A stretch of 64,000 nucleotides of DNA from an uncultured Pelagibacteraceae bacterium. Lineage in GTDB: Bacteria; Pseudomonadota; Alphaproteobacteria; Pelagibacterales; Pelagibacteraceae. The position numbers and the translations under genes were made by a program. The stretch spans positions 27,594 through 91,593 of the forward strand of contig CAJQRF010000003.1 of assembly GCA_905612235.1 (NCBI GenBank), read 5' to 3'. Under the pieces are notes generated by a model that ran no database searches, had not been told where the DNA came from, and saw only the letters and a program-made list of their open reading frames with translations. Shown piece after piece: positions 1 to 64,000 of this stretch. Within the stretch, counting starts at the first letter, position 1. Every line of letters starts with the position of its first letter.

Positions 1-664
1 ATTTTAGCCTTAGTAAACTCAAATTGTCTTTTTGAAATCGTAATGCAATCTAATTTTATATCATAATTTTTTGCAACTTGTTCTGCAAAACCACCCCAAC
101 CACATCCTATTTCTAATAAATTACTTCCTGGTTTGGGCTTAATTAAATCTATTAATTTATTGTATTTATTAATTTGAGCTTTTTCTAAAGTTTCGTCTTT
201 AGAATTAAAAATACCACAAGAATAGGTCAAACTTTTATCTAACCATGCAGAAAAAAATTCATTGCCCAAGTCATAATGTGCAGATATATATTTTTTACTT
301 CTATCTTTGGTATTAGTGTTAGTTAACTTGTTTAAAACTCTTTGTATAAAAGGTAATTTAAGCAATCCAGAAAATTGATATGTTACATTAATATTTCTAG
401 CACTTAATTCTATCAATGAAGTTAGATCATTGGTTTCGAATTCACTATTAATATAACTTTCCCCTAAACTACTACTTCCTCCTCTTAGTATTTTTAAAGA
501 GAAGCTCGGATCGTTAATTTTTATTTGTGCATTAAGTGAACTATTTTTGTTGCCAAAAAAAAATTTCTTACCTTTGTAATCTGTTAATTCTAAGTAGCCA
601 TATGAAATTTTATTCAAATTCCAAAAAACGAATTGGTCAGCAAATTGATCTAGATTTAAATTCA
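1..664 (-). CDS. Cyclopropane-fatty-acyl-phospholipid synthase-like SAM methyltransferase (partial, runs off the left edge)
   Basis: Manual minus-strand translation from ATG at 664: MNLNLDQFADQFVFWNLNKISYGYLEL...SAHYDLGNEFFSAWLDKSLTYSCGIF...LLEIGCGWGGFAEQVA; YDLGN.FF..WLD....YSC and EIGCGWGG are Cfa-family motifs. Confidence 0.9.
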
Positions 665-1435
665 TTATTTCTCTATAGATAAGTTATTTTTTATATTAAT
701 TTTTTTTTTTACTAATTTAACTCCTTTTATCCACAATCGAAATGCTTCAAAATGTATCGCCGCTATAACTTTAAATGACATAAGTGGGTGTTTTAAAAAT
801 TGGTAAAGCAAATTATTACTATTTAAGCTGATTCTTTTTCCTGTTTGGTGGGCAATAAGTAAGGTTCCATAGGCATCTGTTTGTTTTATTAAAACATTTA
901 TATTACTGCCAGGTTTAGATAATCTAAAGTTGTAAAATGTTTTCATTTCAATAAATGGGGAAACATATAATTTTTTGCTGCATTTATGTAATATAACTTT
1001 AGACGATGATAGGCTCCGAAACACATAGGTGTGTTGCTCGTTAAAAGTATTTTTTACTTCATAAAGAATTGCCTTAAGTTTTAGATTTTTATCATAACAG
1101 TAAAATATACTTAAAGGATTAAAAACATAACCAAAAAATCTCGGAAAACAAAGCAGCTTGATTGTACCGTTACCAATATTTATTTTTGACTTTGATAACG
1201 TTTTTTTTACCCATTCAGTCAAAGAGCTTCCATTGCGAGGACCATGATCTACATTATAAAAACTTAAAATATTAAATCTATTATAAGAAAAAAAACTTAT
1301 TTTTTTTGAAATGCTATCAATTTCCTTTAAATTAATTAATAAAGAAAAGGTTTTATAAGAAAAAAAATGTTTTTTTGGTTTAAATCTTTTATGAGTAATA
1401 ATGCCTGAATATATTGATGAAGAGATGTTTTTCAT
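665..1435 (-). CDS. DUF1365 family protein
   Basis: SSIYSGIITHKRFKPKKHFFSYKTFSLLINL... and CFPRFFGYVFNPLSIFYCYD match DUF1365. Confidence 0.85.
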   Translation of the reverse strand: MKNISSSIYSGIITHKRFKPKKHFFSYKTFSLLINLKEIDSISKKISFFSYNRFNILSFYNVDHGPRNGSSLTEWVKKTLSKSKINIGNGTIKLLCFPRFFGYVFNPLSIFYCYDKNLKLKAILYEVKNTFNEQHTYVFRSLSSSKVILHKCSKKLYVSPFIEMKTFYNFRLSKPGSNINVLIKQTDAYGTLLIAHQTGKRISLNSNNLLYQFLKHPLMSFKVIAAIHFEAFRLWIKGVKLVKKKINIKNNLSIEK

Positions 1436-2673
1436 ATCTTGTTTGCAATATTTATTCCAGATTTTAAACCATCTTCATGAAAGCCATAGCCAAAATAGCT
1501 ACCACAGAACCAACTATTATTTACACCCTGCAGCTCTTCTAAATATTTTTGGGCATTCATGGTTTCTTTATTATAAATAGGATGAGTAAATTCAACTTTT
1601 TTAATAATTTTATTTTTATTAATTGGGATAAAAGGATTCAGAGTAAGAAAATAATTATTTACAGTATTTAAATTTTGTAAATTATTCAACCAATATGTAA
1701 GACAGTTATTGCTTAAATCATTTTTATCTAAAATTGAGTTCCAGCTAGACCAAGCATTTTTTTTTTCTGGCATGAAATGATGGTCAGTGTGTAGATAAGC
1801 TATATTATTTTTATATCTAAAGTTACTTAAAATTTTCTTTTCATTTTCTGTAGGATTTTGGATTAAATTTAATGTCTGGTCAGCATGTGAGGCAAAAACA
1901 ACATGATCGTAATCAAAATATTTGTTATCATCACCATAATATAATCTTACATTCTTCTTATTTCTTAATACTTTTTTAATTGCATGATTTTTAAAATATT
2001 TTCCATTAATTGATTGTAAAACTTTATTAACATAAGCCTTACTTCTCCCCGAAACTGTATACCATTGAGGTCTATTTTTTATTTTAAAAAGCCCATGATT
2101 TCTAAAAAAATTTAAAAATAATTTCATTGGCATTTTTTTTGCTAATTCAGTCGGGGACGACCAAATAGCAGCAACCATTGGAATAATATGAAAATTTATA
2201 AAATAATCAGACATTTTTTTAGATCTTAAAAAATCTTCTAATGATTGATTTTCATAACTATTTATATCTATTTTTGAGGCTATTTTATAAAAATAAATTA
2301 TATCTTTTATCATTCTTAAAAAATTTAAGTTGAATACGTTATACTTATTTGAAAATAAACCTTTTAGTCCATTGCCTGAGTATTCAATATTTGAATTCTT
2401 TACTGATACTGAAAAAGACATGTTGCTTTTTTTATAAGAAATATTTAGATCCCTAAAAAAGCTTACTAAGTTTGGGTAAGTTTCTTTATTAAATACAATA
2501 AACCCCAAGTCTAATGAAATTATTTCATTTTTTGCTTTAGCGTTAATATCAAAGGTATACGAATGTCCACCAAAACTGTCTTCTTTTTCGAACAAATCTA
2601 CTCTGTGTTTTTTTGATAAAAAGTAAGCTGCACTCAAACCAGAAATTCCTGAGCCAATAACAGCAATTTTCAT
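1432..2673 (-). CDS. FAD-dependent amine-oxidase-like NAD(P)-binding oxidoreductase
   Basis: N-terminal Rossmann motif MKIAVIGSGISGLSAAYFLSKKHRVDLFEKEDSFGGHSYT. Confidence 0.85.
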   Translation of the reverse strand: MKIAVIGSGISGLSAAYFLSKKHRVDLFEKEDSFGGHSYTFDINAKAKNEIISLDLGFIVFNKETYPNLVSFFRDLNISYKKSNMSFSVSVKNSNIEYSGNGLKGLFSNKYNVFNLNFLRMIKDIIYFYKIASKIDINSYENQSLEDFLRSKKMSDYFINFHIIPMVAAIWSSPTELAKKMPMKLFLNFFRNHGLFKIKNRPQWYTVSGRSKAYVNKVLQSINGKYFKNHAIKKVLRNKKNVRLYYGDDNKYFDYDHVVFASHADQTLNLIQNPTENEKKILSNFRYKNNIAYLHTDHHFMPEKKNAWSSWNSILDKNDLSNNCLTYWLNNLQNLNTVNNYFLTLNPFIPINKNKIIKKVEFTHPIYNKETMNAQKYLEELQGVNNSWFCGSYFGYGFHEDGLKSGINIANKI

Positions 2674-2679
2674 ATATTA

Positions 2680-3561
2680 TTATTTTTTATATTTTTTAAA
2701 TTTAGTGTTAACACTGAATTCAAATATAATAGCAAAAACAATAATTCCACCACCAATAATGACGCTCATTGGTGGGACCTCATTTATAAAAATCCACGCC
2801 CAAATAGGTCCAAGAACCGCCTCTGTTAACATTAAAACTCCAACGACGGCTGCTGGGGTTGTTTGGGAGCCAACAGTAATTAAAATAAATCCAAATCCAA
2901 TTTGAAAAACACCTGCTAAAAAACCAAGAAAAAGATCATGTGGTGAAATTGATAACTTGCCTGCCACTAAGTAACCAATAAATGCGGCCATAATACCTGC
3001 TACGAATTGAGCCGGAACCATGTCAACGTTGGGATATTTTCTTACAATTATTATTAATACCGCGAAGGAAATGGGCATTACGAATGCCACGATGTTTCCA
3101 AAAAATTGTACGTTAGTTTGTACAGATAGAGAGCTGCCAACAATCAACAAGACGCCACACATTCCCACTAGAATTGAGATAAAAGTTATTAAATTTATTT
3201 TTTCTTTTAAAAAAACATAACCAAAAAATGCTAAAAAAATTGTCTCTGTTGTAATTATAAAAAGAGTATTTGCAACTGTCGTGTAATACATTGCAAACAC
3301 ATAAGATGCAAAACCAAACCCTAAAAATATCCCTGCGACTAAACCTGGGACTCCAAATCTATAAAAAACAGTAAAAAAATTTTTTTTATATTTAACGAGT
3401 AAATACAATGCTACAATTATTGTAAAAAAAAATTGTCTCCAAAAAAGAATTTGCCACAAATTTGCACCTTCAAAAGATTTTACAATTATTCCTCCAAAGC
3501 TTAGGAATGTTGCACCTAAGAGGACTAAAATTGAACCTGGAATTTTATTTAAAAATGTCAA
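2680..3561 (-). CDS. EamA/DMT family transporter
   Basis: Ten hydrophobic segments, two EamA-like repeats. Confidence 0.85.
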   Translation of the reverse strand: MTFLNKIPGSILVLLGATFLSFGGIIVKSFEGANLWQILFWRQFFFTIIVALYLLVKYKKNFFTVFYRFGVPGLVAGIFLGFGFASYVFAMYYTTVANTLFIITTETIFLAFFGYVFLKEKINLITFISILVGMCGVLLIVGSSLSVQTNVQFFGNIVAFVMPISFAVLIIIVRKYPNVDMVPAQFVAGIMAAFIGYLVAGKLSISPHDLFLGFLAGVFQIGFGFILITVGSQTTPAAVVGVLMLTEAVLGPIWAWIFINEVPPMSVIIGGGIIVFAIIFEFSVNTKFKKYKK

Positions 3562-3570
3562 ATTGTTTAC

Positions 3571-4572
3571 TTAATTTTTTTTTATAATTTTTGTTTTATT
3601 AATATAATTAACAAGACATTCATTGTAGTATGAATGTGCTTTACCACTTGGGTGGTAGTCACCAGGTAAAATCATTTCTCCTACTAAAGAAACAGAACAA
3701 TCTACATAATTAATTTTATTATTTTTAAAATAATTTATATAATTATTTTTTTTGTTAGGATTATCAAGATCTAGAATTAACAATATAAAATCAGCACTAT
3801 AATTAGATGAAATATTTTTCATTTCTAAAATTATTTTTTTAGTAACAAGAAGTTGCTGTTTTTTTCTGTGTTTAGTTTTTAATTTCATATAAGTTTTTTC
3901 AAAAAGCGCTATTAATGAGGATTTCTCTCTTAAAGGTAAATTTATATAGCTTGTCGGTGGTCGCATTAATAATTTATTATCTTTTCCAAGAATTGCGTAT
4001 GGAGTACTTACATGACCACGCCTTGAATACTTGGCCAAAGTATGTAGCCACCTGGCTCTTGCAACATTTCGATATTCATGGTGAGCAATTAATCCATATA
4101 CAACTAGTCTTGGTGATTGCATTTTTGTTATTTGCTTTTCTAGCATTAAAAGTGATTGAACACTTCCATATCCCCCTTGTGCAAAATTATATACTTTAAA
4201 ATTTTCAAATTCTTTCTGAAATTTATGAGAAAATGTTTCATAGTCATTTACTCCCCAACCTTGAGTAAATGAACCTCCAATCATTAATATTTCCTTTTCA
4301 GATTGATTTTTGCTGTTGATTATTCTTTCGCTATTTTTTCCAAAATTCATTTGAAACTTTTTAATTGATTCATTTCGTGTTTTAATTTCATAAGTGCCTT
4401 TTTTGGCCTTCCATCCCAAAACAGCATCAGGTTTAAAAATTGGTTTTTCATTTACAATAATATTTTCCCATGGCTTGTAACCTAATGCTTTTAATAAAAT
4501 TTCCAAAACTACAAGTGATACAAGTGTAGAGACAAAAACTAAAATTATTTTTTTAAATGAAATTATTTTCAT
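3571..4572 (-). CDS. SGNH/GDSL hydrolase-like protein with N-terminal membrane anchor
   Basis: N-terminal hydrophobic helix, GGSFTQGWGV nucleophile-like motif, C-terminal GDYHPSGKAH. Confidence 0.65.
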   Translation of the reverse strand: MKIISFKKIILVFVSTLVSLVVLEILLKALGYKPWENIIVNEKPIFKPDAVLGWKAKKGTYEIKTRNESIKKFQMNFGKNSERIINSKNQSEKEILMIGGSFTQGWGVNDYETFSHKFQKEFENFKVYNFAQGGYGSVQSLLMLEKQITKMQSPRLVVYGLIAHHEYRNVARARWLHTLAKYSRRGHVSTPYAILGKDNKLLMRPPTSYINLPLREKSSLIALFEKTYMKLKTKHRKKQQLLVTKKIILEMKNISSNYSADFILLILDLDNPNKKNNYINYFKNNKINYVDCSVSLVGEMILPGDYHPSGKAHSYYNECLVNYINKTKIIKKN

Positions 4573-5524
4573 TAATATTTTTTATAATTTTTGAAATATT
4601 GTTATACCTTTCAGAATACAATTGTTCTGCTTCTTTAAGACCTATACACTTAAACGTGATATTTGTCCCTGGTATTTTTTGAACTAACAAATCATAATCA
4701 GCAGATATTATGTTAGCTATTTTGGGGTACCCACCAATTGTTGGATGGTCTGTTAAAAGTATTATTGGTTGACCATCTGCAGGCACTTGCACTGATCCTT
4801 TTGTGATGCCCTCTGATCTTATGTTTGTGTTAATAATATTTTCTAAGGCTTTGCCCTTTAATCTCATTCCCATACGATCAGTTAAATTTGTAATTTTATA
4901 ATTCTGGGAAAAAAATTTTTTTTTACTTTCTTCTGAGAAGTAATCATGCTGAGGTCCTTTTAGAACCCTAATTGTATTAACATCTTCTGTGGAAATAATA
5001 GCTTTGAAATTTTCTTTATTATCGTTTGCTTTATTAATTACAATCTTATCCTCTTCTTTAATTTTATTTCCATTGTTGGGTCCTATTCTTGCTCTAACTA
5101 AAGTGGATACACTGCTGAAAAAAGACTGTATTTTGAAACCTCCAGCTACAGATAAATAACCATATGCAGATTTTTTTGTTGCTATAACATCTATTACATC
5201 TCCCTCATTTAAATTATAACTTCTATTACACTGTCCTTTGATCGTATCATTGTTTGAATAAACAATTTGAAAGTGCGTGTTACCTGTTACTGCAATCTTA
5301 GTTTTACCTTTCGTTAACTTTAACATGGGGCCTTGATAAGCAAACTCTAAGGCTCCATAATTTTTTTTATTTCCAACTAATGCATTGGCAATTAAAAAAG
5401 ACTTATGGTCCATACATCCTCCTGGGGGAAGTCCAAAGTGTTGCAATCCAAAGCGTCCTTCGTCTTGGTATGTGGTGTTGATTCCAGGTCTTAAAACTTT
5501 AAAAAAATTATTATCCATGATCAT
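4553..5524 (-). CDS. pxpC: 5-oxoprolinase subunit C / biotin-dependent carboxyltransferase family
   Basis: VLRPGINTTYQDEGRFGLQHFGLPPGGCMDHKSF..ANALVGN..., typical of PxpC/AHS2. Confidence 0.9.
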   Translation of the reverse strand: MIMDNNFFKVLRPGINTTYQDEGRFGLQHFGLPPGGCMDHKSFLIANALVGNKKNYGALEFAYQGPMLKLTKGKTKIAVTGNTHFQIVYSNNDTIKGQCNRSYNLNEGDVIDVIATKKSAYGYLSVAGGFKIQSFFSSVSTLVRARIGPNNGNKIKEEDKIVINKANDNKENFKAIISTEDVNTIRVLKGPQHDYFSEESKKKFFSQNYKITNLTDRMGMRLKGKALENIINTNIRSEGITKGSVQVPADGQPIILLTDHPTIGGYPKIANIISADYDLLVQKIPGTNITFKCIGLKEAEQLYSERYNNISKIIKNINENNFI

Positions 5525-6197
5525 GACTGTGGAACTCCTCTTTAGATATTGATTTAAATTTTATAGTATCTCCGGGAGATAGGAGACATGGGTTTAAATT
5601 ATTTTTGCTATTAAAAAGTATTGTTGGGGTTCTTCCTATAATATTCCATCCACCAGGACTTTCATAAGGATATATGTTACAAAACTTTTCAACAATTCCA
5701 ATTGAGCCTGCTGGAACCTTAACTCTTGGAGTTTTTAAGCGATTTAAAAAAAGTTTTTTGCTAACATCTCCCATAAATGGATGCCCAGGCACAAAACCAA
5801 TCATATAGACGAAGTAGGTAGATTTTAAATGAATACTAATTATCTCTTCTTTATCCAATTTTAATTCTCTACTCATCTTTGTTAAATCCATTTCAAAATC
5901 ATAACAAATAGGAATATTCCATTCTTTTTTTTCTTGTTTAAAACTAAAATTATAAAAATTTGAAGAATTTATAAAATCAGAAACTATTTTTGAGTTAGTT
6001 TTTTTTAAATCAAAACTAATTATTAATTTATTATAAGAGGGGGCACAATTTAATATCCCTTTTATTTTTTCTAGTTTTGATTGTTTTTTTATAAAGTAAA
6101 ATAATTTCAATACCTCATTATTAATGTCTTGATTTACTTCGTCACCAAAATCACAAATAATCGCAGAATCGCCAATATTATTTAGTTTATTTAACAT
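5511..6197 (-). CDS. pxpB: 5-oxoprolinase subunit B
   Basis: YMIGFVPGHPFMGDV...TPRVKVPAGSIGI...YPYESPGGWNIIGRTP, typical of PxpB/AHS1. Confidence 0.9.
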   Translation of the reverse strand: MLNKLNNIGDSAIICDFGDEVNQDINNEVLKLFYFIKKQSKLEKIKGILNCAPSYNKLIISFDLKKTNSKIVSDFINSSNFYNFSFKQEKKEWNIPICYDFEMDLTKMSRELKLDKEEIISIHLKSTYFVYMIGFVPGHPFMGDVSKKLFLNRLKTPRVKVPAGSIGIVEKFCNIYPYESPGGWNIIGRTPTILFNSKNNLNPCLLSPGDTIKFKSISKEEFHSHDHG

Positions 6198-6249
6198 AAG
6201 CTGATATAATAATTATTATTCCTTATTAAATAAACTAAGGATTTGAAAT

Positions 6250-7023
6250 ATGGAAATTAACATTAACTGTGATCTAGGGGAAAGCTCAAAGTTTCACTCA
6301 ACAGAAAATGACCCTCTTTTATTAAATATTGTTAACTCTGCAAATATAGCTTGTGGATATCATGCTGGAGATAAAATTACTATGGAAAAAACTATAGAAA
6401 TTTCAAAAAAAAATAAAGTTAGTATAGGTGCTCACCCATCTTTTAAAGATAGAGAAAATTTTGGAAGAAAAAGGCTAAATTTATCAAATTGGGAAATAAC
6501 TAAATTAATAACTGAACAAATAAAATTACTTTCAGACATTGCTGCCAGTAAAGAAATGAAAATAACTCACGTCAAACCGCATGGCGCTTTAAATAATATG
6601 GCTTGTGAAGATTATGATCTAGCAAAAACTATTTCTGAATCCATAATAAAAATTAATAAAGATTTGATATTTTTAGTACCTACTGGATCTAAAATGGAGA
6701 AAGTAGGAAAAAATCTCGGAATGAAAATTGCTACAGAAATATTTGCTGATAGAAACTATGAAGATGATGGAAATTTAGTATTAAGATCAAAGAAAAATGC
6801 AATGATAACTGACCCAAATATTGCCGCACAACACATTGTTAAAATGGTAAAAAATAAAGCATTAAATTGTTATTCAGGAAAACAAATTCCTTGTCAGATT
6901 GACTCAGTTTGCGTTCATGGTGATGGTCAAAATGCAGTAAAAACTGCTAAAAAAATAAAGGAAGGTCTTATAAGATCTGGTGTGACTTTAAAGACATTAG
7001 ATAAAATGAAAAAATTCATTTAA
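6250..7023 (+). CDS. pxpA: 5-oxoprolinase subunit A (LamB/YcsF family)
   Basis: INCDLGESSKFH...NIACGYHAGD...IGAHPSFKDRENFGRK...HVKPHGALNNMA. Confidence 0.95.
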   Translation: MEININCDLGESSKFHSTENDPLLLNIVNSANIACGYHAGDKITMEKTIEISKKNKVSIGAHPSFKDRENFGRKRLNLSNWEITKLITEQIKLLSDIAASKEMKITHVKPHGALNNMACEDYDLAKTISESIIKINKDLIFLVPTGSKMEKVGKNLGMKIATEIFADRNYEDDGNLVLRSKKNAMITDPNIAAQHIVKMVKNKALNCYSGKQIPCQIDSVCVHGDGQNAVKTAKKIKEGLIRSGVTLKTLDKMKKFI

Positions 7024-7040
7024 GTAAGTTTTTAAATAAA

Positions 7041-7523
7041 ATGAAAAAAATTGCTAAATCTTTAATTATAATTTTTGCCATGTCTCTTTTTAATTGTAAT
7101 TCAATTTTTGCTGCAGGAACTACCAGTAGTGGAAATGATGATGCTGATTTATATAAAAAAGGAAAAAATTTAGTGTATAGAGCTAAAAAACTTGAAAAAA
7201 AAAATAAAAACATGAAGGCAGAAAAATTATATTTAAAAGCCCTTGTTAATTTTGAGAAAGCTTATACTAAAGATAAAAAAAATCCGGATATATTAAACTA
7301 TTTGGGTTATGCATTAAGAAAGACTGGTCAACTTGAAAAAGCAGAAATTTTTTATCTTAAAGGATTAGATCTTGACGCAGGACATTTGGGTATCAATGAA
7401 TATCTAGGTGAACTTTATGTTCAAACTAATAGAATTGAACTTGCTGAAAAAAGACTTGAAGTTCTTGCTGGCTGCAAATGTGAAGAATATAAAGAACTAA
7501 AAGAATTAATAGATAATAATTAA
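7041..7523 (+). CDS. Secreted tetratricopeptide-repeat protein
   Basis: Signal peptide and TPR-like repeats (NPDILNYLGYALRKTGQLEKAEIFYLKGL). Confidence 0.75.
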   Translation: MKKIAKSLIIIFAMSLFNCNSIFAAGTTSSGNDDADLYKKGKNLVYRAKKLEKKNKNMKAEKLYLKALVNFEKAYTKDKKNPDILNYLGYALRKTGQLEKAEIFYLKGLDLDAGHLGINEYLGELYVQTNRIELAEKRLEVLAGCKCEEYKELKELIDNN

Positions 7524-7524
7524 A

Positions 7525-7980
7525 ATGAGATCCATTAAATCCACAGAAATAGATCATCTATACAAAATATTTAAACCTCAATTAAGTCCAAAAAAAATGT
7601 TAAAATTTGGTGTTTTTGGTGGCTCATATTTCGAAGGAAAAATAAAAGAATATCCTAAAGTGTGGTTTACAAAAGCAAAACTTAGTAAAACTTTTGATAT
7701 AAAACAAAATTATTTTAAAGTTAAAGCGGGCCTATCAAGAGAGCACTGGATAGAAAAAGGTTGGATTTTTAAAGAAGACCCTTTGGGTTGGTTCCAGTGG
7801 TATTGTAGATTTACAAAAGGAAGACGTATTCCCCATATCGATGGTGTACAAATAAAAAGGTGGAAAAATTTTACTAGGCATGTAACTGCTATAAAAAATA
7901 ACTGTGAGTCTGGTGATATATACTGCAGAAGAAGACAGAGACAAGCAATTTTGCAATGGGCTTATAATCCTTTTATTTAA
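7525..7980 (+). CDS. Conserved hypothetical protein rich in Trp/Arg/Lys
   Basis: Intact 151-aa ORF starting right after the TPR gene; no family recognised with confidence. Confidence 0.6.
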   Translation: MRSIKSTEIDHLYKIFKPQLSPKKMLKFGVFGGSYFEGKIKEYPKVWFTKAKLSKTFDIKQNYFKVKAGLSREHWIEKGWIFKEDPLGWFQWYCRFTKGRRIPHIDGVQIKRWKNFTRHVTAIKNNCESGDIYCRRRQRQAILQWAYNPFI

Positions 7981-8014
7981 CACAATTTAGCATTAGAATT
8001 ATAAAATATATAAA

Positions 8015-8626
8015 GTGATAGAAGAGACCTTAATATTTTTTCAAATAATATTTATAGACATCGTGATGGCTGCAGATAATGCCATAATCATAGGCATGGT
8101 AGCAGCAAATTTTGCTCCAAAAAACAGAAAACAAATCATAATGTGGGGTGTTTTTGCAGCCTTTATTTTCAGAATTATATTCGCCTTTTCTGCAACTTTT
8201 TTATTTCAATTTGCATTCATTAAACTAATTGGTGGAGCACTACTTTTATGGATTGTTAACGAACTTAGACAAGATTTATTTAATATTAAAAAAATAAAAT
8301 CTCCCACAAAAAAATCAAAGGAACCATCTTTTATGAGTGGAGTTTATAAAGTCTTGGTAGCTGATATTACGCTAAGTTTTGACAACGTTTTAGGAGTAGC
8401 TGGCGCAGCTAAAGATCATTACTTTTTATTATTCTTTGGTTTATTTTTATCTGTAGTTTTAATAGGAGCAGCCGCATCTTATTTTGCAAAATATATTCAA
8501 GATCATAAATGGGTGGGTTATATCGGTTTAGTTGTAATTCTACTAGTAGCAATTCAATTAATTATTGGCGGTTTAATAGACTACAATGTTCTTGTAATCA
8601 ATAAACCTTTTGCTTCCTGGTTTTAA
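8015..8626 (+). CDS. TerC/YjbE family integral membrane protein
   Basis: [16 protein letters not shown] and [19 protein letters not shown] motifs; probable GTG start. Confidence 0.9.
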
Positions 8627-10128
8627 AATATAGTTTTTTTAGAAGAAGATAAATTTTTAAGATCAGATTTAACTTCAATATTAAGTTTATGTAAGTCTGA
8701 TTTACCTAACTCTCTTAAACTTTGAACACTATTTAAAAATCCCTCAGATTCTTTTTGGTCGATAATGCTAGAGGTCAAAGTTTTAAATTTATTAATATAA
8801 TCTTCTCTTTTAAAAGGTCTATTACCACTAGGATGAGCATCCGCAACACCTAGCTTAGATTTAATTTTAGACCCATTTTTCATTTGAATCACAACTTCTC
8901 CACCAAAGCATTTTTTTTTAGGGTTTGGTTCATGGTATTTTTTTGTCCATTTCTTATCTTCGTAAGTCACTATTTTTTGCCACAAATCAATTGTACTTTT
9001 TTTATTTGCTCTTTCATGAGTATAAGAGTCAATATGGTGCCAAACACCATCTTCTAAGGCAACGGCAAAAATATACATAATTGAATGGTCTAAAGTTTCT
9101 CTAGAAGCATTTGGATCCACTTTTTGAGGATCATTTGCTCCTGTACCAATTACATAATGTGTATGATGACTTGTGAAAATTTTAATTTTTTTAATATCCG
9201 AAATATCTTTAATTTTTTTATTTAAACTTATAGCAAGATCTATTAAAGCTTGCGACTGGTACTCCGCCGAATATTCTTTTGTATAAGTTTCTAATATAGA
9301 TTTTTTTTCCTCTTTTATATTTGGTAATGGAACAGTATATTTTGCTTTCTTCCCAGATAACACATGAGCTATTACGCTATCTTCACCTTCGTATATTGGG
9401 CTTGGTGAACCCTCTCCTCTCATTGCTCTATCTACTGCTTCAATAGATAATTTACCTGCATGCGCAGGAGCAAATGCTTTCCAACTTGATATTTCTCCTT
9501 TTCTAGATTGTCTCGTAGAAATAGTTGTGTGCAAAGCTTGTTGAATTGATTGATAAATTATTTCTGTATCCAAATTTAATAAAGATCCGAGACCAGCTGC
9601 AACACTAGGTCCTAAATGGGCAATATGATCAATCTTATGTTCATGAAGACAAATTCCTTTAACTAAATTTACTTGGACTTCATAAGCTGTAATAATGCCT
9701 CTTATTAAGTCTACTCCTGATAAATTTTTTTGTTGAGCTACTGCTAATATGGGTGGAATATTGTCACCTGGGTGACTGTAATCAGCAGCTAAAAACGTAT
9801 CATGATAATCTAATTCTCTAACGGCTGTTCCATTGGCCCATGCAGCCCATTCACAATGAAATCTTTGATTTGAATTTACACCAAATATAGTTGCTCCATT
9901 ATTTCTGGGATGAGTTAAAGCCATATCTCTCGCAGAAATCACTGGTTGTCTTTCTAATGATGCTACAGCAACAGCGGCATTATCAATTATTCTATTTATG
10001 ACCATATCAATTGATTTTTCATTTAAAGGTGAATTATCAGAAGCAATTTCAGCAATTTTCCATGCCAGTTGGTCTTCTTTTTTTAACTTTGATTTAGATG
10101 AATGAACTTTAACTTTAATATTTTTCAA
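8623..10128 (-). CDS. prpD: MmgE/PrpD family protein (2-methylcitrate dehydratase-like)
   Basis: [28 protein letters not shown] and [29 protein letters not shown], full length 501 aa. Confidence 0.85.
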
Positions 10129-10139
10129 TTTTTTAACCT

Positions 10140-12809
10140 TTATAACATATTTCTCAAAACATACTGAAGAATGCCACCATTTTTATAATACTCAACTTCA
10201 TTTGTGGTATCAATTCTGCATAATAATTTAATTTTTTTAATTGTTGTATCTACATATTTAATTTCACAATCAATATCTTCCCTAGGACCTATTCCTTTTT
10301 CAATATCTATAATTGTAAATAATTCTGAACCTATAATATTTAGGTTTTTTCTATTAAATCCTTTTTTAAATTGCAAAGGAAGTATCCCCATACCAATCAA
10401 GTTTGAGCGATGTATTCTTTCAAAACTCTCAGCTATAACTGCTTTAATACCTAATAATTTTGTTCCTTTTGCTGCCCAATCTCTAGATGATCCGGTTCCA
10501 TATTCTTTGCCAGCAACAACTATCAGGTCATTTCCCCTTTTTTTATATTCAGTAGCTGCATCATATACACTAACAACTTTTCCTTCTGGATATATTTTGG
10601 TAAATCCGCCTTCAGTTTTTGAAGCTATTTCATTTCTTATTCTAATATTTCCAAATGTTCCTCTCATCATTACTTCGTGATTACCTCTTCTAGATCCATA
10701 AGAATTAAAATCTTTCTCTTGCACTTGATGTTTCATAAAATAGTCACCTGTTGGACTATCTTTTGTAATTGTGCCTGCAGGTGAAATATGATCAGTAGTA
10801 ACTGTATCTCCCAAAATTAATAAAGGTCTAGCATTTGAAATTTTTTTAAATCCCTCAGGTTGTTCTGACATGTTTTCAAAAAATGGGGGTTTTTTCACAT
10901 ATGTAGATGTTTCATCCCAATTATAAATGCTACCCTCAGAAGTCTTAATGTCTTTCCAGGGCGCGGGTCCTTCAGATATGTTTGAATATCGTTTATTAAA
11001 CATATCTGCATTTATTGAGGTTAAAATTAAATCCTGGATTTCTTTATTGCTAGGCCAAATATCTTTTAAAAAAACTGACTTTCCATTTTTATCTTTTCCT
11101 AAAGGTTCTTTATATAAATCAAATTTCATTGATCCAGCTAAAGCATAAGCGACTACTAGAGGTGGGGACGCTAAGTAATTTGCTTTTACATCAGGATTTA
11201 TTCTCCCTTCGAAATTTCTATTGCCTGACAAAACTGAAACTGCATACAAGTTACCTTTTTTTATGGCTTCAGATATATTTTGATCAAGAGGACCTGAATT
11301 TCCAATACAAGTTGTGCAACCGTACCCAACAAGATTAAAACCTAGCTCATCTAAATATTTATTTAAACCTGCTTTCTTTAAATAGTCTGTCACAACTTGA
11401 GATCCAGGTGCTAGTGAAGTTTTTACCCAAGGTTTAACTGTTAAACCTTTTTCTATTGCTTTTTTAGCAAGTAACCCTGCTCCAATTAAAACACTTGGAT
11501 TTGATGTATTGGTGCATGATGTAATAGCGGCAATCACAACATCTCCATCTTGCAATTCAAATTTTTTTCCTGAAACTGACTCTTTTTTGAAAGACTCTCT
11601 TTTAGTATTTTCTTTAAAGCTTTGTAAAAACAGTTTAGCTGATTCTGTTAACAAAACTTTATCCTGAGGTCGTTTTGGTCCAGCAATACTTGGCACTACA
11701 TTTGACATATCTAGCTCTAATGTGTCTGAAAAAATAATATCATTATCAGCCCACAAACCTTGCTCTTTTGAGTAATTTTCTACAAGAGAAATAGTTTTTT
11801 TATCCCTTCCTGAAAACTTTAAATATTTTAATGTTTCCTGATCTACTGGAAAAAAACCACAAGTAGCACCATACTCTGGTGCCATATTTGCGATAGTTGC
11901 TCGATCAGCTAATGAAAGATTTTTTAGTCCATCACCATAAAACTCTACAAACTTTCCTACTACACCTTTCGTTCTTAATAATTGAACAATTGTGAGAACC
12001 AAATCAGTTGCTGTTGTACCTTCAGAAAGTTTATTGCTAAGTTTGAATCCAATTACTTCGGGTATTAACATTGATATTGGCTGTCCTAACATTGCTGCTT
12101 CAGCTTCAATTCCGCCAACTCCCCAACCAAGTACTGAGAGGCCATTCACCATTGTAGTATGACTATCTGTTCCAACGAGTGTATCCGGGTATGCATACAC
12201 ATCACCATCACTATTGGATGACCAAACAACCTTTGATAAATATTCAAGATTAACTTGGTGACATATGCCAGTTCCAGGTGGAACCACTCTAAAATTATCA
12301 AATGCTTTCTGTCCCCATTTTAAAAAAGAATATCTCTCTCCATTTCTTGAAAATTCTTTTTCTACATTTTTTTTAAAAGAATCATTTGAGGCGTAATTAT
12401 CTACCATTACTGAGTGATCAATAACTAAATCTACACTAGATATTGGATTGATTTTGTTTGGGTCTTTATTTTTAGACTTTACTGCGTCCCGCATGGCCGC
12501 AAGATCAGCAACTGCTGGTATTCCTGTATAATCTTGCATCAATACTCTGGTCGGTCTATATGCAATTTCTGTATTAGATTTTTTATTTTTAAGCCAATTT
12601 TTTATAGCTAATATCTGTTCTTTTTTAACTATTTTGTTATCTTCAAATCTTAACAGATTTTCTAATAGTACTTTTAGTGACTTAGGTAATTTTGAAATTC
12701 CAGTTAAACCAGATTTCTCAGCTTCTTTAAGACTAAATATATTGTAAATACTATTATCTACTTTTAATTTTTTAAGAGTTTTAAAAGAATCTTTGCTATT
12801 TATTTTCAT
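10140..12809 (-). CDS. acnA: Aconitate hydratase AcnA/IRP type
   Basis: [76 protein letters not shown]; likely ATG at 12809. Confidence 0.95.
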
Positions 12810-13402
12810 ATTTTTAAATAAATAAGTATAACACAAACAATTAACGAAAGGGACATTGTGTAATTAAATATTTGAATAAATTTTTTATTTTCAGCAAATC
12901 GTCTAAGAAATTTTCCTAATAAGCACCAACTTGTTATACTTGTTACTGCACAAAAAAAAGAAACTATTATAACCACCAATGAATGAAAAATATAATTTTC
13001 TCCTAGTTCGACAAAAAGCGATATACTTGTAATTGCCGCAAATACACCTTTTGGATTTATAAATTGAAAAATAAATGTGTCAAAAAACTTAACGGGGTTT
13101 TTTATACTTTTTTTTTTAATTTGGTTTTGAAAAGAAATTTTATAAGCTAAATAAATTAAAAAGATTGATCCAATAACTTTTATAATAGTTTTTAGTATAG
13201 GGTAAGCATTAAATACTATATTTAATCCTCCAGCTGCTAAACTTATAAGAATAGTATAACCAAAAGTTACACCTAAAATTAAAGGTACAGATTTTTTTAT
13301 ACCAAAATTGAATCCTGAATAAGACCCTATTATATTATTAGGTCCAGGAGTGAATGCGGCAGCAATACTAAAAAAAATTAATGGAACCAGTTGTGGATAC
13401 AT
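12806..13402 (-). CDS. LysE family translocator
   Basis: FTPGPNNIIGSYSGFNFGIKKS...; five to six hydrophobic helices. Confidence 0.85.
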   Translation of the reverse strand: MYPQLVPLIFFSIAAAFTPGPNNIIGSYSGFNFGIKKSVPLILGVTFGYTILISLAAGGLNIVFNAYPILKTIIKVIGSIFLIYLAYKISFQNQIKKKSIKNPVKFFDTFIFQFINPKGVFAAITSISLFVELGENYIFHSLVVIIVSFFCAVTSITSWCLLGKFLRRFAENKKFIQIFNYTMSLSLIVCVILIYLKI

Positions 13403-13411
13403 TTCGATGGT

Positions 13412-13753
13412 TTAAGCTATTTCTAAACCATTTTCAACTTTTTGTGATGGTTGCACCAATGCAACTTTTCCGTCCTTTTCTATTGCTCCTAAAATAAGAA
13501 CTTCAGAAACTATTCCAGCAATATTTTTTTTTGGAAAATTACAAACTCCTATTACTTGCTTGCCTACTAAATTTTGTTCATTGTAATAATGGGTAATTTG
13601 TGCAGAAGATTTTTTAACACCTGTAGATTCTCCAAAATCAACCTCGACAACTAGCGAAGGTTTTCTTGCCTTTTCATTTTTTTTAACACTTAGCACTGTT
13701 CCAACTTTAATCTCTACTTTAGCATAATCCTCAAATGTTATTTCTTGTTTCAT
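13412..13753 (-). CDS. tRNA-binding (CsaA-like) domain protein
   Basis: ITFEDYAKVEIKVGTVLSVKKNEKARKPSLVVEVDFGE...SSAQIT..Y...LVGKQVIGVCNFP matches CsaA; likely start at MKQEITF. Confidence 0.9.
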   Translation of the reverse strand: MKQEITFEDYAKVEIKVGTVLSVKKNEKARKPSLVVEVDFGESTGVKKSSAQITHYYNEQNLVGKQVIGVCNFPKKNIAGIVSEVLILGAIEKDGKVALVQPSQKVENGLEIA

Positions 13754-13783
13754 AGGAATAATGTATAATATCTTTTTATTTGA

Positions 13784-14977
13784 ATGACCATGCAAAAAAA
13801 TATTATTAATGAAGTGTTTCCTGAAACTTTAAAGATTTTAGCTGAATTAATAAAATTCCAAACAGTTTCTGGAACTTCTAATATTGCATTGATAGAATAT
13901 TGTGAAAAAAAACTAGAAGCGTTGGGCGCTGAATCATTTAAAACTTTTGATGATAAAAAATTAAGAGTAAATCTATTTTCAACAATAAGTGGTAAGCGAA
14001 AATTAAATGGAGGTGGAATAATTTTGTCTGGTCACACAGATGTAGTTCCAGCCTCGGTGAAAGAGTGGTCTTCCGATCCTTTTGTTGCGAATGAAAGAGA
14101 TAATAAAGTGTTTGGCCGAGGCTCTTGTGATATGAAAGGATTTATTGCTTGCACTCTAGCTTTAGCTCCTTATTTCGCTTCAGAAAATTTAAAAAAACCA
14201 ATTCATTTATCATATACTTATGATGAAGAAACTGCATGTCAGGGTGCTCCTGTAATGTTAAAAGAACTAAAAAAGAGAAAAATTAATTGCTCAATATGTA
14301 TTGTTGGAGAACCAACTAACATGAAAGCGATACACGCGCATAAAGGATGCTATGAATATTCTACTCATTTTTTTGGTTTAGCTGGACACGGTTCTGCTCC
14401 TGATAAAGGTGTTAACGCTGTTGAATATGCGACTAGATTTATAAATAAACTTATGGAACTTAGAAACGAGCTCAAGAAAAGAAAACCAAAAAATTCTGTT
14501 TTTACGCCACCTTACACAACATTACAAATTGGAAGAATAAAGGGTGGAGTTGCAAGAAATGTAATTGCAGATCAGTGTACTGTTGATTGGGAATTAAGAC
14601 CAGTAGTCTATGAAGATGGTGTGTTTGTTAACCGAACTATGGACAAATATGTTAAAGATATTTTGTTACCTGACATGAGAAAAATTTTTCCTCAATCTAA
14701 TATTAGAAAAGAAATTATCGGTGAAATCGTTGGATTTGATAAAGAAGAAAAATCTGAAGCTGTTAATTTAATTTGTAATTTAACTGGAGATAATTCGAGA
14801 GATGTCGTTTCATTCGGTACGGAGGCTGGTTTGTTTCAAGAACTAGGTATTAGCACTGTAGTATGTGGTCCAGGCTCAATTGAGCAAGCCCACAAAATAG
14901 ACGAGTATGTAAGTTTTGATGAGTTAAAATTATGTTTAAAAATGTTAATTGATCTTAGAGAGCAAATAAAAAATTAA
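13784..14977 (+). CDS. argE: Acetylornithine deacetylase (M20 family)
   Basis: LSGHTDVVPA..W.SDPF, GRGSCDMKGFIA, EETACQGAP, GEPTNMKAIHAHKGC. Confidence 0.9.
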   Translation: MTMQKNIINEVFPETLKILAELIKFQTVSGTSNIALIEYCEKKLEALGAESFKTFDDKKLRVNLFSTISGKRKLNGGGIILSGHTDVVPASVKEWSSDPFVANERDNKVFGRGSCDMKGFIACTLALAPYFASENLKKPIHLSYTYDEETACQGAPVMLKELKKRKINCSICIVGEPTNMKAIHAHKGCYEYSTHFFGLAGHGSAPDKGVNAVEYATRFINKLMELRNELKKRKPKNSVFTPPYTTLQIGRIKGGVARNVIADQCTVDWELRPVVYEDGVFVNRTMDKYVKDILLPDMRKIFPQSNIRKEIIGEIVGFDKEEKSEAVNLICNLTGDNSRDVVSFGTEAGLFQELGISTVVCGPGSIEQAHKIDEYVSFDELKLCLKMLIDLREQIKN

Positions 14978-15013
14978 ATTTTACATTTACCAAATAATTA
15001 TTATAATAGCTTT

Positions 15014-15070
15014 ATGGTAGTTATATATATTGTTGTGGCCTTATGGGCCGTTGGCTTAATTGCAGAATAA
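15014..15070 (+). other. Possible 18-aa small membrane ORF (MVVIYIVVALWAVGLIAE)
   Basis: ATG..TAA small ORF with a continuous hydrophobic helix; no clear Shine-Dalgarno. Confidence 0.2.
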
Positions 15071-15071
15071 T

Positions 15072-15195
15072 TTAATTTTGTAATTTAATTCCTCTTAATT
15101 CTGGCAATCTTACAAAAGTAGATGTGCCTGCAAATTTAGGATCTTTAGTTCCACTCGCTGGTTGAATAAGATTTTTTGTTTTTTTCTTTTTTCAT
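15072..15195 (-). pseudogene. Relic of the N-terminus of an agmatinase/guanidinobutyrase-like ureohydrolase
   Basis: Minus-strand reading: NLIQPASGTKDPKFAGTSTFVRLPELRGIKLQN then TAA; no in-frame ATG. Resembles the ureohydrolase N-terminal pattern QP.sG...P.faGi.T..RLP. Confidence 0.5.
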
Positions 15196-15252
15196 TTATA
15201 AATAAAACTTATCACATTCTAACAATTTCGAATATCTTGTATATTAATATTT

Positions 15253-15975
15253 ATGAACTTATTTAGACTTATTTTCCTTTTTTTTATTTTCATCTCTCCA
15301 TTAAAAGCTGATGCAATTTATGATTTAATTAGAATTCCTAATCTGGAAATTTATGAAATAAATACTGAAAACAAACTTAAATATTTTTATGCATTAAGTT
15401 CTTTTCGATTAAGTGTTCAAAAGAATATAGTATGTTTAAAATCAGATAAGAAAATATTAGATGAAAAATATAAATTAATTTATAAAAATCTTAATAAATA
15501 CTCTTATAATTTTTTAAAAAAAATTAACCTTAAATACATAGTAATGTGTGAAAATTTATCTATTTCAGAAATTAATACCGCAGGTATTCCTGATCATATT
15601 ATGAAAACTTTAATATTAGATATTAAATTTGATAAAAAATATTTTGAAAGAGTGATACATCATGAGGTGTTTCATATTATAAATGACAGTCATAAAGAAA
15701 TTTTTAATCATAATGAGTGGATAAAACTAAACAACAAAAACTTTAAATACGCTGAATGCTCTACTTGTGCTGAAAAATTGGGATTAGATACATATAAAAA
15801 AACAAATGGTTTTTTTACAGAATATTCTCAATCGACAGCTTCAGAAGATATGGCAGAAGTGTTTTCTCACTTGATGATCAAAGGAATTAAAGCAACCAAT
15901 GACCCTGTTCTTAAAAAAAAAGAAGATTTTATAAAAACAAATTTATTAAAAATAGATAATTCTTTTAAATTTTGA
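15253..15975 (+). CDS. Secreted putative zinc metallopeptidase (HExxH)
   Basis: Signal peptide and FERVIHHEVFHIINDSH motif. Confidence 0.55.
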   Translation: MNLFRLIFLFFIFISPLKADAIYDLIRIPNLEIYEINTENKLKYFYALSSFRLSVQKNIVCLKSDKKILDEKYKLIYKNLNKYSYNFLKKINLKYIVMCENLSISEINTAGIPDHIMKTLILDIKFDKKYFERVIHHEVFHIINDSHKEIFNHNEWIKLNNKNFKYAECSTCAEKLGLDTYKKTNGFFTEYSQSTASEDMAEVFSHLMIKGIKATNDPVLKKKEDFIKTNLLKIDNSFKF

Positions 15976-15978
15976 TTT

Positions 15979-16623
15979 ATGATAAAAAAAATAAAAGCAT
16001 CAAAATCAGAAAAAATTATATTTGTTTTTTTGATTATTTTAACAACATTTACTTTAATTTTTTTTGTCACTATTAAGAATAAGTGTTTATTTGTTAAAAA
16101 TTATAATCCGGAAAATATACAATTTGAAAAACCTCGAAATATTGCAATTCTTAATGCAACATGTGGAAATATAATTATAGAACTTTATCCAAATATTTCT
16201 CCTAATGCAGTAAAGAGATTTAAAACTTTAATAAAATCTGGTGCATATAATAATATTGCTTTTCATAGAGTTATTGAAAATAGATTAATTCAAGCTGGAG
16301 ATCTAGAGTTTGGAAAAAAAAATAGTTTAGACTATGGAAAAATAGGAACGGGAAATTCAGGATTGGGAACTATTAAATCTGAACTGAATGGAGATTTTAA
16401 GTATACAAAAGGAAGTGTTGGTTTGGCTAAAACATTTAAAAACGATACAGAAGATAGTCAATTTTTTATTATATTAAATGATGAGCCTTTGTATGAAGGT
16501 GAATATACTCCAGTTGGAAAAGTAATATATGGTTTAAATGTATTAAAGAAAATAAAGTTTTTAAAAAATTCAGAATACGTATTAAGACCTGATTTTATTA
16601 ATTCTCTTTCAATGTACAAATAA
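15979..16623 (+). CDS. Membrane-anchored cyclophilin-type peptidyl-prolyl cis-trans isomerase
   Basis: IIIELYPNISPNAVKRFKTLIKSGAYNNIAFHRVI...GSVGLAKT....SQFFIILND. Confidence 0.9.
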   Translation: MIKKIKASKSEKIIFVFLIILTTFTLIFFVTIKNKCLFVKNYNPENIQFEKPRNIAILNATCGNIIIELYPNISPNAVKRFKTLIKSGAYNNIAFHRVIENRLIQAGDLEFGKKNSLDYGKIGTGNSGLGTIKSELNGDFKYTKGSVGLAKTFKNDTEDSQFFIILNDEPLYEGEYTPVGKVIYGLNVLKKIKFLKNSEYVLRPDFINSLSMYK

Positions 16624-17478
16624 TTATCTATTTATTCCTCTTAATCTTTCGGATCTTCTTCTTAACAATTCTGCAGTTAATAGGATTAAAGTTGACATTA
16701 TTATTAAACATGTTGCTACAGCCATTATTGTTGGGCTTAACTGCTCTCTTAATCCAACCCACATCTGAATAGGTATGGTTGTGTTGTCAAGTCCTGCTAA
16801 AAATAACACAACTACAACTTCATCAAATGAAGTTACGAAAGCAAATAGCGCACCCGAAATAACACCTGGTAAAATTAATGGTAATGTTATTTTCATAAAA
16901 GTATTCACTGGATTACTTCCTAAACTTGCGGCTGCTCTAGTAACACTGTGATCAAATCCAGATAATGTTGCTGTGACTGTAATTACAACAAAAGGTGTTC
17001 CTAAAATAATGTGTGCTAAAATAATACCTGTATGTGTTGCTGATAATCCTACTTTTGCCATGAAAAAAAATATTGCTGTTCCTGAAATAATTAACGGAAC
17101 AATCATTGGCGATATCAGTAAAGCCATGACTGCAGCTTTATATGGCATATGTCTGCTACTTAAACCTAATGCAGCAACTGTTCCAAGTATAGTTGACCCA
17201 ATTGTTGCAAAGAATGCAATAATGATACTATTTTTAGCTGCTAGTCCCCAGGGGTTTTTAGTTCCCCAAATCATATCCTGATACCATCTTAATGAAAAGG
17301 CTTCTGGATCTAATGCTATCATTTTTGCTGAAAAGTGAATGTATTGTTCAGCATTAAAAGAAAGTGGTAAAATTACAAACAATGGTGCTATTAAAAAGAA
17401 AAACACCAAACCACAAATAGTTAAATAAGTGTAATGCCATATTTTATAATGTAAAGGTGTATAGTTTGGTAATGACAT
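16624..17478 (-). CDS. potC: Spermidine/putrescine-type ABC transporter permease PotC
   Basis: AAASLGSNPVNTFMKITLPLILPGVISGALFAFVTSFDEVVV, typical PotC EAA loop. Confidence 0.9.
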   Translation of the reverse strand: MSLPNYTPLHYKIWHYTYLTICGLVFFFLIAPLFVILPLSFNAEQYIHFSAKMIALDPEAFSLRWYQDMIWGTKNPWGLAAKNSIIIAFFATIGSTILGTVAALGLSSRHMPYKAAVMALLISPMIVPLIISGTAIFFFMAKVGLSATHTGIILAHIILGTPFVVITVTATLSGFDHSVTRAAASLGSNPVNTFMKITLPLILPGVISGALFAFVTSFDEVVVVLFLAGLDNTTIPIQMWVGLREQLSPTIMAVATCLIIMSTLILLTAELLRRRSERLRGINR

Positions 17479-17481
17479 AAT

Positions 17482-18729
17482 TTATCCTAATTTAATATTA
17501 TCTATTCCTACTAGTTTATTATAAATCCAGTAAACAGTTAAAACACCGATTAACAACATCGCACCAAGTGCTGATGCAAAAGCCCAATCTAAAGAGCTCT
17601 TCATATGATAAGCAATTGTATTACTTATTAAGGTACCGCTAGCGCCTCCTACTAAAGCTGGTGTAATGTAATAACCAATCGATAGAATAAAAACCAACAA
17701 ACATCCAGCACCAATACCTGGTACAGTTAGTGGGAAGTAAACTTTGTAAAATGCTACTAGAGGTGTGCCTCCCAATGATTTTCCTGCTCTCATTAAACTT
17801 GGCGATATAGTTTTCATCACACTATAAATTGGTAACACCATAAAAGGTAATAAGATTTGTGTCATTGCAACAAAAGTTCCAATAACATTATACATTAACT
17901 CTGGCCTGTTATCATCAGATGCAATTCCAAGCATCACAATTAAATCATTAATTGGTCCTTGTTGTTGAAGCAAAACCATCCAACTTGAAGTTCTTACAAG
18001 TAATGAAGTCCAGAAAGGTAACAGCACACAAATCATTAATAAATTACTGTACTTCATGGGTAAAGTGGCTAATAAATGTGCAATTGGATAAGCAAGTACA
18101 AAACAAAATATAGTCACCCACAAAGCTACATTGAGCGTCCTCATCCATAAAATTTTATGAATTCTCCTATCTTCTGGGACTTGAACTATTTCTCCCTCTG
18201 GATCATATTTTAGATCAACTCCTTTTAAATATTTTGCAAAAGTCCATTTTGGGGCTGCTCTTTTTAGAGCACCCATATACGCCATTTGTCCCCATTTTTT
18301 ATGAACTTCAATAAATTGTTCTTTATAATTTCCTTCTTCAAACTTATTAATTTTTCTAACTGTTTTTTTAATTAAGCTACTAAAACCAGATTTCTCATAA
18401 TTTAATCTTGCTATAATTTTTCCATAAGTTTTAGTCTCTTTTAAATATGATAAATCTTCATATAGCGCTGCATAGACTGGCTCTCCAGGTAATTCCTTAG
18501 CATCCCAATTTTCCATTGTTTTAAAAGTTTTTGGAAGCATTCCTGTAATCTTTCGATCATCAATGCTTCTAAATAACATTTCACCAATTGGAAAAACATA
18601 AATGATTAAAATAAAGAAAAATAATGGAGCAACAAGAAGTAGTGCTTTTATCTTATTTCTTCTTTCAGCTTTTCTTAAGCTGACCTCTAGAGGTAATCCG
18701 TCTGAAGATAATATTTTTTCTGTACTCAT
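17482..18729 (-). CDS. potB: Spermidine/putrescine-type ABC transporter permease PotB with long insert after TM1
   Basis: LPFWTSLLVRTSSWMVLLQQQGPIN...AGKSLGGTPLVAFYKVYFPLTVPGIGAG. Confidence 0.9.
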   Translation of the reverse strand: MSTEKILSSDGLPLEVSLRKAERRNKIKALLLVAPLFFFILIIYVFPIGEMLFRSIDDRKITGMLPKTFKTMENWDAKELPGEPVYAALYEDLSYLKETKTYGKIIARLNYEKSGFSSLIKKTVRKINKFEEGNYKEQFIEVHKKWGQMAYMGALKRAAPKWTFAKYLKGVDLKYDPEGEIVQVPEDRRIHKILWMRTLNVALWVTIFCFVLAYPIAHLLATLPMKYSNLLMICVLLPFWTSLLVRTSSWMVLLQQQGPINDLIVMLGIASDDNRPELMYNVIGTFVAMTQILLPFMVLPIYSVMKTISPSLMRAGKSLGGTPLVAFYKVYFPLTVPGIGAGCLLVFILSIGYYITPALVGGASGTLISNTIAYHMKSSLDWAFASALGAMLLIGVLTVYWIYNKLVGIDNIKLG

Positions 18730-18736
18730 AATAAAA

Positions 18737-18763
18737 AAGGGCGGTTATAAAATAACCGCCCTT
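18737..18763 (-). terminator. Intrinsic-terminator hairpin between potD and potB
   Basis: AAGGGCGGTTAT-AAA-ATAACCGCCCTT, 12-bp perfect stem; on the minus strand followed by a T tract just before the potB start. Confidence 0.85.
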
Positions 18764-18797
18764 ATAATATAATAAAAACTTGTTCTATAAAACTAAA

Positions 18798-19922
18798 TTA
18801 TAAACCAGCTTTCATAGCTTCCCATTTTTCTTTGATTTCATCTTGGTTATCAGCCCAGAAATTAGGGTTCATAAGCATATATTTTTTAGTGTTAGCGGGT
18901 GCTGTTGGCATATGTGGTACCATGTTAGTTTTACCGTCTTTAAACCAAGGTTCTCCAGCTAGCATAACAGCGATTGAAGATTTTCTCCAAGGAGCGTAAG
19001 CAATATACTTAGCGCTTCCTGCTAGACCTTCAGTACTTGTCATTTCTCTAAGAACTTTCATAGTACTACCGTCAGCATCTCCTGGCCCACCTTTAACCAT
19101 AGCGAAATACTCATAGTCAAGAATTTGTCCATCCCATACTTGTACAATTGGAGTTCCTTCCATTTGCGCATTAAAGAATCTTCCATTCCAACCAGTAGCC
19201 ATTACAACTTCACCATTAGCTAATAGTTCTGGTGGCTGAGCTCCAGCATTCCAGAATACACATCCGCCATTTGGATCAGTACAAAGTTTTTTAATAGCAG
19301 CAATAGCTTTGTCTACTCCACCTTCTTTTTCAAGAGCAGCCCAAACTTTACCATTACCTTTACCTGGATTAACTTTTAATGCACCAACTGTAGCAAGTTC
19401 TATACTAGACATTGCGCCTTTATAGATTGCTCTTTTACCAGGAAACTTTTTAGTATTAAAAAAGTCTTTGGCAGTTTTAGGTTTTTTCTTCCCTATAGTT
19501 TCATTGTTGTAAGCATAGTTCCAAGCGTAAAGAATGTTTCCTACAGCACATTTGCTTGGCATGCTAGTAAAGAAGTCTTCACTTGCTGGTGTACCATCTG
19601 GTGCAGGTGCGAAGTCTTTGTCAAAATCAAATTCAACAAATATACCTTCATCACATCCAATGATAGTATCTTTCGCATATACGTCAATAATATCCCACGT
19701 AATTGCGCCAGCTTCTACTTGAGCTTTAATTTCAGATAATCCACCTGTGTAGTCTACCCAATTAACAGGTATACCTAATTTTTTAGCAGTAGGATCACCA
19801 TAACCTAATTTTTGACTTTCAGTGTAAGCTCCACCCCAAGACGCAACAGTAACTGCGAATGCTGAAGTAGTTATAGAAAGTGCAAAAGATAGGACAAGTA
19901 ATATTTTACTTATTTTTTTCAT
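18798..19922 (-). CDS. potD: Polyamine-type ABC transporter substrate-binding protein
   Basis: Signal peptide; SWGGAYTESQKLGYGDPTAKKLGI..., PotD-like, between potA and potB. Confidence 0.9.
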   Translation of the reverse strand: MKKISKILLVLSFALSITTSAFAVTVASWGGAYTESQKLGYGDPTAKKLGIPVNWVDYTGGLSEIKAQVEAGAITWDIIDVYAKDTIIGCDEGIFVEFDFDKDFAPAPDGTPASEDFFTSMPSKCAVGNILYAWNYAYNNETIGKKKPKTAKDFFNTKKFPGKRAIYKGAMSSIELATVGALKVNPGKGNGKVWAALEKEGGVDKAIAAIKKLCTDPNGGCVFWNAGAQPPELLANGEVVMATGWNGRFFNAQMEGTPIVQVWDGQILDYEYFAMVKGGPGDADGSTMKVLREMTSTEGLAGSAKYIAYAPWRKSSIAVMLAGEPWFKDGKTNMVPHMPTAPANTKKYMLMNPNFWADNQDEIKEKWEAMKAGL

Positions 19923-20020
19923 GTTCCCTCCGTTTAAACGTTTTTAAAAAAGCAATTACAACAATATAGCCGAAAAGAGTCAATCGCTTTAAAAGCTTGA
20001 TATTGTTAATTTTAATGGGA

Positions 20021-21109
20021 TTATTTTGAGTCTAATGCTCTACTATCTTTGCTGTTCCAACCAACATTAATTGTGTTTCCTAATTTTATATCCATATTAG
20101 AAGAGCTGTTTGGAATTTTTAATATAAATTGTTTGTTACCTAATAAATCTAATCTAATCCTAGTATGATCTCCATGGTAAATAACTTCCTCTATTTTACC
20201 TTTATGATTATTTTCCATTTTTGAAGATGGATTAATTAATGCTCTTTCTGGTCTAAGAGATACTGTTGTTTTTTCTCCTTTTGATTTAACTGTAATTGGA
20301 TTTGCAAATATTTCTGCACCTGTGTTTAATTTCACTTTACATTTATCTTTTGTTATTTCAATAACTTCTCCAACAAAAGTATTACTCTCCCCAATAAATT
20401 CTGCAACAAATGAATTTACCGGTTCTTCATATAATTGATCTGGTCTTGATAGCTGTTGAACTTTACCATCATTAAATACTGCAATACGATTTGACATTGT
20501 TAATGCTTCACTTTGATCATGAGTTACATAAACAACTGTTACTCCAATACTTTCATGAATATGTTTAATTTCATATTGCATTTGTTCTCTTAAATTTTTA
20601 TCTAACGCTCCTAAAGGCTCATCCATAAGAACCACTTGAGGATCAAATACTAATGCTCTAGCTACTGCTACTCTTTGTTGTTGACCGCCTGATAATTGCA
20701 TCGGCATTCTACTTTCGAATCCTTGCAATGAAACCATTGATAAAGCTTTATCAATTTTTTTATTAGCTTCATCTTTTGGAATCTTTCTAACTCTAAGTGG
20801 AAAAGCTAAATTTTCGTATACCGTCATGTGAGGAAATAGTGCATAGTTTTGAAATACCATTCCAATTCCTCTTTTGTGAGGAGGAATATTAGAAATAGGA
20901 TTTGAGTCTAAATAAATTTCACCATTAGTTGGTGTTTCAAAACCAGCTAACATCATCAAGCAAGTTGTTTTTCCTGAACCAGATGGTCCAAGCATTGTGA
21001 CAAACTCTCCTTCGGCAATATCTAAGTTTAAGCCTTTGACTACTAAAACTTTGCCATCGTAGCTTTTATCAATGTTATCAAATTTTACAAAACTGTCTGA
21101 ATTACCCAT
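20021..21109 (-). CDS. potA: Polyamine-type ABC transporter ATP-binding protein
   Basis: Walker A GPSGSGKTT, signature LSGGQQQRVAVARAL, Walker B VLMDEPLGALD, C-terminal TOBE-like region. Confidence 0.95.
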   Translation of the reverse strand: MGNSDSFVKFDNIDKSYDGKVLVVKGLNLDIAEGEFVTMLGPSGSGKTTCLMMLAGFETPTNGEIYLDSNPISNIPPHKRGIGMVFQNYALFPHMTVYENLAFPLRVRKIPKDEANKKIDKALSMVSLQGFESRMPMQLSGGQQQRVAVARALVFDPQVVLMDEPLGALDKNLREQMQYEIKHIHESIGVTVVYVTHDQSEALTMSNRIAVFNDGKVQQLSRPDQLYEEPVNSFVAEFIGESNTFVGEVIEITKDKCKVKLNTGAEIFANPITVKSKGEKTTVSLRPERALINPSSKMENNHKGKIEEVIYHGDHTRIRLDLLGNKQFILKIPNSSSNMDIKLGNTINVGWNSKDSRALDSK

Positions 21110-21153
21110 AACTTCTAAATATTAAGCATTTGTTAAAAATTATTTCAAGATAT

Positions 21154-22323
21154 TTATCCTTTAATGTGCAAATCTCTAGATAAATTGCAGAATAATTCTG
21201 AACCTTTTTCAGTAACTCTCACTGCTTCACTGGCTTCTACGCCCCATTCTCCAAATTGCATAACAGCAATCATATGAAAGGTTACATTTGGTTTTAGAAT
21301 GGTTTTATCACCTTTTGATATATTTAAAGTTTGTTCTCCCCAATCAGGAGGATAACCAATACCTATAGAGTAACCCGTTCTAGATTCCTTTTTAATTCCA
21401 TACTTATCTAGCACGCCCCAAAACTTTTGAGCTACATCATCAGCTGTATTTCCGGGTTTTGTAACTGAAATTCCTGCATCTAATGCTTCATTAGTAGCTT
21501 TCATCGTATCTATTTTTTTTTGATTTTTTTCTCCTAAAAGGACTGTTCTAGCCATAGGACAATGATATCTTTTATGAACACCAGATATTTCAATAATAGT
21601 AGCTTCTCCTTTAACAAATTCATCTTCAGTGGCTGTCAAATGTGAAGCTGATGTTCCCTTCCCTGTTGGCAGTAAAGTTGCGATACTAGAATAATCTCCG
21701 CCAAACTCAGGTGTACCATTAAACAAAGATTTTTGAATATCTGCTACAGCATCACACTGTCTAACCCCAGGGTTAATAATATCAAAAGCTGTTTTCATTG
21801 TTTTTTCACTTATTTGAGCTGCTGCTTGCATTAATTTAATTTCTGCATCTGATTTGACAACTCTTACCCAATTTACTAAACGTTCCGCGTCTTTAAATTT
21901 TGCATTCGATAAACCCTTTTTTATTGTTTCATAACAAAATGCAGTAAAATAATGACTATCCATTTCTAGACCAATACTAGACTTGTCCCACTTTCTATCT
22001 TTTATTATTTCTACTAAATATTGGTAAGGATGAAGCGGCCATGTGTGAATATACTTTTCGCCATATGCTATAATGTTTTTATGCTGCACATAAGTTTTGA
22101 TATATCCACCACCAGCATCTTGCGCTCTAAGGAAGCAAATTGGCTCATCTTCATTAATGTGAACTAAAACACATTGGGCATAATAAAAAGACCATGCGTC
22201 ATACCCCGTAAGATAATTCATATTAGCGGGATCATGAGAAATTAATAAATCAATACCTTGTTTTTGCATTGATTCTTTTATTTTTTTTAATCGTTCTTTA
22301 TATTCTTTTTTTTCAAAGAGCAT
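21154..22323 (-). CDS. M24-family ectoine hydrolase-like protein (DoeA/EutD-like)
   Basis: ERLKKIKESMQKQGIDLLISHDPANMNYLTGYDAWSFYYAQCVLV, YHCPMARTVLLG, RTGYSIGIGYPPDWGEQTLNI; closely resembles DoeA/EutD as recalled. Start likely MLFEKKEY at 22323. Confidence 0.75.
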   Translation of the reverse strand: MLFEKKEYKERLKKIKESMQKQGIDLLISHDPANMNYLTGYDAWSFYYAQCVLVHINEDEPICFLRAQDAGGGYIKTYVQHKNIIAYGEKYIHTWPLHPYQYLVEIIKDRKWDKSSIGLEMDSHYFTAFCYETIKKGLSNAKFKDAERLVNWVRVVKSDAEIKLMQAAAQISEKTMKTAFDIINPGVRQCDAVADIQKSLFNGTPEFGGDYSSIATLLPTGKGTSASHLTATEDEFVKGEATIIEISGVHKRYHCPMARTVLLGEKNQKKIDTMKATNEALDAGISVTKPGNTADDVAQKFWGVLDKYGIKKESRTGYSIGIGYPPDWGEQTLNISKGDKTILKPNVTFHMIAVMQFGEWGVEASEAVRVTEKGSELFCNLSRDLHIKG

Positions 22324-22325
22324 TT

Positions 22326-23075
22326 TTAATTCCTTAAAAGTTTTCCATATCCATCTATTGGAGATTTGTATCCGACAGATCTGATAGTGTCCCAAATTAG
22401 AGTTTGATTACTAGAAAAAACTGGTTTACTTATTTTTTTTTCAACTTCATCAAGAATTTCTAAAGCAGGTAACGCTGTGCACGATATAAAAAGTGCATCG
22501 GCTCCACTTGTGTCTAACTTGATTAATGTTTCAGATAAATACTTCGGGTCAATATTTGCAAAATCTGAATCTAAATCTAAATTGAAAGTACCAAATGAAA
22601 GTACGCCAATATTTTTTTTAGAAAAATATTCATAAATAGTTTTATTTACAGACTCTGGGTAAGGTGTAAAAACTGCAATTTTTTTTATATTCATTAATTT
22701 AAATGCTTTAATGGCTGATGTAATTGGTGTTGTTACATAGCAATCTGGTTTAGCTAGTTGAACTTTTTCTTTAACTTTATCCTCTCCAATAGCTATCGTT
22801 CCTGATGTACATCCATAAGCTACTGTATTAATTTTTTCACCTGGTAAAATTTTTTCAGTAATTCCCTCTATTTGATCATACATTTTTAAAAGATTTTCTT
22901 TAGTCAAAGGGTTTTCGTTATGAATCCGGTTTACAAATACATCTATCGGTAATTGATTGCATATAGAATTAAAATCTTTTTCTATAGTGAGGTCAGTAGT
23001 CAGAGCGAGCAAACCAACTTTAGGGTTATATTCTTCTTTAAACTTTGGTTTTATATATTTTGATTTTATTGCCAT
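22326..23075 (-). CDS. Asp/Glu racemase / arylmalonate decarboxylase superfamily protein, EutA-like
   Basis: VGLLALTTDLTIEKDF...VDVFVNRIHNENPLTKENL...AYGCTSGTIAIG...FISCTALPALEILDEVE..I.KPVFSSNQTLIWD. Confidence 0.75.
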   Translation of the reverse strand: MAIKSKYIKPKFKEEYNPKVGLLALTTDLTIEKDFNSICNQLPIDVFVNRIHNENPLTKENLLKMYDQIEGITEKILPGEKINTVAYGCTSGTIAIGEDKVKEKVQLAKPDCYVTTPITSAIKAFKLMNIKKIAVFTPYPESVNKTIYEYFSKKNIGVLSFGTFNLDLDSDFANIDPKYLSETLIKLDTSGADALFISCTALPALEILDEVEKKISKPVFSSNQTLIWDTIRSVGYKSPIDGYGKLLRN

Positions 23076-23079
23076 CAGA

Positions 23080-24285
23080 TTATTTTATTATGTTGTGTTC
23101 TGGTCCAAAAGGAAATTTTGTAATATCTTCAGTGCTATTTTCTTTAACTACAAGAATATCGTGCTCTCGATAACCACCAGCCCCCGGTTTTCCTTCAGGA
23201 ATTAAAATCATAGGCTCCATAGAAACAACCATGTTCTTTTCCAAAATTGTTTCTACATCTTCTCTAAGTTCAAGCTTACCTTCCCGTCCATAGTAATGAC
23301 TTAATACTCCGAATGAATGTCCGTAACCAAAAGTACGGTATTGAAGATATCCAAGTTCAGCAAATAATTCATTTAACTCTGCAGTAATTTCTGAACATTT
23401 TGCTCCTGGTTTAATAAGTTCTATTCCTCTTTTATGAACTTTTACATTTGCTTCCCAAGCTTTTAAAGAAGCATCATTAGCTTCTCCAACAAAAAGTGTT
23501 CTTTCTAAAGCAGTATAATATCCAGAAATCATAGGAAAGGTATTAAGAGAAAGTATGTCTCCATAACCAAGTTTTCTAGTAGTTGCTGGATTATGAGCTC
23601 CATCTGTATTAATTCCAGATTGAAACCAAACCCATGTATCTCTTAATTCAGAATGAGGATGAAACTTAACTATAGCTTTTTCCATAGCATCGCGTCCGGC
23701 CATAGCAATATCTATTTCGGACACACCAACCTTAATTTCTTTTACTAAAGCCTCCCCACCAATATCAGCAATTTTCGCACCACTGGTTATTAAAGCAATC
23801 TCTTCTTCAGATTTAATCATTCTTTTCATCATCACCATGGGAGCAATGTCAATTAATTCAGTATCACCCAGAACATCTTTTAAATTTTTGTATCGTTCTA
23901 AAGTTAAATGGTCATTTTCAACACCTACTCTTTTTACATTTTTTAAAAGATAAATAATTGCTTTTAAATAATTATCTCTTTGCCAGTCTGTATAAATCAA
24001 ATTTTCTCCATAACATCTTCTCCATGGTTGACCCGCATCAATGTTTGCTGAAATAACTATATTACTTTTAGAAGTGACTATGCATGCATAAGGTCTACCA
24101 AAAGAACAATATAAAAATCCAGAGTAGTAAGCTATATTGTGCATAGAAGTTAAAATAACAGCATCAAGATTTTTTTTAGAAATTATATCCCGCAGGCTCT
24201 TTAGTCGATTTTCGTATTCATTGTCTGTAAAAGGAAGTTGAGCTTTAGATCCATTTTTAAGTTGAAAAAAATTTGGTCTCTCCAT
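23080..24285 (-). CDS. Creatinase-like (creatine amidinohydrolase) M24-family protein
   Basis: HNIAYYSGFLYCSFGRPYA, SANIDAGQPWRRCYGENLIYTDWQRDNY, DTWVWFQSGINTDGAHNPATTRKLGYGDILSLNTFPMISGYYTALERTLF, YRTFGYGHSFGVLSHYYGRE, VVSMEPMILIPEGKPGAGGYREHDIL; near-continuous resemblance to Pseudomonas creatinase as recalled. Confidence 0.85.
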   Translation of the reverse strand: MERPNFFQLKNGSKAQLPFTDNEYENRLKSLRDIISKKNLDAVILTSMHNIAYYSGFLYCSFGRPYACIVTSKSNIVISANIDAGQPWRRCYGENLIYTDWQRDNYLKAIIYLLKNVKRVGVENDHLTLERYKNLKDVLGDTELIDIAPMVMMKRMIKSEEEIALITSGAKIADIGGEALVKEIKVGVSEIDIAMAGRDAMEKAIVKFHPHSELRDTWVWFQSGINTDGAHNPATTRKLGYGDILSLNTFPMISGYYTALERTLFVGEANDASLKAWEANVKVHKRGIELIKPGAKCSEITAELNELFAELGYLQYRTFGYGHSFGVLSHYYGREGKLELREDVETILEKNMVVSMEPMILIPEGKPGAGGYREHDILVVKENSTEDITKFPFGPEHNIIK

Positions 24286-24414
24286 TGAAATTCCTTAAAT
24301 AATTGAGTTAATGCTTGAAAAACTAGCATAAAAATTTTGCTAACTCTATTTTAAAATTATTGCATTATATCTCTACCTTATTTAAGATAAACATATCAAG
24401 CGATACATAACTCG

Positions 24415-24427
24415 TCGTAAATTACGA
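24415..24427. promoter_or_regulatory. Candidate operator in the divergent promoter region
   Basis: Perfect odd palindrome TCGTAA-A-TTACGA between the divergent creatinase-like and LLM genes. Confidence 0.4.
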
Positions 24428-24471
24428 AAGTGGGATCGGTCGACTTTAAAATTACTTTAAAGGAGCTGATA

Positions 24472-25638
24472 ATGAAATTTGGATATTTTTGTAACACTAC
24501 TAATTGGACAAACAAACCTCATACTGAAATTTTGGACGAAGCTAGAGATATTGCTAAATACTGCGATGCAAATAACTGGAATTCTATATGGTTTACTGAA
24601 CATCATTTTAATCATGAAGGCATGGAAGCATGTCCAAACCCACTAATGATGTGCACAGATATTGCTGCAAGAACAAAACAAATAAGATTAGGGCAAGCTT
24701 GCAATACTATAACTTTTTGGAACCCAATTAGATTAGCAGAAGATATAGCGACTCTGGATCATCTTTCTAATGGAAGAGTTGAAGTTGGAATTGGCAGAGG
24801 TGTTTATGGAAGAGAGGCTGTGCATTTAAATGTAGAAGCAGATTTAAAAGACCAAGCAAAAAACAAAAGGCTGTTCCAAGAAACTTTGTTAATAATGAAA
24901 AAAGCTTGGACAGAAAAATTTTTTAATCATAAAGGGGAATTTTATGTTTACCCTTCTCCAAATTACGTTTGGCAGCATGACATGAGTCCACCTAATAAAG
25001 AAACTGTGGATCTAAAAACTAATGAAATAAAAAAAATCAGCGTTATCCCGCAGCCTTATCAAAAACCTCATCCTCCTATAACGCAAGTTGTTGATTCGGT
25101 TAGTTCAATTGAATGGGCGGCAAAAAATGGAATTAATTGTATTATGTGGATACCAACTGTAAAAACTTTAAAGAAACGATTTGAAGTTTACAAGAATGCA
25201 AAATCTGAGACAGAAAAAAGAGATGTGCCTATGGGGGAAGGAATTACTTTAGTTAGAGATATGTTTGTTGCTGAAACAATGGAGGATGCAAAAAAATTAG
25301 CAGGGGAACACATGGTCAATTATATGAAATGGGTTTGCCATTGGAGAGGGTTGGGAAATCATATGGATCCTAACGAAGATCTGCCTGTGACTAAAGGTAA
25401 AACAGATTTATTAAATTATGAATTTTTACATAAAAGAAATATGCTATTTGGAACTCCTGAGTATGTAGTAGAAAAAATAAAAGAATTACAATCAGAGTTA
25501 AATCTTAAAGATCTACTTGTTTGGTCTAATTTTCCAGGAGTTAAGCATGAGGATGCACTAAGAAGTATAAAACTTTTTAATGAAGAGGTAATGCCAAAAA
25601 TTAGCGTGGATAAACAAAATATTAAACGTGCAAGCTAA
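24472..25638 (+). CDS. LLM-class (luciferase-like) flavin-dependent monooxygenase
   Basis: KFGYFCNTTNW, WFTEHHFNHEGM..CPNPLMMCTDIAARTKQIRLGQACNTITFWNPIRLAEDIATLDHLSNGRVEVGIGRG; likely start ATG at 24472 after GGAG. Confidence 0.9.
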   Translation: MKFGYFCNTTNWTNKPHTEILDEARDIAKYCDANNWNSIWFTEHHFNHEGMEACPNPLMMCTDIAARTKQIRLGQACNTITFWNPIRLAEDIATLDHLSNGRVEVGIGRGVYGREAVHLNVEADLKDQAKNKRLFQETLLIMKKAWTEKFFNHKGEFYVYPSPNYVWQHDMSPPNKETVDLKTNEIKKISVIPQPYQKPHPPITQVVDSVSSIEWAAKNGINCIMWIPTVKTLKKRFEVYKNAKSETEKRDVPMGEGITLVRDMFVAETMEDAKKLAGEHMVNYMKWVCHWRGLGNHMDPNEDLPVTKGKTDLLNYEFLHKRNMLFGTPEYVVEKIKELQSELNLKDLLVWSNFPGVKHEDALRSIKLFNEEVMPKISVDKQNIKRAS

Positions 25639-25639
25639 T

Positions 25640-26230
25640 ATGGATTTAAAACTTAGAAAATTTTCAAAATTTGTAGATAAGACTTTCATCGAAGGTGGTA
25701 AAGTAGCTAAAGAACCTGTTTTGCTTGTTTCTGTTGCTGCAGTCATTAAAAATCCTTGGTCTGAAGAAGATTTTGTTGAAGATTTAAAACCAACAATATT
25801 AGATTTAGCTCCAAAACTTGGTGATATTCTGGTTCCAGAATTAATAAAAGAAATAGGTTCGCCTGAAAAAATTTTAGCTTATGGAAAAGCTGGAGTTGTA
25901 GGACTGTCTGGTGAAATTGAACATGCGTCTGCTTTTATTCACACTCTAAGATTTGGAAATAAATTTAGAGATGCAGTTGGTGGAACTTCTTATTTAAGTT
26001 TTACAAACATACGAGGACCTGCTGGTTGCAAAATATCTATCCCAATGATGCATAAAACAGATTCAGGTTTAAGACCTTATTATTTAACACATGAATTTAC
26101 TATTCATGATGCTCCTTGTAATGATGAAATTGTAATAGCTATTGGTGGATCCTCTAGTGGAAGAGCGCACGCTAGAACTGGTGACCGCTATCAAGATATG
26201 AAAGAAATGGGAATAAAAAATACTAAATAA
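25640..26230 (+). CDS. PF06684/DUF1185 'amino acid synthesis' family protein
   Basis: MDLKLRKFSKFVDKTFIEGGKVAKEPVLLVSVAAVIKNPW..., KAGVVGLSGEIEHASAFIHTLRFGNKFRDAVGG, GGSSSGRAHARTGDRYQDMKEMG. Confidence 0.8.
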   Translation: MDLKLRKFSKFVDKTFIEGGKVAKEPVLLVSVAAVIKNPWSEEDFVEDLKPTILDLAPKLGDILVPELIKEIGSPEKILAYGKAGVVGLSGEIEHASAFIHTLRFGNKFRDAVGGTSYLSFTNIRGPAGCKISIPMMHKTDSGLRPYYLTHEFTIHDAPCNDEIVIAIGGSSSGRAHARTGDRYQDMKEMGIKNTK

Positions 26231-26256
26231 TTTTAATTTTTAATAGAGATTCACTT

Positions 26257-27045
26257 ATGTCAAATACTTCAGATTCATTTGAAACATACTATAAATATAA
26301 TAAAGTCAATAAGAAAGACCCCATAATATTTATACATGGCATTGGTCTAAATCATGAAATTTGGGAAGATCAAATCAATTATTTTAAAAAATATAACACA
26401 ATTGTTTATGATTTAATTGGTCATGGAAAAACACCTTTTAATAAAAAAACATTAAGTATGAATGATTTTACCAAACAATTACTGAGGTTAGCTGATGGTT
26501 TAAATATAAATAAATTTCATTTAATTGGTTTTTCATTAGGATCACTTATTGCTAGAGACTTTGCGTCCTTATATAGCGATAGATTAAGCACACTAACAAT
26601 TTTTGGTACCGTATATAAAAGATCAGAAGATGAAAAAAGACAGATACTTAATAGGTATGCACTGATGAAACTTAAAAAAGATGTTACTAAAAAAAGAGCT
26701 GTATATAGATGGTTTACAGAAAAATTTATTAGTAAAAATCCTCTAATCTATAAAAAAATATACTCAATGTTAATAAATACCAATCACGAAACATGGTTAA
26801 AAATATATAAACTATTTGTTCATCATGAGGATGATGATGATAAAATAAAAAAAATTACAGCCAATACTCTTGTGGTGACTGGAAGAGATGACATAGGATC
26901 AAAACCTAAAATGAGTGAGGAAATAAGCAAATTAATTCCGGTAAGCCTTTGTAAAATAATAGAAAAAGGTAAACATCTTTGTAATATAGAGTGTTCAGAA
27001 AATTTTAATATAACAATCAAAGAATTTATTGACGATAATGACTAA
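26257..27045 (+). CDS. Alpha/beta hydrolase
   Basis: IIFIHGIGLNHEIW, GFSLGSLIARDFA nucleophile elbow, LVVTGRDD, GKHLCNIE. Confidence 0.9.
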   Translation: MSNTSDSFETYYKYNKVNKKDPIIFIHGIGLNHEIWEDQINYFKKYNTIVYDLIGHGKTPFNKKTLSMNDFTKQLLRLADGLNINKFHLIGFSLGSLIARDFASLYSDRLSTLTIFGTVYKRSEDEKRQILNRYALMKLKKDVTKKRAVYRWFTEKFISKNPLIYKKIYSMLINTNHETWLKIYKLFVHHEDDDDKIKKITANTLVVTGRDDIGSKPKMSEEISKLIPVSLCKIIEKGKHLCNIECSENFNITIKEFIDDND

Positions 27046-28519
27046 GCTTAAAGAATATAAAATGTTTATTGATGGAGAGTGGATAGACTCTGAGAGTAAA
27101 AAAACATTTGAAACTTTAAATCCTGAAAATAATGAACCTTGGGCAAAAGTGCCTGAAGCAAGTGCTAAAGATGTCAATAAAGCTGTCAAAGCTGCACAAA
27201 AAGCTTTTGAAGGTGAGTGGCCTAAACTATTACCAAGAGAGCGAGGCAAGTTCCTAAGAGCAATAGGAAATCAGTTACGAGAAAATGCTGAACTATTAGG
27301 AAAAATTGAAACCATAGATACTGGAAAATTATTTAGGGAAACGAAAAAACAAGCAAACTATATTGCGGAGTATTATGATTACTATGCTGGAATGGCAGAT
27401 AAAGTTGAAGGCGCTGTTCTACCAATTGATAAACCAAATACTCAAGTAATAACAACTAGAATACCCATTGGAGTGATTGCTGCAATTATTCCTTGGAATT
27501 CCCAAATGCTTTTAACCGCAACAAAATTAGCGCCAGCATTAGCAATGGGCAATACTGTCGTAATTAAATCTTCAGAGTTAGCTCCTGCCGTAATGTTTGA
27601 ATTTGCAAAATTGATAGAAAAAACCGGTATCCCAAAAGGAGTTGTAAATGTTATTTCAGGTTTTGGTGACCCATGTGGAAAAGCTTTAACCACACATAAT
27701 CTAGTTGAAAAAATTGCCTTTACAGGAGGACCGGATGCCGCAAGAAATATAATTAGAAATTCTGCAGAAAATTTATCTGAAGTTAGCTTAGAACTTGGAG
27801 GCAAAAGTCCAGTTGCTGTTTTTGAAGACGCAGATCAAGAAAATGCAATTAATGGGATAACTGCTGGAATATTTGGCGCTAGTGGTCAAAGTTGTATTGC
27901 TGGTTCAAGATTATATATACAAAATAGTATTTATGATGAATTTTTAGATAAGTTGTCAATTCGTGCTGAAAAAATTAAGATTGGTGCGCCCATGAATGCT
28001 GATACAGAAATGGGGCCACTCAGTAATTTTAAGCAATTAGAAATAATAGAGAAAAATATCAAGCTTACTGTTGATCAAGGAGGAAAAATAAAATGTGGAG
28101 GTAAAAGGCATTCTTTTTCAAATAAAGGCTATTATTTTCCACCTACAATTATTGAATGTGAAAACCATAATCTTCCTGCTGCCGAAAATGAACTTTTTGG
28201 TCCAGTTCTTTCAGTAATGAAATTCAATGACGAAGCCGAAGTTGTGAATAAAATGAATGATAACCAGTATGGCTTATCTTCGGGTATTTACACAAAAGAT
28301 CTTGGTAGAGGCCTTAGAGTTTCAAAAGCAATTCGAGCAGGAATTACTTTTGTTAATACTTACAGATTAATTTCACCATCCGCACCTTTTGGTGGAATAA
28401 AAGATAGTGGTTACGGTAAAGAAGCTGGGGTTGAATCTATTAAGGATTATACAAGAGTAAAAACAGTTTGGTTCCATACTTCTGATAAACCAACCCAAGA
28501 TCCATTTTCAATGCGATAA
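27038..28519 (+). CDS. Aldehyde dehydrogenase
   Basis: IIPWNSQ, ELGGKSPV, FGASGQSCIAGSR (catalytic Cys), PFGGIKDSGYGKEAGVE. Confidence 0.95.
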   Translation: MTKLKEYKMFIDGEWIDSESKKTFETLNPENNEPWAKVPEASAKDVNKAVKAAQKAFEGEWPKLLPRERGKFLRAIGNQLRENAELLGKIETIDTGKLFRETKKQANYIAEYYDYYAGMADKVEGAVLPIDKPNTQVITTRIPIGVIAAIIPWNSQMLLTATKLAPALAMGNTVVIKSSELAPAVMFEFAKLIEKTGIPKGVVNVISGFGDPCGKALTTHNLVEKIAFTGGPDAARNIIRNSAENLSEVSLELGGKSPVAVFEDADQENAINGITAGIFGASGQSCIAGSRLYIQNSIYDEFLDKLSIRAEKIKIGAPMNADTEMGPLSNFKQLEIIEKNIKLTVDQGGKIKCGGKRHSFSNKGYYFPPTIIECENHNLPAAENELFGPVLSVMKFNDEAEVVNKMNDNQYGLSSGIYTKDLGRGLRVSKAIRAGITFVNTYRLISPSAPFGGIKDSGYGKEAGVESIKDYTRVKTVWFHTSDKPTQDPFSMR

Positions 28520-28619
28520 AGGCAAATCAACCTTATAAATAAAAGAAATTTTCCCATTGAAAAATAAAGTCTAACAGTAAATACTCTATATATTAATAAT
28601 ATTATTAAAGAGGGGAAAT

Positions 28620-29801
28620 ATGAAAAAACTATTTATAGCTGCAATTATGTCTTTGTCATTATTATCGACAAGCACATTTGCAGAAATCAAAATGGGAATT
28701 ATTTTAGGATTTACTGGTCCTATTGAATCTCTAACTCCAGCAATGGCAGCCTCAGCAGAATTAGCTTTTAAAGAAGCTTCTGATTCAGGTTCTTTGCTAG
28801 GCGGAGAAACGATTAAACCTTTAAGAGCAGATTCAACTTGTGTTGATTCAGCTGCCGCAACTACTGCTGCAGAGGGATTAATTTCACAAGGAGTTGCTGC
28901 AATTATGGGAGCAGATTGTTCTGGTGTTACTGGAGCGATTGCAAGTAATGTTGCGGTACCAAAAGGTGTAGTTATGATTTCACCTTCAGCAACGTCACCT
29001 GGTTTAACTACATTAGATGATAAAGGTTTCTTTTTTAGAACAGCTCCATCTGATGCACGTGGTGGCCAAATTCTTGCTGACATTACTAAAGACAGAGGAA
29101 TTACAAGTGTTGCAATCACGTACACGAATAATGACTATGGCAAAGGTTTAGCTGATGTTTACACAGCAGCAGTAAAAGCTCATGGTATTAAAGTTACAAC
29201 AGTAGCGGCTCACGAAGATGGTAAAGCTGACTATAGCTCAGAAGTTGGAGTATTAGCTTCTGCAGGTGGAGATGCTGTTGCAGTGATTGGATATCTTGAC
29301 CAAGGTGGTAAAGGAATTATTCAAGGATCTTTAGATTCTGGTGCCTTTGATAAATTTATATTATCAGATGGTATGATTGGAGATGCTCTTACAGACACTT
29401 TTGGAAAAAGCTTAAACAAATCATTTGGTTCTTTACCAGGTTCGACAGGTAAAGGCGCTGGAGTGTTTAAAAAAGTTGGTAAAGCAGCTGGAATTGACTC
29501 TTCTGGTCCATACACTGGAGAATCATATGACGCAGCAGCTTTAATCGTACTTGCGATGCAAGCTGGTAATTCTGCTGACCGTGGTTCGATTGCTAAGAAT
29601 GTAATGGCTGTAGCTAATGGTCCGGGAACAAAAATCTATCCTGGTCAATTAAAAAAAGCTCTAGACCTTTTAGCTAAAGGAAAAGCAGTTGATTACGAAG
29701 GAGCAACTGGTGTTACCTTTACAGATGTTGGAGAAGCTGTTGGTTCTTTTTTAGAAAAAGAAGTTAAAGGCGGCAAGTTTAAAACTAAAACACAAAGATA
29801 A
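28620..29801 (+). CDS. LIV-type ABC transporter substrate-binding protein
   Basis: Signal peptide, KMGIILGFTGPIES..., ISPSATSPGLTTLDDKGFFFRTAPSD. Confidence 0.85.
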   Translation: MKKLFIAAIMSLSLLSTSTFAEIKMGIILGFTGPIESLTPAMAASAELAFKEASDSGSLLGGETIKPLRADSTCVDSAAATTAAEGLISQGVAAIMGADCSGVTGAIASNVAVPKGVVMISPSATSPGLTTLDDKGFFFRTAPSDARGGQILADITKDRGITSVAITYTNNDYGKGLADVYTAAVKAHGIKVTTVAAHEDGKADYSSEVGVLASAGGDAVAVIGYLDQGGKGIIQGSLDSGAFDKFILSDGMIGDALTDTFGKSLNKSFGSLPGSTGKGAGVFKKVGKAAGIDSSGPYTGESYDAAALIVLAMQAGNSADRGSIAKNVMAVANGPGTKIYPGQLKKALDLLAKGKAVDYEGATGVTFTDVGEAVGSFLEKEVKGGKFKTKTQR

Positions 29802-29849
29802 TAATAAATTTATAAACCTCAGCGGTGAAAACTGCTGAGGTTTTTTTAT
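29796..29849 (+). repeat. Copy A of a 54-nt repeat (last codon, stop, terminator)
   Basis: AGATAATAATAAATTTATAAACCTCAGCGGTGAAAACTGCTGAGGTTTTTTTAT; two mismatches to 31432..31485. Confidence 0.9.
29814..29848 (+). terminator. Intrinsic terminator after the binding-protein gene (repeat copy A)
   Basis: AAACCTCAGCGGTGAAAACTGCTGAGGTTTTTTTA. Confidence 0.9.
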
Positions 29850-30006
29850 TTCATAAGTTTAATAAACTTAAATTTTTCTTACTTTTCTGGTCGATTTAAT
29901 TGAATTAATAAGATTATAATCTAAAATAGTGCTAATTTAACTTTCATCATAATTAAAAAATGAGTACAATTTCATTACTTGAAACTAATAATTAAAGAGG
30001 GAGATT

Positions 30007-31437
30007 ATGAATAAAATTAAAAGTAGAGATAGACGTCTTTATAACAAAGACCTAGCTCCTACTGACCCAAAAGACAAAACTTGGGGTTGGTTTGAAATCT
30101 TTAATGTTTGGGCAAACGATGTACAAAGTTTATTTGGTTATACTTTGGCTGCATCTTTGTTCTTAACATATGGATTAAACGGCTGGGCAGTGTTCTTAGC
30201 AATAATTCTTGCTGGGTTTTTTATAATGTGGTTAGTAAACCTTTCAGGAAAACCAAGTGTCAAACTTGGAATTCCTTACCCAGTATTTGCACGCGCAAGT
30301 ATGGGGGTTATTGGTGCAAACTTTCCGGCAATGGTAAGAGGTATTGTTGCAATGTTCTGGTATGGTGCTCAAACATATTTTGCATCTACAGCTGTTGCGC
30401 TTTTACTCACAAGTCTATCTGGATCAGATGGTGGAAGTGATGTCTTCTTAGGAATGAATGGCATCGACTGGATATCATTTATATTTGTTGCAGGTTTTCA
30501 AGTTTATTTATTCTGGCAAGGTATTGATCTTATCAGAAAATTTTTAAACTTTGCGGGTCCTGCAGTTTATGCTGTTATGATTGTTTTAATGTTAGTAATC
30601 TGGGCGAAAGCTGGCGGAAGCCTTCTTTCAGAGGTTGGTAATATTTTCTCTGGGGTTGGTAGTTACAGCGGTGGATCATTTGCTGCTTTCCTAGCAATTT
30701 TTGGAACTATGGTTGCATATTTTGCTGCTGTAGTAATTAATTTTGGTGACTTTTCAAGATTTGTAAAAAATGAAAAAGAAATGAGAAAAGGAAACCTTTG
30801 GGGTTTGCCTGGAAACATTTTCTTATTCTCTTTTATAGCTTTGATGGTTACTGCTGGAACAGTTTCAGTATTTGGAGAGGCTATAACTAGTCCTACAGAT
30901 ATGGTTGCCCGTGTTGGTAATCTAGGACTTACAGTTATTGCTGCTTTCGCATTCTTTGCGGCTACAATTGGAATCAATATGGTGGCAAACTTTATCCCAC
31001 CAGCTTATGACCTAGCAAATCTTATGCCAAGCAAGATCAACTTTAAAATGGGTGGTTTAATTACAGCCATAGTAGGTTTTGTTATTGGTGCATTATGGGT
31101 TTCATTTATAAGTAAAGTTGGAATGTTTCCTTTTGTAAATACACTAGGAGCTATTCTTGCGCCAGTTTATGGAATAATGATTGTTGATTATTACGTAATT
31201 AAAAAACAAAGAATTGACATTAATCAATTATTTTCTTCTAAAAAAGGCGGCAAGTATTACTACAATGACGGCTGGAACCAAAAAGCTTTCGTTGCTTGGG
31301 GTATAGCAGGTGTATTCTCAGTTCTTACTGTTTGGCATCCTTCACTATCAGGCTTAGGTGGTTATGCTTGGATAATTGGTGCAGCTCTTGGAACAGCTCT
31401 ACATCTTATACTTTCAGGGAAAAAAAGTAGAAGATAA
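30007..31437 (+). CDS. NCS1 family nucleobase/allantoin/hydantoin-type cation symporter
   Basis: NKDLAPTDPKDKTWGWFEIFNVWANDVQSLFGYTLAASLF, GIPYPVFARASMGVIGANFPAMVRGIVAMFWYGAQT, INFGDFSRF. Confidence 0.9.
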   Translation: MNKIKSRDRRLYNKDLAPTDPKDKTWGWFEIFNVWANDVQSLFGYTLAASLFLTYGLNGWAVFLAIILAGFFIMWLVNLSGKPSVKLGIPYPVFARASMGVIGANFPAMVRGIVAMFWYGAQTYFASTAVALLLTSLSGSDGGSDVFLGMNGIDWISFIFVAGFQVYLFWQGIDLIRKFLNFAGPAVYAVMIVLMLVIWAKAGGSLLSEVGNIFSGVGSYSGGSFAAFLAIFGTMVAYFAAVVINFGDFSRFVKNEKEMRKGNLWGLPGNIFLFSFIALMVTAGTVSVFGEAITSPTDMVARVGNLGLTVIAAFAFFAATIGINMVANFIPPAYDLANLMPSKINFKMGGLITAIVGFVIGALWVSFISKVGMFPFVNTLGAILAPVYGIMIVDYYVIKKQRIDINQLFSSKKGGKYYYNDGWNQKAFVAWGIAGVFSVLTVWHPSLSGLGGYAWIIGAALGTALHLILSGKKSRR

Positions 31438-31485
31438 TATTAAATTTATAAACCTCAGCGGTGCAAACTGCTGAGGTTTTTTTAT
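31432..31485 (+). repeat. Copy B of the 54-nt repeat; includes the intrinsic terminator of the NCS1 gene
   Basis: AGATAATATTAAATTTATAAACCTCAGCGGTGCAAACTGCTGAGGTTTTTTTAT. Confidence 0.9.
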
Positions 31486-31487
31486 AT

Positions 31488-32249
31488 CTAAAAATTACTA
31501 ATTACTTTAATAATTCCAAATATTGAGATAATAATAAGAAAATAAAAAACAAATTTTCTATAAGTTTCTTTCCTACTTTTAATAAATAACTTATTACCAA
31601 TGGCAATGCCTAATGGTAAAACGATAACTAACGGTATAGTTCTATAGATAGTTGTTAAATCTACAATTCCTCCAAAAAAACTTAAAATAAAAGCATAGAT
31701 GTCTGTTAAGAAAAACAAGGCAGCTAAAGAACCTCTTATAATGATCGGCTGAATATTAATGACAAGCAGAAAAACAGCTACTGGCATACCTCCTAACGTT
31801 GTGAGACTATTAATTGTTCCTGAGACCATCCCAGTAAAAATTCTAACTGGATTTATATTAAGTTTTTGATTTGAATATCCTTTCATTAAAATCATAGAAA
31901 AGAAAATAATGATTAAACAAATTGATAGATGAGTGACGTCAGGTGATAAAAATTTTAATAAATAAAGACCAATAGGAGAACCAATTATAATTCCAATCTG
32001 CATCTGAAAAACGAATTTCCAATCAATCTTATTCCAAATGTAAGGAATCATAAAAATACTTACTAAAACCTCTAAAATTAAAATTATAGGAACAATTTCT
32101 ATGGCTGGAAGTATGAATGAAAAGCCCGAAATACATACCGCAGAAAAACCAAAGCCATTAAACCCTCTGATTATTGAAGCGATAAATACTGTAAAAATAA
32201 TTATGGATACTTCAGTTATGCTTAACTGAAAATAAGATAAAAAATCCAT
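31488..32249 (-). CDS. TauE/SafE (DUF81) family membrane permease
   Basis: FIASIIRGFNGFGFSAVCISGFSFILP, MVSGTINSLTTLGGMPVAVFLL. Confidence 0.85.
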   Translation of the reverse strand: MDFLSYFQLSITEVSIIIFTVFIASIIRGFNGFGFSAVCISGFSFILPAIEIVPIILILEVLVSIFMIPYIWNKIDWKFVFQMQIGIIIGSPIGLYLLKFLSPDVTHLSICLIIIFFSMILMKGYSNQKLNINPVRIFTGMVSGTINSLTTLGGMPVAVFLLVINIQPIIIRGSLAALFFLTDIYAFILSFFGGIVDLTTIYRTIPLVIVLPLGIAIGNKLFIKSRKETYRKFVFYFLIIISIFGIIKVISNF

Positions 32250-32250
32250 T

Positions 32251-33420
32251 CTATTTTTTGCTTAATACGTCTGCTCTAAACGTTATGTAAACAGTAAGAA
32301 TTAAAAGAGGCAAACAAAACAAGTTCATCATTTTCCAACCTGTAAAACTTAACAATATTCCTGCTGATAAACTTGCTAATGCCATTGTAGAATATACAAT
32401 CAAATCATTCATTCCCTGTGCTCTAAATTTCTCTTCTTCATTATATGTTAAAACAACTAAACTAGTTCCTGAAATAAATAAGAAATTCCAACCTAATCCT
32501 AAAAACACCAACGAAACAAAATAATTTGCAAACGTTTGTTCAAGTAAACTTAAGATTATTGTCACTAAATAAAATATAACTCCTATGTACATTATATTAC
32601 TATGTCCAAACTTTTTAATTAAATGCCCTGTAATTAAAGAGGGTAGAAACATGGCTACTAGATGGAATTGAAGAACTATACCTGTTTTTTCTAAACTTAT
32701 TTTTTCCATCACGTGCATACTTAAAGGTGTAGCTGTCATTAAGCATGACATTACAGCATACGCAACCGCTGCTGCAGTTGCTGCTTGTAAAAATCTTGGC
32801 TGAAAAAGTATTTCAGAAAATTTTCGTCCACTATATTTATTATTAAAATCTACTTTTGCTTTTTCATTATCTTTATAAAAAAATAAAAGCATTGCTGGAA
32901 TAAAAGTAAAAACAGTGAGTAAAAGATAAGAACCAGCATATAAATGCTCAGGAATAAGATTTTTCGTATAATTTGCTAAAGTTAAAGCCATAAAGCCAGA
33001 AACGATTCCAGCTAACATTAAAATAGAAATAGCTTTTGTCGCTTGTTCTTTCTCTACACTTTCTGCTGCTGCAAAACGATATTGATGAGTAAATGCCATC
33101 CCCATACCAAGAACTAGACATGCAATACAAAATAAAATAAAGTTTTGTTGAGTGATAGCGAAAGCAGCTAGCAAAGTAGTCCCTGAACTTCCTAAAGCCG
33201 CAAAAATAAAACCTAATCTTCTACCTATTTTACTCATTATTTTTGAAGCAAAAATAGTAAAAATTGCAGTGCCAACAACTGATAAAGCTACGGGTAATGT
33301 GGATAAAGATTTTATAGAAGTAATTTGTGACCCAATAATTCCACCTAAAAAAACTGTAATAGCTGCATTTGTAAATCCAAAAATTTGACTAAGAACTAAC
33401 AAAGAAAGGTTTTTATTCAT
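32251..33420 (-). CDS. MFS transporter
   Basis: About 12 hydrophobic segments; SKIMSKIGRRLGFIFAALG loop; likely start MNKNLSLL at 33420. Confidence 0.85.
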   Translation of the reverse strand: MNKNLSLLVLSQIFGFTNAAITVFLGGIIGSQITSIKSLSTLPVALSVVGTAIFTIFASKIMSKIGRRLGFIFAALGSSGTTLLAAFAITQQNFILFCIACLVLGMGMAFTHQYRFAAAESVEKEQATKAISILMLAGIVSGFMALTLANYTKNLIPEHLYAGSYLLLTVFTFIPAMLLFFYKDNEKAKVDFNNKYSGRKFSEILFQPRFLQAATAAAVAYAVMSCLMTATPLSMHVMEKISLEKTGIVLQFHLVAMFLPSLITGHLIKKFGHSNIMYIGVIFYLVTIILSLLEQTFANYFVSLVFLGLGWNFLFISGTSLVVLTYNEEEKFRAQGMNDLIVYSTMALASLSAGILLSFTGWKMMNLFCLPLLILTVYITFRADVLSKK

Positions 33421-33574
33421 TAATAAAACGATAAGTATCAAATTTTCTCTATTACCTCAAGTTGTGGCACATATACCTATCTTTGGTATTAAGTTTAAGT
33501 TATTACTAACAACTGGATTAATTCCAGCTGGTTTTTTAGCATTTATTTTAAACGCTACACTTCCAAAAAAATAA
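33421..33574 (+). pseudogene. Relic resembling the C-terminus of a nucleobase (NCS2 uracil/xanthine type) permease
   Basis: Open plus-strand frame without a start: KFSLLPQVVAHIPIFGIKFKLLLTTGLIPAGFLAFILNATLPKK then TAA, followed by a hairpin. Confidence 0.4.
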
Positions 33575-33590
33575 TATTTTAAATTATAAA

Positions 33591-33624
33591 AACCTTGGCG
33601 ATTGAATCACCAAGGTTGAGTTTT
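33591..33624. terminator. Hairpin/intrinsic terminator upstream of guaB
   Basis: AACCTTGG-CGATTGAATCA-CCAAGGTT with T-rich flanks on both strands. Confidence 0.7.
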
Positions 33625-33676
33625 AATAATAAAAATAATTTACTTTTCTTTCATAAAAAAATGCTTATAGTTAAAT

Positions 33677-34738
33677 ATGGGCACTATTAAAGAAGCACTA
33701 ACATTCGATGACGTAACACTTGTCCCTCAATATTCTTCTGTACTTCCTTACGAAACAGTTACAAAAACTCAATTAAATAAAAATCTTAAGTTAAATATAC
33801 CTTTAATATCTTCAGCTATGGATACAGTAACTGAGTCTATAATGGCTTTAGCAATAGCAAAATTAGGGGGTTTAGGAATTATTCATAAAAATTTAACTCC
33901 TACAAAACAAGCCGAAGAAGTTAAAAAAGTCAAAAAAAATAATATGATTGTGGGTGCTGCTATTGGAACCAGTGACAAAGATATAGATAGAATTTATAAA
34001 TTATTAGAAACTAAAGTAGATTTAATTGTAGTAGATACGGCCCATGGTCACACTAAAAAAGTATTAAATACAATAAATACAATAAAAAAAATTTCAAATA
34101 ATTGCGTTATTTGCGCTGGAAATATAGCTACAGGTAAAGCTGCAAAATTCTTAGCGGACGCAGGAGCGGACATAGTTAAGGTGGGAATAGGACCTGGGTC
34201 AATTTGCACAACACGACTTGTTACAGGTATAGGGGTTCCTCAACTGAGTGCTGTTTTAGACGTTAAAAAGGCACTTGAGAATTATAAAACTAAGATTATT
34301 TCTGATGGAGGTATAAAATTTTCTGGAGATATTTCTAAAGCATTAGCGGCTGGAGCAGATGCAGTCATGATAGGTTCACTATTCTCAGGCACGACAGAAA
34401 GCCCAGGTAAAGTATTTAAACACAAAGGTATATTATATAAAAATTTTAGAGGAATGGGTTCTATAGGAGCTATGTCAGTAGGTTCAGCTGATAGATACTT
34501 TCAAAAAAAAACTAAAAATATTTCTAAATATGTTGCCGAAGGTGTTGAGGGAATTGTGAAATTCAAAGGTCCAGTAGGTAAAGTTATTTATCAGTTAGTT
34601 GGTGGGTTAAAATCTTCTATGGGATATATGGGTTCAAAAACAATTAAAGAATTACAAAAGAAGTGTGAGTTCGTAAAAATTACTAAAGCTGGTTTTTACG
34701 AAAGTATGGTTCACAATATTGATAAAATTAAAAAATAA
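33677..34738 (+). CDS. guaB: IMP dehydrogenase lacking the CBS (Bateman) domain
   Basis: [65 protein letters not shown]...[32 protein letters not shown]; 353 aa. Confidence 0.9.
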
Positions 34739-36285
34739 TGGGTAGAGAAAAAATAATAATTATTGACTATGGTTCACAGTTTACACAGCTGATAGCAAGA
34801 AAAGTTAGAGAGCTAGGTGTGTATTCTGAAATAATTAATTTTTCAAAAACTCAAAAGTTAAGAAAAGATAAATTATTAAAAGGTATAATACTGTCAGGAG
34901 GACCTTTAACAGCCACAAATAAAAAAACACCCAAGTTAAATTCTGAAATTTTAAACTTAAAAATACCAATATTAGGTATTTGCTATGGTCATCAAATTTT
35001 GTCTAAAAAACTCGGTGGAAAAATTAAAACTTCAAAAAAAAGAGAGTTTGGAAGAGCTTACATAAAAAGTTTTACCAAAAGTCCTATTACTAAAAAATTC
35101 TTTGGAACAAAAAAAAATTCAGTTTGGATGAGTCATCAAGATGTTGTGAGCGTTATACCAAAAGGGTTTAAAAAAATAGCTTCTAGTCCAAACTCAAAAT
35201 TTGCAATTATTGCTAATGAAAATAAAAAATATTACGGAATACAGTTTCATCCTGAGGTGACCCATACAACAAACGGTAAAATTTTAATAAAAAATTTTTT
35301 GTTTGATATCTGTAAAATGAGAAAATCTTGGAATCCAAAAAATCAAGCTAAATTGCTAATTACAAAGATGAAAAAAGAAATAAAAAATGAGAAAGTTATA
35401 TGTGCTTTATCAGGAGGTGTAGATAGTAGCGTAGTAGCTTTATTATTAAAAAAAGCTATTAACAAAAATCTTGTCTGTGTTTTTGTTAATACTGGTTTAC
35501 TTAGGAAAAATGAAGCTAATGAAATTATAAGAACATTTAAAAAAAAATTTAGAATTAAGTTTATTTATATAAATGCTTCAAAATTATTTTTAAAAAAATT
35601 AAGAGGCGTTACTAATCCTGAAAACAAAAGAAAAGTTATTGGTAAGCTATTTATTCAATTATTTGAAAAATATTCTAAAAAAATTAAGAAAGTTAAATTT
35701 TTAGCTCAAGGAACTCTTTACCCTGATATAATTGAAAGCAAAACAGTTACAGGAAGTCCTTCTTCCAAAATAAAGTCGCATCATAATGTTGGGGGTCTAC
35801 CGAAAAAAATGAAATTTAAATTAATTGAACCTTTAAAAGAATTATTCAAAGACGAAGTTAGAAAACTTGGTTTAGAATTATCTTTATCAAAAAAAATTCT
35901 TTATAGACACCCTTTTCCAGGTCCTGGTTTGGCAATAAGAATTCCTGGAGAGGTAACAAAACAAAAAGTAGAAATTCTTCAAGAGGCTGATTTTATATTC
36001 ATGAATGAATTAAAAGAATCAAATTACTATAATAAAATTTGGCAAGCGTACGCTGCTTTACTTCCTATGAAAACAGTTGGTGTTATGGGTGATAGTAGAA
36101 CGTATGAATACACTTGTCTTTTGAGAGCAGTAACATCTGTGGATGGCATGACGGCAGATTTTTTTAATTTTGATAAGACTTTTTTACAAAAAATATCAAA
36201 TAAAATTGTAAATTCGGTTAAAGGTGTTAATAGGGTCGTTTATGATATTACGTCAAAACCTCCAAGCACAATTGAACTAGAATAA
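34738..36285 (+). CDS. guaA: GMP synthase (glutamine-hydrolysing)
   Basis: [74 protein letters not shown]-terminus. Confidence 0.97.
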
Positions 36286-36295
36286 TTTTTTTATA

Positions 36296-37666
36296 CTAGA
36301 TATGCTTAATTTTCTCCGGCAAAATACCTTTGGGTCTATATCTCATAACTAATAATAGAGCTATTCCCATTACTAGCAACCTGAAATAAGGAATGGTATT
36401 TATCAAATGTAGCCTTAAAGCATTTGTTTCTTCTAAGCCACTTGTAAATAAATTAATTAAAAACAAAGAAGCTGGCGCAGCTTCAATCCATAGAAACCAA
36501 ACGGCAAAACCTCCTAAGATTGCTCCAAAATTATTTCCACTACCACCAACTATTACCATTACCCAGATTAAAAAAGTATATCGCATTGGTCTATAGCTGC
36601 CTGGCGTAAATAGACCATCGTATGTAACCATCATTGCTCCCGCTATTCCCACCACAGCCGAACCAAGAACAAAAATTAAAAGATGTTGTTTTACTACATT
36701 TTTACCCATTGCATTTGCTGCTTCATCGTTGTCTCGAATAGCCCTCATCATTCTACCCCACGGTGAATAAAGAGCTTTTTGTGTAACAATTAATAAAATT
36801 ATTACCACGATTGAAAAAAGACCTGCATAACACAATTTGACAAATACTGTAGAGCCATCAATGACTAGTTGTTTTAATAATTGCTCTCTTTCTAAAAGAT
36901 CAATAACTAAATTTAAAGCTCCCTGATTAAATTTTTCAACTAAATTAATAAACCACTGTGTAGTTTGAAGCTCAATTTCATAAGGCACTGGTCTTTTTAA
37001 ACCAATAACATTTTTAACTCCTCGAGTTAACCAATCTTCGTGTTTTATTACAGCTATTACAATTTCTGAAATTAATAGTGTTGCTATTGCTAGATAGTCT
37101 GCGCGTAATCCCAGTGCAATTTTGCCTATTACATAAGCCAATGCTCCAGCAAAAAAAGCTCCAACAATCCACGAAAATAAAATTGGTAGACCCATTCCTC
37201 CTAAGAAACCAGTTGTTGCTGGATTAACAGCTTCTATCAAATGAATTGCTGGACCAGATATTAATCTTATAAAAATAATTCCTACTATTATAACCAAGGC
37301 AATTATATAATTTCTGTTGCTCGATTTTTTATATTTGTTGAGAATAAAGCGAACAATAAATACTATAGAAGTAATTATTAATGCACATATAACTATTTTT
37401 AATCCACCTACTTGCCAAGCTTCCTTAACTGGGGGAACTGAAACTAAAACAGCTGCAAGACCACCTAATGCGGTGTATCCCATAATTCCAAAATTAATTA
37501 GCCCTGCATACCCCCATTGAATATTAGCTCCCATTGTCATTACCGCTGAAATTAAGCAAAAACATAAAATTGATAAAGCCATACTCCAAGACTGTAAAAA
37601 ACCCACTAGAATTATAAGTCCTAACATTATTGCATAAGCACTAATAATATTTGAGTATTGCTTCAT
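36296..37666 (-). CDS. LIV-type ABC transporter permease (LivM-like)
   Basis: NIQWGYAGLINFGIMGYTALGG, SPWGRMMRAIRDNDEAANAMGKNV, MMVTYDGLFTPGSYRPMRYTFLIWVMVIVGGSGNNFGAILG. Confidence 0.9.
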   Translation of the reverse strand: MKQYSNIISAYAIMLGLIILVGFLQSWSMALSILCFCLISAVMTMGANIQWGYAGLINFGIMGYTALGGLAAVLVSVPPVKEAWQVGGLKIVICALIITSIVFIVRFILNKYKKSSNRNYIIALVIIVGIIFIRLISGPAIHLIEAVNPATTGFLGGMGLPILFSWIVGAFFAGALAYVIGKIALGLRADYLAIATLLISEIVIAVIKHEDWLTRGVKNVIGLKRPVPYEIELQTTQWFINLVEKFNQGALNLVIDLLEREQLLKQLVIDGSTVFVKLCYAGLFSIVVIILLIVTQKALYSPWGRMMRAIRDNDEAANAMGKNVVKQHLLIFVLGSAVVGIAGAMMVTYDGLFTPGSYRPMRYTFLIWVMVIVGGSGNNFGAILGGFAVWFLWIEAAPASLFLINLFTSGLEETNALRLHLINTIPYFRLLVMGIALLLVMRYRPKGILPEKIKHI

Positions 37667-38673
37667 ATTATTTTACCTTTAAAAATGCCCGAGGGCCTAA
37701 ATAACAAAACAATTACCAATATTGAAAAAGAAACTGCAAACTTGTAGTCGGTTGAGAGCAGCTGTAACAAACCATCAGGTTCTAAACTTTCTGGGAGAAT
37801 ATAAATAAAAAACTTTTTATATGCATAAGTTATAAGTATTTCTGAGAAAGCGATAACATACCCACCTAAGAAAGCTCCAAAAGGATTTCCAATTCCCCCA
37901 ACAATTGCTGCGGCAAATATTGGAAGCATATTATTAAAATAAGTAAATGGTTTAAAACTTTTATCTAAACCATAAAGAGTTCCACCAATTGTTGCTAAAA
38001 TTGCAGCAATGACCCAAGTAATCATAACTACTTTTTTAGGATCTATTCCAGATAAAAGTGCTAAATCTTCATTATCTGAATAAGCACGCATGCTTTTTCC
38101 AGTTTTTGTTTTATTCAAAAACCAAAATAAAATAGAAACAACAATAATTGTGACCAACAAAGTAATGACCTGTGTTGATTTGATTGTTAATCCTTCATTC
38201 AAACCTGTCATTTCTTTAAATTCATTTGCTTTTAAAATAAACTTTTCTCCATCAAAAAATCTTCTATCAAAAGGTCCAATAACTATTCTTACAATTGCTT
38301 GGGTAACAAACATTGTTCCTATACTCACCATCGCAAGCATCACAGGTGGGCTTTTTTTCGTACGATAATAACTGAAAACTAATTTATCCTTAGCAAGGAC
38401 GTATAATATTGTAATAATAACACCAAAAGGGATTGCGAGTAATGCAGTGGGAAGGACACCTAAGTTAATTCCAAGGGATTGGAAATACCACGTAAACAAA
38501 ATTGTAAACATGGTGCCAAACGACATGAGATCACCAGCCGTAAAATAAGCAAATCTCAAAATACCATAAATTAAAGAAACAAAAATGGCACCTAATGCTA
38601 ATTGCGAGCCATAAGATAATGCAGGCACAAATATATAATTTAAAAGTAAAACTATTGAATTTATAAAATCCAT
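37663..38673 (-). CDS. LIV-type ABC transporter permease (LivH-like)
   Basis: LALGAIFVSLIYGILRFAYFTAGDLMSFG, SMRAYSDNEDLALLSGIDPKKV, FAAAIVGGIGNPFGAFLGG. Confidence 0.9.
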   Translation of the reverse strand: MDFINSIVLLLNYIFVPALSYGSQLALGAIFVSLIYGILRFAYFTAGDLMSFGTMFTILFTWYFQSLGINLGVLPTALLAIPFGVIITILYVLAKDKLVFSYYRTKKSPPVMLAMVSIGTMFVTQAIVRIVIGPFDRRFFDGEKFILKANEFKEMTGLNEGLTIKSTQVITLLVTIIVVSILFWFLNKTKTGKSMRAYSDNEDLALLSGIDPKKVVMITWVIAAILATIGGTLYGLDKSFKPFTYFNNMLPIFAAAIVGGIGNPFGAFLGGYVIAFSEILITYAYKKFFIYILPESLEPDGLLQLLSTDYKFAVSFSILVIVLLFRPSGIFKGKII

Positions 38674-38674
38674 A

Positions 38675-39382
38675 TTAACCTCCTAAAAAAGAGCTTCTTA
38701 CTCTTGGGTCATTCAATAATTCTTTTCCCGTTCCTGAATATTTATTCTCACCTGTAACTAACACGTACCCTCTGTCTGATATACTTAATGCTTGTTTTGC
38801 ATTTTGCTCAACCATTAAAATAGCTACATTTGTTTTTTTAACTTTTAAAATATGATCAAATAGTTCATCCATAACAATTGGAGAAACTCCAGCCGTAGGT
38901 TCATCAAGCATTAAGACGGATGGCTTTATCATCAATGCTCTACCCAATGCTACTTGCTGTCTTTGACCACCAGACAGCTCACCAACAATCTGAGATTTTT
39001 TTTCTTTTAAAATGGGAAACAATTCATAAATTTCATTAATGATTTCTTGAAGATTTTCATCTCTTAAAAAAGCACCCATCTCTAGATTTTCCTCAACACT
39101 TAATCCAGCAAATACGTTTTTAGTTTGTGGAACAAATGATATTCCTTGTTTAACTCTATCTTGTGGGTTTAAATGCGAAATATCTTTACCGTCTATAATA
39201 ACTTTTCCTGATTTAAGATTTAATAAACCTAACATAGCTTTCATTGCTGTAGATTTACCAGCTCCGTTTGGGCCAATTATAGAAACTATTTCACCTTGAT
39301 TAACATTTACTGAACAAGAAGAAATTATATCAGGTCCATCATCATAACCTCCTGTCATTTTTACTCCTTCGAAAAACGCCAT
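38675..39382 (-). CDS. LIV-type ABC transporter ATP-binding protein (LivF-like)
   Basis: GPNGAGKST, LSGGQRQQVALGRAL, VLMLDEPTAGVSP. Confidence 0.92.
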   Translation of the reverse strand: MAFFEGVKMTGGYDDGPDIISSCSVNVNQGEIVSIIGPNGAGKSTAMKAMLGLLNLKSGKVIIDGKDISHLNPQDRVKQGISFVPQTKNVFAGLSVEENLEMGAFLRDENLQEIINEIYELFPILKEKKSQIVGELSGGQRQQVALGRALMIKPSVLMLDEPTAGVSPIVMDELFDHILKVKKTNVAILMVEQNAKQALSISDRGYVLVTGENKYSGTGKELLNDPRVRSSFLGG

Positions 39383-39387
39383 TAATT

Positions 39388-40176
39388 TTAATCCTTTATT
39401 TTAGATCCTCTACCTAAATAACTTTCTATAACTTTCTCATCTTTTTTAACTTCGTCAGGAGTGCCTTCAAATAAAACAGAGCCTTCAGCCATTACAATTA
39501 CTGGATTGCACAACCGGCTAATAAATTCCATATCATGTTCAATCATACAAAAAGTGTATCCTTGTTCTTTGTTTAATCTCAATATTGCACTGCCAATATC
39601 TTTTAAAAGAGTTCGATTAACTCCAGCACCGACCTCGTCTAATAAAACTAACTTTGCATCAACCATCATGGTTCTACCTAGCTCTAATAATTTTTTTTGT
39701 CCTCCAGATAAATTTCCCGCAAGTTCATTTGAAAGATGTTTTAAATTTAAAAAGTCAATTACCTTTAAAGCTTTTGTTTTAATTTTAATTTCTTCTTCTT
39801 TAACAAGTCTTGGTTTAAATAATGCATTAACCAAATTTTCACCAGACTGGTTTCCTGGAACCATCATTAAGTTTTCTAAAACTGTAAGATGTGTAAACTC
39901 ATGTGCAATTTGAAAAGTTCTTAAAACACCTTTTGAAAACAATTCATAAGAAGGAACATCCGTAATATCTTCATCATTAAATAAAACTGCTCCCTTTGAT
40001 GATTTTAAATTTCCAGCAATTAAATTAAATAATGTTGTTTTACCTGAACCATTGGGTCCAATAATTCCTGTGATAGAACCCCTTTTTATTTTTAAAGAAC
40101 AATCAGATACAGCCGCAAGACCTCCAAAGTATTTTGAAAGATTGTCTACTTGCAGAATATTTGGATCTGACACCAT
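39388..40176 (-). CDS. LIV-type ABC transporter ATP-binding protein (LivG-like)
   Basis: GPNGSGKTT, LSGGQKKLLELGRTMM, LVLLDEVGAGV. Confidence 0.92.
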   Translation of the reverse strand: MVSDPNILQVDNLSKYFGGLAAVSDCSLKIKRGSITGIIGPNGSGKTTLFNLIAGNLKSSKGAVLFNDEDITDVPSYELFSKGVLRTFQIAHEFTHLTVLENLMMVPGNQSGENLVNALFKPRLVKEEEIKIKTKALKVIDFLNLKHLSNELAGNLSGGQKKLLELGRTMMVDAKLVLLDEVGAGVNRTLLKDIGSAILRLNKEQGYTFCMIEHDMEFISRLCNPVIVMAEGSVLFEGTPDEVKKDEKVIESYLGRGSKIKD

Positions 40177-40182
40177 AGAAAA

Positions 40183-40953
40183 TTATACTTTATTTAATCT
40201 ATTGAGAATACTATTAAGCGATTTTTCTAAAGACTTGTAATAACCAGATTTCCTAAGTTCTTTGACGCCTTGTTCATTAAGTCCACCAGAAGTTTGAGAT
40301 TCAGCAACCAAGTGCATTAAATTTTTTTTTGATTTAATTGCCGAGTCTTCTGACAAAGCAATAAACAAAGAGGTTATATACTTTTGAGCTTTATCTCTTT
40401 TAATTCCTCTTTTTACAAGCCAGTCAGCTTGAACCTTCAACATTTCATAAAATGGAGCCATCATACCTGACATAGACCAAAAGCTATTTGATAATTTTTC
40501 ACTTTTAATCTCTATCGTTGTTCCAATTTTATCAAAAAAACTCTTTACTTGATTGTTTGGTGGACAAATAGGAACTGGTCCCTTCCCTATTGAAATAGGT
40601 GGCAAAGGTATGGCTCTAACAATTTTAACTTTCTTATTAATAAATTTTTTTAATTGAGCTAATTTAATTGTAGATATAAAACTAATTATTTTTTGATTAG
40701 AACTAAACTTTAATTTGGGTATTATTTGTTCACCAATTTTTGGAGTAACTGCTAAAAAAATCCAATTGCATTTATCAACAATTTCTTGATTAGTTTTTGC
40801 TATAGAAACTTTTTTAAACTTTTTACTTAATTTTAACGCTTTACTCTTATTTCTTGGAGAAACTAATATTTTTTTAAATGCAATTTTAGAACCACAAATT
40901 CCATTTACAACTGCTACGGTAATATTACCTGTTCCAATAAATCCTAGTTTCAT
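40183..40953 (-). CDS. Pyrroline-5-carboxylate reductase-like NAD(P)-binding protein
   Basis: MKLGFIGTGNITVAVVNGI, SPRNKSKALKLSKKFKKV, WIFLAVTPKIGEQIIPKL, HLVAESQTSGGLNEQGVKEL. Confidence 0.8.
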   Translation of the reverse strand: MKLGFIGTGNITVAVVNGICGSKIAFKKILVSPRNKSKALKLSKKFKKVSIAKTNQEIVDKCNWIFLAVTPKIGEQIIPKLKFSSNQKIISFISTIKLAQLKKFINKKVKIVRAIPLPPISIGKGPVPICPPNNQVKSFFDKIGTTIEIKSEKLSNSFWSMSGMMAPFYEMLKVQADWLVKRGIKRDKAQKYITSLFIALSEDSAIKSKKNLMHLVAESQTSGGLNEQGVKELRKSGYYKSLEKSLNSILNRLNKV

Positions 40954-41053
40954 AATAAAATCAACAATACATAAAGAGTGACAAAATGGTAGATAATTTT
41001 AACAAATCTATAATATATTAAATATATAATAAAAATTATAATAGGAGATTAAA

Positions 41054-41467
41054 ATGATAGACAAATTTAATGGGATTATTTATTTAATCATTTTCATAGT
41101 CCATTTTTTAGGTTTCGGAATTTATGCTTATCAAATGATAATTAATAACAAAAAATTTAGAGCAAAATTTGAAATGGACGAAACAGCAACACCTATAATG
41201 CGAATGATAGGCGCTTCGTTTCTTGGATCATTATTAATGGCTCTTTACATTATGTTCATTAGACCTGGAGGAGTAGAGGGTACTTGGGCATTTTTTAATT
41301 TAGTTTTTGTACAAAATCTTTCTATCTTCATTGTAAATACTTACTCAATTAAAATTGATAAGACAGGAGTAAAAAACGATTCAAATGAAGGGGTTATTGC
41401 GCCACTAGTTTTTACAATTTTAATTGCTATTCTTATTTACGGGCTTTCAGATAAAATTTACTATTAA
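41054..41467 (+). CDS. Small integral membrane protein, unknown function
   Basis: Intact ORF with GGAG Shine-Dalgarno and several hydrophobic helices. Confidence 0.65.
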   Translation: MIDKFNGIIYLIIFIVHFLGFGIYAYQMIINNKKFRAKFEMDETATPIMRMIGASFLGSLLMALYIMFIRPGGVEGTWAFFNLVFVQNLSIFIVNTYSIKIDKTGVKNDSNEGVIAPLVFTILIAILIYGLSDKIYY

Positions 41468-41485
41468 AAAAATAAGAAGAAAAAT

Positions 41486-41806
41486 ATGTCAATAATAGAA
41501 AAAATGACGAAAGCAGTAAATGAAGGTGATCAAAATATAGCCAAAGAAATGATACATGATGATTATAAATTTTTAATGCATTCATCAGGTAAATCTTTAA
41601 CTAAAGAAGATGTTGTTAAATGGGTTGGAATGAAAGACGTAAAAAAAGAAAAAGTTAGAGTTCTTTTTGAAAATGACGACGTTGGTTTCGAACATGCAAT
41701 GGTTAGCTATAGTGATGGTAATAAAGAAGCTGTTATGTCTTACTATAAATATAAAGATGGAAAAGTAGTTTACCAAGAAACTGGTGCTACTAAATTACGA
41801 AAATAA
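41486..41806 (+). CDS. SnoaL/NTF2-like small protein, unknown function
   Basis: MSIIEKMTKAVNEGDQNIAKEMIHDDYKFLMHSSGKSLTKEDVVKW resembles the NTF2-like fold. Confidence 0.55.
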   Translation: MSIIEKMTKAVNEGDQNIAKEMIHDDYKFLMHSSGKSLTKEDVVKWVGMKDVKKEKVRVLFENDDVGFEHAMVSYSDGNKEAVMSYYKYKDGKVVYQETGATKLRK

Positions 41807-41811
41807 ATTTA

Positions 41812-42024
41812 ATGAAAAAATCTGAACTACTGTTCATAGCTATAATGGGACTCGGCATGAGTCTCATTATGACGCTAGTAATTACTTATATCAATACTGG
41901 CATGGACAGTGAATATATAAACCGTTGGTTTAAAGCATGGCTAGCTGGTTTCCCAATTGCAGTTGTTGCATCAGCTATTGTTGCTCCAATTGCAAAAAAA
42001 ATAACGGAAAAATTTACATCTTAA
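41812..42024 (+). CDS. DUF2798-like small membrane protein
   Basis: MGLGMSLIMTLVITYINTGMDSEYINRWFKAWLAGFPIAVVASAIVAPIAKKI. Confidence 0.7.
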   Translation: MKKSELLFIAIMGLGMSLIMTLVITYINTGMDSEYINRWFKAWLAGFPIAVVASAIVAPIAKKITEKFTS

Positions 42025-42029
42025 ATAAA

Positions 42030-43103
42030 ATGAAGAGAGTATTAATACTTTTTTCTTTTTTTATATGCTTCTCTAATAATGTATACGCACAGGAATTCAA
42101 ACTTGAAAAGATAGTTGATGGATTGGATGAGCCATGGAGCTTATCTTTTATTGATGAAGAAAATATACTTTTCACTGAAAAGCCAGGAAAATTATTTTCA
42201 CTAAATTTAAAAAATAAAAAAATTTCTGAAATTAAACATAATTTAAAAGTATTAGAATACGGTCAAGGTGGATTGCTAGATGTTTTGTTCAAAGATCAAG
42301 ATGTTTATATTTCTTACACTGAAAATAGAGGTAATTGGACTACGAGCACTTCAGTAGCAAAAGGTAAATTAAATCAAGATAATATTCAATTTAAAAATAT
42401 CTTTAGAGCTGAACCTCCAATAGACTCTAAGTATCATTTTGGCTCAAGATTAGTAATAAAAGATAAATATCTTTTTATAACTGCAGGTGAAAGAGGCCAA
42501 GGTATGATAGCGCAAGACCCAACTAAACATCCAGGTAGTATCATTAGAATAAATTTAGACGGATCTATTCCAAAAGATAATCCAAAGTTTAAACACAAAG
42601 ATAAAAAAGATTGGTTGTCTGAAATATTTCAGATAGGTGTTAGAAATCCACAAGGAATAGCCTTATCACCCTTCGATGATAAAGTTTACCTTAGTAATCA
42701 TGGAGCTAAAGGTGGAGATTGGTTTGGAACAGCAAATTTTGGTGAAAATTATGGATGGAAAATTTTAGGCTGGGGAGGAACTAATTATACAGGAACAAAA
42801 ATTGGACCTAAATGGAAAAAAGGATTCACGAAGCCAATAAAATATTGGCTTCCTTCAATAGCAGTAAGTGCAATTTTAATTTATAAAGGAAATGAATTTA
42901 AAGAATGGAATGGAGATGCACTAATAACTTCATTAAAAGATAAATCTCTACGAAAAATCAAGTTTAAGGCTGCTGAATTGGTTGATGAAGAAATTATTTT
43001 TAAAGATGCAATTGGCAGAATTAGAGATATAAAGATACAAAATGAAACTGGGGAAATTTATCTATTAACTGATGATGGTTCTCTTTGGAGAATGTATAAA
43101 TGA
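42030..43103 (+). CDS. PQQ-dependent sugar dehydrogenase / soluble aldose dehydrogenase-like secreted protein
   Basis: Signal peptide; GLDEPWSLSFID, HFGSRLVIKDKYLFITAGERG, GVRNPQGIALSP, NHGAKGGDWFGTANFGENYGWK. Confidence 0.85.
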   Translation: MKRVLILFSFFICFSNNVYAQEFKLEKIVDGLDEPWSLSFIDEENILFTEKPGKLFSLNLKNKKISEIKHNLKVLEYGQGGLLDVLFKDQDVYISYTENRGNWTTSTSVAKGKLNQDNIQFKNIFRAEPPIDSKYHFGSRLVIKDKYLFITAGERGQGMIAQDPTKHPGSIIRINLDGSIPKDNPKFKHKDKKDWLSEIFQIGVRNPQGIALSPFDDKVYLSNHGAKGGDWFGTANFGENYGWKILGWGGTNYTGTKIGPKWKKGFTKPIKYWLPSIAVSAILIYKGNEFKEWNGDALITSLKDKSLRKIKFKAAELVDEEIIFKDAIGRIRDIKIQNETGEIYLLTDDGSLWRMYK

Positions 43104-43669
43104 AAAAAATATTTATTATATATGGACACTATGATGACAAATCTTTTAATGCCTCAATTAAAAATACCTTTATAGAAACGGTAAAAGAAAATGGTCATAA
43201 AGTTGATTGTGTAGATCTCTATAAAGAAAAATTTGATCCAGTTTTTACAGGTGGAGAACCGGGTGAGGATGTGCTTGATCATCGTAAAAGAATAGATAGT
43301 TCAGATATAATTGTTTTAATAGCGCCAATTTGGAATTTCAGAATGCCAGCTATCGTAGAAGGATGGATAGATAAAGTTCTATCTCCACCATGGGCCTTTA
43401 CTTTTAAAAGACTATTTGGAAATTATGGTTATCCGAAAGGCAACTTAAAAGATAAGAAAGCAGTAATATTTTGTACTTATGGTTCGCCAAGATTAGCAAT
43501 AACAACTTTTTTTTTAAACTTACCTATTCGGAGACTTAAGCGTGGTGTATTTTATATCTGTGGGATTACAAATATTTTATATAGAAGATATTTTGCGGTA
43601 CCTTTCGTGAGTGATGAGGAAAGAAAAGGGTTTTTAGAAGATGTTAAAAAAACTGCTAAAAATCTTTAA
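43100..43669 (+). CDS. NAD(P)H dehydrogenase (quinone)-like flavodoxin-fold protein
   Basis: IIYGHYDDKSFNASI, HKVDCVDLYKEKFDPV, LIAPIWNFRMPAIVEGWIDKVLSPPWAF. Confidence 0.85.
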   Translation: MKKIFIIYGHYDDKSFNASIKNTFIETVKENGHKVDCVDLYKEKFDPVFTGGEPGEDVLDHRKRIDSSDIIVLIAPIWNFRMPAIVEGWIDKVLSPPWAFTFKRLFGNYGYPKGNLKDKKAVIFCTYGSPRLAITTFFLNLPIRRLKRGVFYICGITNILYRRYFAVPFVSDEERKGFLEDVKKTAKNL

Positions 43670-43690
43670 TATTGAAGGAATAACAGAATT

Positions 43691-44254
43691 ATGAAGAAAA
43701 ATTTAGGAATTTTGATTCTAAGTTTGTTTTTTTTTAGTACTGTTAATGCTGAAGAAAGAAAAATTGAATTAGATAGACTATTTACTCAATTAAAAAATAC
43801 AAAAAATTTATCATCTGCTCAAATAGTAGAAAATAAAATATGGGAAATTTGGGAAATCCACCCTTCTAATGATAGGAAGGGCTATAGATTAACTGAATTA
43901 TTAAATCAAGGCACTCTTTTAATAAACAGAAAAGAATTAAATAAAGCTTATGAACTTTTTACTCAAATAATTGCAAAAGATCCCAATTGGTCTGAGGCTT
44001 GGAATAAACGTGCAACAGTTCTTTATTTAAAGAAAAAATATCAATCTTCATTAGATGATATTAATATAACACTTACTCTTGAACCTAAACATTTTGGCGC
44101 TTTATCAGGTCAGGCTTTAAATTATATAAAACTAAAACAATATGAGAAAGCAATTGAAAGTTATAAGGCTGCACAAAAAATATATCCTGTTATAGATGCT
44201 TCTAAAAAAATCATACCACAGCTTCAAGAATTGATTAGTGACCAAGCTGTATGA
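43691..44254 (+). CDS. Secreted tetratricopeptide-repeat protein
   Basis: Signal peptide; repeats such as WSEAWNKRATVLYLKKKYQSSLDDINITLTLEP. Confidence 0.8.
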   Translation: MKKNLGILILSLFFFSTVNAEERKIELDRLFTQLKNTKNLSSAQIVENKIWEIWEIHPSNDRKGYRLTELLNQGTLLINRKELNKAYELFTQIIAKDPNWSEAWNKRATVLYLKKKYQSSLDDINITLTLEPKHFGALSGQALNYIKLKQYEKAIESYKAAQKIYPVIDASKKIIPQLQELISDQAV

Positions 44255-44829
44255 AGAAAATATTCTATATCGTTATAATAATTCTATTTACTTCAAATGT
44301 CTCTTCAGCAAAGAATATTAAAGAAGCTTATTTTGCAGGGGGTTGTTTTTGGTGCATGGAAGAATTTTTTGAACAAGTAAAAGGAGTGGAAGAAGTGATT
44401 TCAGGATATTCTGGTGGCAATACACAAAACCCCACTTACAAAGAAGTCACATATGGAAATACAGGTCATTTTGAAGCTGCAAAAATAATTTATGATGAAG
44501 ATATTATAAATTACAAAGAGCTTCTAAATTTTTATTGGCAAAACATCAATCCATTTGATGCTTCTGGTCAGTTTTGTGACAAGGGGTCAAGCTACAGATC
44601 TGTTGCCTTTTATAAAACACAGAATGAAAAAGATGAGATAAAAAATTCTATAATAAATATTGAAAAACAGTTTAAAGGTAAAAAAGTAGTTACGTTTATA
44701 AGAAAATTTGAAAAATTTTACCCCGCAGAAGATTATCATCAAGATTATTATCAGGAAAATTTTATGAATTACTTACTTTATAAAAAAGCTTGTGGAAGAG
44801 AACAAACAATTAAGAATATATGGAATTAA
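44251..44829 (+). CDS. msrA: Peptide-methionine (S)-S-oxide reductase MsrA
   Basis: AYFAGGCFWCMEEFFEQVKGVEEVISGYSGG, YHQDYYQ. Confidence 0.95.
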   Translation: MKKIFYIVIIILFTSNVSSAKNIKEAYFAGGCFWCMEEFFEQVKGVEEVISGYSGGNTQNPTYKEVTYGNTGHFEAAKIIYDEDIINYKELLNFYWQNINPFDASGQFCDKGSSYRSVAFYKTQNEKDEIKNSIINIEKQFKGKKVVTFIRKFEKFYPAEDYHQDYYQENFMNYLLYKKACGREQTIKNIWN

Positions 44830-44832
44830 TAA

Positions 44833-45171
44833 TTAAGATTCAGTTTTCCCCAGCAAGTTAACCATTACCACCCCAATAATGATTAATATTAAACCAACTG
44901 TTGTATAAAAATTGGGAGATTGATTGAATTTAATTATACCAACCACAGATGTTGCAATAATACATAGGCCTGCAAAAGAAGCATATGTAACTCCCACAGG
45001 TACTGTTTTCATGACGTTAGAAAGCGCATACATACATAAAATAATTGTTATTGAGCTAACAACACTTGGAAACCATTGCGTGAATCCTTCTGCACTTTTT
45101 GCAAAGCTGTTTGAGGTGGTTCCAAAAATAATTGCTAAAAATAAGAATATGTATGGATTGCTAATGTTCAT
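44833..45171 (-). CDS. Small multidrug resistance (SMR/EmrE-SugE) family transporter
   Basis: FLFLAIIFGTTSNSFAKSAEGFTQWFPSV, VPVGVTYASFAGLCIIATSVVGII. Confidence 0.85.
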   Translation of the reverse strand: MNISNPYIFLFLAIIFGTTSNSFAKSAEGFTQWFPSVVSSITIILCMYALSNVMKTVPVGVTYASFAGLCIIATSVVGIIKFNQSPNFYTTVGLILIIIGVVMVNLLGKTES

Positions 45172-45175
45172 TTAA

Positions 45176-45640
45176 TTACTTTCCATCTAATCTAGATGAG
45201 TCGTTAGTTTTAGGTTTGTAAGTTGGAGATGTTTCGTGATGTAAAGCACAATTGCTAATGCTGACAAATTTTGCTTTAGTTCTTTTAAATATTTCTTTTT
45301 CAACATCAAACCAAAAGGAAGGCGGATCATATGAGCCGCCAGCTGCGCCCATTAAACCTTTCATGTGGGATAGAATCCAAAACATGCTTGTTCCGCAATT
45401 AGTGCAAAAATTAGTTTCAAATATATTTCCGCTTTCAGTAGTAAATGAATATTTTTTTAGATTACCAGACTCTATTGTTAAATTTTCTTTTTTAAAATAA
45501 ACAGAAATTCCAAATGCCGTTCCTGTTCTTAGTTGGCAATATCTACAATGACAAACTCCAGTTTTTTCTGGTTTTCCAATGCTGTGAAATCTAACTTTAC
45601 CACAAGCACACCCGCCGTAATGTTTTTCTAAATTATTCAT
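45176..45640 (-). CDS. GFA family (glutathione-dependent formaldehyde-activating-like) protein
   Basis: GGCACGKVRFHSIG, GVCHCRYCQLRTGTAFG, FCTNCGTSMFW. Confidence 0.9.
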   Translation of the reverse strand: MNNLEKHYGGCACGKVRFHSIGKPEKTGVCHCRYCQLRTGTAFGISVYFKKENLTIESGNLKKYSFTTESGNIFETNFCTNCGTSMFWILSHMKGLMGAAGGSYDPPSFWFDVEKEIFKRTKAKFVSISNCALHHETSPTYKPKTNDSSRLDGK

Positions 45641-45969
45641 AAATAACTATTTAACAATGACAAAAGTATAGCTGATAAAACGGTAGGATAAACTAAATTC
45701 TTTTTAGTTATAAAAAATATAAATATACTTATTAAAATAACAATTAATCTAACCCATAATTCAGCTTCTTCTAATACACCTGCAGGAAAAATGACAATTC
45801 TTGCAATAAGAGCGGCTAATATTGAGTAAGCGATACAATTAAACCATCTAAAAAGTTTTGAAGTAACATCTATTTTTTCTGAGCTTACTACACCCAAAAA
45901 TCTAGATAAGTAAGTTGCCAATGAAGTAACTAAAATAACCAAAATGATATTGCTAGACAATTCGCTCAT
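45637..45969 (-). CDS. azlD: AzlD family branched-chain amino acid exporter subunit
   Basis: Small four-helix protein with TYLSRFLG... pattern, directly after azlC. Confidence 0.8.
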   Translation of the reverse strand: MSELSSNIILVILVTSLATYLSRFLGVVSSEKIDVTSKLFRWFNCIAYSILAALIARIVIFPAGVLEEAELWVRLIVILISIFIFFITKKNLVYPTVLSAILLSLLNSYL

Positions 45970-46664
45970 TTAAACTCACCCACAAAATAAGCAATAGTTC
46001 CTGCTAGGACTCCGCCATATAAGACAGACCATTCAGGAGAAACAAAAAAAAATAAAGGTCCAAGAATTGCACCTAAAATTATAGAAAGATTTATTTGCAA
46101 ACTTTTCATTGCCCCAACCATCATGCAAGTAAAATAAACTGGATTAACAATAGCTAAACCAATCATCATATCTTTGTTTAAGTAATCAGAAATTAAAAAA
46201 CCAACAATAGTTGACGTTATGGCTATAAGCCACGTTCCTGTTCCTATGCCCATCCAAAAATCTATCCGGTATTTTTTTTCAATAGTTTGGTATTTACTTT
46301 TCATAATTAGCCAGGCGGAAACTGCAATAAAATGACAAGATAAATAATATTTCCATCTTGGTTGTTTTTTATGAATTAAGAGAGGCATTAAAGAAACTGT
46401 CATTGGATATAATCGAGCATTTACCAGCCAAACTGCTAGAAATATATTAATTAAAGAAGCTCCAACTAAAAAAGACTCAGCCATAACCAACGAACCTGGT
46501 AGTGCATAAGTCAAAAAAGTCGAAAAAATACTTTGTTCCAAATTAAAACCAATATTTTTTAAAAGAGCCCCGATGGCTATGAAACTCGCACCAAGGGCAA
46601 ATGCCGGACTATCTAATCCTTTTACAGATTTAAGCCCTTGAAAAAAATACTTAGAATTTACCAC
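45966..46664 (-). CDS. azlC: AzlC family branched-chain amino acid exporter subunit
   Basis: ESFLVGASLINIFLAVWLVNARLYPMTVSLMP and WMGIGTGTWLIAITSTIVGF. Confidence 0.85.
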   Translation of the reverse strand: MVNSKYFFQGLKSVKGLDSPAFALGASFIAIGALLKNIGFNLEQSIFSTFLTYALPGSLVMAESFLVGASLINIFLAVWLVNARLYPMTVSLMPLLIHKKQPRWKYYLSCHFIAVSAWLIMKSKYQTIEKKYRIDFWMGIGTGTWLIAITSTIVGFLISDYLNKDMMIGLAIVNPVYFTCMMVGAMKSLQINLSIILGAILGPLFFFVSPEWSVLYGGVLAGTIAYFVGEFK

Positions 46665-47449
46665 TATCCTCCTAGGAATAATCTTCCAACATCCGGATTT
46701 TTCAATAAATCGTTTCCTGTCCCAGCAATTGCTGTTTGTCCCGAAACTAAGACGTAACCAATATCAGCAAACTCCAAACCTTTTTTTGCATTTTGTTCGA
46801 CAAGAATTATAGTTTTTTTTTCATTCTGCTGTAGGTCTCTTAAAATTTCAAAAACCATATCTATATATTTTGGTTCTAAACCAATTGAGGGCTCGTCCAC
46901 TAACAATACAGAAGGTTTCATTACTAGTGCTCTAGATATTTCTAGCAGTCTTCTCTCTCCTCCTGACAACACTTTTGCTGGCTGGTTTCTTCTATTTCTT
47001 AATCTTTCATATCTTTCAAAAATTTTTTCCATTTCTTTATAAGATTCTTCCGTTCTGTCTTTTATATAACCTCCCATAAGTAAATTTTCTTCGACTGTCA
47101 TATCTGGAAAAACAGAATTGTCTTGCAATATATATGCAATACCAACTGACTTAAGCTTTTCAGCTGGTGTTAGGTTTGTAATTTCTTGTCCATTAATTTC
47201 TATTTGTCCTGAAAAAATATTAGTAAATCCATATATAGAGTGAAGAATTGTAGATTTACCTGCGCCATTTGGTCCAATTAAACAAAGTGATTGTGCTTTG
47301 CTTACAAATAAATCTAAATCATGTAGGATTTCCATTTTTCCATAACCAGCTGATAATTTTTTTATAGTTAAATGATTATCTTTTGGTGATAATTTTTTAA
47401 GCTCTTCTACACCTGGAGCTTTACCTAAGACTTCATATTGGTTTGGCAT
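46664..47449 (-). CDS. LIV-type ABC transporter ATP-binding protein (LivF-like)
   Basis: GPNGAGKST, LSGGERRLLEISRAL, LLVDEPSIGLEP. Confidence 0.92.
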   Translation of the reverse strand: MPNQYEVLGKAPGVEELKKLSPKDNHLTIKKLSAGYGKMEILHDLDLFVSKAQSLCLIGPNGAGKSTILHSIYGFTNIFSGQIEINGQEITNLTPAEKLKSVGIAYILQDNSVFPDMTVEENLLMGGYIKDRTEESYKEMEKIFERYERLRNRRNQPAKVLSGGERRLLEISRALVMKPSVLLVDEPSIGLEPKYIDMVFEILRDLQQNEKKTIILVEQNAKKGLEFADIGYVLVSGQTAIAGTGNDLLKNPDVGRLFLGG

Positions 47450-48189
47450 TATTGAGCCCCCAAGTAAGCATCGATAACTCGCTTATCATTTTTAATTTCC
47501 GCAGGTGATCCAGTGGCAAGCATTTGCCCATGCGCCAAACAAAAAATATTTTGAGCCAAACTCATGATTACTTTCATATTATGCTCAATAACTAAAAGAG
47601 TGATCCCGTACTCTTTATTTACTTTTATTAAACGATCAATAATTCCATTAATTAAAGTTGGATTAATTCCAGCTGTTGGCTCGTCTAGCAATAACATTTT
47701 TGGTTCATTCATTAACGCCATTGCAAGTTCCAATAACTTTTGTTGGCCAAAAGATAAATCGCCTGCTCTAAGTTTTCTTTTTTGATGTAACCCAACAAAC
47801 TTTAATAATGTTTCAGCTTTATCAGTTAATTCTTCAGGCATCTTTTGGAAAACAGTTAATATTCCATCATTTTCAGGTTTGTGACTAATTAGCATGTTTT
47901 GAATACAATTTAATTTTCCATAAATCCTTGTTTGCTGAAATGTTCTAAGTAAACCAAGTTTTGCAACAACGGGAACTGGTAATTCCGAAACTTCTGTTCC
48001 TTCAAATTTAATAGATCCCTCGTCTATTGGATAAGTTCCTACGATAGAATTAAATAAAGTGGTTTTACCGGATCCGTTAGGTCCAATTAATCCAACAATA
48101 GAACCTTGCTCGACTGACATTGAAATATCAACATTAGCTTTAACTCCGCCAAATGATTTGCTTACACCTGATACGTCTAGTATAGCCAT
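47449..48189 (-). CDS. LIV-type ABC transporter ATP-binding protein (LivG-like)
   Basis: MAILDVSGVSKSFGGVKANVDIS, GPNGSGKTT, LSFGQQKLLELAMAL; likely start at 48189. Confidence 0.92.
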   Translation of the reverse strand: MAILDVSGVSKSFGGVKANVDISMSVEQGSIVGLIGPNGSGKTTLFNSIVGTYPIDEGSIKFEGTEVSELPVPVVAKLGLLRTFQQTRIYGKLNCIQNMLISHKPENDGILTVFQKMPEELTDKAETLLKFVGLHQKRKLRAGDLSFGQQKLLELAMALMNEPKMLLLDEPTAGINPTLINGIIDRLIKVNKEYGITLLVIEHNMKVIMSLAQNIFCLAHGQMLATGSPAEIKNDKRVIDAYLGAQ

Positions 48190-49241
48190 TATTTTAATTC
48201 TATCTGCGCTTTTCGATCTGCTTCGTCGATAACTTCTCCAAACTTTTCTGGATATTTTTCTCTTAACCATCCCATTAGTCCTTCTGGGAAATAAACTACG
48301 ATAACAACAATTAAAACTCCAAGAGCAACATATTGCCATCCTAAGAAGTAAGTCCAAAAACCTTCTTTAAATAAATGAAAGATAGTTGCGCCGACAAGAG
48401 GTCCCCATAAAGTTCCTTTTCCACCAAGGATTGCCATTAAGACCATAAACACACCAAAAGTTGGTCCAGCAAATGCAATTTCCGTTGGTTCAATGTAACC
48501 ATTAATGTGTCCCATTAATCCCCCAGCAAGACCTACAAAAAAAGCTGAAACCATCCATCCAATAATTTTGTATCTCATTGTATAAATGCCCATTGCTTCA
48601 GCTTTATCTTCGTTGTCTCTTATTGCATTTAATACTAATCCAAATCTTGTGCTGTATGCCCACTTTAAAAACATAAAAGTAAAAACTGCTAACGCAAAGC
48701 TTAAATAGTAAAAAAATTGTGATGATAATTCATTTGAACCAAATTCCTTTGGCCAAACAGGAACTGTCATTCCTTGGCCTGCTCCAATTATTTCTATTCC
48801 ACTAGCAATTTCACCAGCAGCTATTCCTAAAGCTAATGTGCAAATTGCAAAGTAGTGTCCTCTTAAGCCTAAAATTCCATAACCAATTATTCCAGCGACT
48901 AACATTGGAATAATTCCTGATAACAATATTCCAAAAGCGAAACCTTGAAAAAATTGTGGAATTGTATGTACAAAAGTTTTTTCACCGCCAGCATCTGTCC
49001 ATTCAGCAAGAGAGAAGAACATTGCAATTTGAGTGCTTGAAGCAACATACATTCCAATACCAAAAAATAAGATATTACCAAATGTATTGTAGCCCATTTG
49101 ACCACCTTGAACATCCCAAGTCATAGCCAATACAATTAATATATAAAGAAATGACAATTGAAGCTTATAAGCAGGAAATAAAAATGCTCCAGCCAAACCA
49201 AAGATTATTAAACCTACGTATAGAAAAGTATTCTTATTCAT
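48189..49241 (-). CDS. LIV-type ABC transporter permease (LivM-like)
   Basis: YNTFGNILFFGIGMY, FGLVLNAIRDNEDKAEAMGIYTMRYK, MVLMAILGGKGTLWGPLVGA. Confidence 0.9.
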   Translation of the reverse strand: MNKNTFLYVGLIIFGLAGAFLFPAYKLQLSFLYILIVLAMTWDVQGGQMGYNTFGNILFFGIGMYVASSTQIAMFFSLAEWTDAGGEKTFVHTIPQFFQGFAFGILLSGIIPMLVAGIIGYGILGLRGHYFAICTLALGIAAGEIASGIEIIGAGQGMTVPVWPKEFGSNELSSQFFYYLSFALAVFTFMFLKWAYSTRFGLVLNAIRDNEDKAEAMGIYTMRYKIIGWMVSAFFVGLAGGLMGHINGYIEPTEIAFAGPTFGVFMVLMAILGGKGTLWGPLVGATIFHLFKEGFWTYFLGWQYVALGVLIVVIVVYFPEGLMGWLREKYPEKFGEVIDEADRKAQIELK

Positions 49242-50134
49242 TACTTTAGATACTCTCTTTTTCTAGATAATTTAAATCTTCTATAAACTAAGATTAAAAC
49301 AAGTAATGAAAAAACTGCAGCAATTCTAAATTCTGTTCCAAGTAAATAATCAGCCCATTCTTCAAATATACCAAGGCCCATTCCTGATATTGCAACTGCT
49401 GGTAAATTTCCAAGACCTGCAATAATTACAATCATAAAAGATCGGACTGTATAGGTTAATCCTGTATAAGGATGTAACGTAAAAGTAATCGCAATACATG
49501 ATCCAGCTATTCCACATAACGCCGCATTCAATCCAAAAGTTGCTGCGTAAACTTTTTCTGTATCAACTCCTAAAATCTTTGCTGCTCTTGCATTCTGGGC
49601 TGTTGCTCTAATAGCTCTACCTAACTTTGATTTTTTCATATATACAACAAGAATTATTGCTGAAATTACACAAACAACTCCTGAAAAGATTTTAGCATTT
49701 GGTAGTGTTACCATATTATCAAACAACATAGTTGTTCCAAAGTTTGATTGAGCAACAACAACATCTGCACCAAATGCAAAATTCATCAATTGCTGTGCTA
49801 AAATACTAATACCAAACGTTGCCAAAATTGAGATAAACAAGTCTCTATCTACCACTTTATTAATTACTAATTTGTACATTCCCCAGCCAACAAAATACAT
49901 AATGACTGGTGATACAATTACTCCGAACGCTGGATGAATTCCTAAAACATACATAAAGTATGCAATGTAGCCACCCATGATTACCAATTCTCCTTGAGCA
50001 ATATTAATTATATTCATTACTCCCCACTGCAATGCCATTCCGTAGGCAATCAGTGCAAACAAAATACCCAAAAGTATTCCATCCATTGATGCTTGAACCA
50101 TCAGTATTGGAACTTGAAAAATTAAAAAATCCAT
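49241..50134 (-). CDS. LIV-type ABC transporter permease (LivH-like)
   Basis: LLGILFALIAYGMALQWGVMNIINIAQGELVIMGGYIAYF, GRAIRATAQNARAAKILGVDTEKV. Confidence 0.92.
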   Translation of the reverse strand: MDFLIFQVPILMVQASMDGILLGILFALIAYGMALQWGVMNIINIAQGELVIMGGYIAYFMYVLGIHPAFGVIVSPVIMYFVGWGMYKLVINKVVDRDLFISILATFGISILAQQLMNFAFGADVVVAQSNFGTTMLFDNMVTLPNAKIFSGVVCVISAIILVVYMKKSKLGRAIRATAQNARAAKILGVDTEKVYAATFGLNAALCGIAGSCIAITFTLHPYTGLTYTVRSFMIVIIAGLGNLPAVAISGMGLGIFEEWADYLLGTEFRIAAVFSLLVLILVYRRFKLSRKREYLK

Positions 50135-50155
50135 AATTTTTTTAATTAGAAAAAA

Positions 50156-50181
50156 ATACCCCCTGCTTTACTAGGGGGTAT
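50156..50181 (-). terminator. Intrinsic-terminator hairpin between binding-protein and permease genes
   Basis: ATACCCCCT-GCTTTACT-AGGGGGTAT followed by a T tract on the minus strand. Confidence 0.85.
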
Positions 50182-50196
50182 TTTATATAAGACTTG

Positions 50197-51441
50197 TTAT
50201 CTTTTAGACCAAGAAGGAATTGGGTGTACTAGCTCAGCTGAAGCCCACTTTGTAGGAGCAACAACTTTATTTTCACACTTACTTCCATCGTCATTACAAA
50301 TTACTTGGAAAAGAACCATCGGTTTAGAAACGTTCTGACCGCCTTCAGCAAATTTTATGTTTCCATAAAAAGTTTGCATGTCAGTTGCAGCCAATGCATC
50401 TCTTACTTTTTTAGTATCAAAAGAATTTGCTCTTTCGAAAGCATCTTTGAAAACTAATAAAGCCGCTGATGACTCTGCTGATTGGTAAGGTGGGTCGTAG
50501 TCAAACTTTTTCTTAAAGTCTGCTGCGTATTTCATTCCACCGCCAAAAAACTTATCTTTATAAGATAAAGACTTGTGCCATTGAGATGCGCATAAAGCAT
50601 ATTCAGCAGCTTTACCATGTTGCTTAGAAAGCTTAGCGGCATCACAATGTGTCATTGCTAACATTTTCACGTCAACTTTCATCTCTGAGATTTGTCTTAC
50701 CGCAGTTAAAGCACCTTTTGTGTGTCCTGATACAACAAGTACATCTGGATTAGTAGCTTTTACCTTAGATAATGTAGCAGCCATATCATTTAGTTCTTTT
50801 GGCAACTTGTCGTCAATTATGATTTTAGATTTAGTTCTTTCAGCAGCATCTAAAATACCCAATCTCACGTCTTGTGAGAAAGCATCCTGTTCAAATGCCA
50901 TAGCAATCGTAACAGGTTTTCCACCATTTTTTTCAACCGCAAGATCAATTGCTACATCTAAATATAAATTTGCTGGAGCTAACACTGCAAATAAATATTT
51001 ATACCCTTTTGTAAATAATGATCTTGATGCGCCATTAGCTTCCACCATTGGAATTTTATATTTTTCCGTTACTGGAGCCATAGCTTTAGTTAATCCTGAG
51101 CTGTATGGTCCAAGCATAAACTGAACGCCATCTTGTTTAATTAATCTTTCCGCAAGTTGAGCAGCTCGACCAGAGTTTGATTCATCATCGTAGTAGATAA
51201 TTTCAAACTTGTAAGTTTTTCCACCAACTTTAACACCGCCCATACTATTAATTCTTTCAACGGCTAAATTGTAACCGTTTTGTGTATGAACGCCATTTGA
51301 TGAATACTTCCCAGTTAGAGATACCGCAGCACCTAAAATTATTTTATCTCCCACTACCTTTGAAAAAGAAACTGTAGTTGAAACAAATATTAGAGTTATT
51401 GCGGAAAAAAATGTTAATACAAGTTTAGATACTTTATTCAT
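50197..51441 (-). CDS. LIV-type ABC transporter substrate-binding protein
   Basis: Signal peptide; IILGAAVSLTGKYSSNGVHTQNGYNLAVERINSMGGV. Confidence 0.92.
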   Translation of the reverse strand: MNKVSKLVLTFFSAITLIFVSTTVSFSKVVGDKIILGAAVSLTGKYSSNGVHTQNGYNLAVERINSMGGVKVGGKTYKFEIIYYDDESNSGRAAQLAERLIKQDGVQFMLGPYSSGLTKAMAPVTEKYKIPMVEANGASRSLFTKGYKYLFAVLAPANLYLDVAIDLAVEKNGGKPVTIAMAFEQDAFSQDVRLGILDAAERTKSKIIIDDKLPKELNDMAATLSKVKATNPDVLVVSGHTKGALTAVRQISEMKVDVKMLAMTHCDAAKLSKQHGKAAEYALCASQWHKSLSYKDKFFGGGMKYAADFKKKFDYDPPYQSAESSAALLVFKDAFERANSFDTKKVRDALAATDMQTFYGNIKFAEGGQNVSKPMVLFQVICNDDGSKCENKVVAPTKWASAELVHPIPSWSKR

Positions 51442-51516
51442 TTATTCCTCTCTTTAAGTTAATTGTTTAATAATATGATTTAACCCTCTTTTAAAAAAAA
51501 TGACAATATATAAGAT

Positions 51517-52131
51517 TTAATAATTTTGAGTGATGGCGATAAATAAAGCTATAATAATAAGAACACACGCTGAAATTGTATTAATAGTTTTTGGGTTGGC
51601 CTTTAACCATTTAACCATTTTATCTGCAGCTACAGCGTAAGCCATTAAGGATAGAAAATCTAAACTAATATAAGTAAACATTAAAATTAAAAACTGCACA
51701 TAATAATTAGAATTAAAATCTAAGAATTGCGGAAATATCAAAGGGAAAAACATCCATGCTTTTGGACTTGTGCCCGCAACTAAAAAACCGTCCTTATAAA
51801 AAGAAAAAATACTTTTGGAGTAACTTTTTTTTTCATTTATATTTGAAATTTTGGAATTATAAATATCATAAGCCAAGTAAAATAAATAAATTATACCAAG
51901 CCATTTTAGAATATTTAAAATTTGTATGTTATTTGAAAAAAGTTCACCAATGACAAATACCACCAAAACCATTTGTACTGTGTTTGCGCTAATGTCTCCT
52001 AACGCTGTCCATATACACTTTTTTACTCCATAATTTACTGCTTGAGATACAATTACAATTCTTGGGGTGCCTGGTGTTATAAATAATAAAAAAATAATTT
52101 GAAGAAATAATATATAATTGACTGGAAACAT
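51517..52131 (-). CDS. LysE family translocator
   Basis: FITPGTPRIVIVSQAVNYGVKKCIWTALGDISANTVQM. Confidence 0.85.
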   Translation of the reverse strand: MFPVNYILFLQIIFLLFITPGTPRIVIVSQAVNYGVKKCIWTALGDISANTVQMVLVVFVIGELFSNNIQILNILKWLGIIYLFYLAYDIYNSKISNINEKKSYSKSIFSFYKDGFLVAGTSPKAWMFFPLIFPQFLDFNSNYYVQFLILMFTYISLDFLSLMAYAVAADKMVKWLKANPKTINTISACVLIIIALFIAITQNY

Positions 52132-52159
52132 TTATTTTAATTACCATATAACAGGTTAA

Positions 52160-52417
52160 ATGCAAAAAGTAGTAATTTATACGGGACCTATGTGTAACTA
52201 TTGTTCGGCAGCAAAGCACCTATTGTCAAAAAAAAAAGTTGATTATACAGAATTTAATATTGCGACTGATCCAGCAAAAATGCAAGAAATGCAAGAGAGA
52301 ACGAGGGGCGCAAGAACTATTCCTCAAATCTTTATCGGCGAGACCTACGTTGGAGGATATGACGAATTAAAAGCTTTAGAGGTTGCGGGTAAACTTAATT
52401 CACTCTTAGAAATATAA
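52160..52417 (+). CDS. grxC: Glutaredoxin 3
   Basis: VVIYTGPMCNYCSAAKHLLSKKKVDYTEFNI, GARTIPQIFIGETYVGGYDELKAL. Confidence 0.95.
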   Translation: MQKVVIYTGPMCNYCSAAKHLLSKKKVDYTEFNIATDPAKMQEMQERTRGARTIPQIFIGETYVGGYDELKALEVAGKLNSLLEI

Positions 52418-52419
52418 TT

Positions 52420-53421
52420 TTAAAGCCACCTTGGATAAGGTAAATTTTTCTCCATTAAAAATTTTTTATTAAATAACTTGCCTTGATATCTGTCTGATTT
52501 GTCGCAAAGAATAGTTACTATTGTTTTATTTGGGCCTAATTCTTGAGCAAGTTTTATAGCTCCAGCAACATTAATACCAGAGCTGGTTCCAAGACTAAGA
52601 CCTTCATTCTCAATAAGATCAAATAAAACTTTAAGAGCTATAGTATCATCTATTGAATAAGCATCATCAATTAAAGCTTTTTCAAAATTTTTTGTTGCAC
52701 GACTAGACCCTATACCTTCTGTAATTGAGTTGCCCTCGCTCTTAAATTCTTTTGTTTTAATATAGTTATAAAGACACGAACCTTTTGGATCTGATAAATA
52801 AATTTTTATATTTTTATTTTTTTCCTTAAGTGCATTACTAACACCTGCAATAGTTCCACCTGTGCCAGAAGCACAAATAAATCCATCAATTTTCCCCTCA
52901 GTTTGTTCCCAAATTTCTTTTCCGGTTGTTTCATAATGCCCTTTATAATTTGCAGTATTATCAAACTGGTTAGTCCAAATTACACCTTTATTATTAGTGC
53001 TTTTTAATTCCTCAGCAAGTCTTCCTGAATATTTTACGTAGTTATCTGGATCTTTGTATGGTTTTGCAGGAACTAAGCGCAAGTCAGCACCGATATTTCT
53101 TAAGGTATCTTTTTTTTCTTGAGATTGAGTTTCTGGCATGACAATGACCGTCTTATATCCTCTTGCGTTACCCACTAAACACAAACCGATACCAGTATTT
53201 CCAGCTGTTCCTTCAACAATCGTTCCACCTTTTGAAATTAATTTTTTTTCCTCTGCATCTTTAATTAAAGCCCAAGCCGCTCTATCTTTGATGGACCCCC
53301 CTGGATTTAAGTATTCAGCTTTTCCATAAATATTACATCCTGTTAATTCTGAAGGGCCACGTAATTTTATTAAAGGAGTGTTTCCTATTCCTTCTATAAA
53401 ATTATTTTGTGTATTTTGCAT
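52420..53421 (-). CDS. Cysteine synthase family PLP enzyme
   Basis: IGNTPLIKL, YLNPGGSIKDRAAWALI, EGTAGNTGIGL, GTSSGINV. Confidence 0.93.
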   Translation of the reverse strand: MQNTQNNFIEGIGNTPLIKLRGPSELTGCNIYGKAEYLNPGGSIKDRAAWALIKDAEEKKLISKGGTIVEGTAGNTGIGLCLVGNARGYKTVIVMPETQSQEKKDTLRNIGADLRLVPAKPYKDPDNYVKYSGRLAEELKSTNNKGVIWTNQFDNTANYKGHYETTGKEIWEQTEGKIDGFICASGTGGTIAGVSNALKEKNKNIKIYLSDPKGSCLYNYIKTKEFKSEGNSITEGIGSSRATKNFEKALIDDAYSIDDTIALKVLFDLIENEGLSLGTSSGINVAGAIKLAQELGPNKTIVTILCDKSDRYQGKLFNKKFLMEKNLPYPRWL

Positions 53422-53423
53422 TT

Positions 53424-54005
53424 TTATTCTTTAATTTTTTCGTGGTCTATTCCGTAAGGTTTAAATGAGCTATCTGGTTCTGATTTAGTATTAATATTTT
53501 TAGCTGGGATGCCAATCATCACAGCATTTTCAGGAACATCTTTTGTGACAACAGCGTTTGCTCCAATTTTTGCATTTTTTCCTACTCTAACAGGGCCGAG
53601 CACCTGCGCTCCCGATCCCACTACAACATTATTTTCCAAAGTCGGGTGTCTTTTTATATCTCTTTGATTGTCTGAATTTATGCTTGGCGATATACCACCT
53701 AAAGTTACCATATGGTAAATAGTGACGTTATCTTTAATTTCAGATGTTTCTCCAATTACCACTCCCATTCCGTGATCTATAAATAAATTTTTTCCTATTT
53801 TTGCTTTAGGGTGAATTTCAATTCCAGTTATAAATCTAGAAAATTGGGAAATTACCCTAGCAATTAAATTAAATTTTGCGACGCAAAAAAAATTTGCAAT
53901 TCTATGAAAAAAAACTGCTTTAACTCCAGGATAAGTTAAAATTATACTGAATTTTGATCTTGCTGCAGGATCTCTATTAATTATTGACTGAAGATATTCG
54001 TGCAT
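53424..54005 (-). CDS. cysE: Serine O-acetyltransferase
   Basis: [43 protein letters not shown] hexapeptide repeats. Confidence 0.93.
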
Positions 54006-54069
54006 AGCTTGTTATATAGGTATTAATTTAAATATTATAAGCTATTTATATTGATAATAATTATCGTTC

Positions 54070-54765
54070 TTAACTTGCTTGGTCTAATATTTTTCCTTTT
54101 ACATTTGCCGGAACCGCAACATCCATCATTTTAGGACTGTCTAGGTTTAAGTTGTTCATTAGTTCTGCATACTGATTAACTGAATCTACTTTTAACCTTG
54201 GGTTATTTCTCTTTTCATCACCAATAGTGCTAACTTTTTTTCCCTTATAATCGTGAGCTGGATAAACAAATGTATTTTCTGGTAGTTTAAGAATTCGATT
54301 AAACAGGGAGTTATATTGATCAATAGGATTTCCATTTTGAAAATCTGTTCTTCCTGTTCCATTGATTAATAAAGTGTCTCCAGTAAATATTCTATCTTTC
54401 ATTAAAAAACTATAAGAACAGTCTGTGTGACCTGGCGTATACATTGAGGTCAGTTCTATATTTTCTATTTTAACTTTTTCATTATCTTTTACTTTTATAT
54501 CAACTACTTCTGATGGAGATTTTTCTCCCATTATATTTGCACAGTCAGTTTGCTTATGAAGTTCTTTCATTCCCGAAATATGATCTGCATGGATATGTGT
54601 GTCTATGACTTTAACTAATTTAAGATCTAATTTTTTTAACCATGACATATATTTATCAGTTTTTTCTAGAACTGGATCTATTATCAATGCCTCTCTTCCC
54701 TTGCCGCTAGAAAGTAAATAGGTATAAGTGCAGGAAACTTCATCAAAAAACTGTTTAAATATCAT
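54070..54765 (-). CDS. MBL-fold hydrolase, persulfide dioxygenase (ETHE1)-like
   Basis: KQFFDEVSCTYTYLLSSGKGREALIIDPVLE, DTHIHADHISG, YTPGHTDCSYSFLMKDRIFTGDTLLINGTGRTDFQNG. Confidence 0.85.
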   Translation of the reverse strand: MIFKQFFDEVSCTYTYLLSSGKGREALIIDPVLEKTDKYMSWLKKLDLKLVKVIDTHIHADHISGMKELHKQTDCANIMGEKSPSEVVDIKVKDNEKVKIENIELTSMYTPGHTDCSYSFLMKDRIFTGDTLLINGTGRTDFQNGNPIDQYNSLFNRILKLPENTFVYPAHDYKGKKVSTIGDEKRNNPRLKVDSVNQYAELMNNLNLDSPKMMDVAVPANVKGKILDQAS

Positions 54766-54837
54766 AATTCAAAATTTATTGTAATTTTAATAATCTAGCT
54801 ATATAATTTTTTAATTAATTATAACAAGGGGGAAAAT

Positions 54838-55500
54838 ATGTCATTAAGAATTAACGATATAGCGCCTGATTTTAAAGCAAAAACTTCTGAAGGTGATATA
54901 TCTTTTCATAATTGGATTGGTGATGGGTGGGGTGTACTTTTTTCACATCCAAAAGATTTTACACCTGTTTGCACTACTGAGTTAGGTTCACTAGCAAAAT
55001 TAAGACCAGAGTTTGACAAGCGTAATGTTAAAGTTATGGGACTAAGTGTTGATCCTGTTGCAGATCATATTAAATGGCTAGATGACATTAAGGATGTTTG
55101 TGGATTAAAACCAAACTATCCTATTATTGCAGATGAGGATCTGAGAATAGCTAAACTTTACAATATGTTACAAGTTGATATTGAGGGCTCTTCTGAAGGA
55201 AGAACTGCAATGGATAATAAAACTGTTCGTACAGTATTTATTGTGGGTCCAGATAAAAGGATTAAGCTGTTTCTTACTTATCCTATGACAACTGGCCGTA
55301 ATTTTCATGAGTTATTAAGAGTAATAGACTCAATGCAACTAACGGCAAAACATAAAGTTGCTACTCCAGCTGACTGGAAAAAAGGTGAGGATGTAATTAT
55401 TGTTCCTGCAGTAAAAGATGAGGAAGCAAAAAAATTATATCCAAACGGTTGGGAAACTTTAAAACCATATTTAAGAAAAGTTCCAGATCCGTCTAAGTAG
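54838..55500 (+). CDS. 1-Cys peroxiredoxin (Prx6-like)
   Basis: LRINDIAPDFKAKTSEGDISFHNWIGDGWGVLFSHPKDFTPVCTTELG. Confidence 0.93.
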   Translation: MSLRINDIAPDFKAKTSEGDISFHNWIGDGWGVLFSHPKDFTPVCTTELGSLAKLRPEFDKRNVKVMGLSVDPVADHIKWLDDIKDVCGLKPNYPIIADEDLRIAKLYNMLQVDIEGSSEGRTAMDNKTVRTVFIVGPDKRIKLFLTYPMTTGRNFHELLRVIDSMQLTAKHKVATPADWKKGEDVIIVPAVKDEEAKKLYPNGWETLKPYLRKVPDPSK

Positions 55501-55501
55501 T

Positions 55502-56155
55502 TTGGATAAAAAAATATTAGACCAACAATCTCAGTATTGGGAAAAGAATTTCCTAAGTAAACCTGAGATGTTTGGTCTGGAACCTAGTAAAGCTGCCATA
55601 AATACGCTTAAAACTTTTAAAGAAAAAAAAATTAAAAAAATTGTTGATCTTGGTGCGGGCTTAGGTCGCGATACAATTTTTTTTGCAAAAAATTCAATCA
55701 ATGTTGAGGCTTTGGACTATAGTCCTGCTGCAATTAAAATTATCAATAAAAAATCACTAGAACACAAATTATCAAAATTAATTTCTACTAAAATTTTTGA
55801 TGTACGTAAACAACTTCCATTTGAAGATGGTTCTGTTGAAGCGTGTTTTTCCCATATGCTCTATTGTATGGCTTTATCAACATCAGAACTGGAATATTTA
55901 AATAGCGAAATATGTCGTATTTTAAAACCTGGTGGAATTAACATTTATACTGCTCGGCACACTGGTGATGGTGATTATAAAAACGGTGTGCACATAGGGG
56001 AAGATCTTTATGAAAATGATGGATTCATTGTACATTTTTTTTCAGAAAAAAAAGTAAGACAACTTTCTAATAAATTTAGCGTTATAAATATAGAAAGTTT
56101 TGAAGAAGGGACCTTCCCAAGAAAACTATTTAGAGTTATTTTAAAGAAAAGATAA
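55502..56155 (+). CDS. Class I SAM-dependent methyltransferase
   Basis: VDLGAGLGRDTIFFAKNSINVEALDYSPAAI; TTG start. Confidence 0.85.
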   Translation: MDKKILDQQSQYWEKNFLSKPEMFGLEPSKAAINTLKTFKEKKIKKIVDLGAGLGRDTIFFAKNSINVEALDYSPAAIKIINKKSLEHKLSKLISTKIFDVRKQLPFEDGSVEACFSHMLYCMALSTSELEYLNSEICRILKPGGINIYTARHTGDGDYKNGVHIGEDLYENDGFIVHFFSEKKVRQLSNKFSVINIESFEEGTFPRKLFRVILKKR

Positions 56156-56156
56156 A

Positions 56157-56525
56157 CTACTTATCTGTTTTGGGAACAAAAGTTAAGCATAAACCATTAT
56201 TGCAATATCTTTTCCCTGTAGGTTTTGGTCCATCATCAAAAATATGACCGTGGTGTCCACCACATTCTTTGCAATGATATTCTGTTCTAGCATAGCCTAA
56301 TAAATTATCTGCCTTTGTTTTAAACGCGTTTGGTAGTGGTTCGAAAAAGGATGGCCAACCCGATCCACTTTCATATTTACCTTTTGATTCAAATAATTTT
56401 GCTCCACAAGCTGCGCAAAAGTAGTCACCTTCCCTTTTTTCATCGTTTAAAGGACTTGAGCCTGGTGGCTCAGTACCTTCCTTTAGTAAAATATCTTTTT
56501 GCTCTGCGGTTAATTGTTTAACCAT
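56157..56525 (-). CDS. msrB: Peptide-methionine (R)-S-oxide reductase MsrB
   Basis: GTEPPGSSPLNDEKREGDYFCAACGAKLFESKGKYESGSGWPSF, GHIFDDGPKPTGKRYCNNG. Confidence 0.93.
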   Translation of the reverse strand: MVKQLTAEQKDILLKEGTEPPGSSPLNDEKREGDYFCAACGAKLFESKGKYESGSGWPSFFEPLPNAFKTKADNLLGYARTEYHCKECGGHHGHIFDDGPKPTGKRYCNNGLCLTFVPKTDK

Positions 56526-57417
56526 TTTTTAATTTCCTAGATGATAAAAAAATCCCACCAATTATAAAAATTGCTCCAAATAAATGATAATTCATAAATT
56601 CCTCTTTAAATATTAATATAGCAAAAACTGTACTAAAGATGGGCATTAAATGTAAAAATATTCCCGCTCTATTTGAGCCAATTATTGCTATTCCCTTAAT
56701 CCAACAAATAAATGAAGCTAGTCCTGGAAATAAAACAACATAACTCAAAGTTAAAATAAATGGCAGATTTATATTTAATTTAAAACCTAAGTACATTTCA
56801 ATTAAGTAAGCGGGCAATAATAAAATTAAACCAGCTGATATAATTACTTCTAAGAGTGAAGTTTGAGATAAATCAAATTTCTTTTTTCTTAATAAAGCTG
56901 AGTATATAGCCCAAGAAAACATCGCAACAACCATCCATAGATCACCTTTATTAAAATTTAGATTAATCAATATATCCAAGTCTGCTTTTGTTACGATTAT
57001 TGCAACACCTAGTAACGAAAAAATTACACCCAAAATTTGATATATATTTGTTTTTTCAATTTTAAATATCCAACTAAAGAAAATTATCATAACGGGAATA
57101 GTAGAAATCATTAGGACTCCACTAATGACCTGTGTAAAATTTAGTGAATAATAAACAATCGAGTTAAATATAGTAATACTAGTAATTCCTAGAACAAGAA
57201 TAAGTTTTATATTTTGTAATATATGATCTTTTTTTTGAATAATTTCTTTAAGAGTAAATGGAGCTAATATTAACCAGGCGAAAGTCCATCTATAAAAATT
57301 TAAAGAAAAGGGTGGAATTTCAAAAAAGCTTGCTGCCTTCCCTACAATAAAATTACCTGACCAAAATAAAGTCGCTAATATAAGAAAAATATAAGCACTA
57401 TTATTTTTTGTAAACAA
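56518..57417 (-). CDS. EamA/DMT family transporter
   Basis: Ten-helix EamA pattern; FWSGNFIVGK. Confidence 0.85.
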   Translation of the reverse strand: MFTKNNSAYIFLILATLFWSGNFIVGKAASFFEIPPFSLNFYRWTFAWLILAPFTLKEIIQKKDHILQNIKLILVLGITSITIFNSIVYYSLNFTQVISGVLMISTIPVMIIFFSWIFKIEKTNIYQILGVIFSLLGVAIIVTKADLDILINLNFNKGDLWMVVAMFSWAIYSALLRKKKFDLSQTSLLEVIISAGLILLLPAYLIEMYLGFKLNINLPFILTLSYVVLFPGLASFICWIKGIAIIGSNRAGIFLHLMPIFSTVFAILIFKEEFMNYHLFGAIFIIGGIFLSSRKLKNG

Positions 57418-57425
57418 ATATCCTC

Positions 57426-58682
57426 CTACCCAAATCTTTGTGATTTATAAGCTGACAAATCTAAATTTGTATTTTCTCCAGCTATGATTCCAGAAATGAT
57501 TTTTCCTGAAATAGCTCCTAAAGTCCATCCTAAGTGATGGTGACCAAAAGAATAAAATAAATTCTTATGATTTTTTGAAGCCCCTAAAACTGGTAGAAAA
57601 TCTGGTAAAGTTGGCCTAAATCCTAGCCACTCATCTTGATGTTCTTTTAATTCCGGGAGAAGATATTTTGCATTATTTACAAGATTCAAAATTCTTTTTT
57701 TGCTTGGCGGGTTTTTTAAACCACCAAACTCAACAGTACCTACCACTCTTAAACCTTGTTCCATTGGGGTAATGCCAAATCCTTTGTTCAGGAATATAAC
57801 TGGTCGAGATAATAAATGGTCATACCCTTTAAAATGCACATGATAACCTCTTTCAGTATCCAAAGGAATTTTTTCATCAGCCTGATCTGTAAATTTTTTT
57901 GAAAAAGCCCCACATGCGATAACTACTTTATCAAAATTATAAGACATTGAATCAGTTTGTATTGTTGGTTTATTCTCAGGGGTAAAACTTATCGATTGAA
58001 CATTTTCTTTTGCAAATTTTCCACCTTTTTTAATGAAAAGATCAAATAATTTTAATAAAATTTTTTTCGGATTTTTTGCATGTTTTGCGTTTGAATAAAA
58101 TGCACCACCATGATAAATTTTTTTAATATTTGGCTCGAGATCGTGAATTTCATGAGGAGTAAGTAATTGCTGTTTTACACCAAGCTCATTTCTAATTTTA
58201 ATTTCTAGCTCCCTACTTTTTAAATTTTTATTATTCCAAAAATAAAGTATACCTTTGCTTTCTACCAATCCTGAAACATCAATTTCTTTAAAAAGTTCAT
58301 CGTAAGCAGGTAAAGCCAAGTCTAAAATTTGATGCATATACTTTGCAGTATGCATCATATTTTTTGTGCTACAACTTTTTATAAATTTTAAGAACCATGG
58401 AATCATCTTTGGTACATAATTCCATTTTAAAGCTAATGGTCCATTTGAATTCAATAACATTGCAGGAACATCAGCCAAAATATCTGGACGATTAATTGGG
58501 ACGGATGCATACGGTGAAAAATGTCCGGCGTTTCCGTAGGAAGCAGATTTTTTGCCTGGATCTTCTTTGTCTATGATTGTTACTTTAAAACCTTTTTTTA
58601 CCAGATTTAATGAAATGCAGATTCCTTGTATTCCTGCACCAATAACTCCAACTGAAGATTTGAATTGATCTTCTTTACTCAT
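57426..58682 (-). CDS. FAD-dependent D-amino-acid dehydrogenase (DadA-like)
   Basis: VGVIGAGIQGICISLNLVKKGFKVTIIDKEDPGKKSASYGNAGHFS, GFRPTLPDFLPVLG, FGHHHLGWTLGAISGKIIS. Confidence 0.85.
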   Translation of the reverse strand: MSKEDQFKSSVGVIGAGIQGICISLNLVKKGFKVTIIDKEDPGKKSASYGNAGHFSPYASVPINRPDILADVPAMLLNSNGPLALKWNYVPKMIPWFLKFIKSCSTKNMMHTAKYMHQILDLALPAYDELFKEIDVSGLVESKGILYFWNNKNLKSRELEIKIRNELGVKQQLLTPHEIHDLEPNIKKIYHGGAFYSNAKHAKNPKKILLKLFDLFIKKGGKFAKENVQSISFTPENKPTIQTDSMSYNFDKVVIACGAFSKKFTDQADEKIPLDTERGYHVHFKGYDHLLSRPVIFLNKGFGITPMEQGLRVVGTVEFGGLKNPPSKKRILNLVNNAKYLLPELKEHQDEWLGFRPTLPDFLPVLGASKNHKNLFYSFGHHHLGWTLGAISGKIISGIIAGENTNLDLSAYKSQRFG

Positions 58683-58730
58683 ATTATTGTTATTTATATA
58701 TTATTTAGAATTTAAATATTAGGTGCTAAA

Positions 58731-59195
58731 TTAGACCGCTTTTTTTTGGTGCAGAACTGGAACAATTTTTGGTTTTGTGGCACTTTCTCTTTCAACAATT
58801 GCTTCTATTGCAATATCTTCTTCTGTATTTGTCTTACCTTTGCTATTTCTCTTAATATAACCGTCAATGTCTGCGCCTTCTTCTGTTTTTAAAGTATTTT
58901 TAAAAAATATATCTCCTTTAATTACAGCACTCTTGCCAACAATAACTGTGTCTGCATAAATTTTTCCTTCAATATGACCATTCACTTCAATACTACCAGC
59001 TTCAATAGTTCCTCTTACCGATCCAGTTTCAGCAACAGTCATTTCTAAAACATATAAATTTCCATTCACTAGTCCAGCAACATCAAGTGATCCAGAAGAT
59101 CTTAGATCTCCTTCCAATTGCATGGTTTCTCCAACGTATGAACGTCCACTATGGTTAAGAGCGTTGTCATCTATGCTTCTTAAAGTTTTAAACAT
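58731..59195 (-). CDS. Bactofilin family polymer-forming cytoskeletal protein
   Basis: YVGETMQLEGDLRSSGSLDVAGLVNGN...GTIEAGSIEVNGHIEGKIYADTVIVGKSAVIKGDI. Confidence 0.9.
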   Translation of the reverse strand: MFKTLRSIDDNALNHSGRSYVGETMQLEGDLRSSGSLDVAGLVNGNLYVLEMTVAETGSVRGTIEAGSIEVNGHIEGKIYADTVIVGKSAVIKGDIFFKNTLKTEEGADIDGYIKRNSKGKTNTEEDIAIEAIVERESATKPKIVPVLHQKKAV

Positions 59196-59284
59196 CAGTT
59201 TAATTAATCATAAAAAAAAGTTTTATACAAAACTAAAAAAAATTATTTTTATATAAAAATTAAGTAATGCAATCCTAAGTTGTC

Positions 59285-60409
59285 TTATTCTACCCCATCT
59301 TGTTGGTATATTTTGCAACTCATAGTTATTCCTAGGCCTATCATTATTGAGAGCATCGAGGAGCCACCATATGACATGATTGGTAATGGTGCACCTACTA
59401 TTGGTAGTAATCCAAGAACCATAGACATATTAACCGCAACATAAGAAAAAAATGCAGCTGCAAATCCATAGCAGTATAATTTAGAAAAATTATTTCTTGA
59501 ATTGCTGCCGATTAAAATAATTCTATATATAATTAAGGCATATATAAATAATAAGAATACACAACCAACAAAACCAAACTCTTCAGAAAACAATGTAAAT
59601 ATAAAATCTGTATGTTTTTCTGGCAAATAATCTAAATAACTCTGGCTTCCCTGTAAAAATCCCTTTCCAAATATTCCTCCTGAACCCACGGCTATTTTGG
59701 ATTGTATAATTTGGTAGCCAGCTCCCAAGGGATCTCTTTCTGGATTTATAAATGTTAAAATTCTTGCTTTTTGATAAGGTTTTAAAAGTGATATTGCTAC
59801 AGGCATTAGGCTTATAAAAAACAAAAATGAATATAAAAAATATTTAATTTTAAATCCTGTTAACCAAATAACAAATAGCCCACTAATTGCAACAAGCAAA
59901 GCGGTTCCTAAATCTGGCTGAGATGCAATAAGAAAAACAGGGATGAGTAAAGCAAAAAAAGGTATCATCAGTTTTTTTAAACTTGTTACTTGCTCTATAG
60001 AAATTTTTGAATAATATCTTGATAAAAAAATAATCAAGGCAACTTTCATTAACTCGGAAGGCTGTAGATTGATAAAAAATAAATTGATCCAACGTTTTGA
60101 ACCAGAGGCGGCTATTCCAAATTGATCAACCGCTAACAGTAAGCCCAATACTACTATATAAAATAAATAAGAAGATTTGTGCCAAAACTGAGGATTAAAA
60201 AAAGAAATAGCTATAAAAACTAAAAAAAAAGCGCAAAATCTATACAGATGACTTGCGGTATAATATCCAAATTTTCCTTGTTCAGATGAATACATTGCAA
60301 AAATACTAATAATTCCTAATAACAAAACAGAAAATAATAGTAAATAGTCTATTCCAATTATTTTGTCTTTAAAGGTAAGGTTTCCTCTATAAAATTTCTG
60401 TCTTATCAT
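59285..60409 (-). CDS. rodA: Rod shape-determining protein RodA (SEDS family)
   Basis: SGSKRWINLFFINLQPSELMKVALIIFLSRYYS, GFLQGSQSYLDYLPEKHTDFIFTLFSEEFGF, PLPIMSYGGSSMLS. Confidence 0.95.
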   Translation of the reverse strand: MIRQKFYRGNLTFKDKIIGIDYLLLFSVLLLGIISIFAMYSSEQGKFGYYTASHLYRFCAFFLVFIAISFFNPQFWHKSSYLFYIVVLGLLLAVDQFGIAASGSKRWINLFFINLQPSELMKVALIIFLSRYYSKISIEQVTSLKKLMIPFFALLIPVFLIASQPDLGTALLVAISGLFVIWLTGFKIKYFLYSFLFFISLMPVAISLLKPYQKARILTFINPERDPLGAGYQIIQSKIAVGSGGIFGKGFLQGSQSYLDYLPEKHTDFIFTLFSEEFGFVGCVFLLFIYALIIYRIILIGSNSRNNFSKLYCYGFAAAFFSYVAVNMSMVLGLLPIVGAPLPIMSYGGSSMLSIMIGLGITMSCKIYQQDGVE

Positions 60410-60412
60410 TTT

Positions 60413-62338
60413 TTAAACCCCTTGAAATAAATCTAATTGGTATTTTTTTCTCAATTCATGTCTATCTAAAATTTTTTTAATAACTTTTTTGGCGACAGGA
60501 GCTGCTGCTGAACTTCCTGTTCCTCCATGCTCTATTACAACACTGATTGCATATCTTGGATTTTTATACGGCGCAAACCCCACAAATAAAGCATGGTCTC
60601 TATCTTCATATACCATATCTTTATTTTTTAATTTTAGCTTACGCTGTTCTGGAGTAATAGTTTTCACTTGGGATGTTCCAGTTTTTCCAGCAAAGGTATA
60701 ATTTTTTTTAGTTAATCTTGATCTATATGAAGTTCCCATTGGTTCATTTGTGGCACCATACAGAGCATCAAGAACAAATTTTATGTTTTCTTCATTTTTA
60801 TACAATTTTTTTATTACTGGATTTGGTAAATCTAAATTATTTTTTTTATTATAAAATTCCTCTCTCCAAGCTTGGGTTATTGGTTGTAAAGCATACTTGT
60901 CATCAATAATTCTTGGTTTAATTTCATATCCTCCGTTTGCAAGTTGAGCCATCATTAAACATAGTTGTAGTGGGGTGCTTTGAAAGTATCCTTGACCTAT
61001 TCCACTTATTAGAGTTTCTCCTAAAACCCAACCTTTTCCAATATTTTGTAATTTCCACTTTGTGTTCGGCACTATGCCTGATTTTTCTTCAATAAAATTT
61101 TCTAAAACTTTTTTTCCTAATCCAAATTTTTTTGCTGTGATTGACATTCTGTCGATACCAAGTCTTCTTGAAATTTCATAAAAATAAACATCGCAAGATT
61201 GCTTTATGGCACTTCTTAAAGACATATATCCATGGCCTTTATCTTTCCAGCAATGATATGTTTGACCATATAGCTCGATGCTACCTTTGCACTTAACAAC
61301 AAATTTCGAACTAACAATTTCATTTTCTAGTGCAGATAAAGCAACGATTGGTTTAATAGTTGAGCCTGGTGGATATAAGCCAGATAAAGATTTATTTAAA
61401 AGTGGTTTTTTTTCATTTTTAAGTAAACTTTCCCAATCTTTTAAACTTATGCCATGCACAAACTTATTAGAGTCAAAGGTTGGGCTAGATACCATAGTTA
61501 CAATATCTCCTGTATAAATATCCATTACACAAATAGATCCACTACTATCTTTTATTAGTTTGCTTGAAAATTTTTGCACTTCTTGATCTAGAGTTGTCTT
61601 AAAATCTTTTCCAGGAATTCCTTGAATTAATTTAAGCTCCTTTATTCTTTTGCCAAAAGCATTTACTTCAAATCTCTGAAGGCCAGGTTGGCCAATCATA
61701 GATTCATTTAGATTTTTTTCTAATCCATTTTTACCCGTCTTAAGTCCTGGGACATTAATTTCTCTTAACAATTTGCTATTTTCCAAATCTTTGACGCTGG
61801 CGTTAGAAACGTATCCAATAATATGCGAAGATGAGCTCTCATCCATATATTGTCTAGCTAAAGCAACCACTGGCTTAATACCTGGTATTTCGTGTAACAA
61901 AAGATTCAGCCTTGAAAATTCTTCCCAAGATAAGTTGTCAGAAATAATTATTGGTTCCCAAGGTTTACGTTTTTTTAATCTCTTTAATAAATTTCTTTTT
62001 TTTTTTTCATTAAAATCTATTATTCTTGTTAATCTAAAAAATAACTCTTCAATATTTGGTACATCTTCTGGGATCATATGGAGTTGAAACACTTGGGTAT
62101 TTTTTGCAATTTTATTACCAAAATAATCTTCAATTGTTCCCCTTTGTGGTATTGTTTTCCATTCTCTCAAACGATTCCTGTCTGATAAAGATCTCCACTT
62201 TATATTTTCAGAGATTTGTAAATAAAATAAACGGCTAATGATGGTAACAAAAACTGCTATTTTTATTGACGATAAAATGAACATTCTTCTTGAAATTAAC
62301 TTTGATTTACTTTGAATGTTTTCTGAAAAGTTAAGCAT
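60413..62338 (-). CDS. mrdA: Penicillin-binding protein 2
   Basis: YPPGSTIKPIVALSAL (SxxK), KQSCDVYFYEI, FAGKTGTSQVK, HALFVGFAPY. Confidence 0.95.
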   Translation of the reverse strand: MLNFSENIQSKSKLISRRMFILSSIKIAVFVTIISRLFYLQISENIKWRSLSDRNRLREWKTIPQRGTIEDYFGNKIAKNTQVFQLHMIPEDVPNIEELFFRLTRIIDFNEKKKRNLLKRLKKRKPWEPIIISDNLSWEEFSRLNLLLHEIPGIKPVVALARQYMDESSSSHIIGYVSNASVKDLENSKLLREINVPGLKTGKNGLEKNLNESMIGQPGLQRFEVNAFGKRIKELKLIQGIPGKDFKTTLDQEVQKFSSKLIKDSSGSICVMDIYTGDIVTMVSSPTFDSNKFVHGISLKDWESLLKNEKKPLLNKSLSGLYPPGSTIKPIVALSALENEIVSSKFVVKCKGSIELYGQTYHCWKDKGHGYMSLRSAIKQSCDVYFYEISRRLGIDRMSITAKKFGLGKKVLENFIEEKSGIVPNTKWKLQNIGKGWVLGETLISGIGQGYFQSTPLQLCLMMAQLANGGYEIKPRIIDDKYALQPITQAWREEFYNKKNNLDLPNPVIKKLYKNEENIKFVLDALYGATNEPMGTSYRSRLTKKNYTFAGKTGTSQVKTITPEQRKLKLKNKDMVYEDRDHALFVGFAPYKNPRYAISVVIEHGGTGSSAAAPVAKKVIKKILDRHELRKKYQLDLFQGV

Positions 62339-62341
62339 AAA

Positions 62342-62836
62342 TTAAGATTTTATTATTTTTAGTATTACTGAAAAAAACATCCATAACAAAGGGTAAAAAA
62401 TAAACGTAGCTAACGAGTTTTGAAAAAGAAAGAAGTAATCTATTGAATGGTTTGTTAGGGATAAAGAGATAAAATAAACGAAGTTAGCAACTAATAATGC
62501 TGGTACAAAACTTATCCAATCATTAGTCAAAGTTATTCTAACAGTAACGACTCTAACATAAGCTGCCATTCCTGCTATTACCAGTAATGACAATGAATTT
62601 ATTCCAAGTGGAAATCCAAACACGACATCGTTCACTAGGCCTGCTAAAAATATAAAACCGTACCCTAGATTTTGAGGGTGTCTCAAAACCCAATAGTAAA
62701 CTAAAATATAATGCAAGTTTATAGAAAAGAAATTAAAATCTAGCGTAGAGTTGCCATTAAAAGCAGTAAAAAAAAGCATAAAAAGTGGTAATATTTCAAA
62801 AAATCTAAACTTTGCGTTTTTATAAAAAAAGGCCAT
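62342..62836 (-). CDS. mreD: Rod shape-determining protein MreD
   Basis: Five-helix protein between mreC and mrdA; GFIFLAGLVNDVVFGFPLGINSLSLLV. Confidence 0.88.
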   Translation of the reverse strand: MAFFYKNAKFRFFEILPLFMLFFTAFNGNSTLDFNFFSINLHYILVYYWVLRHPQNLGYGFIFLAGLVNDVVFGFPLGINSLSLLVIAGMAAYVRVVTVRITLTNDWISFVPALLVANFVYFISLSLTNHSIDYFFLFQNSLATFIFYPLLWMFFSVILKIIKS

Positions 62837-62842
62837 ATAATT

Positions 62843-63688
62843 TTATTTACTACTTTTATTTTCTAAATTAACATTCACAAAAGTGACCTGATCTAAATCA
62901 GAAAATAATAAAACCTTTATAATATTATTTTCGACTTTAGCTTCTCCAATAGGAATGCCTGGTGAGAAGATTCCTGCTCTTCCTGAGGTATAAATTTTAT
63001 CACCATTTTGAACATTATGTTTCTTAGGTAGATATTCCAAAGTAGGCATGTTAACTCCATGTCCACTTAAAATTGAATGATTTCCTGAGGGCTCTGCTAC
63101 AACAGGAATTTTACTATTTAAATCAGATACAAGTAATACTCTTGTAGAAAAAAAATTTACATCTACCGTTCTTCCAATAAAATTTTTTCCATCCAAAACT
63201 TCCATGCCATTCTTAATTTTTTTATTATTTCCAATATTAATAATGTAAGAGTTCAGATATGGACTCTGTTTATCCATCATCACTCTTGCGCTTACAATAT
63301 TTTTTGATGACGAAACCTGCTCTTCAATTAATTTTCTCAATTGACTGTTTTCTAGTTCCAAAAAATCTGATTTTGAAATATCATCCTTTAGTTCATTGTT
63401 TTCATTTTGTAGTTTTTTATAATTTCTATAAAGATTTGTGTGTTCACTGATATATTTGCTTAAACTTGAAATAGTTTTTGATGGAGTTGAAACAACTAAT
63501 GCACCTCGATAAATAGTATCTTTGACCAAAGCTCTAAAGTAATTTAATGGCTTTGTTTTATATGTTTCTAAAAAAATCAGAAGAATTGATAATACAATTA
63601 ATACAAACAAAGAAAATTTTTGTTTTGTTCCCTTAGTTAAAAAAGCAGAACGAATTGCTATACCAACATCATCACGTCTTGTTTCCAT
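62843..63688 (-). CDS. mreC: Rod shape-determining protein MreC
   Basis: Single TM plus coiled coil; SPYLNSYIINIGNNKKIKNGMEVLDGKNFIGRTVDV, RVLLVSDLNSKIPVV. Confidence 0.92.
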   Translation of the reverse strand: METRRDDVGIAIRSAFLTKGTKQKFSLFVLIVLSILLIFLETYKTKPLNYFRALVKDTIYRGALVVSTPSKTISSLSKYISEHTNLYRNYKKLQNENNELKDDISKSDFLELENSQLRKLIEEQVSSSKNIVSARVMMDKQSPYLNSYIINIGNNKKIKNGMEVLDGKNFIGRTVDVNFFSTRVLLVSDLNSKIPVVAEPSGNHSILSGHGVNMPTLEYLPKKHNVQNGDKIYTSGRAGIFSPGIPIGEAKVENNIIKVLLFSDLDQVTFVNVNLENKSSK

Positions 63689-63707
63689 AATAATTATCTA
63701 AAAACTT

Positions 63708-64000
63708 TTAATAATTATTAAGCATAGTGGAAAATGTATCTTCATTATCCAATGCTTTACCAGTGCCTAGCGCTACACAAGATAATGGGTCTTCTGCTAT
63801 TTGCACAGGTAACCCTGTTTCTTTTGTAATCATTTTATCTATATTTTTCAACAAAGCGCCGCCGCCTGTTAAAACTAAACCCATGTCCACTAAATCTGCG
63901 GAAAGTTCTGGCGGGGTTTTCTCTAAAGCATCTTTAATTCCACCTAAAATTTGACCCAGGACTGGTTTCAAGGCTTCTGAAGTATCCTCTTCCTTAAGCG
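63708..64000 (-). CDS. mreB: Rod shape-determining protein MreB (partial, runs off the right edge)
   Basis: KEEDTSEALKPVLGQILGGIKDALEKTPPELSADLVDMGLVLTGGGALLKNIDKMITKETGLPVQIAEDPLSCVALGTGKAL; frame stays open to 64000. Confidence 0.95.
   Translation of the reverse strand, partial: LKEEDTSEALKPVLGQILGGIKDALEKTPPELSADLVDMGLVLTGGGALLKNIDKMITKETGLPVQIAEDPLSCVALGTGKALDNEDTFSTMLNNY

Follow-up and report, generated by a model that had tools for sequence, protein, structure and literature searches.

A mobile four-gene cassette of SAR11 bacteria akin to the trigonelline operon, with a proposed role in the opening of N-methylpyridinium-type betaines

Genes and features of the locus

The window analyzed here, a stretch of 64,000 nucleotides, is part of an 835-kb genome that is 62% complete and whose nearest named relatives are single-cell and metagenome assemblies of Pelagibacteraceae (SAR11). 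A first-pass annotation had read six of its genes as one arm, transcribed divergently from a creatinase-like operon: an LLM-class (luciferase-like) monooxygenase, a PF06684 protein, an alpha/beta hydrolase (ABH), an aldehyde dehydrogenase (ALDH), a binding protein, and an NCS1 permease. Profile searches of the window show that all six genes are real, with the families and order as first read (Table 1), and the divergent transcription holds as well, the oxygenase and its partners lying opposite the M24/EutA/Pot arm. Rfam and tRNA scans returned no match.

With the starts of the PF06684 and ALDH genes refined to the ATG codons at 25640 and 27038, only 1 bp separates LLM from PF06684 and 26 bp separate PF06684 from the hydrolase, while the hydrolase and ALDH genes overlap. 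Wider gaps follow, namely 100 bp before the binding protein and 205 bp before NCS1. The packed unit is the first four genes (24472-28519), hereafter called the cassette, and not all six. The idea of a single six-gene arm was thus abandoned, as the packing ends after ALDH, a strong terminator follows the binding-protein gene, and both the binding protein and NCS1 behave independently.

Table 1. Features of the locus, with positions counted within the window
Feature	Position	Strand	Remarks
Intergenic region, cassette vs divergent CreA-EutA-DoeA-Pot arm	24286..24471	.	186 bp
LLM-class (luciferase-like) monooxygenase	24472..25638	+	388 aa; PF00296 E 2e-42; cassette oxygenase
PF06684 (DUF1185, 'amino acid synthesis') protein, TgnF-like	25640..26230	+	196 aa; E 5e-62
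Alpha/beta hydrolase, TgnD position	26257..27045	+	262 aa; Abhydrolase_1 PF00561 E 1e-23
Aldehyde dehydrogenase, TgnC-like	27038..28519	+	493 aa; Aldedh PF00171 E 8e-160
Binding protein, neighbor outside cassette	28620..29801	+	Peripla_BP_6 E 6e-27
71-bp direct repeat, left copy	29795..29865	.	binding-protein gene end + terminator
Intrinsic terminator 3' of binding protein	29814..29843	+	13-pair stem + T tract
NCS1 permease, neighbor outside cassette, purine/allantoin-type	30007..31437	+	PF02133 E 4e-79
71-bp direct repeat, right copy	31431..31501	.	other side of NCS1
Candidate flavin/quinone reductase (flavodoxin fold)	43100..43669	+	PF02525 119 bits, PF03358 43 bits

Co-inheritance and mobility of the cassette

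A genome collection was scanned with the LLM alignment, and the best 80 loci were taken. Among these are 52 SAR11 loci with 5.5 kb or more of downstream sequence, and every one of them carries LLM, PF06684, ABH, and ALDH in order. In 45 of the 52 copies, a ThDP enzyme lies between LLM and PF06684, which the window copy lacks; this SAR11 enzyme resembles sulfoacetaldehyde acetyltransferase, with a score below the cut-off. Among 60 relatives, LLM is found in 20, PF06684 in 22, and both in 18 (Fisher p 1.2e-9). Clear contig-end cases make up at least four of these six mismatches, and the other two (genomes G055 and G056) look like such cases too, to judge from the truncation of a match and its position at a contig edge. 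The co-conservation of the four families across genomes, which the first-pass annotation had put forward as a check, is borne out by both counts.

The surroundings, on the other hand, change. Around PF06684, across stretches as long as 20 kb, the LLM-PF06684-ABH-ALDH row recurs in different company, and in relatives it is found at several chromosomal sites, for example next to an acyl-CoA dehydrogenase gene in G020 (L044) and next to formate-THF ligase in G029 (L038). On another contig of G020, the binding protein directly adjoins the AGAT-EutA-DoeA-Pot arm with no cassette between them (L175), and G014 is likewise without the cassette at its binding-protein/creatinase-like locus (L174). Because the settings differ and the site in G020 is empty, the cassette must move as a unit. 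It is a mobile four-gene catabolic module that extends across phyla.

Neighbors of the cassette

The binding-protein gene is present in 36 of the 60 relatives, 20 of which lack the cassette (association with LLM, p 0.16). In most loci it adjoins a BCAA-type permease, and it probably works with the Liv-type ABC genes that run convergently at 36296-40953. The DoeA-like gene of the creatinase-like arm occurs in 43 of the 60, including 24 without the cassette (p 0.14). On these co-occurrence counts and the empty sites, we rejected the idea that the two arms form one divergent regulon in SAR11. The lone hint of a linkage comes from a locus of Acidimicrobiia (L144), where EutA-like and M24 genes stand directly upstream of LLM-PF06684-ABH-ALDH.

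The terminator of the binding-protein gene is kept in relatives, with sequence changes, and a near-identical second hairpin lies 3' of NCS1. The two copies of the 71-bp direct repeat that flank NCS1 are 89% identical, and the nearest relative (L032/L078) has a single repeat copy, one terminator, and no NCS1. NCS1 is a separate, recent insertion between duplicated 71-bp ends. Its kin are permeases with 54-65% identity; two of these adjoin allantoate amidohydrolase or guanine deaminase/allantoicase genes, and a third NCS1 relative is without neighbor genes of the allantoate/guanine type. The trigonelline (tgn) operon discussed below also carries an NCS1 'cytosine permease', which is not close kin of the one in the window. 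We therefore rejected NCS1 as importer for the cassette, given its insertion between repeats, its kin near purine/allantoin genes, and its distance from the tgn permease. As it is also missing in the nearest relative, it loses the value as a substrate clue that the first-pass annotation had attached to it: because NCS1 and the binding protein stand outside the cassette, an uptake of nucleobases, allantoin, or hydantoins is uninformative on the LLM substrate. In several relatives, an NCS2 permease is found beside the binding protein in place of NCS1.

The enzymes of the cassette

In the LLM oxygenase, the Glu43-His44-His45 motif that is invariant in the alignment is intact. The AF2 model (pLDDT 86.5) finds its nearest solved folds in bacterial luciferase, RslO1, and type II Baeyer-Villiger monooxygenases, including 3,6-diketocamphane monooxygenase, which is also a near full-length sequence match; RslO1 is an epoxidase (PMC11354265). 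Since these folds span both chemistries, ring opening and Baeyer-Villiger oxidation cannot be told apart by the fold alone. In the LLM tree, the window enzyme belongs to a clade of its own, separate from the TgnB types (99/96 support), with members from SAR11, other proteobacteria, Acidimicrobiia, and Bacillota. A clustering with a characterized enzyme of unrelated function, which would have told against the first-pass reading, is not seen in this tree.

The partners appear intact as well. The hydrolase retains its Ser93/Asp212/His240 triad in the alignment, and a tree of hydrolases gave it no resolved placement. The ALDH keeps the Cys and Glu motifs (GQSC/ELGG). The PF06684 protein scores 209 bits against a Pfam gathering score of 27, and a structure search with its predicted structure yields significant matches to 3byq and 2qtp only, both DUF1185. 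A RidA gene between ABH and ALDH in L134 prompted us to consider PF06684 as a RidA-fold analogue; this is no more than a conjecture, as only DUF1185 entries came up with a significant score.

A number of same-clade modules outside SAR11 bring their own flavin supply. PF01613 flavin reductases or homologs adjoin the LLM in L066, L133, L139, and L155; L154 has a PF03358 FMN reductase, with homologs in L153 and L157; and a riboflavin-synthesis protein lies beside the LLM in L151 and homologs, all of which is as expected of a two-component FMN monooxygenase. No PF01613 reductase was found in the window genome (62% complete) or in 23 partial genomes of the genus. The only PF03358 match in the window genome is the protein listed last in Table 1, which is a candidate reductase. 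Betaine transporters of the BCCT type are encoded in five loci of Bacillota and in one of a gammaproteobacterium, and this linkage points to a zwitterionic or quaternary-ammonium substrate. PF06684 is missing from the same-clade modules L133, L134, L136, L137, and L142.

Kinship to the trigonelline operon

A degradation operon for trigonelline, tgnABCDEF, was reportedly described in Acinetobacter baylyi by Perchat et al. in 2018; TgnA/TgnB are said to cut the ring to an N-methylformamido lactone, after which TgnC performs an oxidation and TgnD a hydrolysis. Ring opening is also assigned to TgnA/TgnB elsewhere (PMC8269262), and TgnF is a PF06684 homolog according to a paper on coumarin degradation (PMC7913881). 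The first-pass annotation had credited PF06684 with no firmly established reaction; a context for the family does exist. As reference we used a plasmid record of Acinetobacter sp. PK01 annotated with tgnA/tgnB/tgnC (L169), in which the order is PF06684-ABH-tgnA-tgnB-tgnC-NCS1, with SSADH and CMD genes farther along.

The operon and the window cassette have the LLM/PF06684/ABH/ALDH set in common. The window ALDH is 50.5% identical to the annotated TgnC and only 33% to SSADH, and in the ALDH tree the tgn enzymes nest within the cassette-type ALDHs (98-99% support). The PF06684 proteins of the window and PK01 are 52% identical, the PK01 CMD-family gene is 60-67% identical to those of the distant cassette-type loci L134 and L153, and homologous clusters also occur in Rhizobium/Sinorhizobium. 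There are differences as well: the window LLM is 22% identical to TgnB, falls in another clade, and is no TgnB ortholog; the hydrolase, of the same fold family, is only 26% identical to that of the tgn operon; the gene order is unlike; and SAR11 cassettes lack an adjoining TgnA reductase or SSADH yet often have the extra ThDP enzyme. These comparisons would be most simply accounted for by a single kind of module in which the oxygenase has been exchanged. The FR-ALDH-LLM-ABH-CMD cluster of Thalassospira and R. leguminosarum (L029, L030) unites the same families, with a PF06684 gene near, but its LLM is TgnB-type (43% identical to TgnB) and an amino-acid ABC transporter is present.

The trigonelline operon is a closer analogue than RutA/RutD, to which the first-pass annotation had likened the oxygenase and hydrolase. 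The Rut pathway (RutABCDEFG) resembles the cassette in that an LLM-fold oxygenase and an alpha/beta hydrolase open a nitrogen ring. However, the RutA model is absent among the 23 NCBIfam matches in the window, the RutD model reaches 74 bits against a curated cut-off of 238.5, and the cassette contains no other Rut families, in line with the earlier remark that the Rut set is absent beyond superficial analogues. The Rut analogy was rejected on these model scores.

Proposed function and substrate

We consider it somewhat better than an even bet that the cassette is of the trigonelline-operon type with an exchanged oxygenase, and that it depends on FMNH2 to open the ring of an N-methylpyridinium-type betaine oxidatively. 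A host flavin reductase would supply FMNH2, with which the LLM and O2 would cut the betaine ring to an N-formyl enamide bearing an aldehyde. The TgnC-like ALDH would turn the aldehyde into a carboxylate, the alpha/beta hydrolase would cleave the enamide to formate and an amine, and PF06684 would assist a step with an unstable enamine/imine or semialdehyde. The gene content, packing, co-inheritance, and mobility of the cassette are observed, as are the intact catalytic residues, the orthology of ALDH and PF06684 to the tgn operon, and the separate LLM clade; we infer in what order the reactions run, what the substrate is, what PF06684 does, and which reductase takes part. Of the earlier reading, uptake and oxidative opening of an N-heterocycle, the opening by LLM with hydrolase and ALDH thus stands as the best reading, whereas the uptake by NCS1 does not.

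N-methylpyridinium betaines are favored because of the tgn kinship and the BCCT linkage, and the likeliest marine substrate is possibly homarine or an N-methylpyridine betaine akin to it. In the sea, homarine is abundant, with up to 400 mM in Synechococcus, and trigonelline is far scarcer (PMC8269262); this abundance in seawater and the different oxygenase lead us to favor homarine. On steric grounds, TgnA/TgnB are argued to be unlikely to act on it (PMC8269262), which counts against the proposed reading. So do the low identities in LLM and hydrolase, the very enzymes that set the ring chemistry, the type II Baeyer-Villiger enzymes and the epoxidase among the nearest LLM folds, the lack of a PF01613 reductase in the partial genomes of the genus, the same-clade modules without PF06684, and a ThDP enzyme that is foreign to the tgn pathway. 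Rather tentatively, and at less than even odds, the separate LLM clade could stand for a ring-opening pathway not yet described, acting on a betaine other than trigonelline, with ALDH and PF06684 in common with the trigonelline pathway and the ThDP enzyme of most SAR11 copies adding a carbon-carbon step.

Few bacterial groups in the ocean are as abundant as SAR11. If the proposed reading is true, the four-gene cassette would be a marker for homarine-type betaine turnover, and it would allow a direct test of the function of PF06684, a family structurally solved yet biochemically open. Homarine-type betaines are major metabolites of phytoplankton, and few organisms are known to degrade them (PMC8269262, PMC8269247).

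Alternative explanations

The cassette, as a variant of trigonelline-type machinery, may already be covered by recent work on homarine. Ferrer-Gonzalez et al. are said to have described in 2026 (Nat Microbiol) a homarine operon, homABCDER, and to have named SAR11 among its carriers. What it would have in common with the cassette is marine N-methylpyridine betaine catabolism, and the two may be identical. That the cassette represents this operon in SAR11 seems somewhat unlikely and would nest inside the favored reading. The Bacillota content of LLM, PF06684, ABH, ALDH, reductase, and GntR regulator would fit five enzymes plus a regulator, and PMC13390433 cites the 2026 homarine pathway paper and a link of N-methylglutamate dehydrogenase to homarine. 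However, the Thalassospira-type cluster (L029) and a second SAR11 LLM/ABH pair (L084, L088) could equally be the hom genes. It is improbable that the cassette degrades trigonelline itself through a non-orthologous oxygenase and hydrolase: although the compound occurs in seawater (PMC8269262) and the ALDH, PF06684, and CMD genes are shared with the tgn operon, it is scarce there, a complete system of the TgnB type is already found widely on plasmids of roseobacters and rhizobia, and the differing LLM and hydrolase suggest another regiochemistry.

Away from pyridinium rings, the LLM could be a type II Baeyer-Villiger monooxygenase acting on the ketone of an acyclic (carnitine-like) betaine, after which the hydrolase would split the ester and ALDH would oxidize the released aldehyde. 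The resemblance to 3,6-diketocamphane monooxygenase in fold and sequence fits this account, as does the classic pairing of monooxygenase and hydrolase, and in L134 the genes for BKACE and for a carnitine-antiporter-like BCCT lie on the same strand. We nevertheless deem it unlikely, because BKACE is found in that one locus only and the TgnC-type ALDH, PF06684, and CMD that are common to the trigonelline operon would go unexplained. As for a Rut-like LLM opening of a nucleobase, hydantoin, or allantoin-like ring that is imported by NCS1 and coupled to the creatinase-like arm, we regard it as very improbable: NCS1 sits between duplicated terminators and is missing in the nearest relative, the creatinase-like arm does without the cassette in 24 relatives and beside an intact empty site in L175, and there is no relationship to RutA. 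What speaks for such a route is the position of NCS1 downstream of and on the same strand as the LLM, the NCS2 permease adjoining the binding protein in several relatives, and the gene arrangement in L144.

Composition of the cassette and its neighbors

In 45 of the 52 SAR11 loci with enough contig downstream of the LLM oxygenase gene, a gene for a ThDP enzyme similar to sulfoacetaldehyde acetyltransferase lies between LLM and PF06684, and the window copy is devoid of it. The alpha/beta hydrolase (ABH) of the cassette evolves much faster than its partner genes: between the window and its nearest relative, L032, it stands at 75% and the partners at 93-95%, and against other relatives at 50-55% and 82-91%, respectively.

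Outside SAR11, a gammaproteobacterial module lacks PF06684, carries a RidA-family gene between ABH and ALDH, and includes a beta-keto acid cleavage enzyme (BKACE) as an extra gene. The EutA-like and M24 genes of an Acidimicrobiia locus are reminiscent of the divergent arm in the window. Across SAR11 genomes, this EutA-DoeA-Pot arm begins with a creatinase-like M24 gene, a PF02274-type (amidinotransferase-like) gene, or both.

The NCS1 gene is flanked by a direct repeat and looks to have been gained through duplication of the terminator region. Several relatives encode a xanthine-type NCS2 permease 3' of the binding protein instead.

Some SAR11 also hold a second, distant LLM and alpha/beta hydrolase pair adjoining an MFS gene, a further candidate ring-opening pair. 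In one SAR11 genome the LLM reading frame is interrupted, reflecting either decay or an assembly error.

Positions of the features discussed
Feature	Locus	Position	Remarks
Arm-head gene	window	23080-24285	
Arm-head gene	L036	6948-8054	
Arm-head gene	L032	12000-13112	
Cassette hydrolase	window	26257-27045	
Direct repeat	window	29795-29865; 31431-31501	71 bp; binding-protein gene end and terminator
NCS2 permease	L036	13755-15077	homologs in other relatives
ThDP enzyme gene (examples)	L046	7768-9459	
	L048	7758-9455	
	L084	11167-12867	
Second LLM/hydrolase pair	L084	19033-20844	
	L088	12008-13819	
Interrupted LLM	L045 (= L156)	5307-6480	
Gammaproteobacterial module	L134	10001-17632	LLM-ABH-RidA-ALDH-CMD-BKACE-BCCT-LysR
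Acidimicrobiia locus	L144	306-6402	EutA-like and M24 immediately 5' of LLM-PF06684-ABH-ALDH
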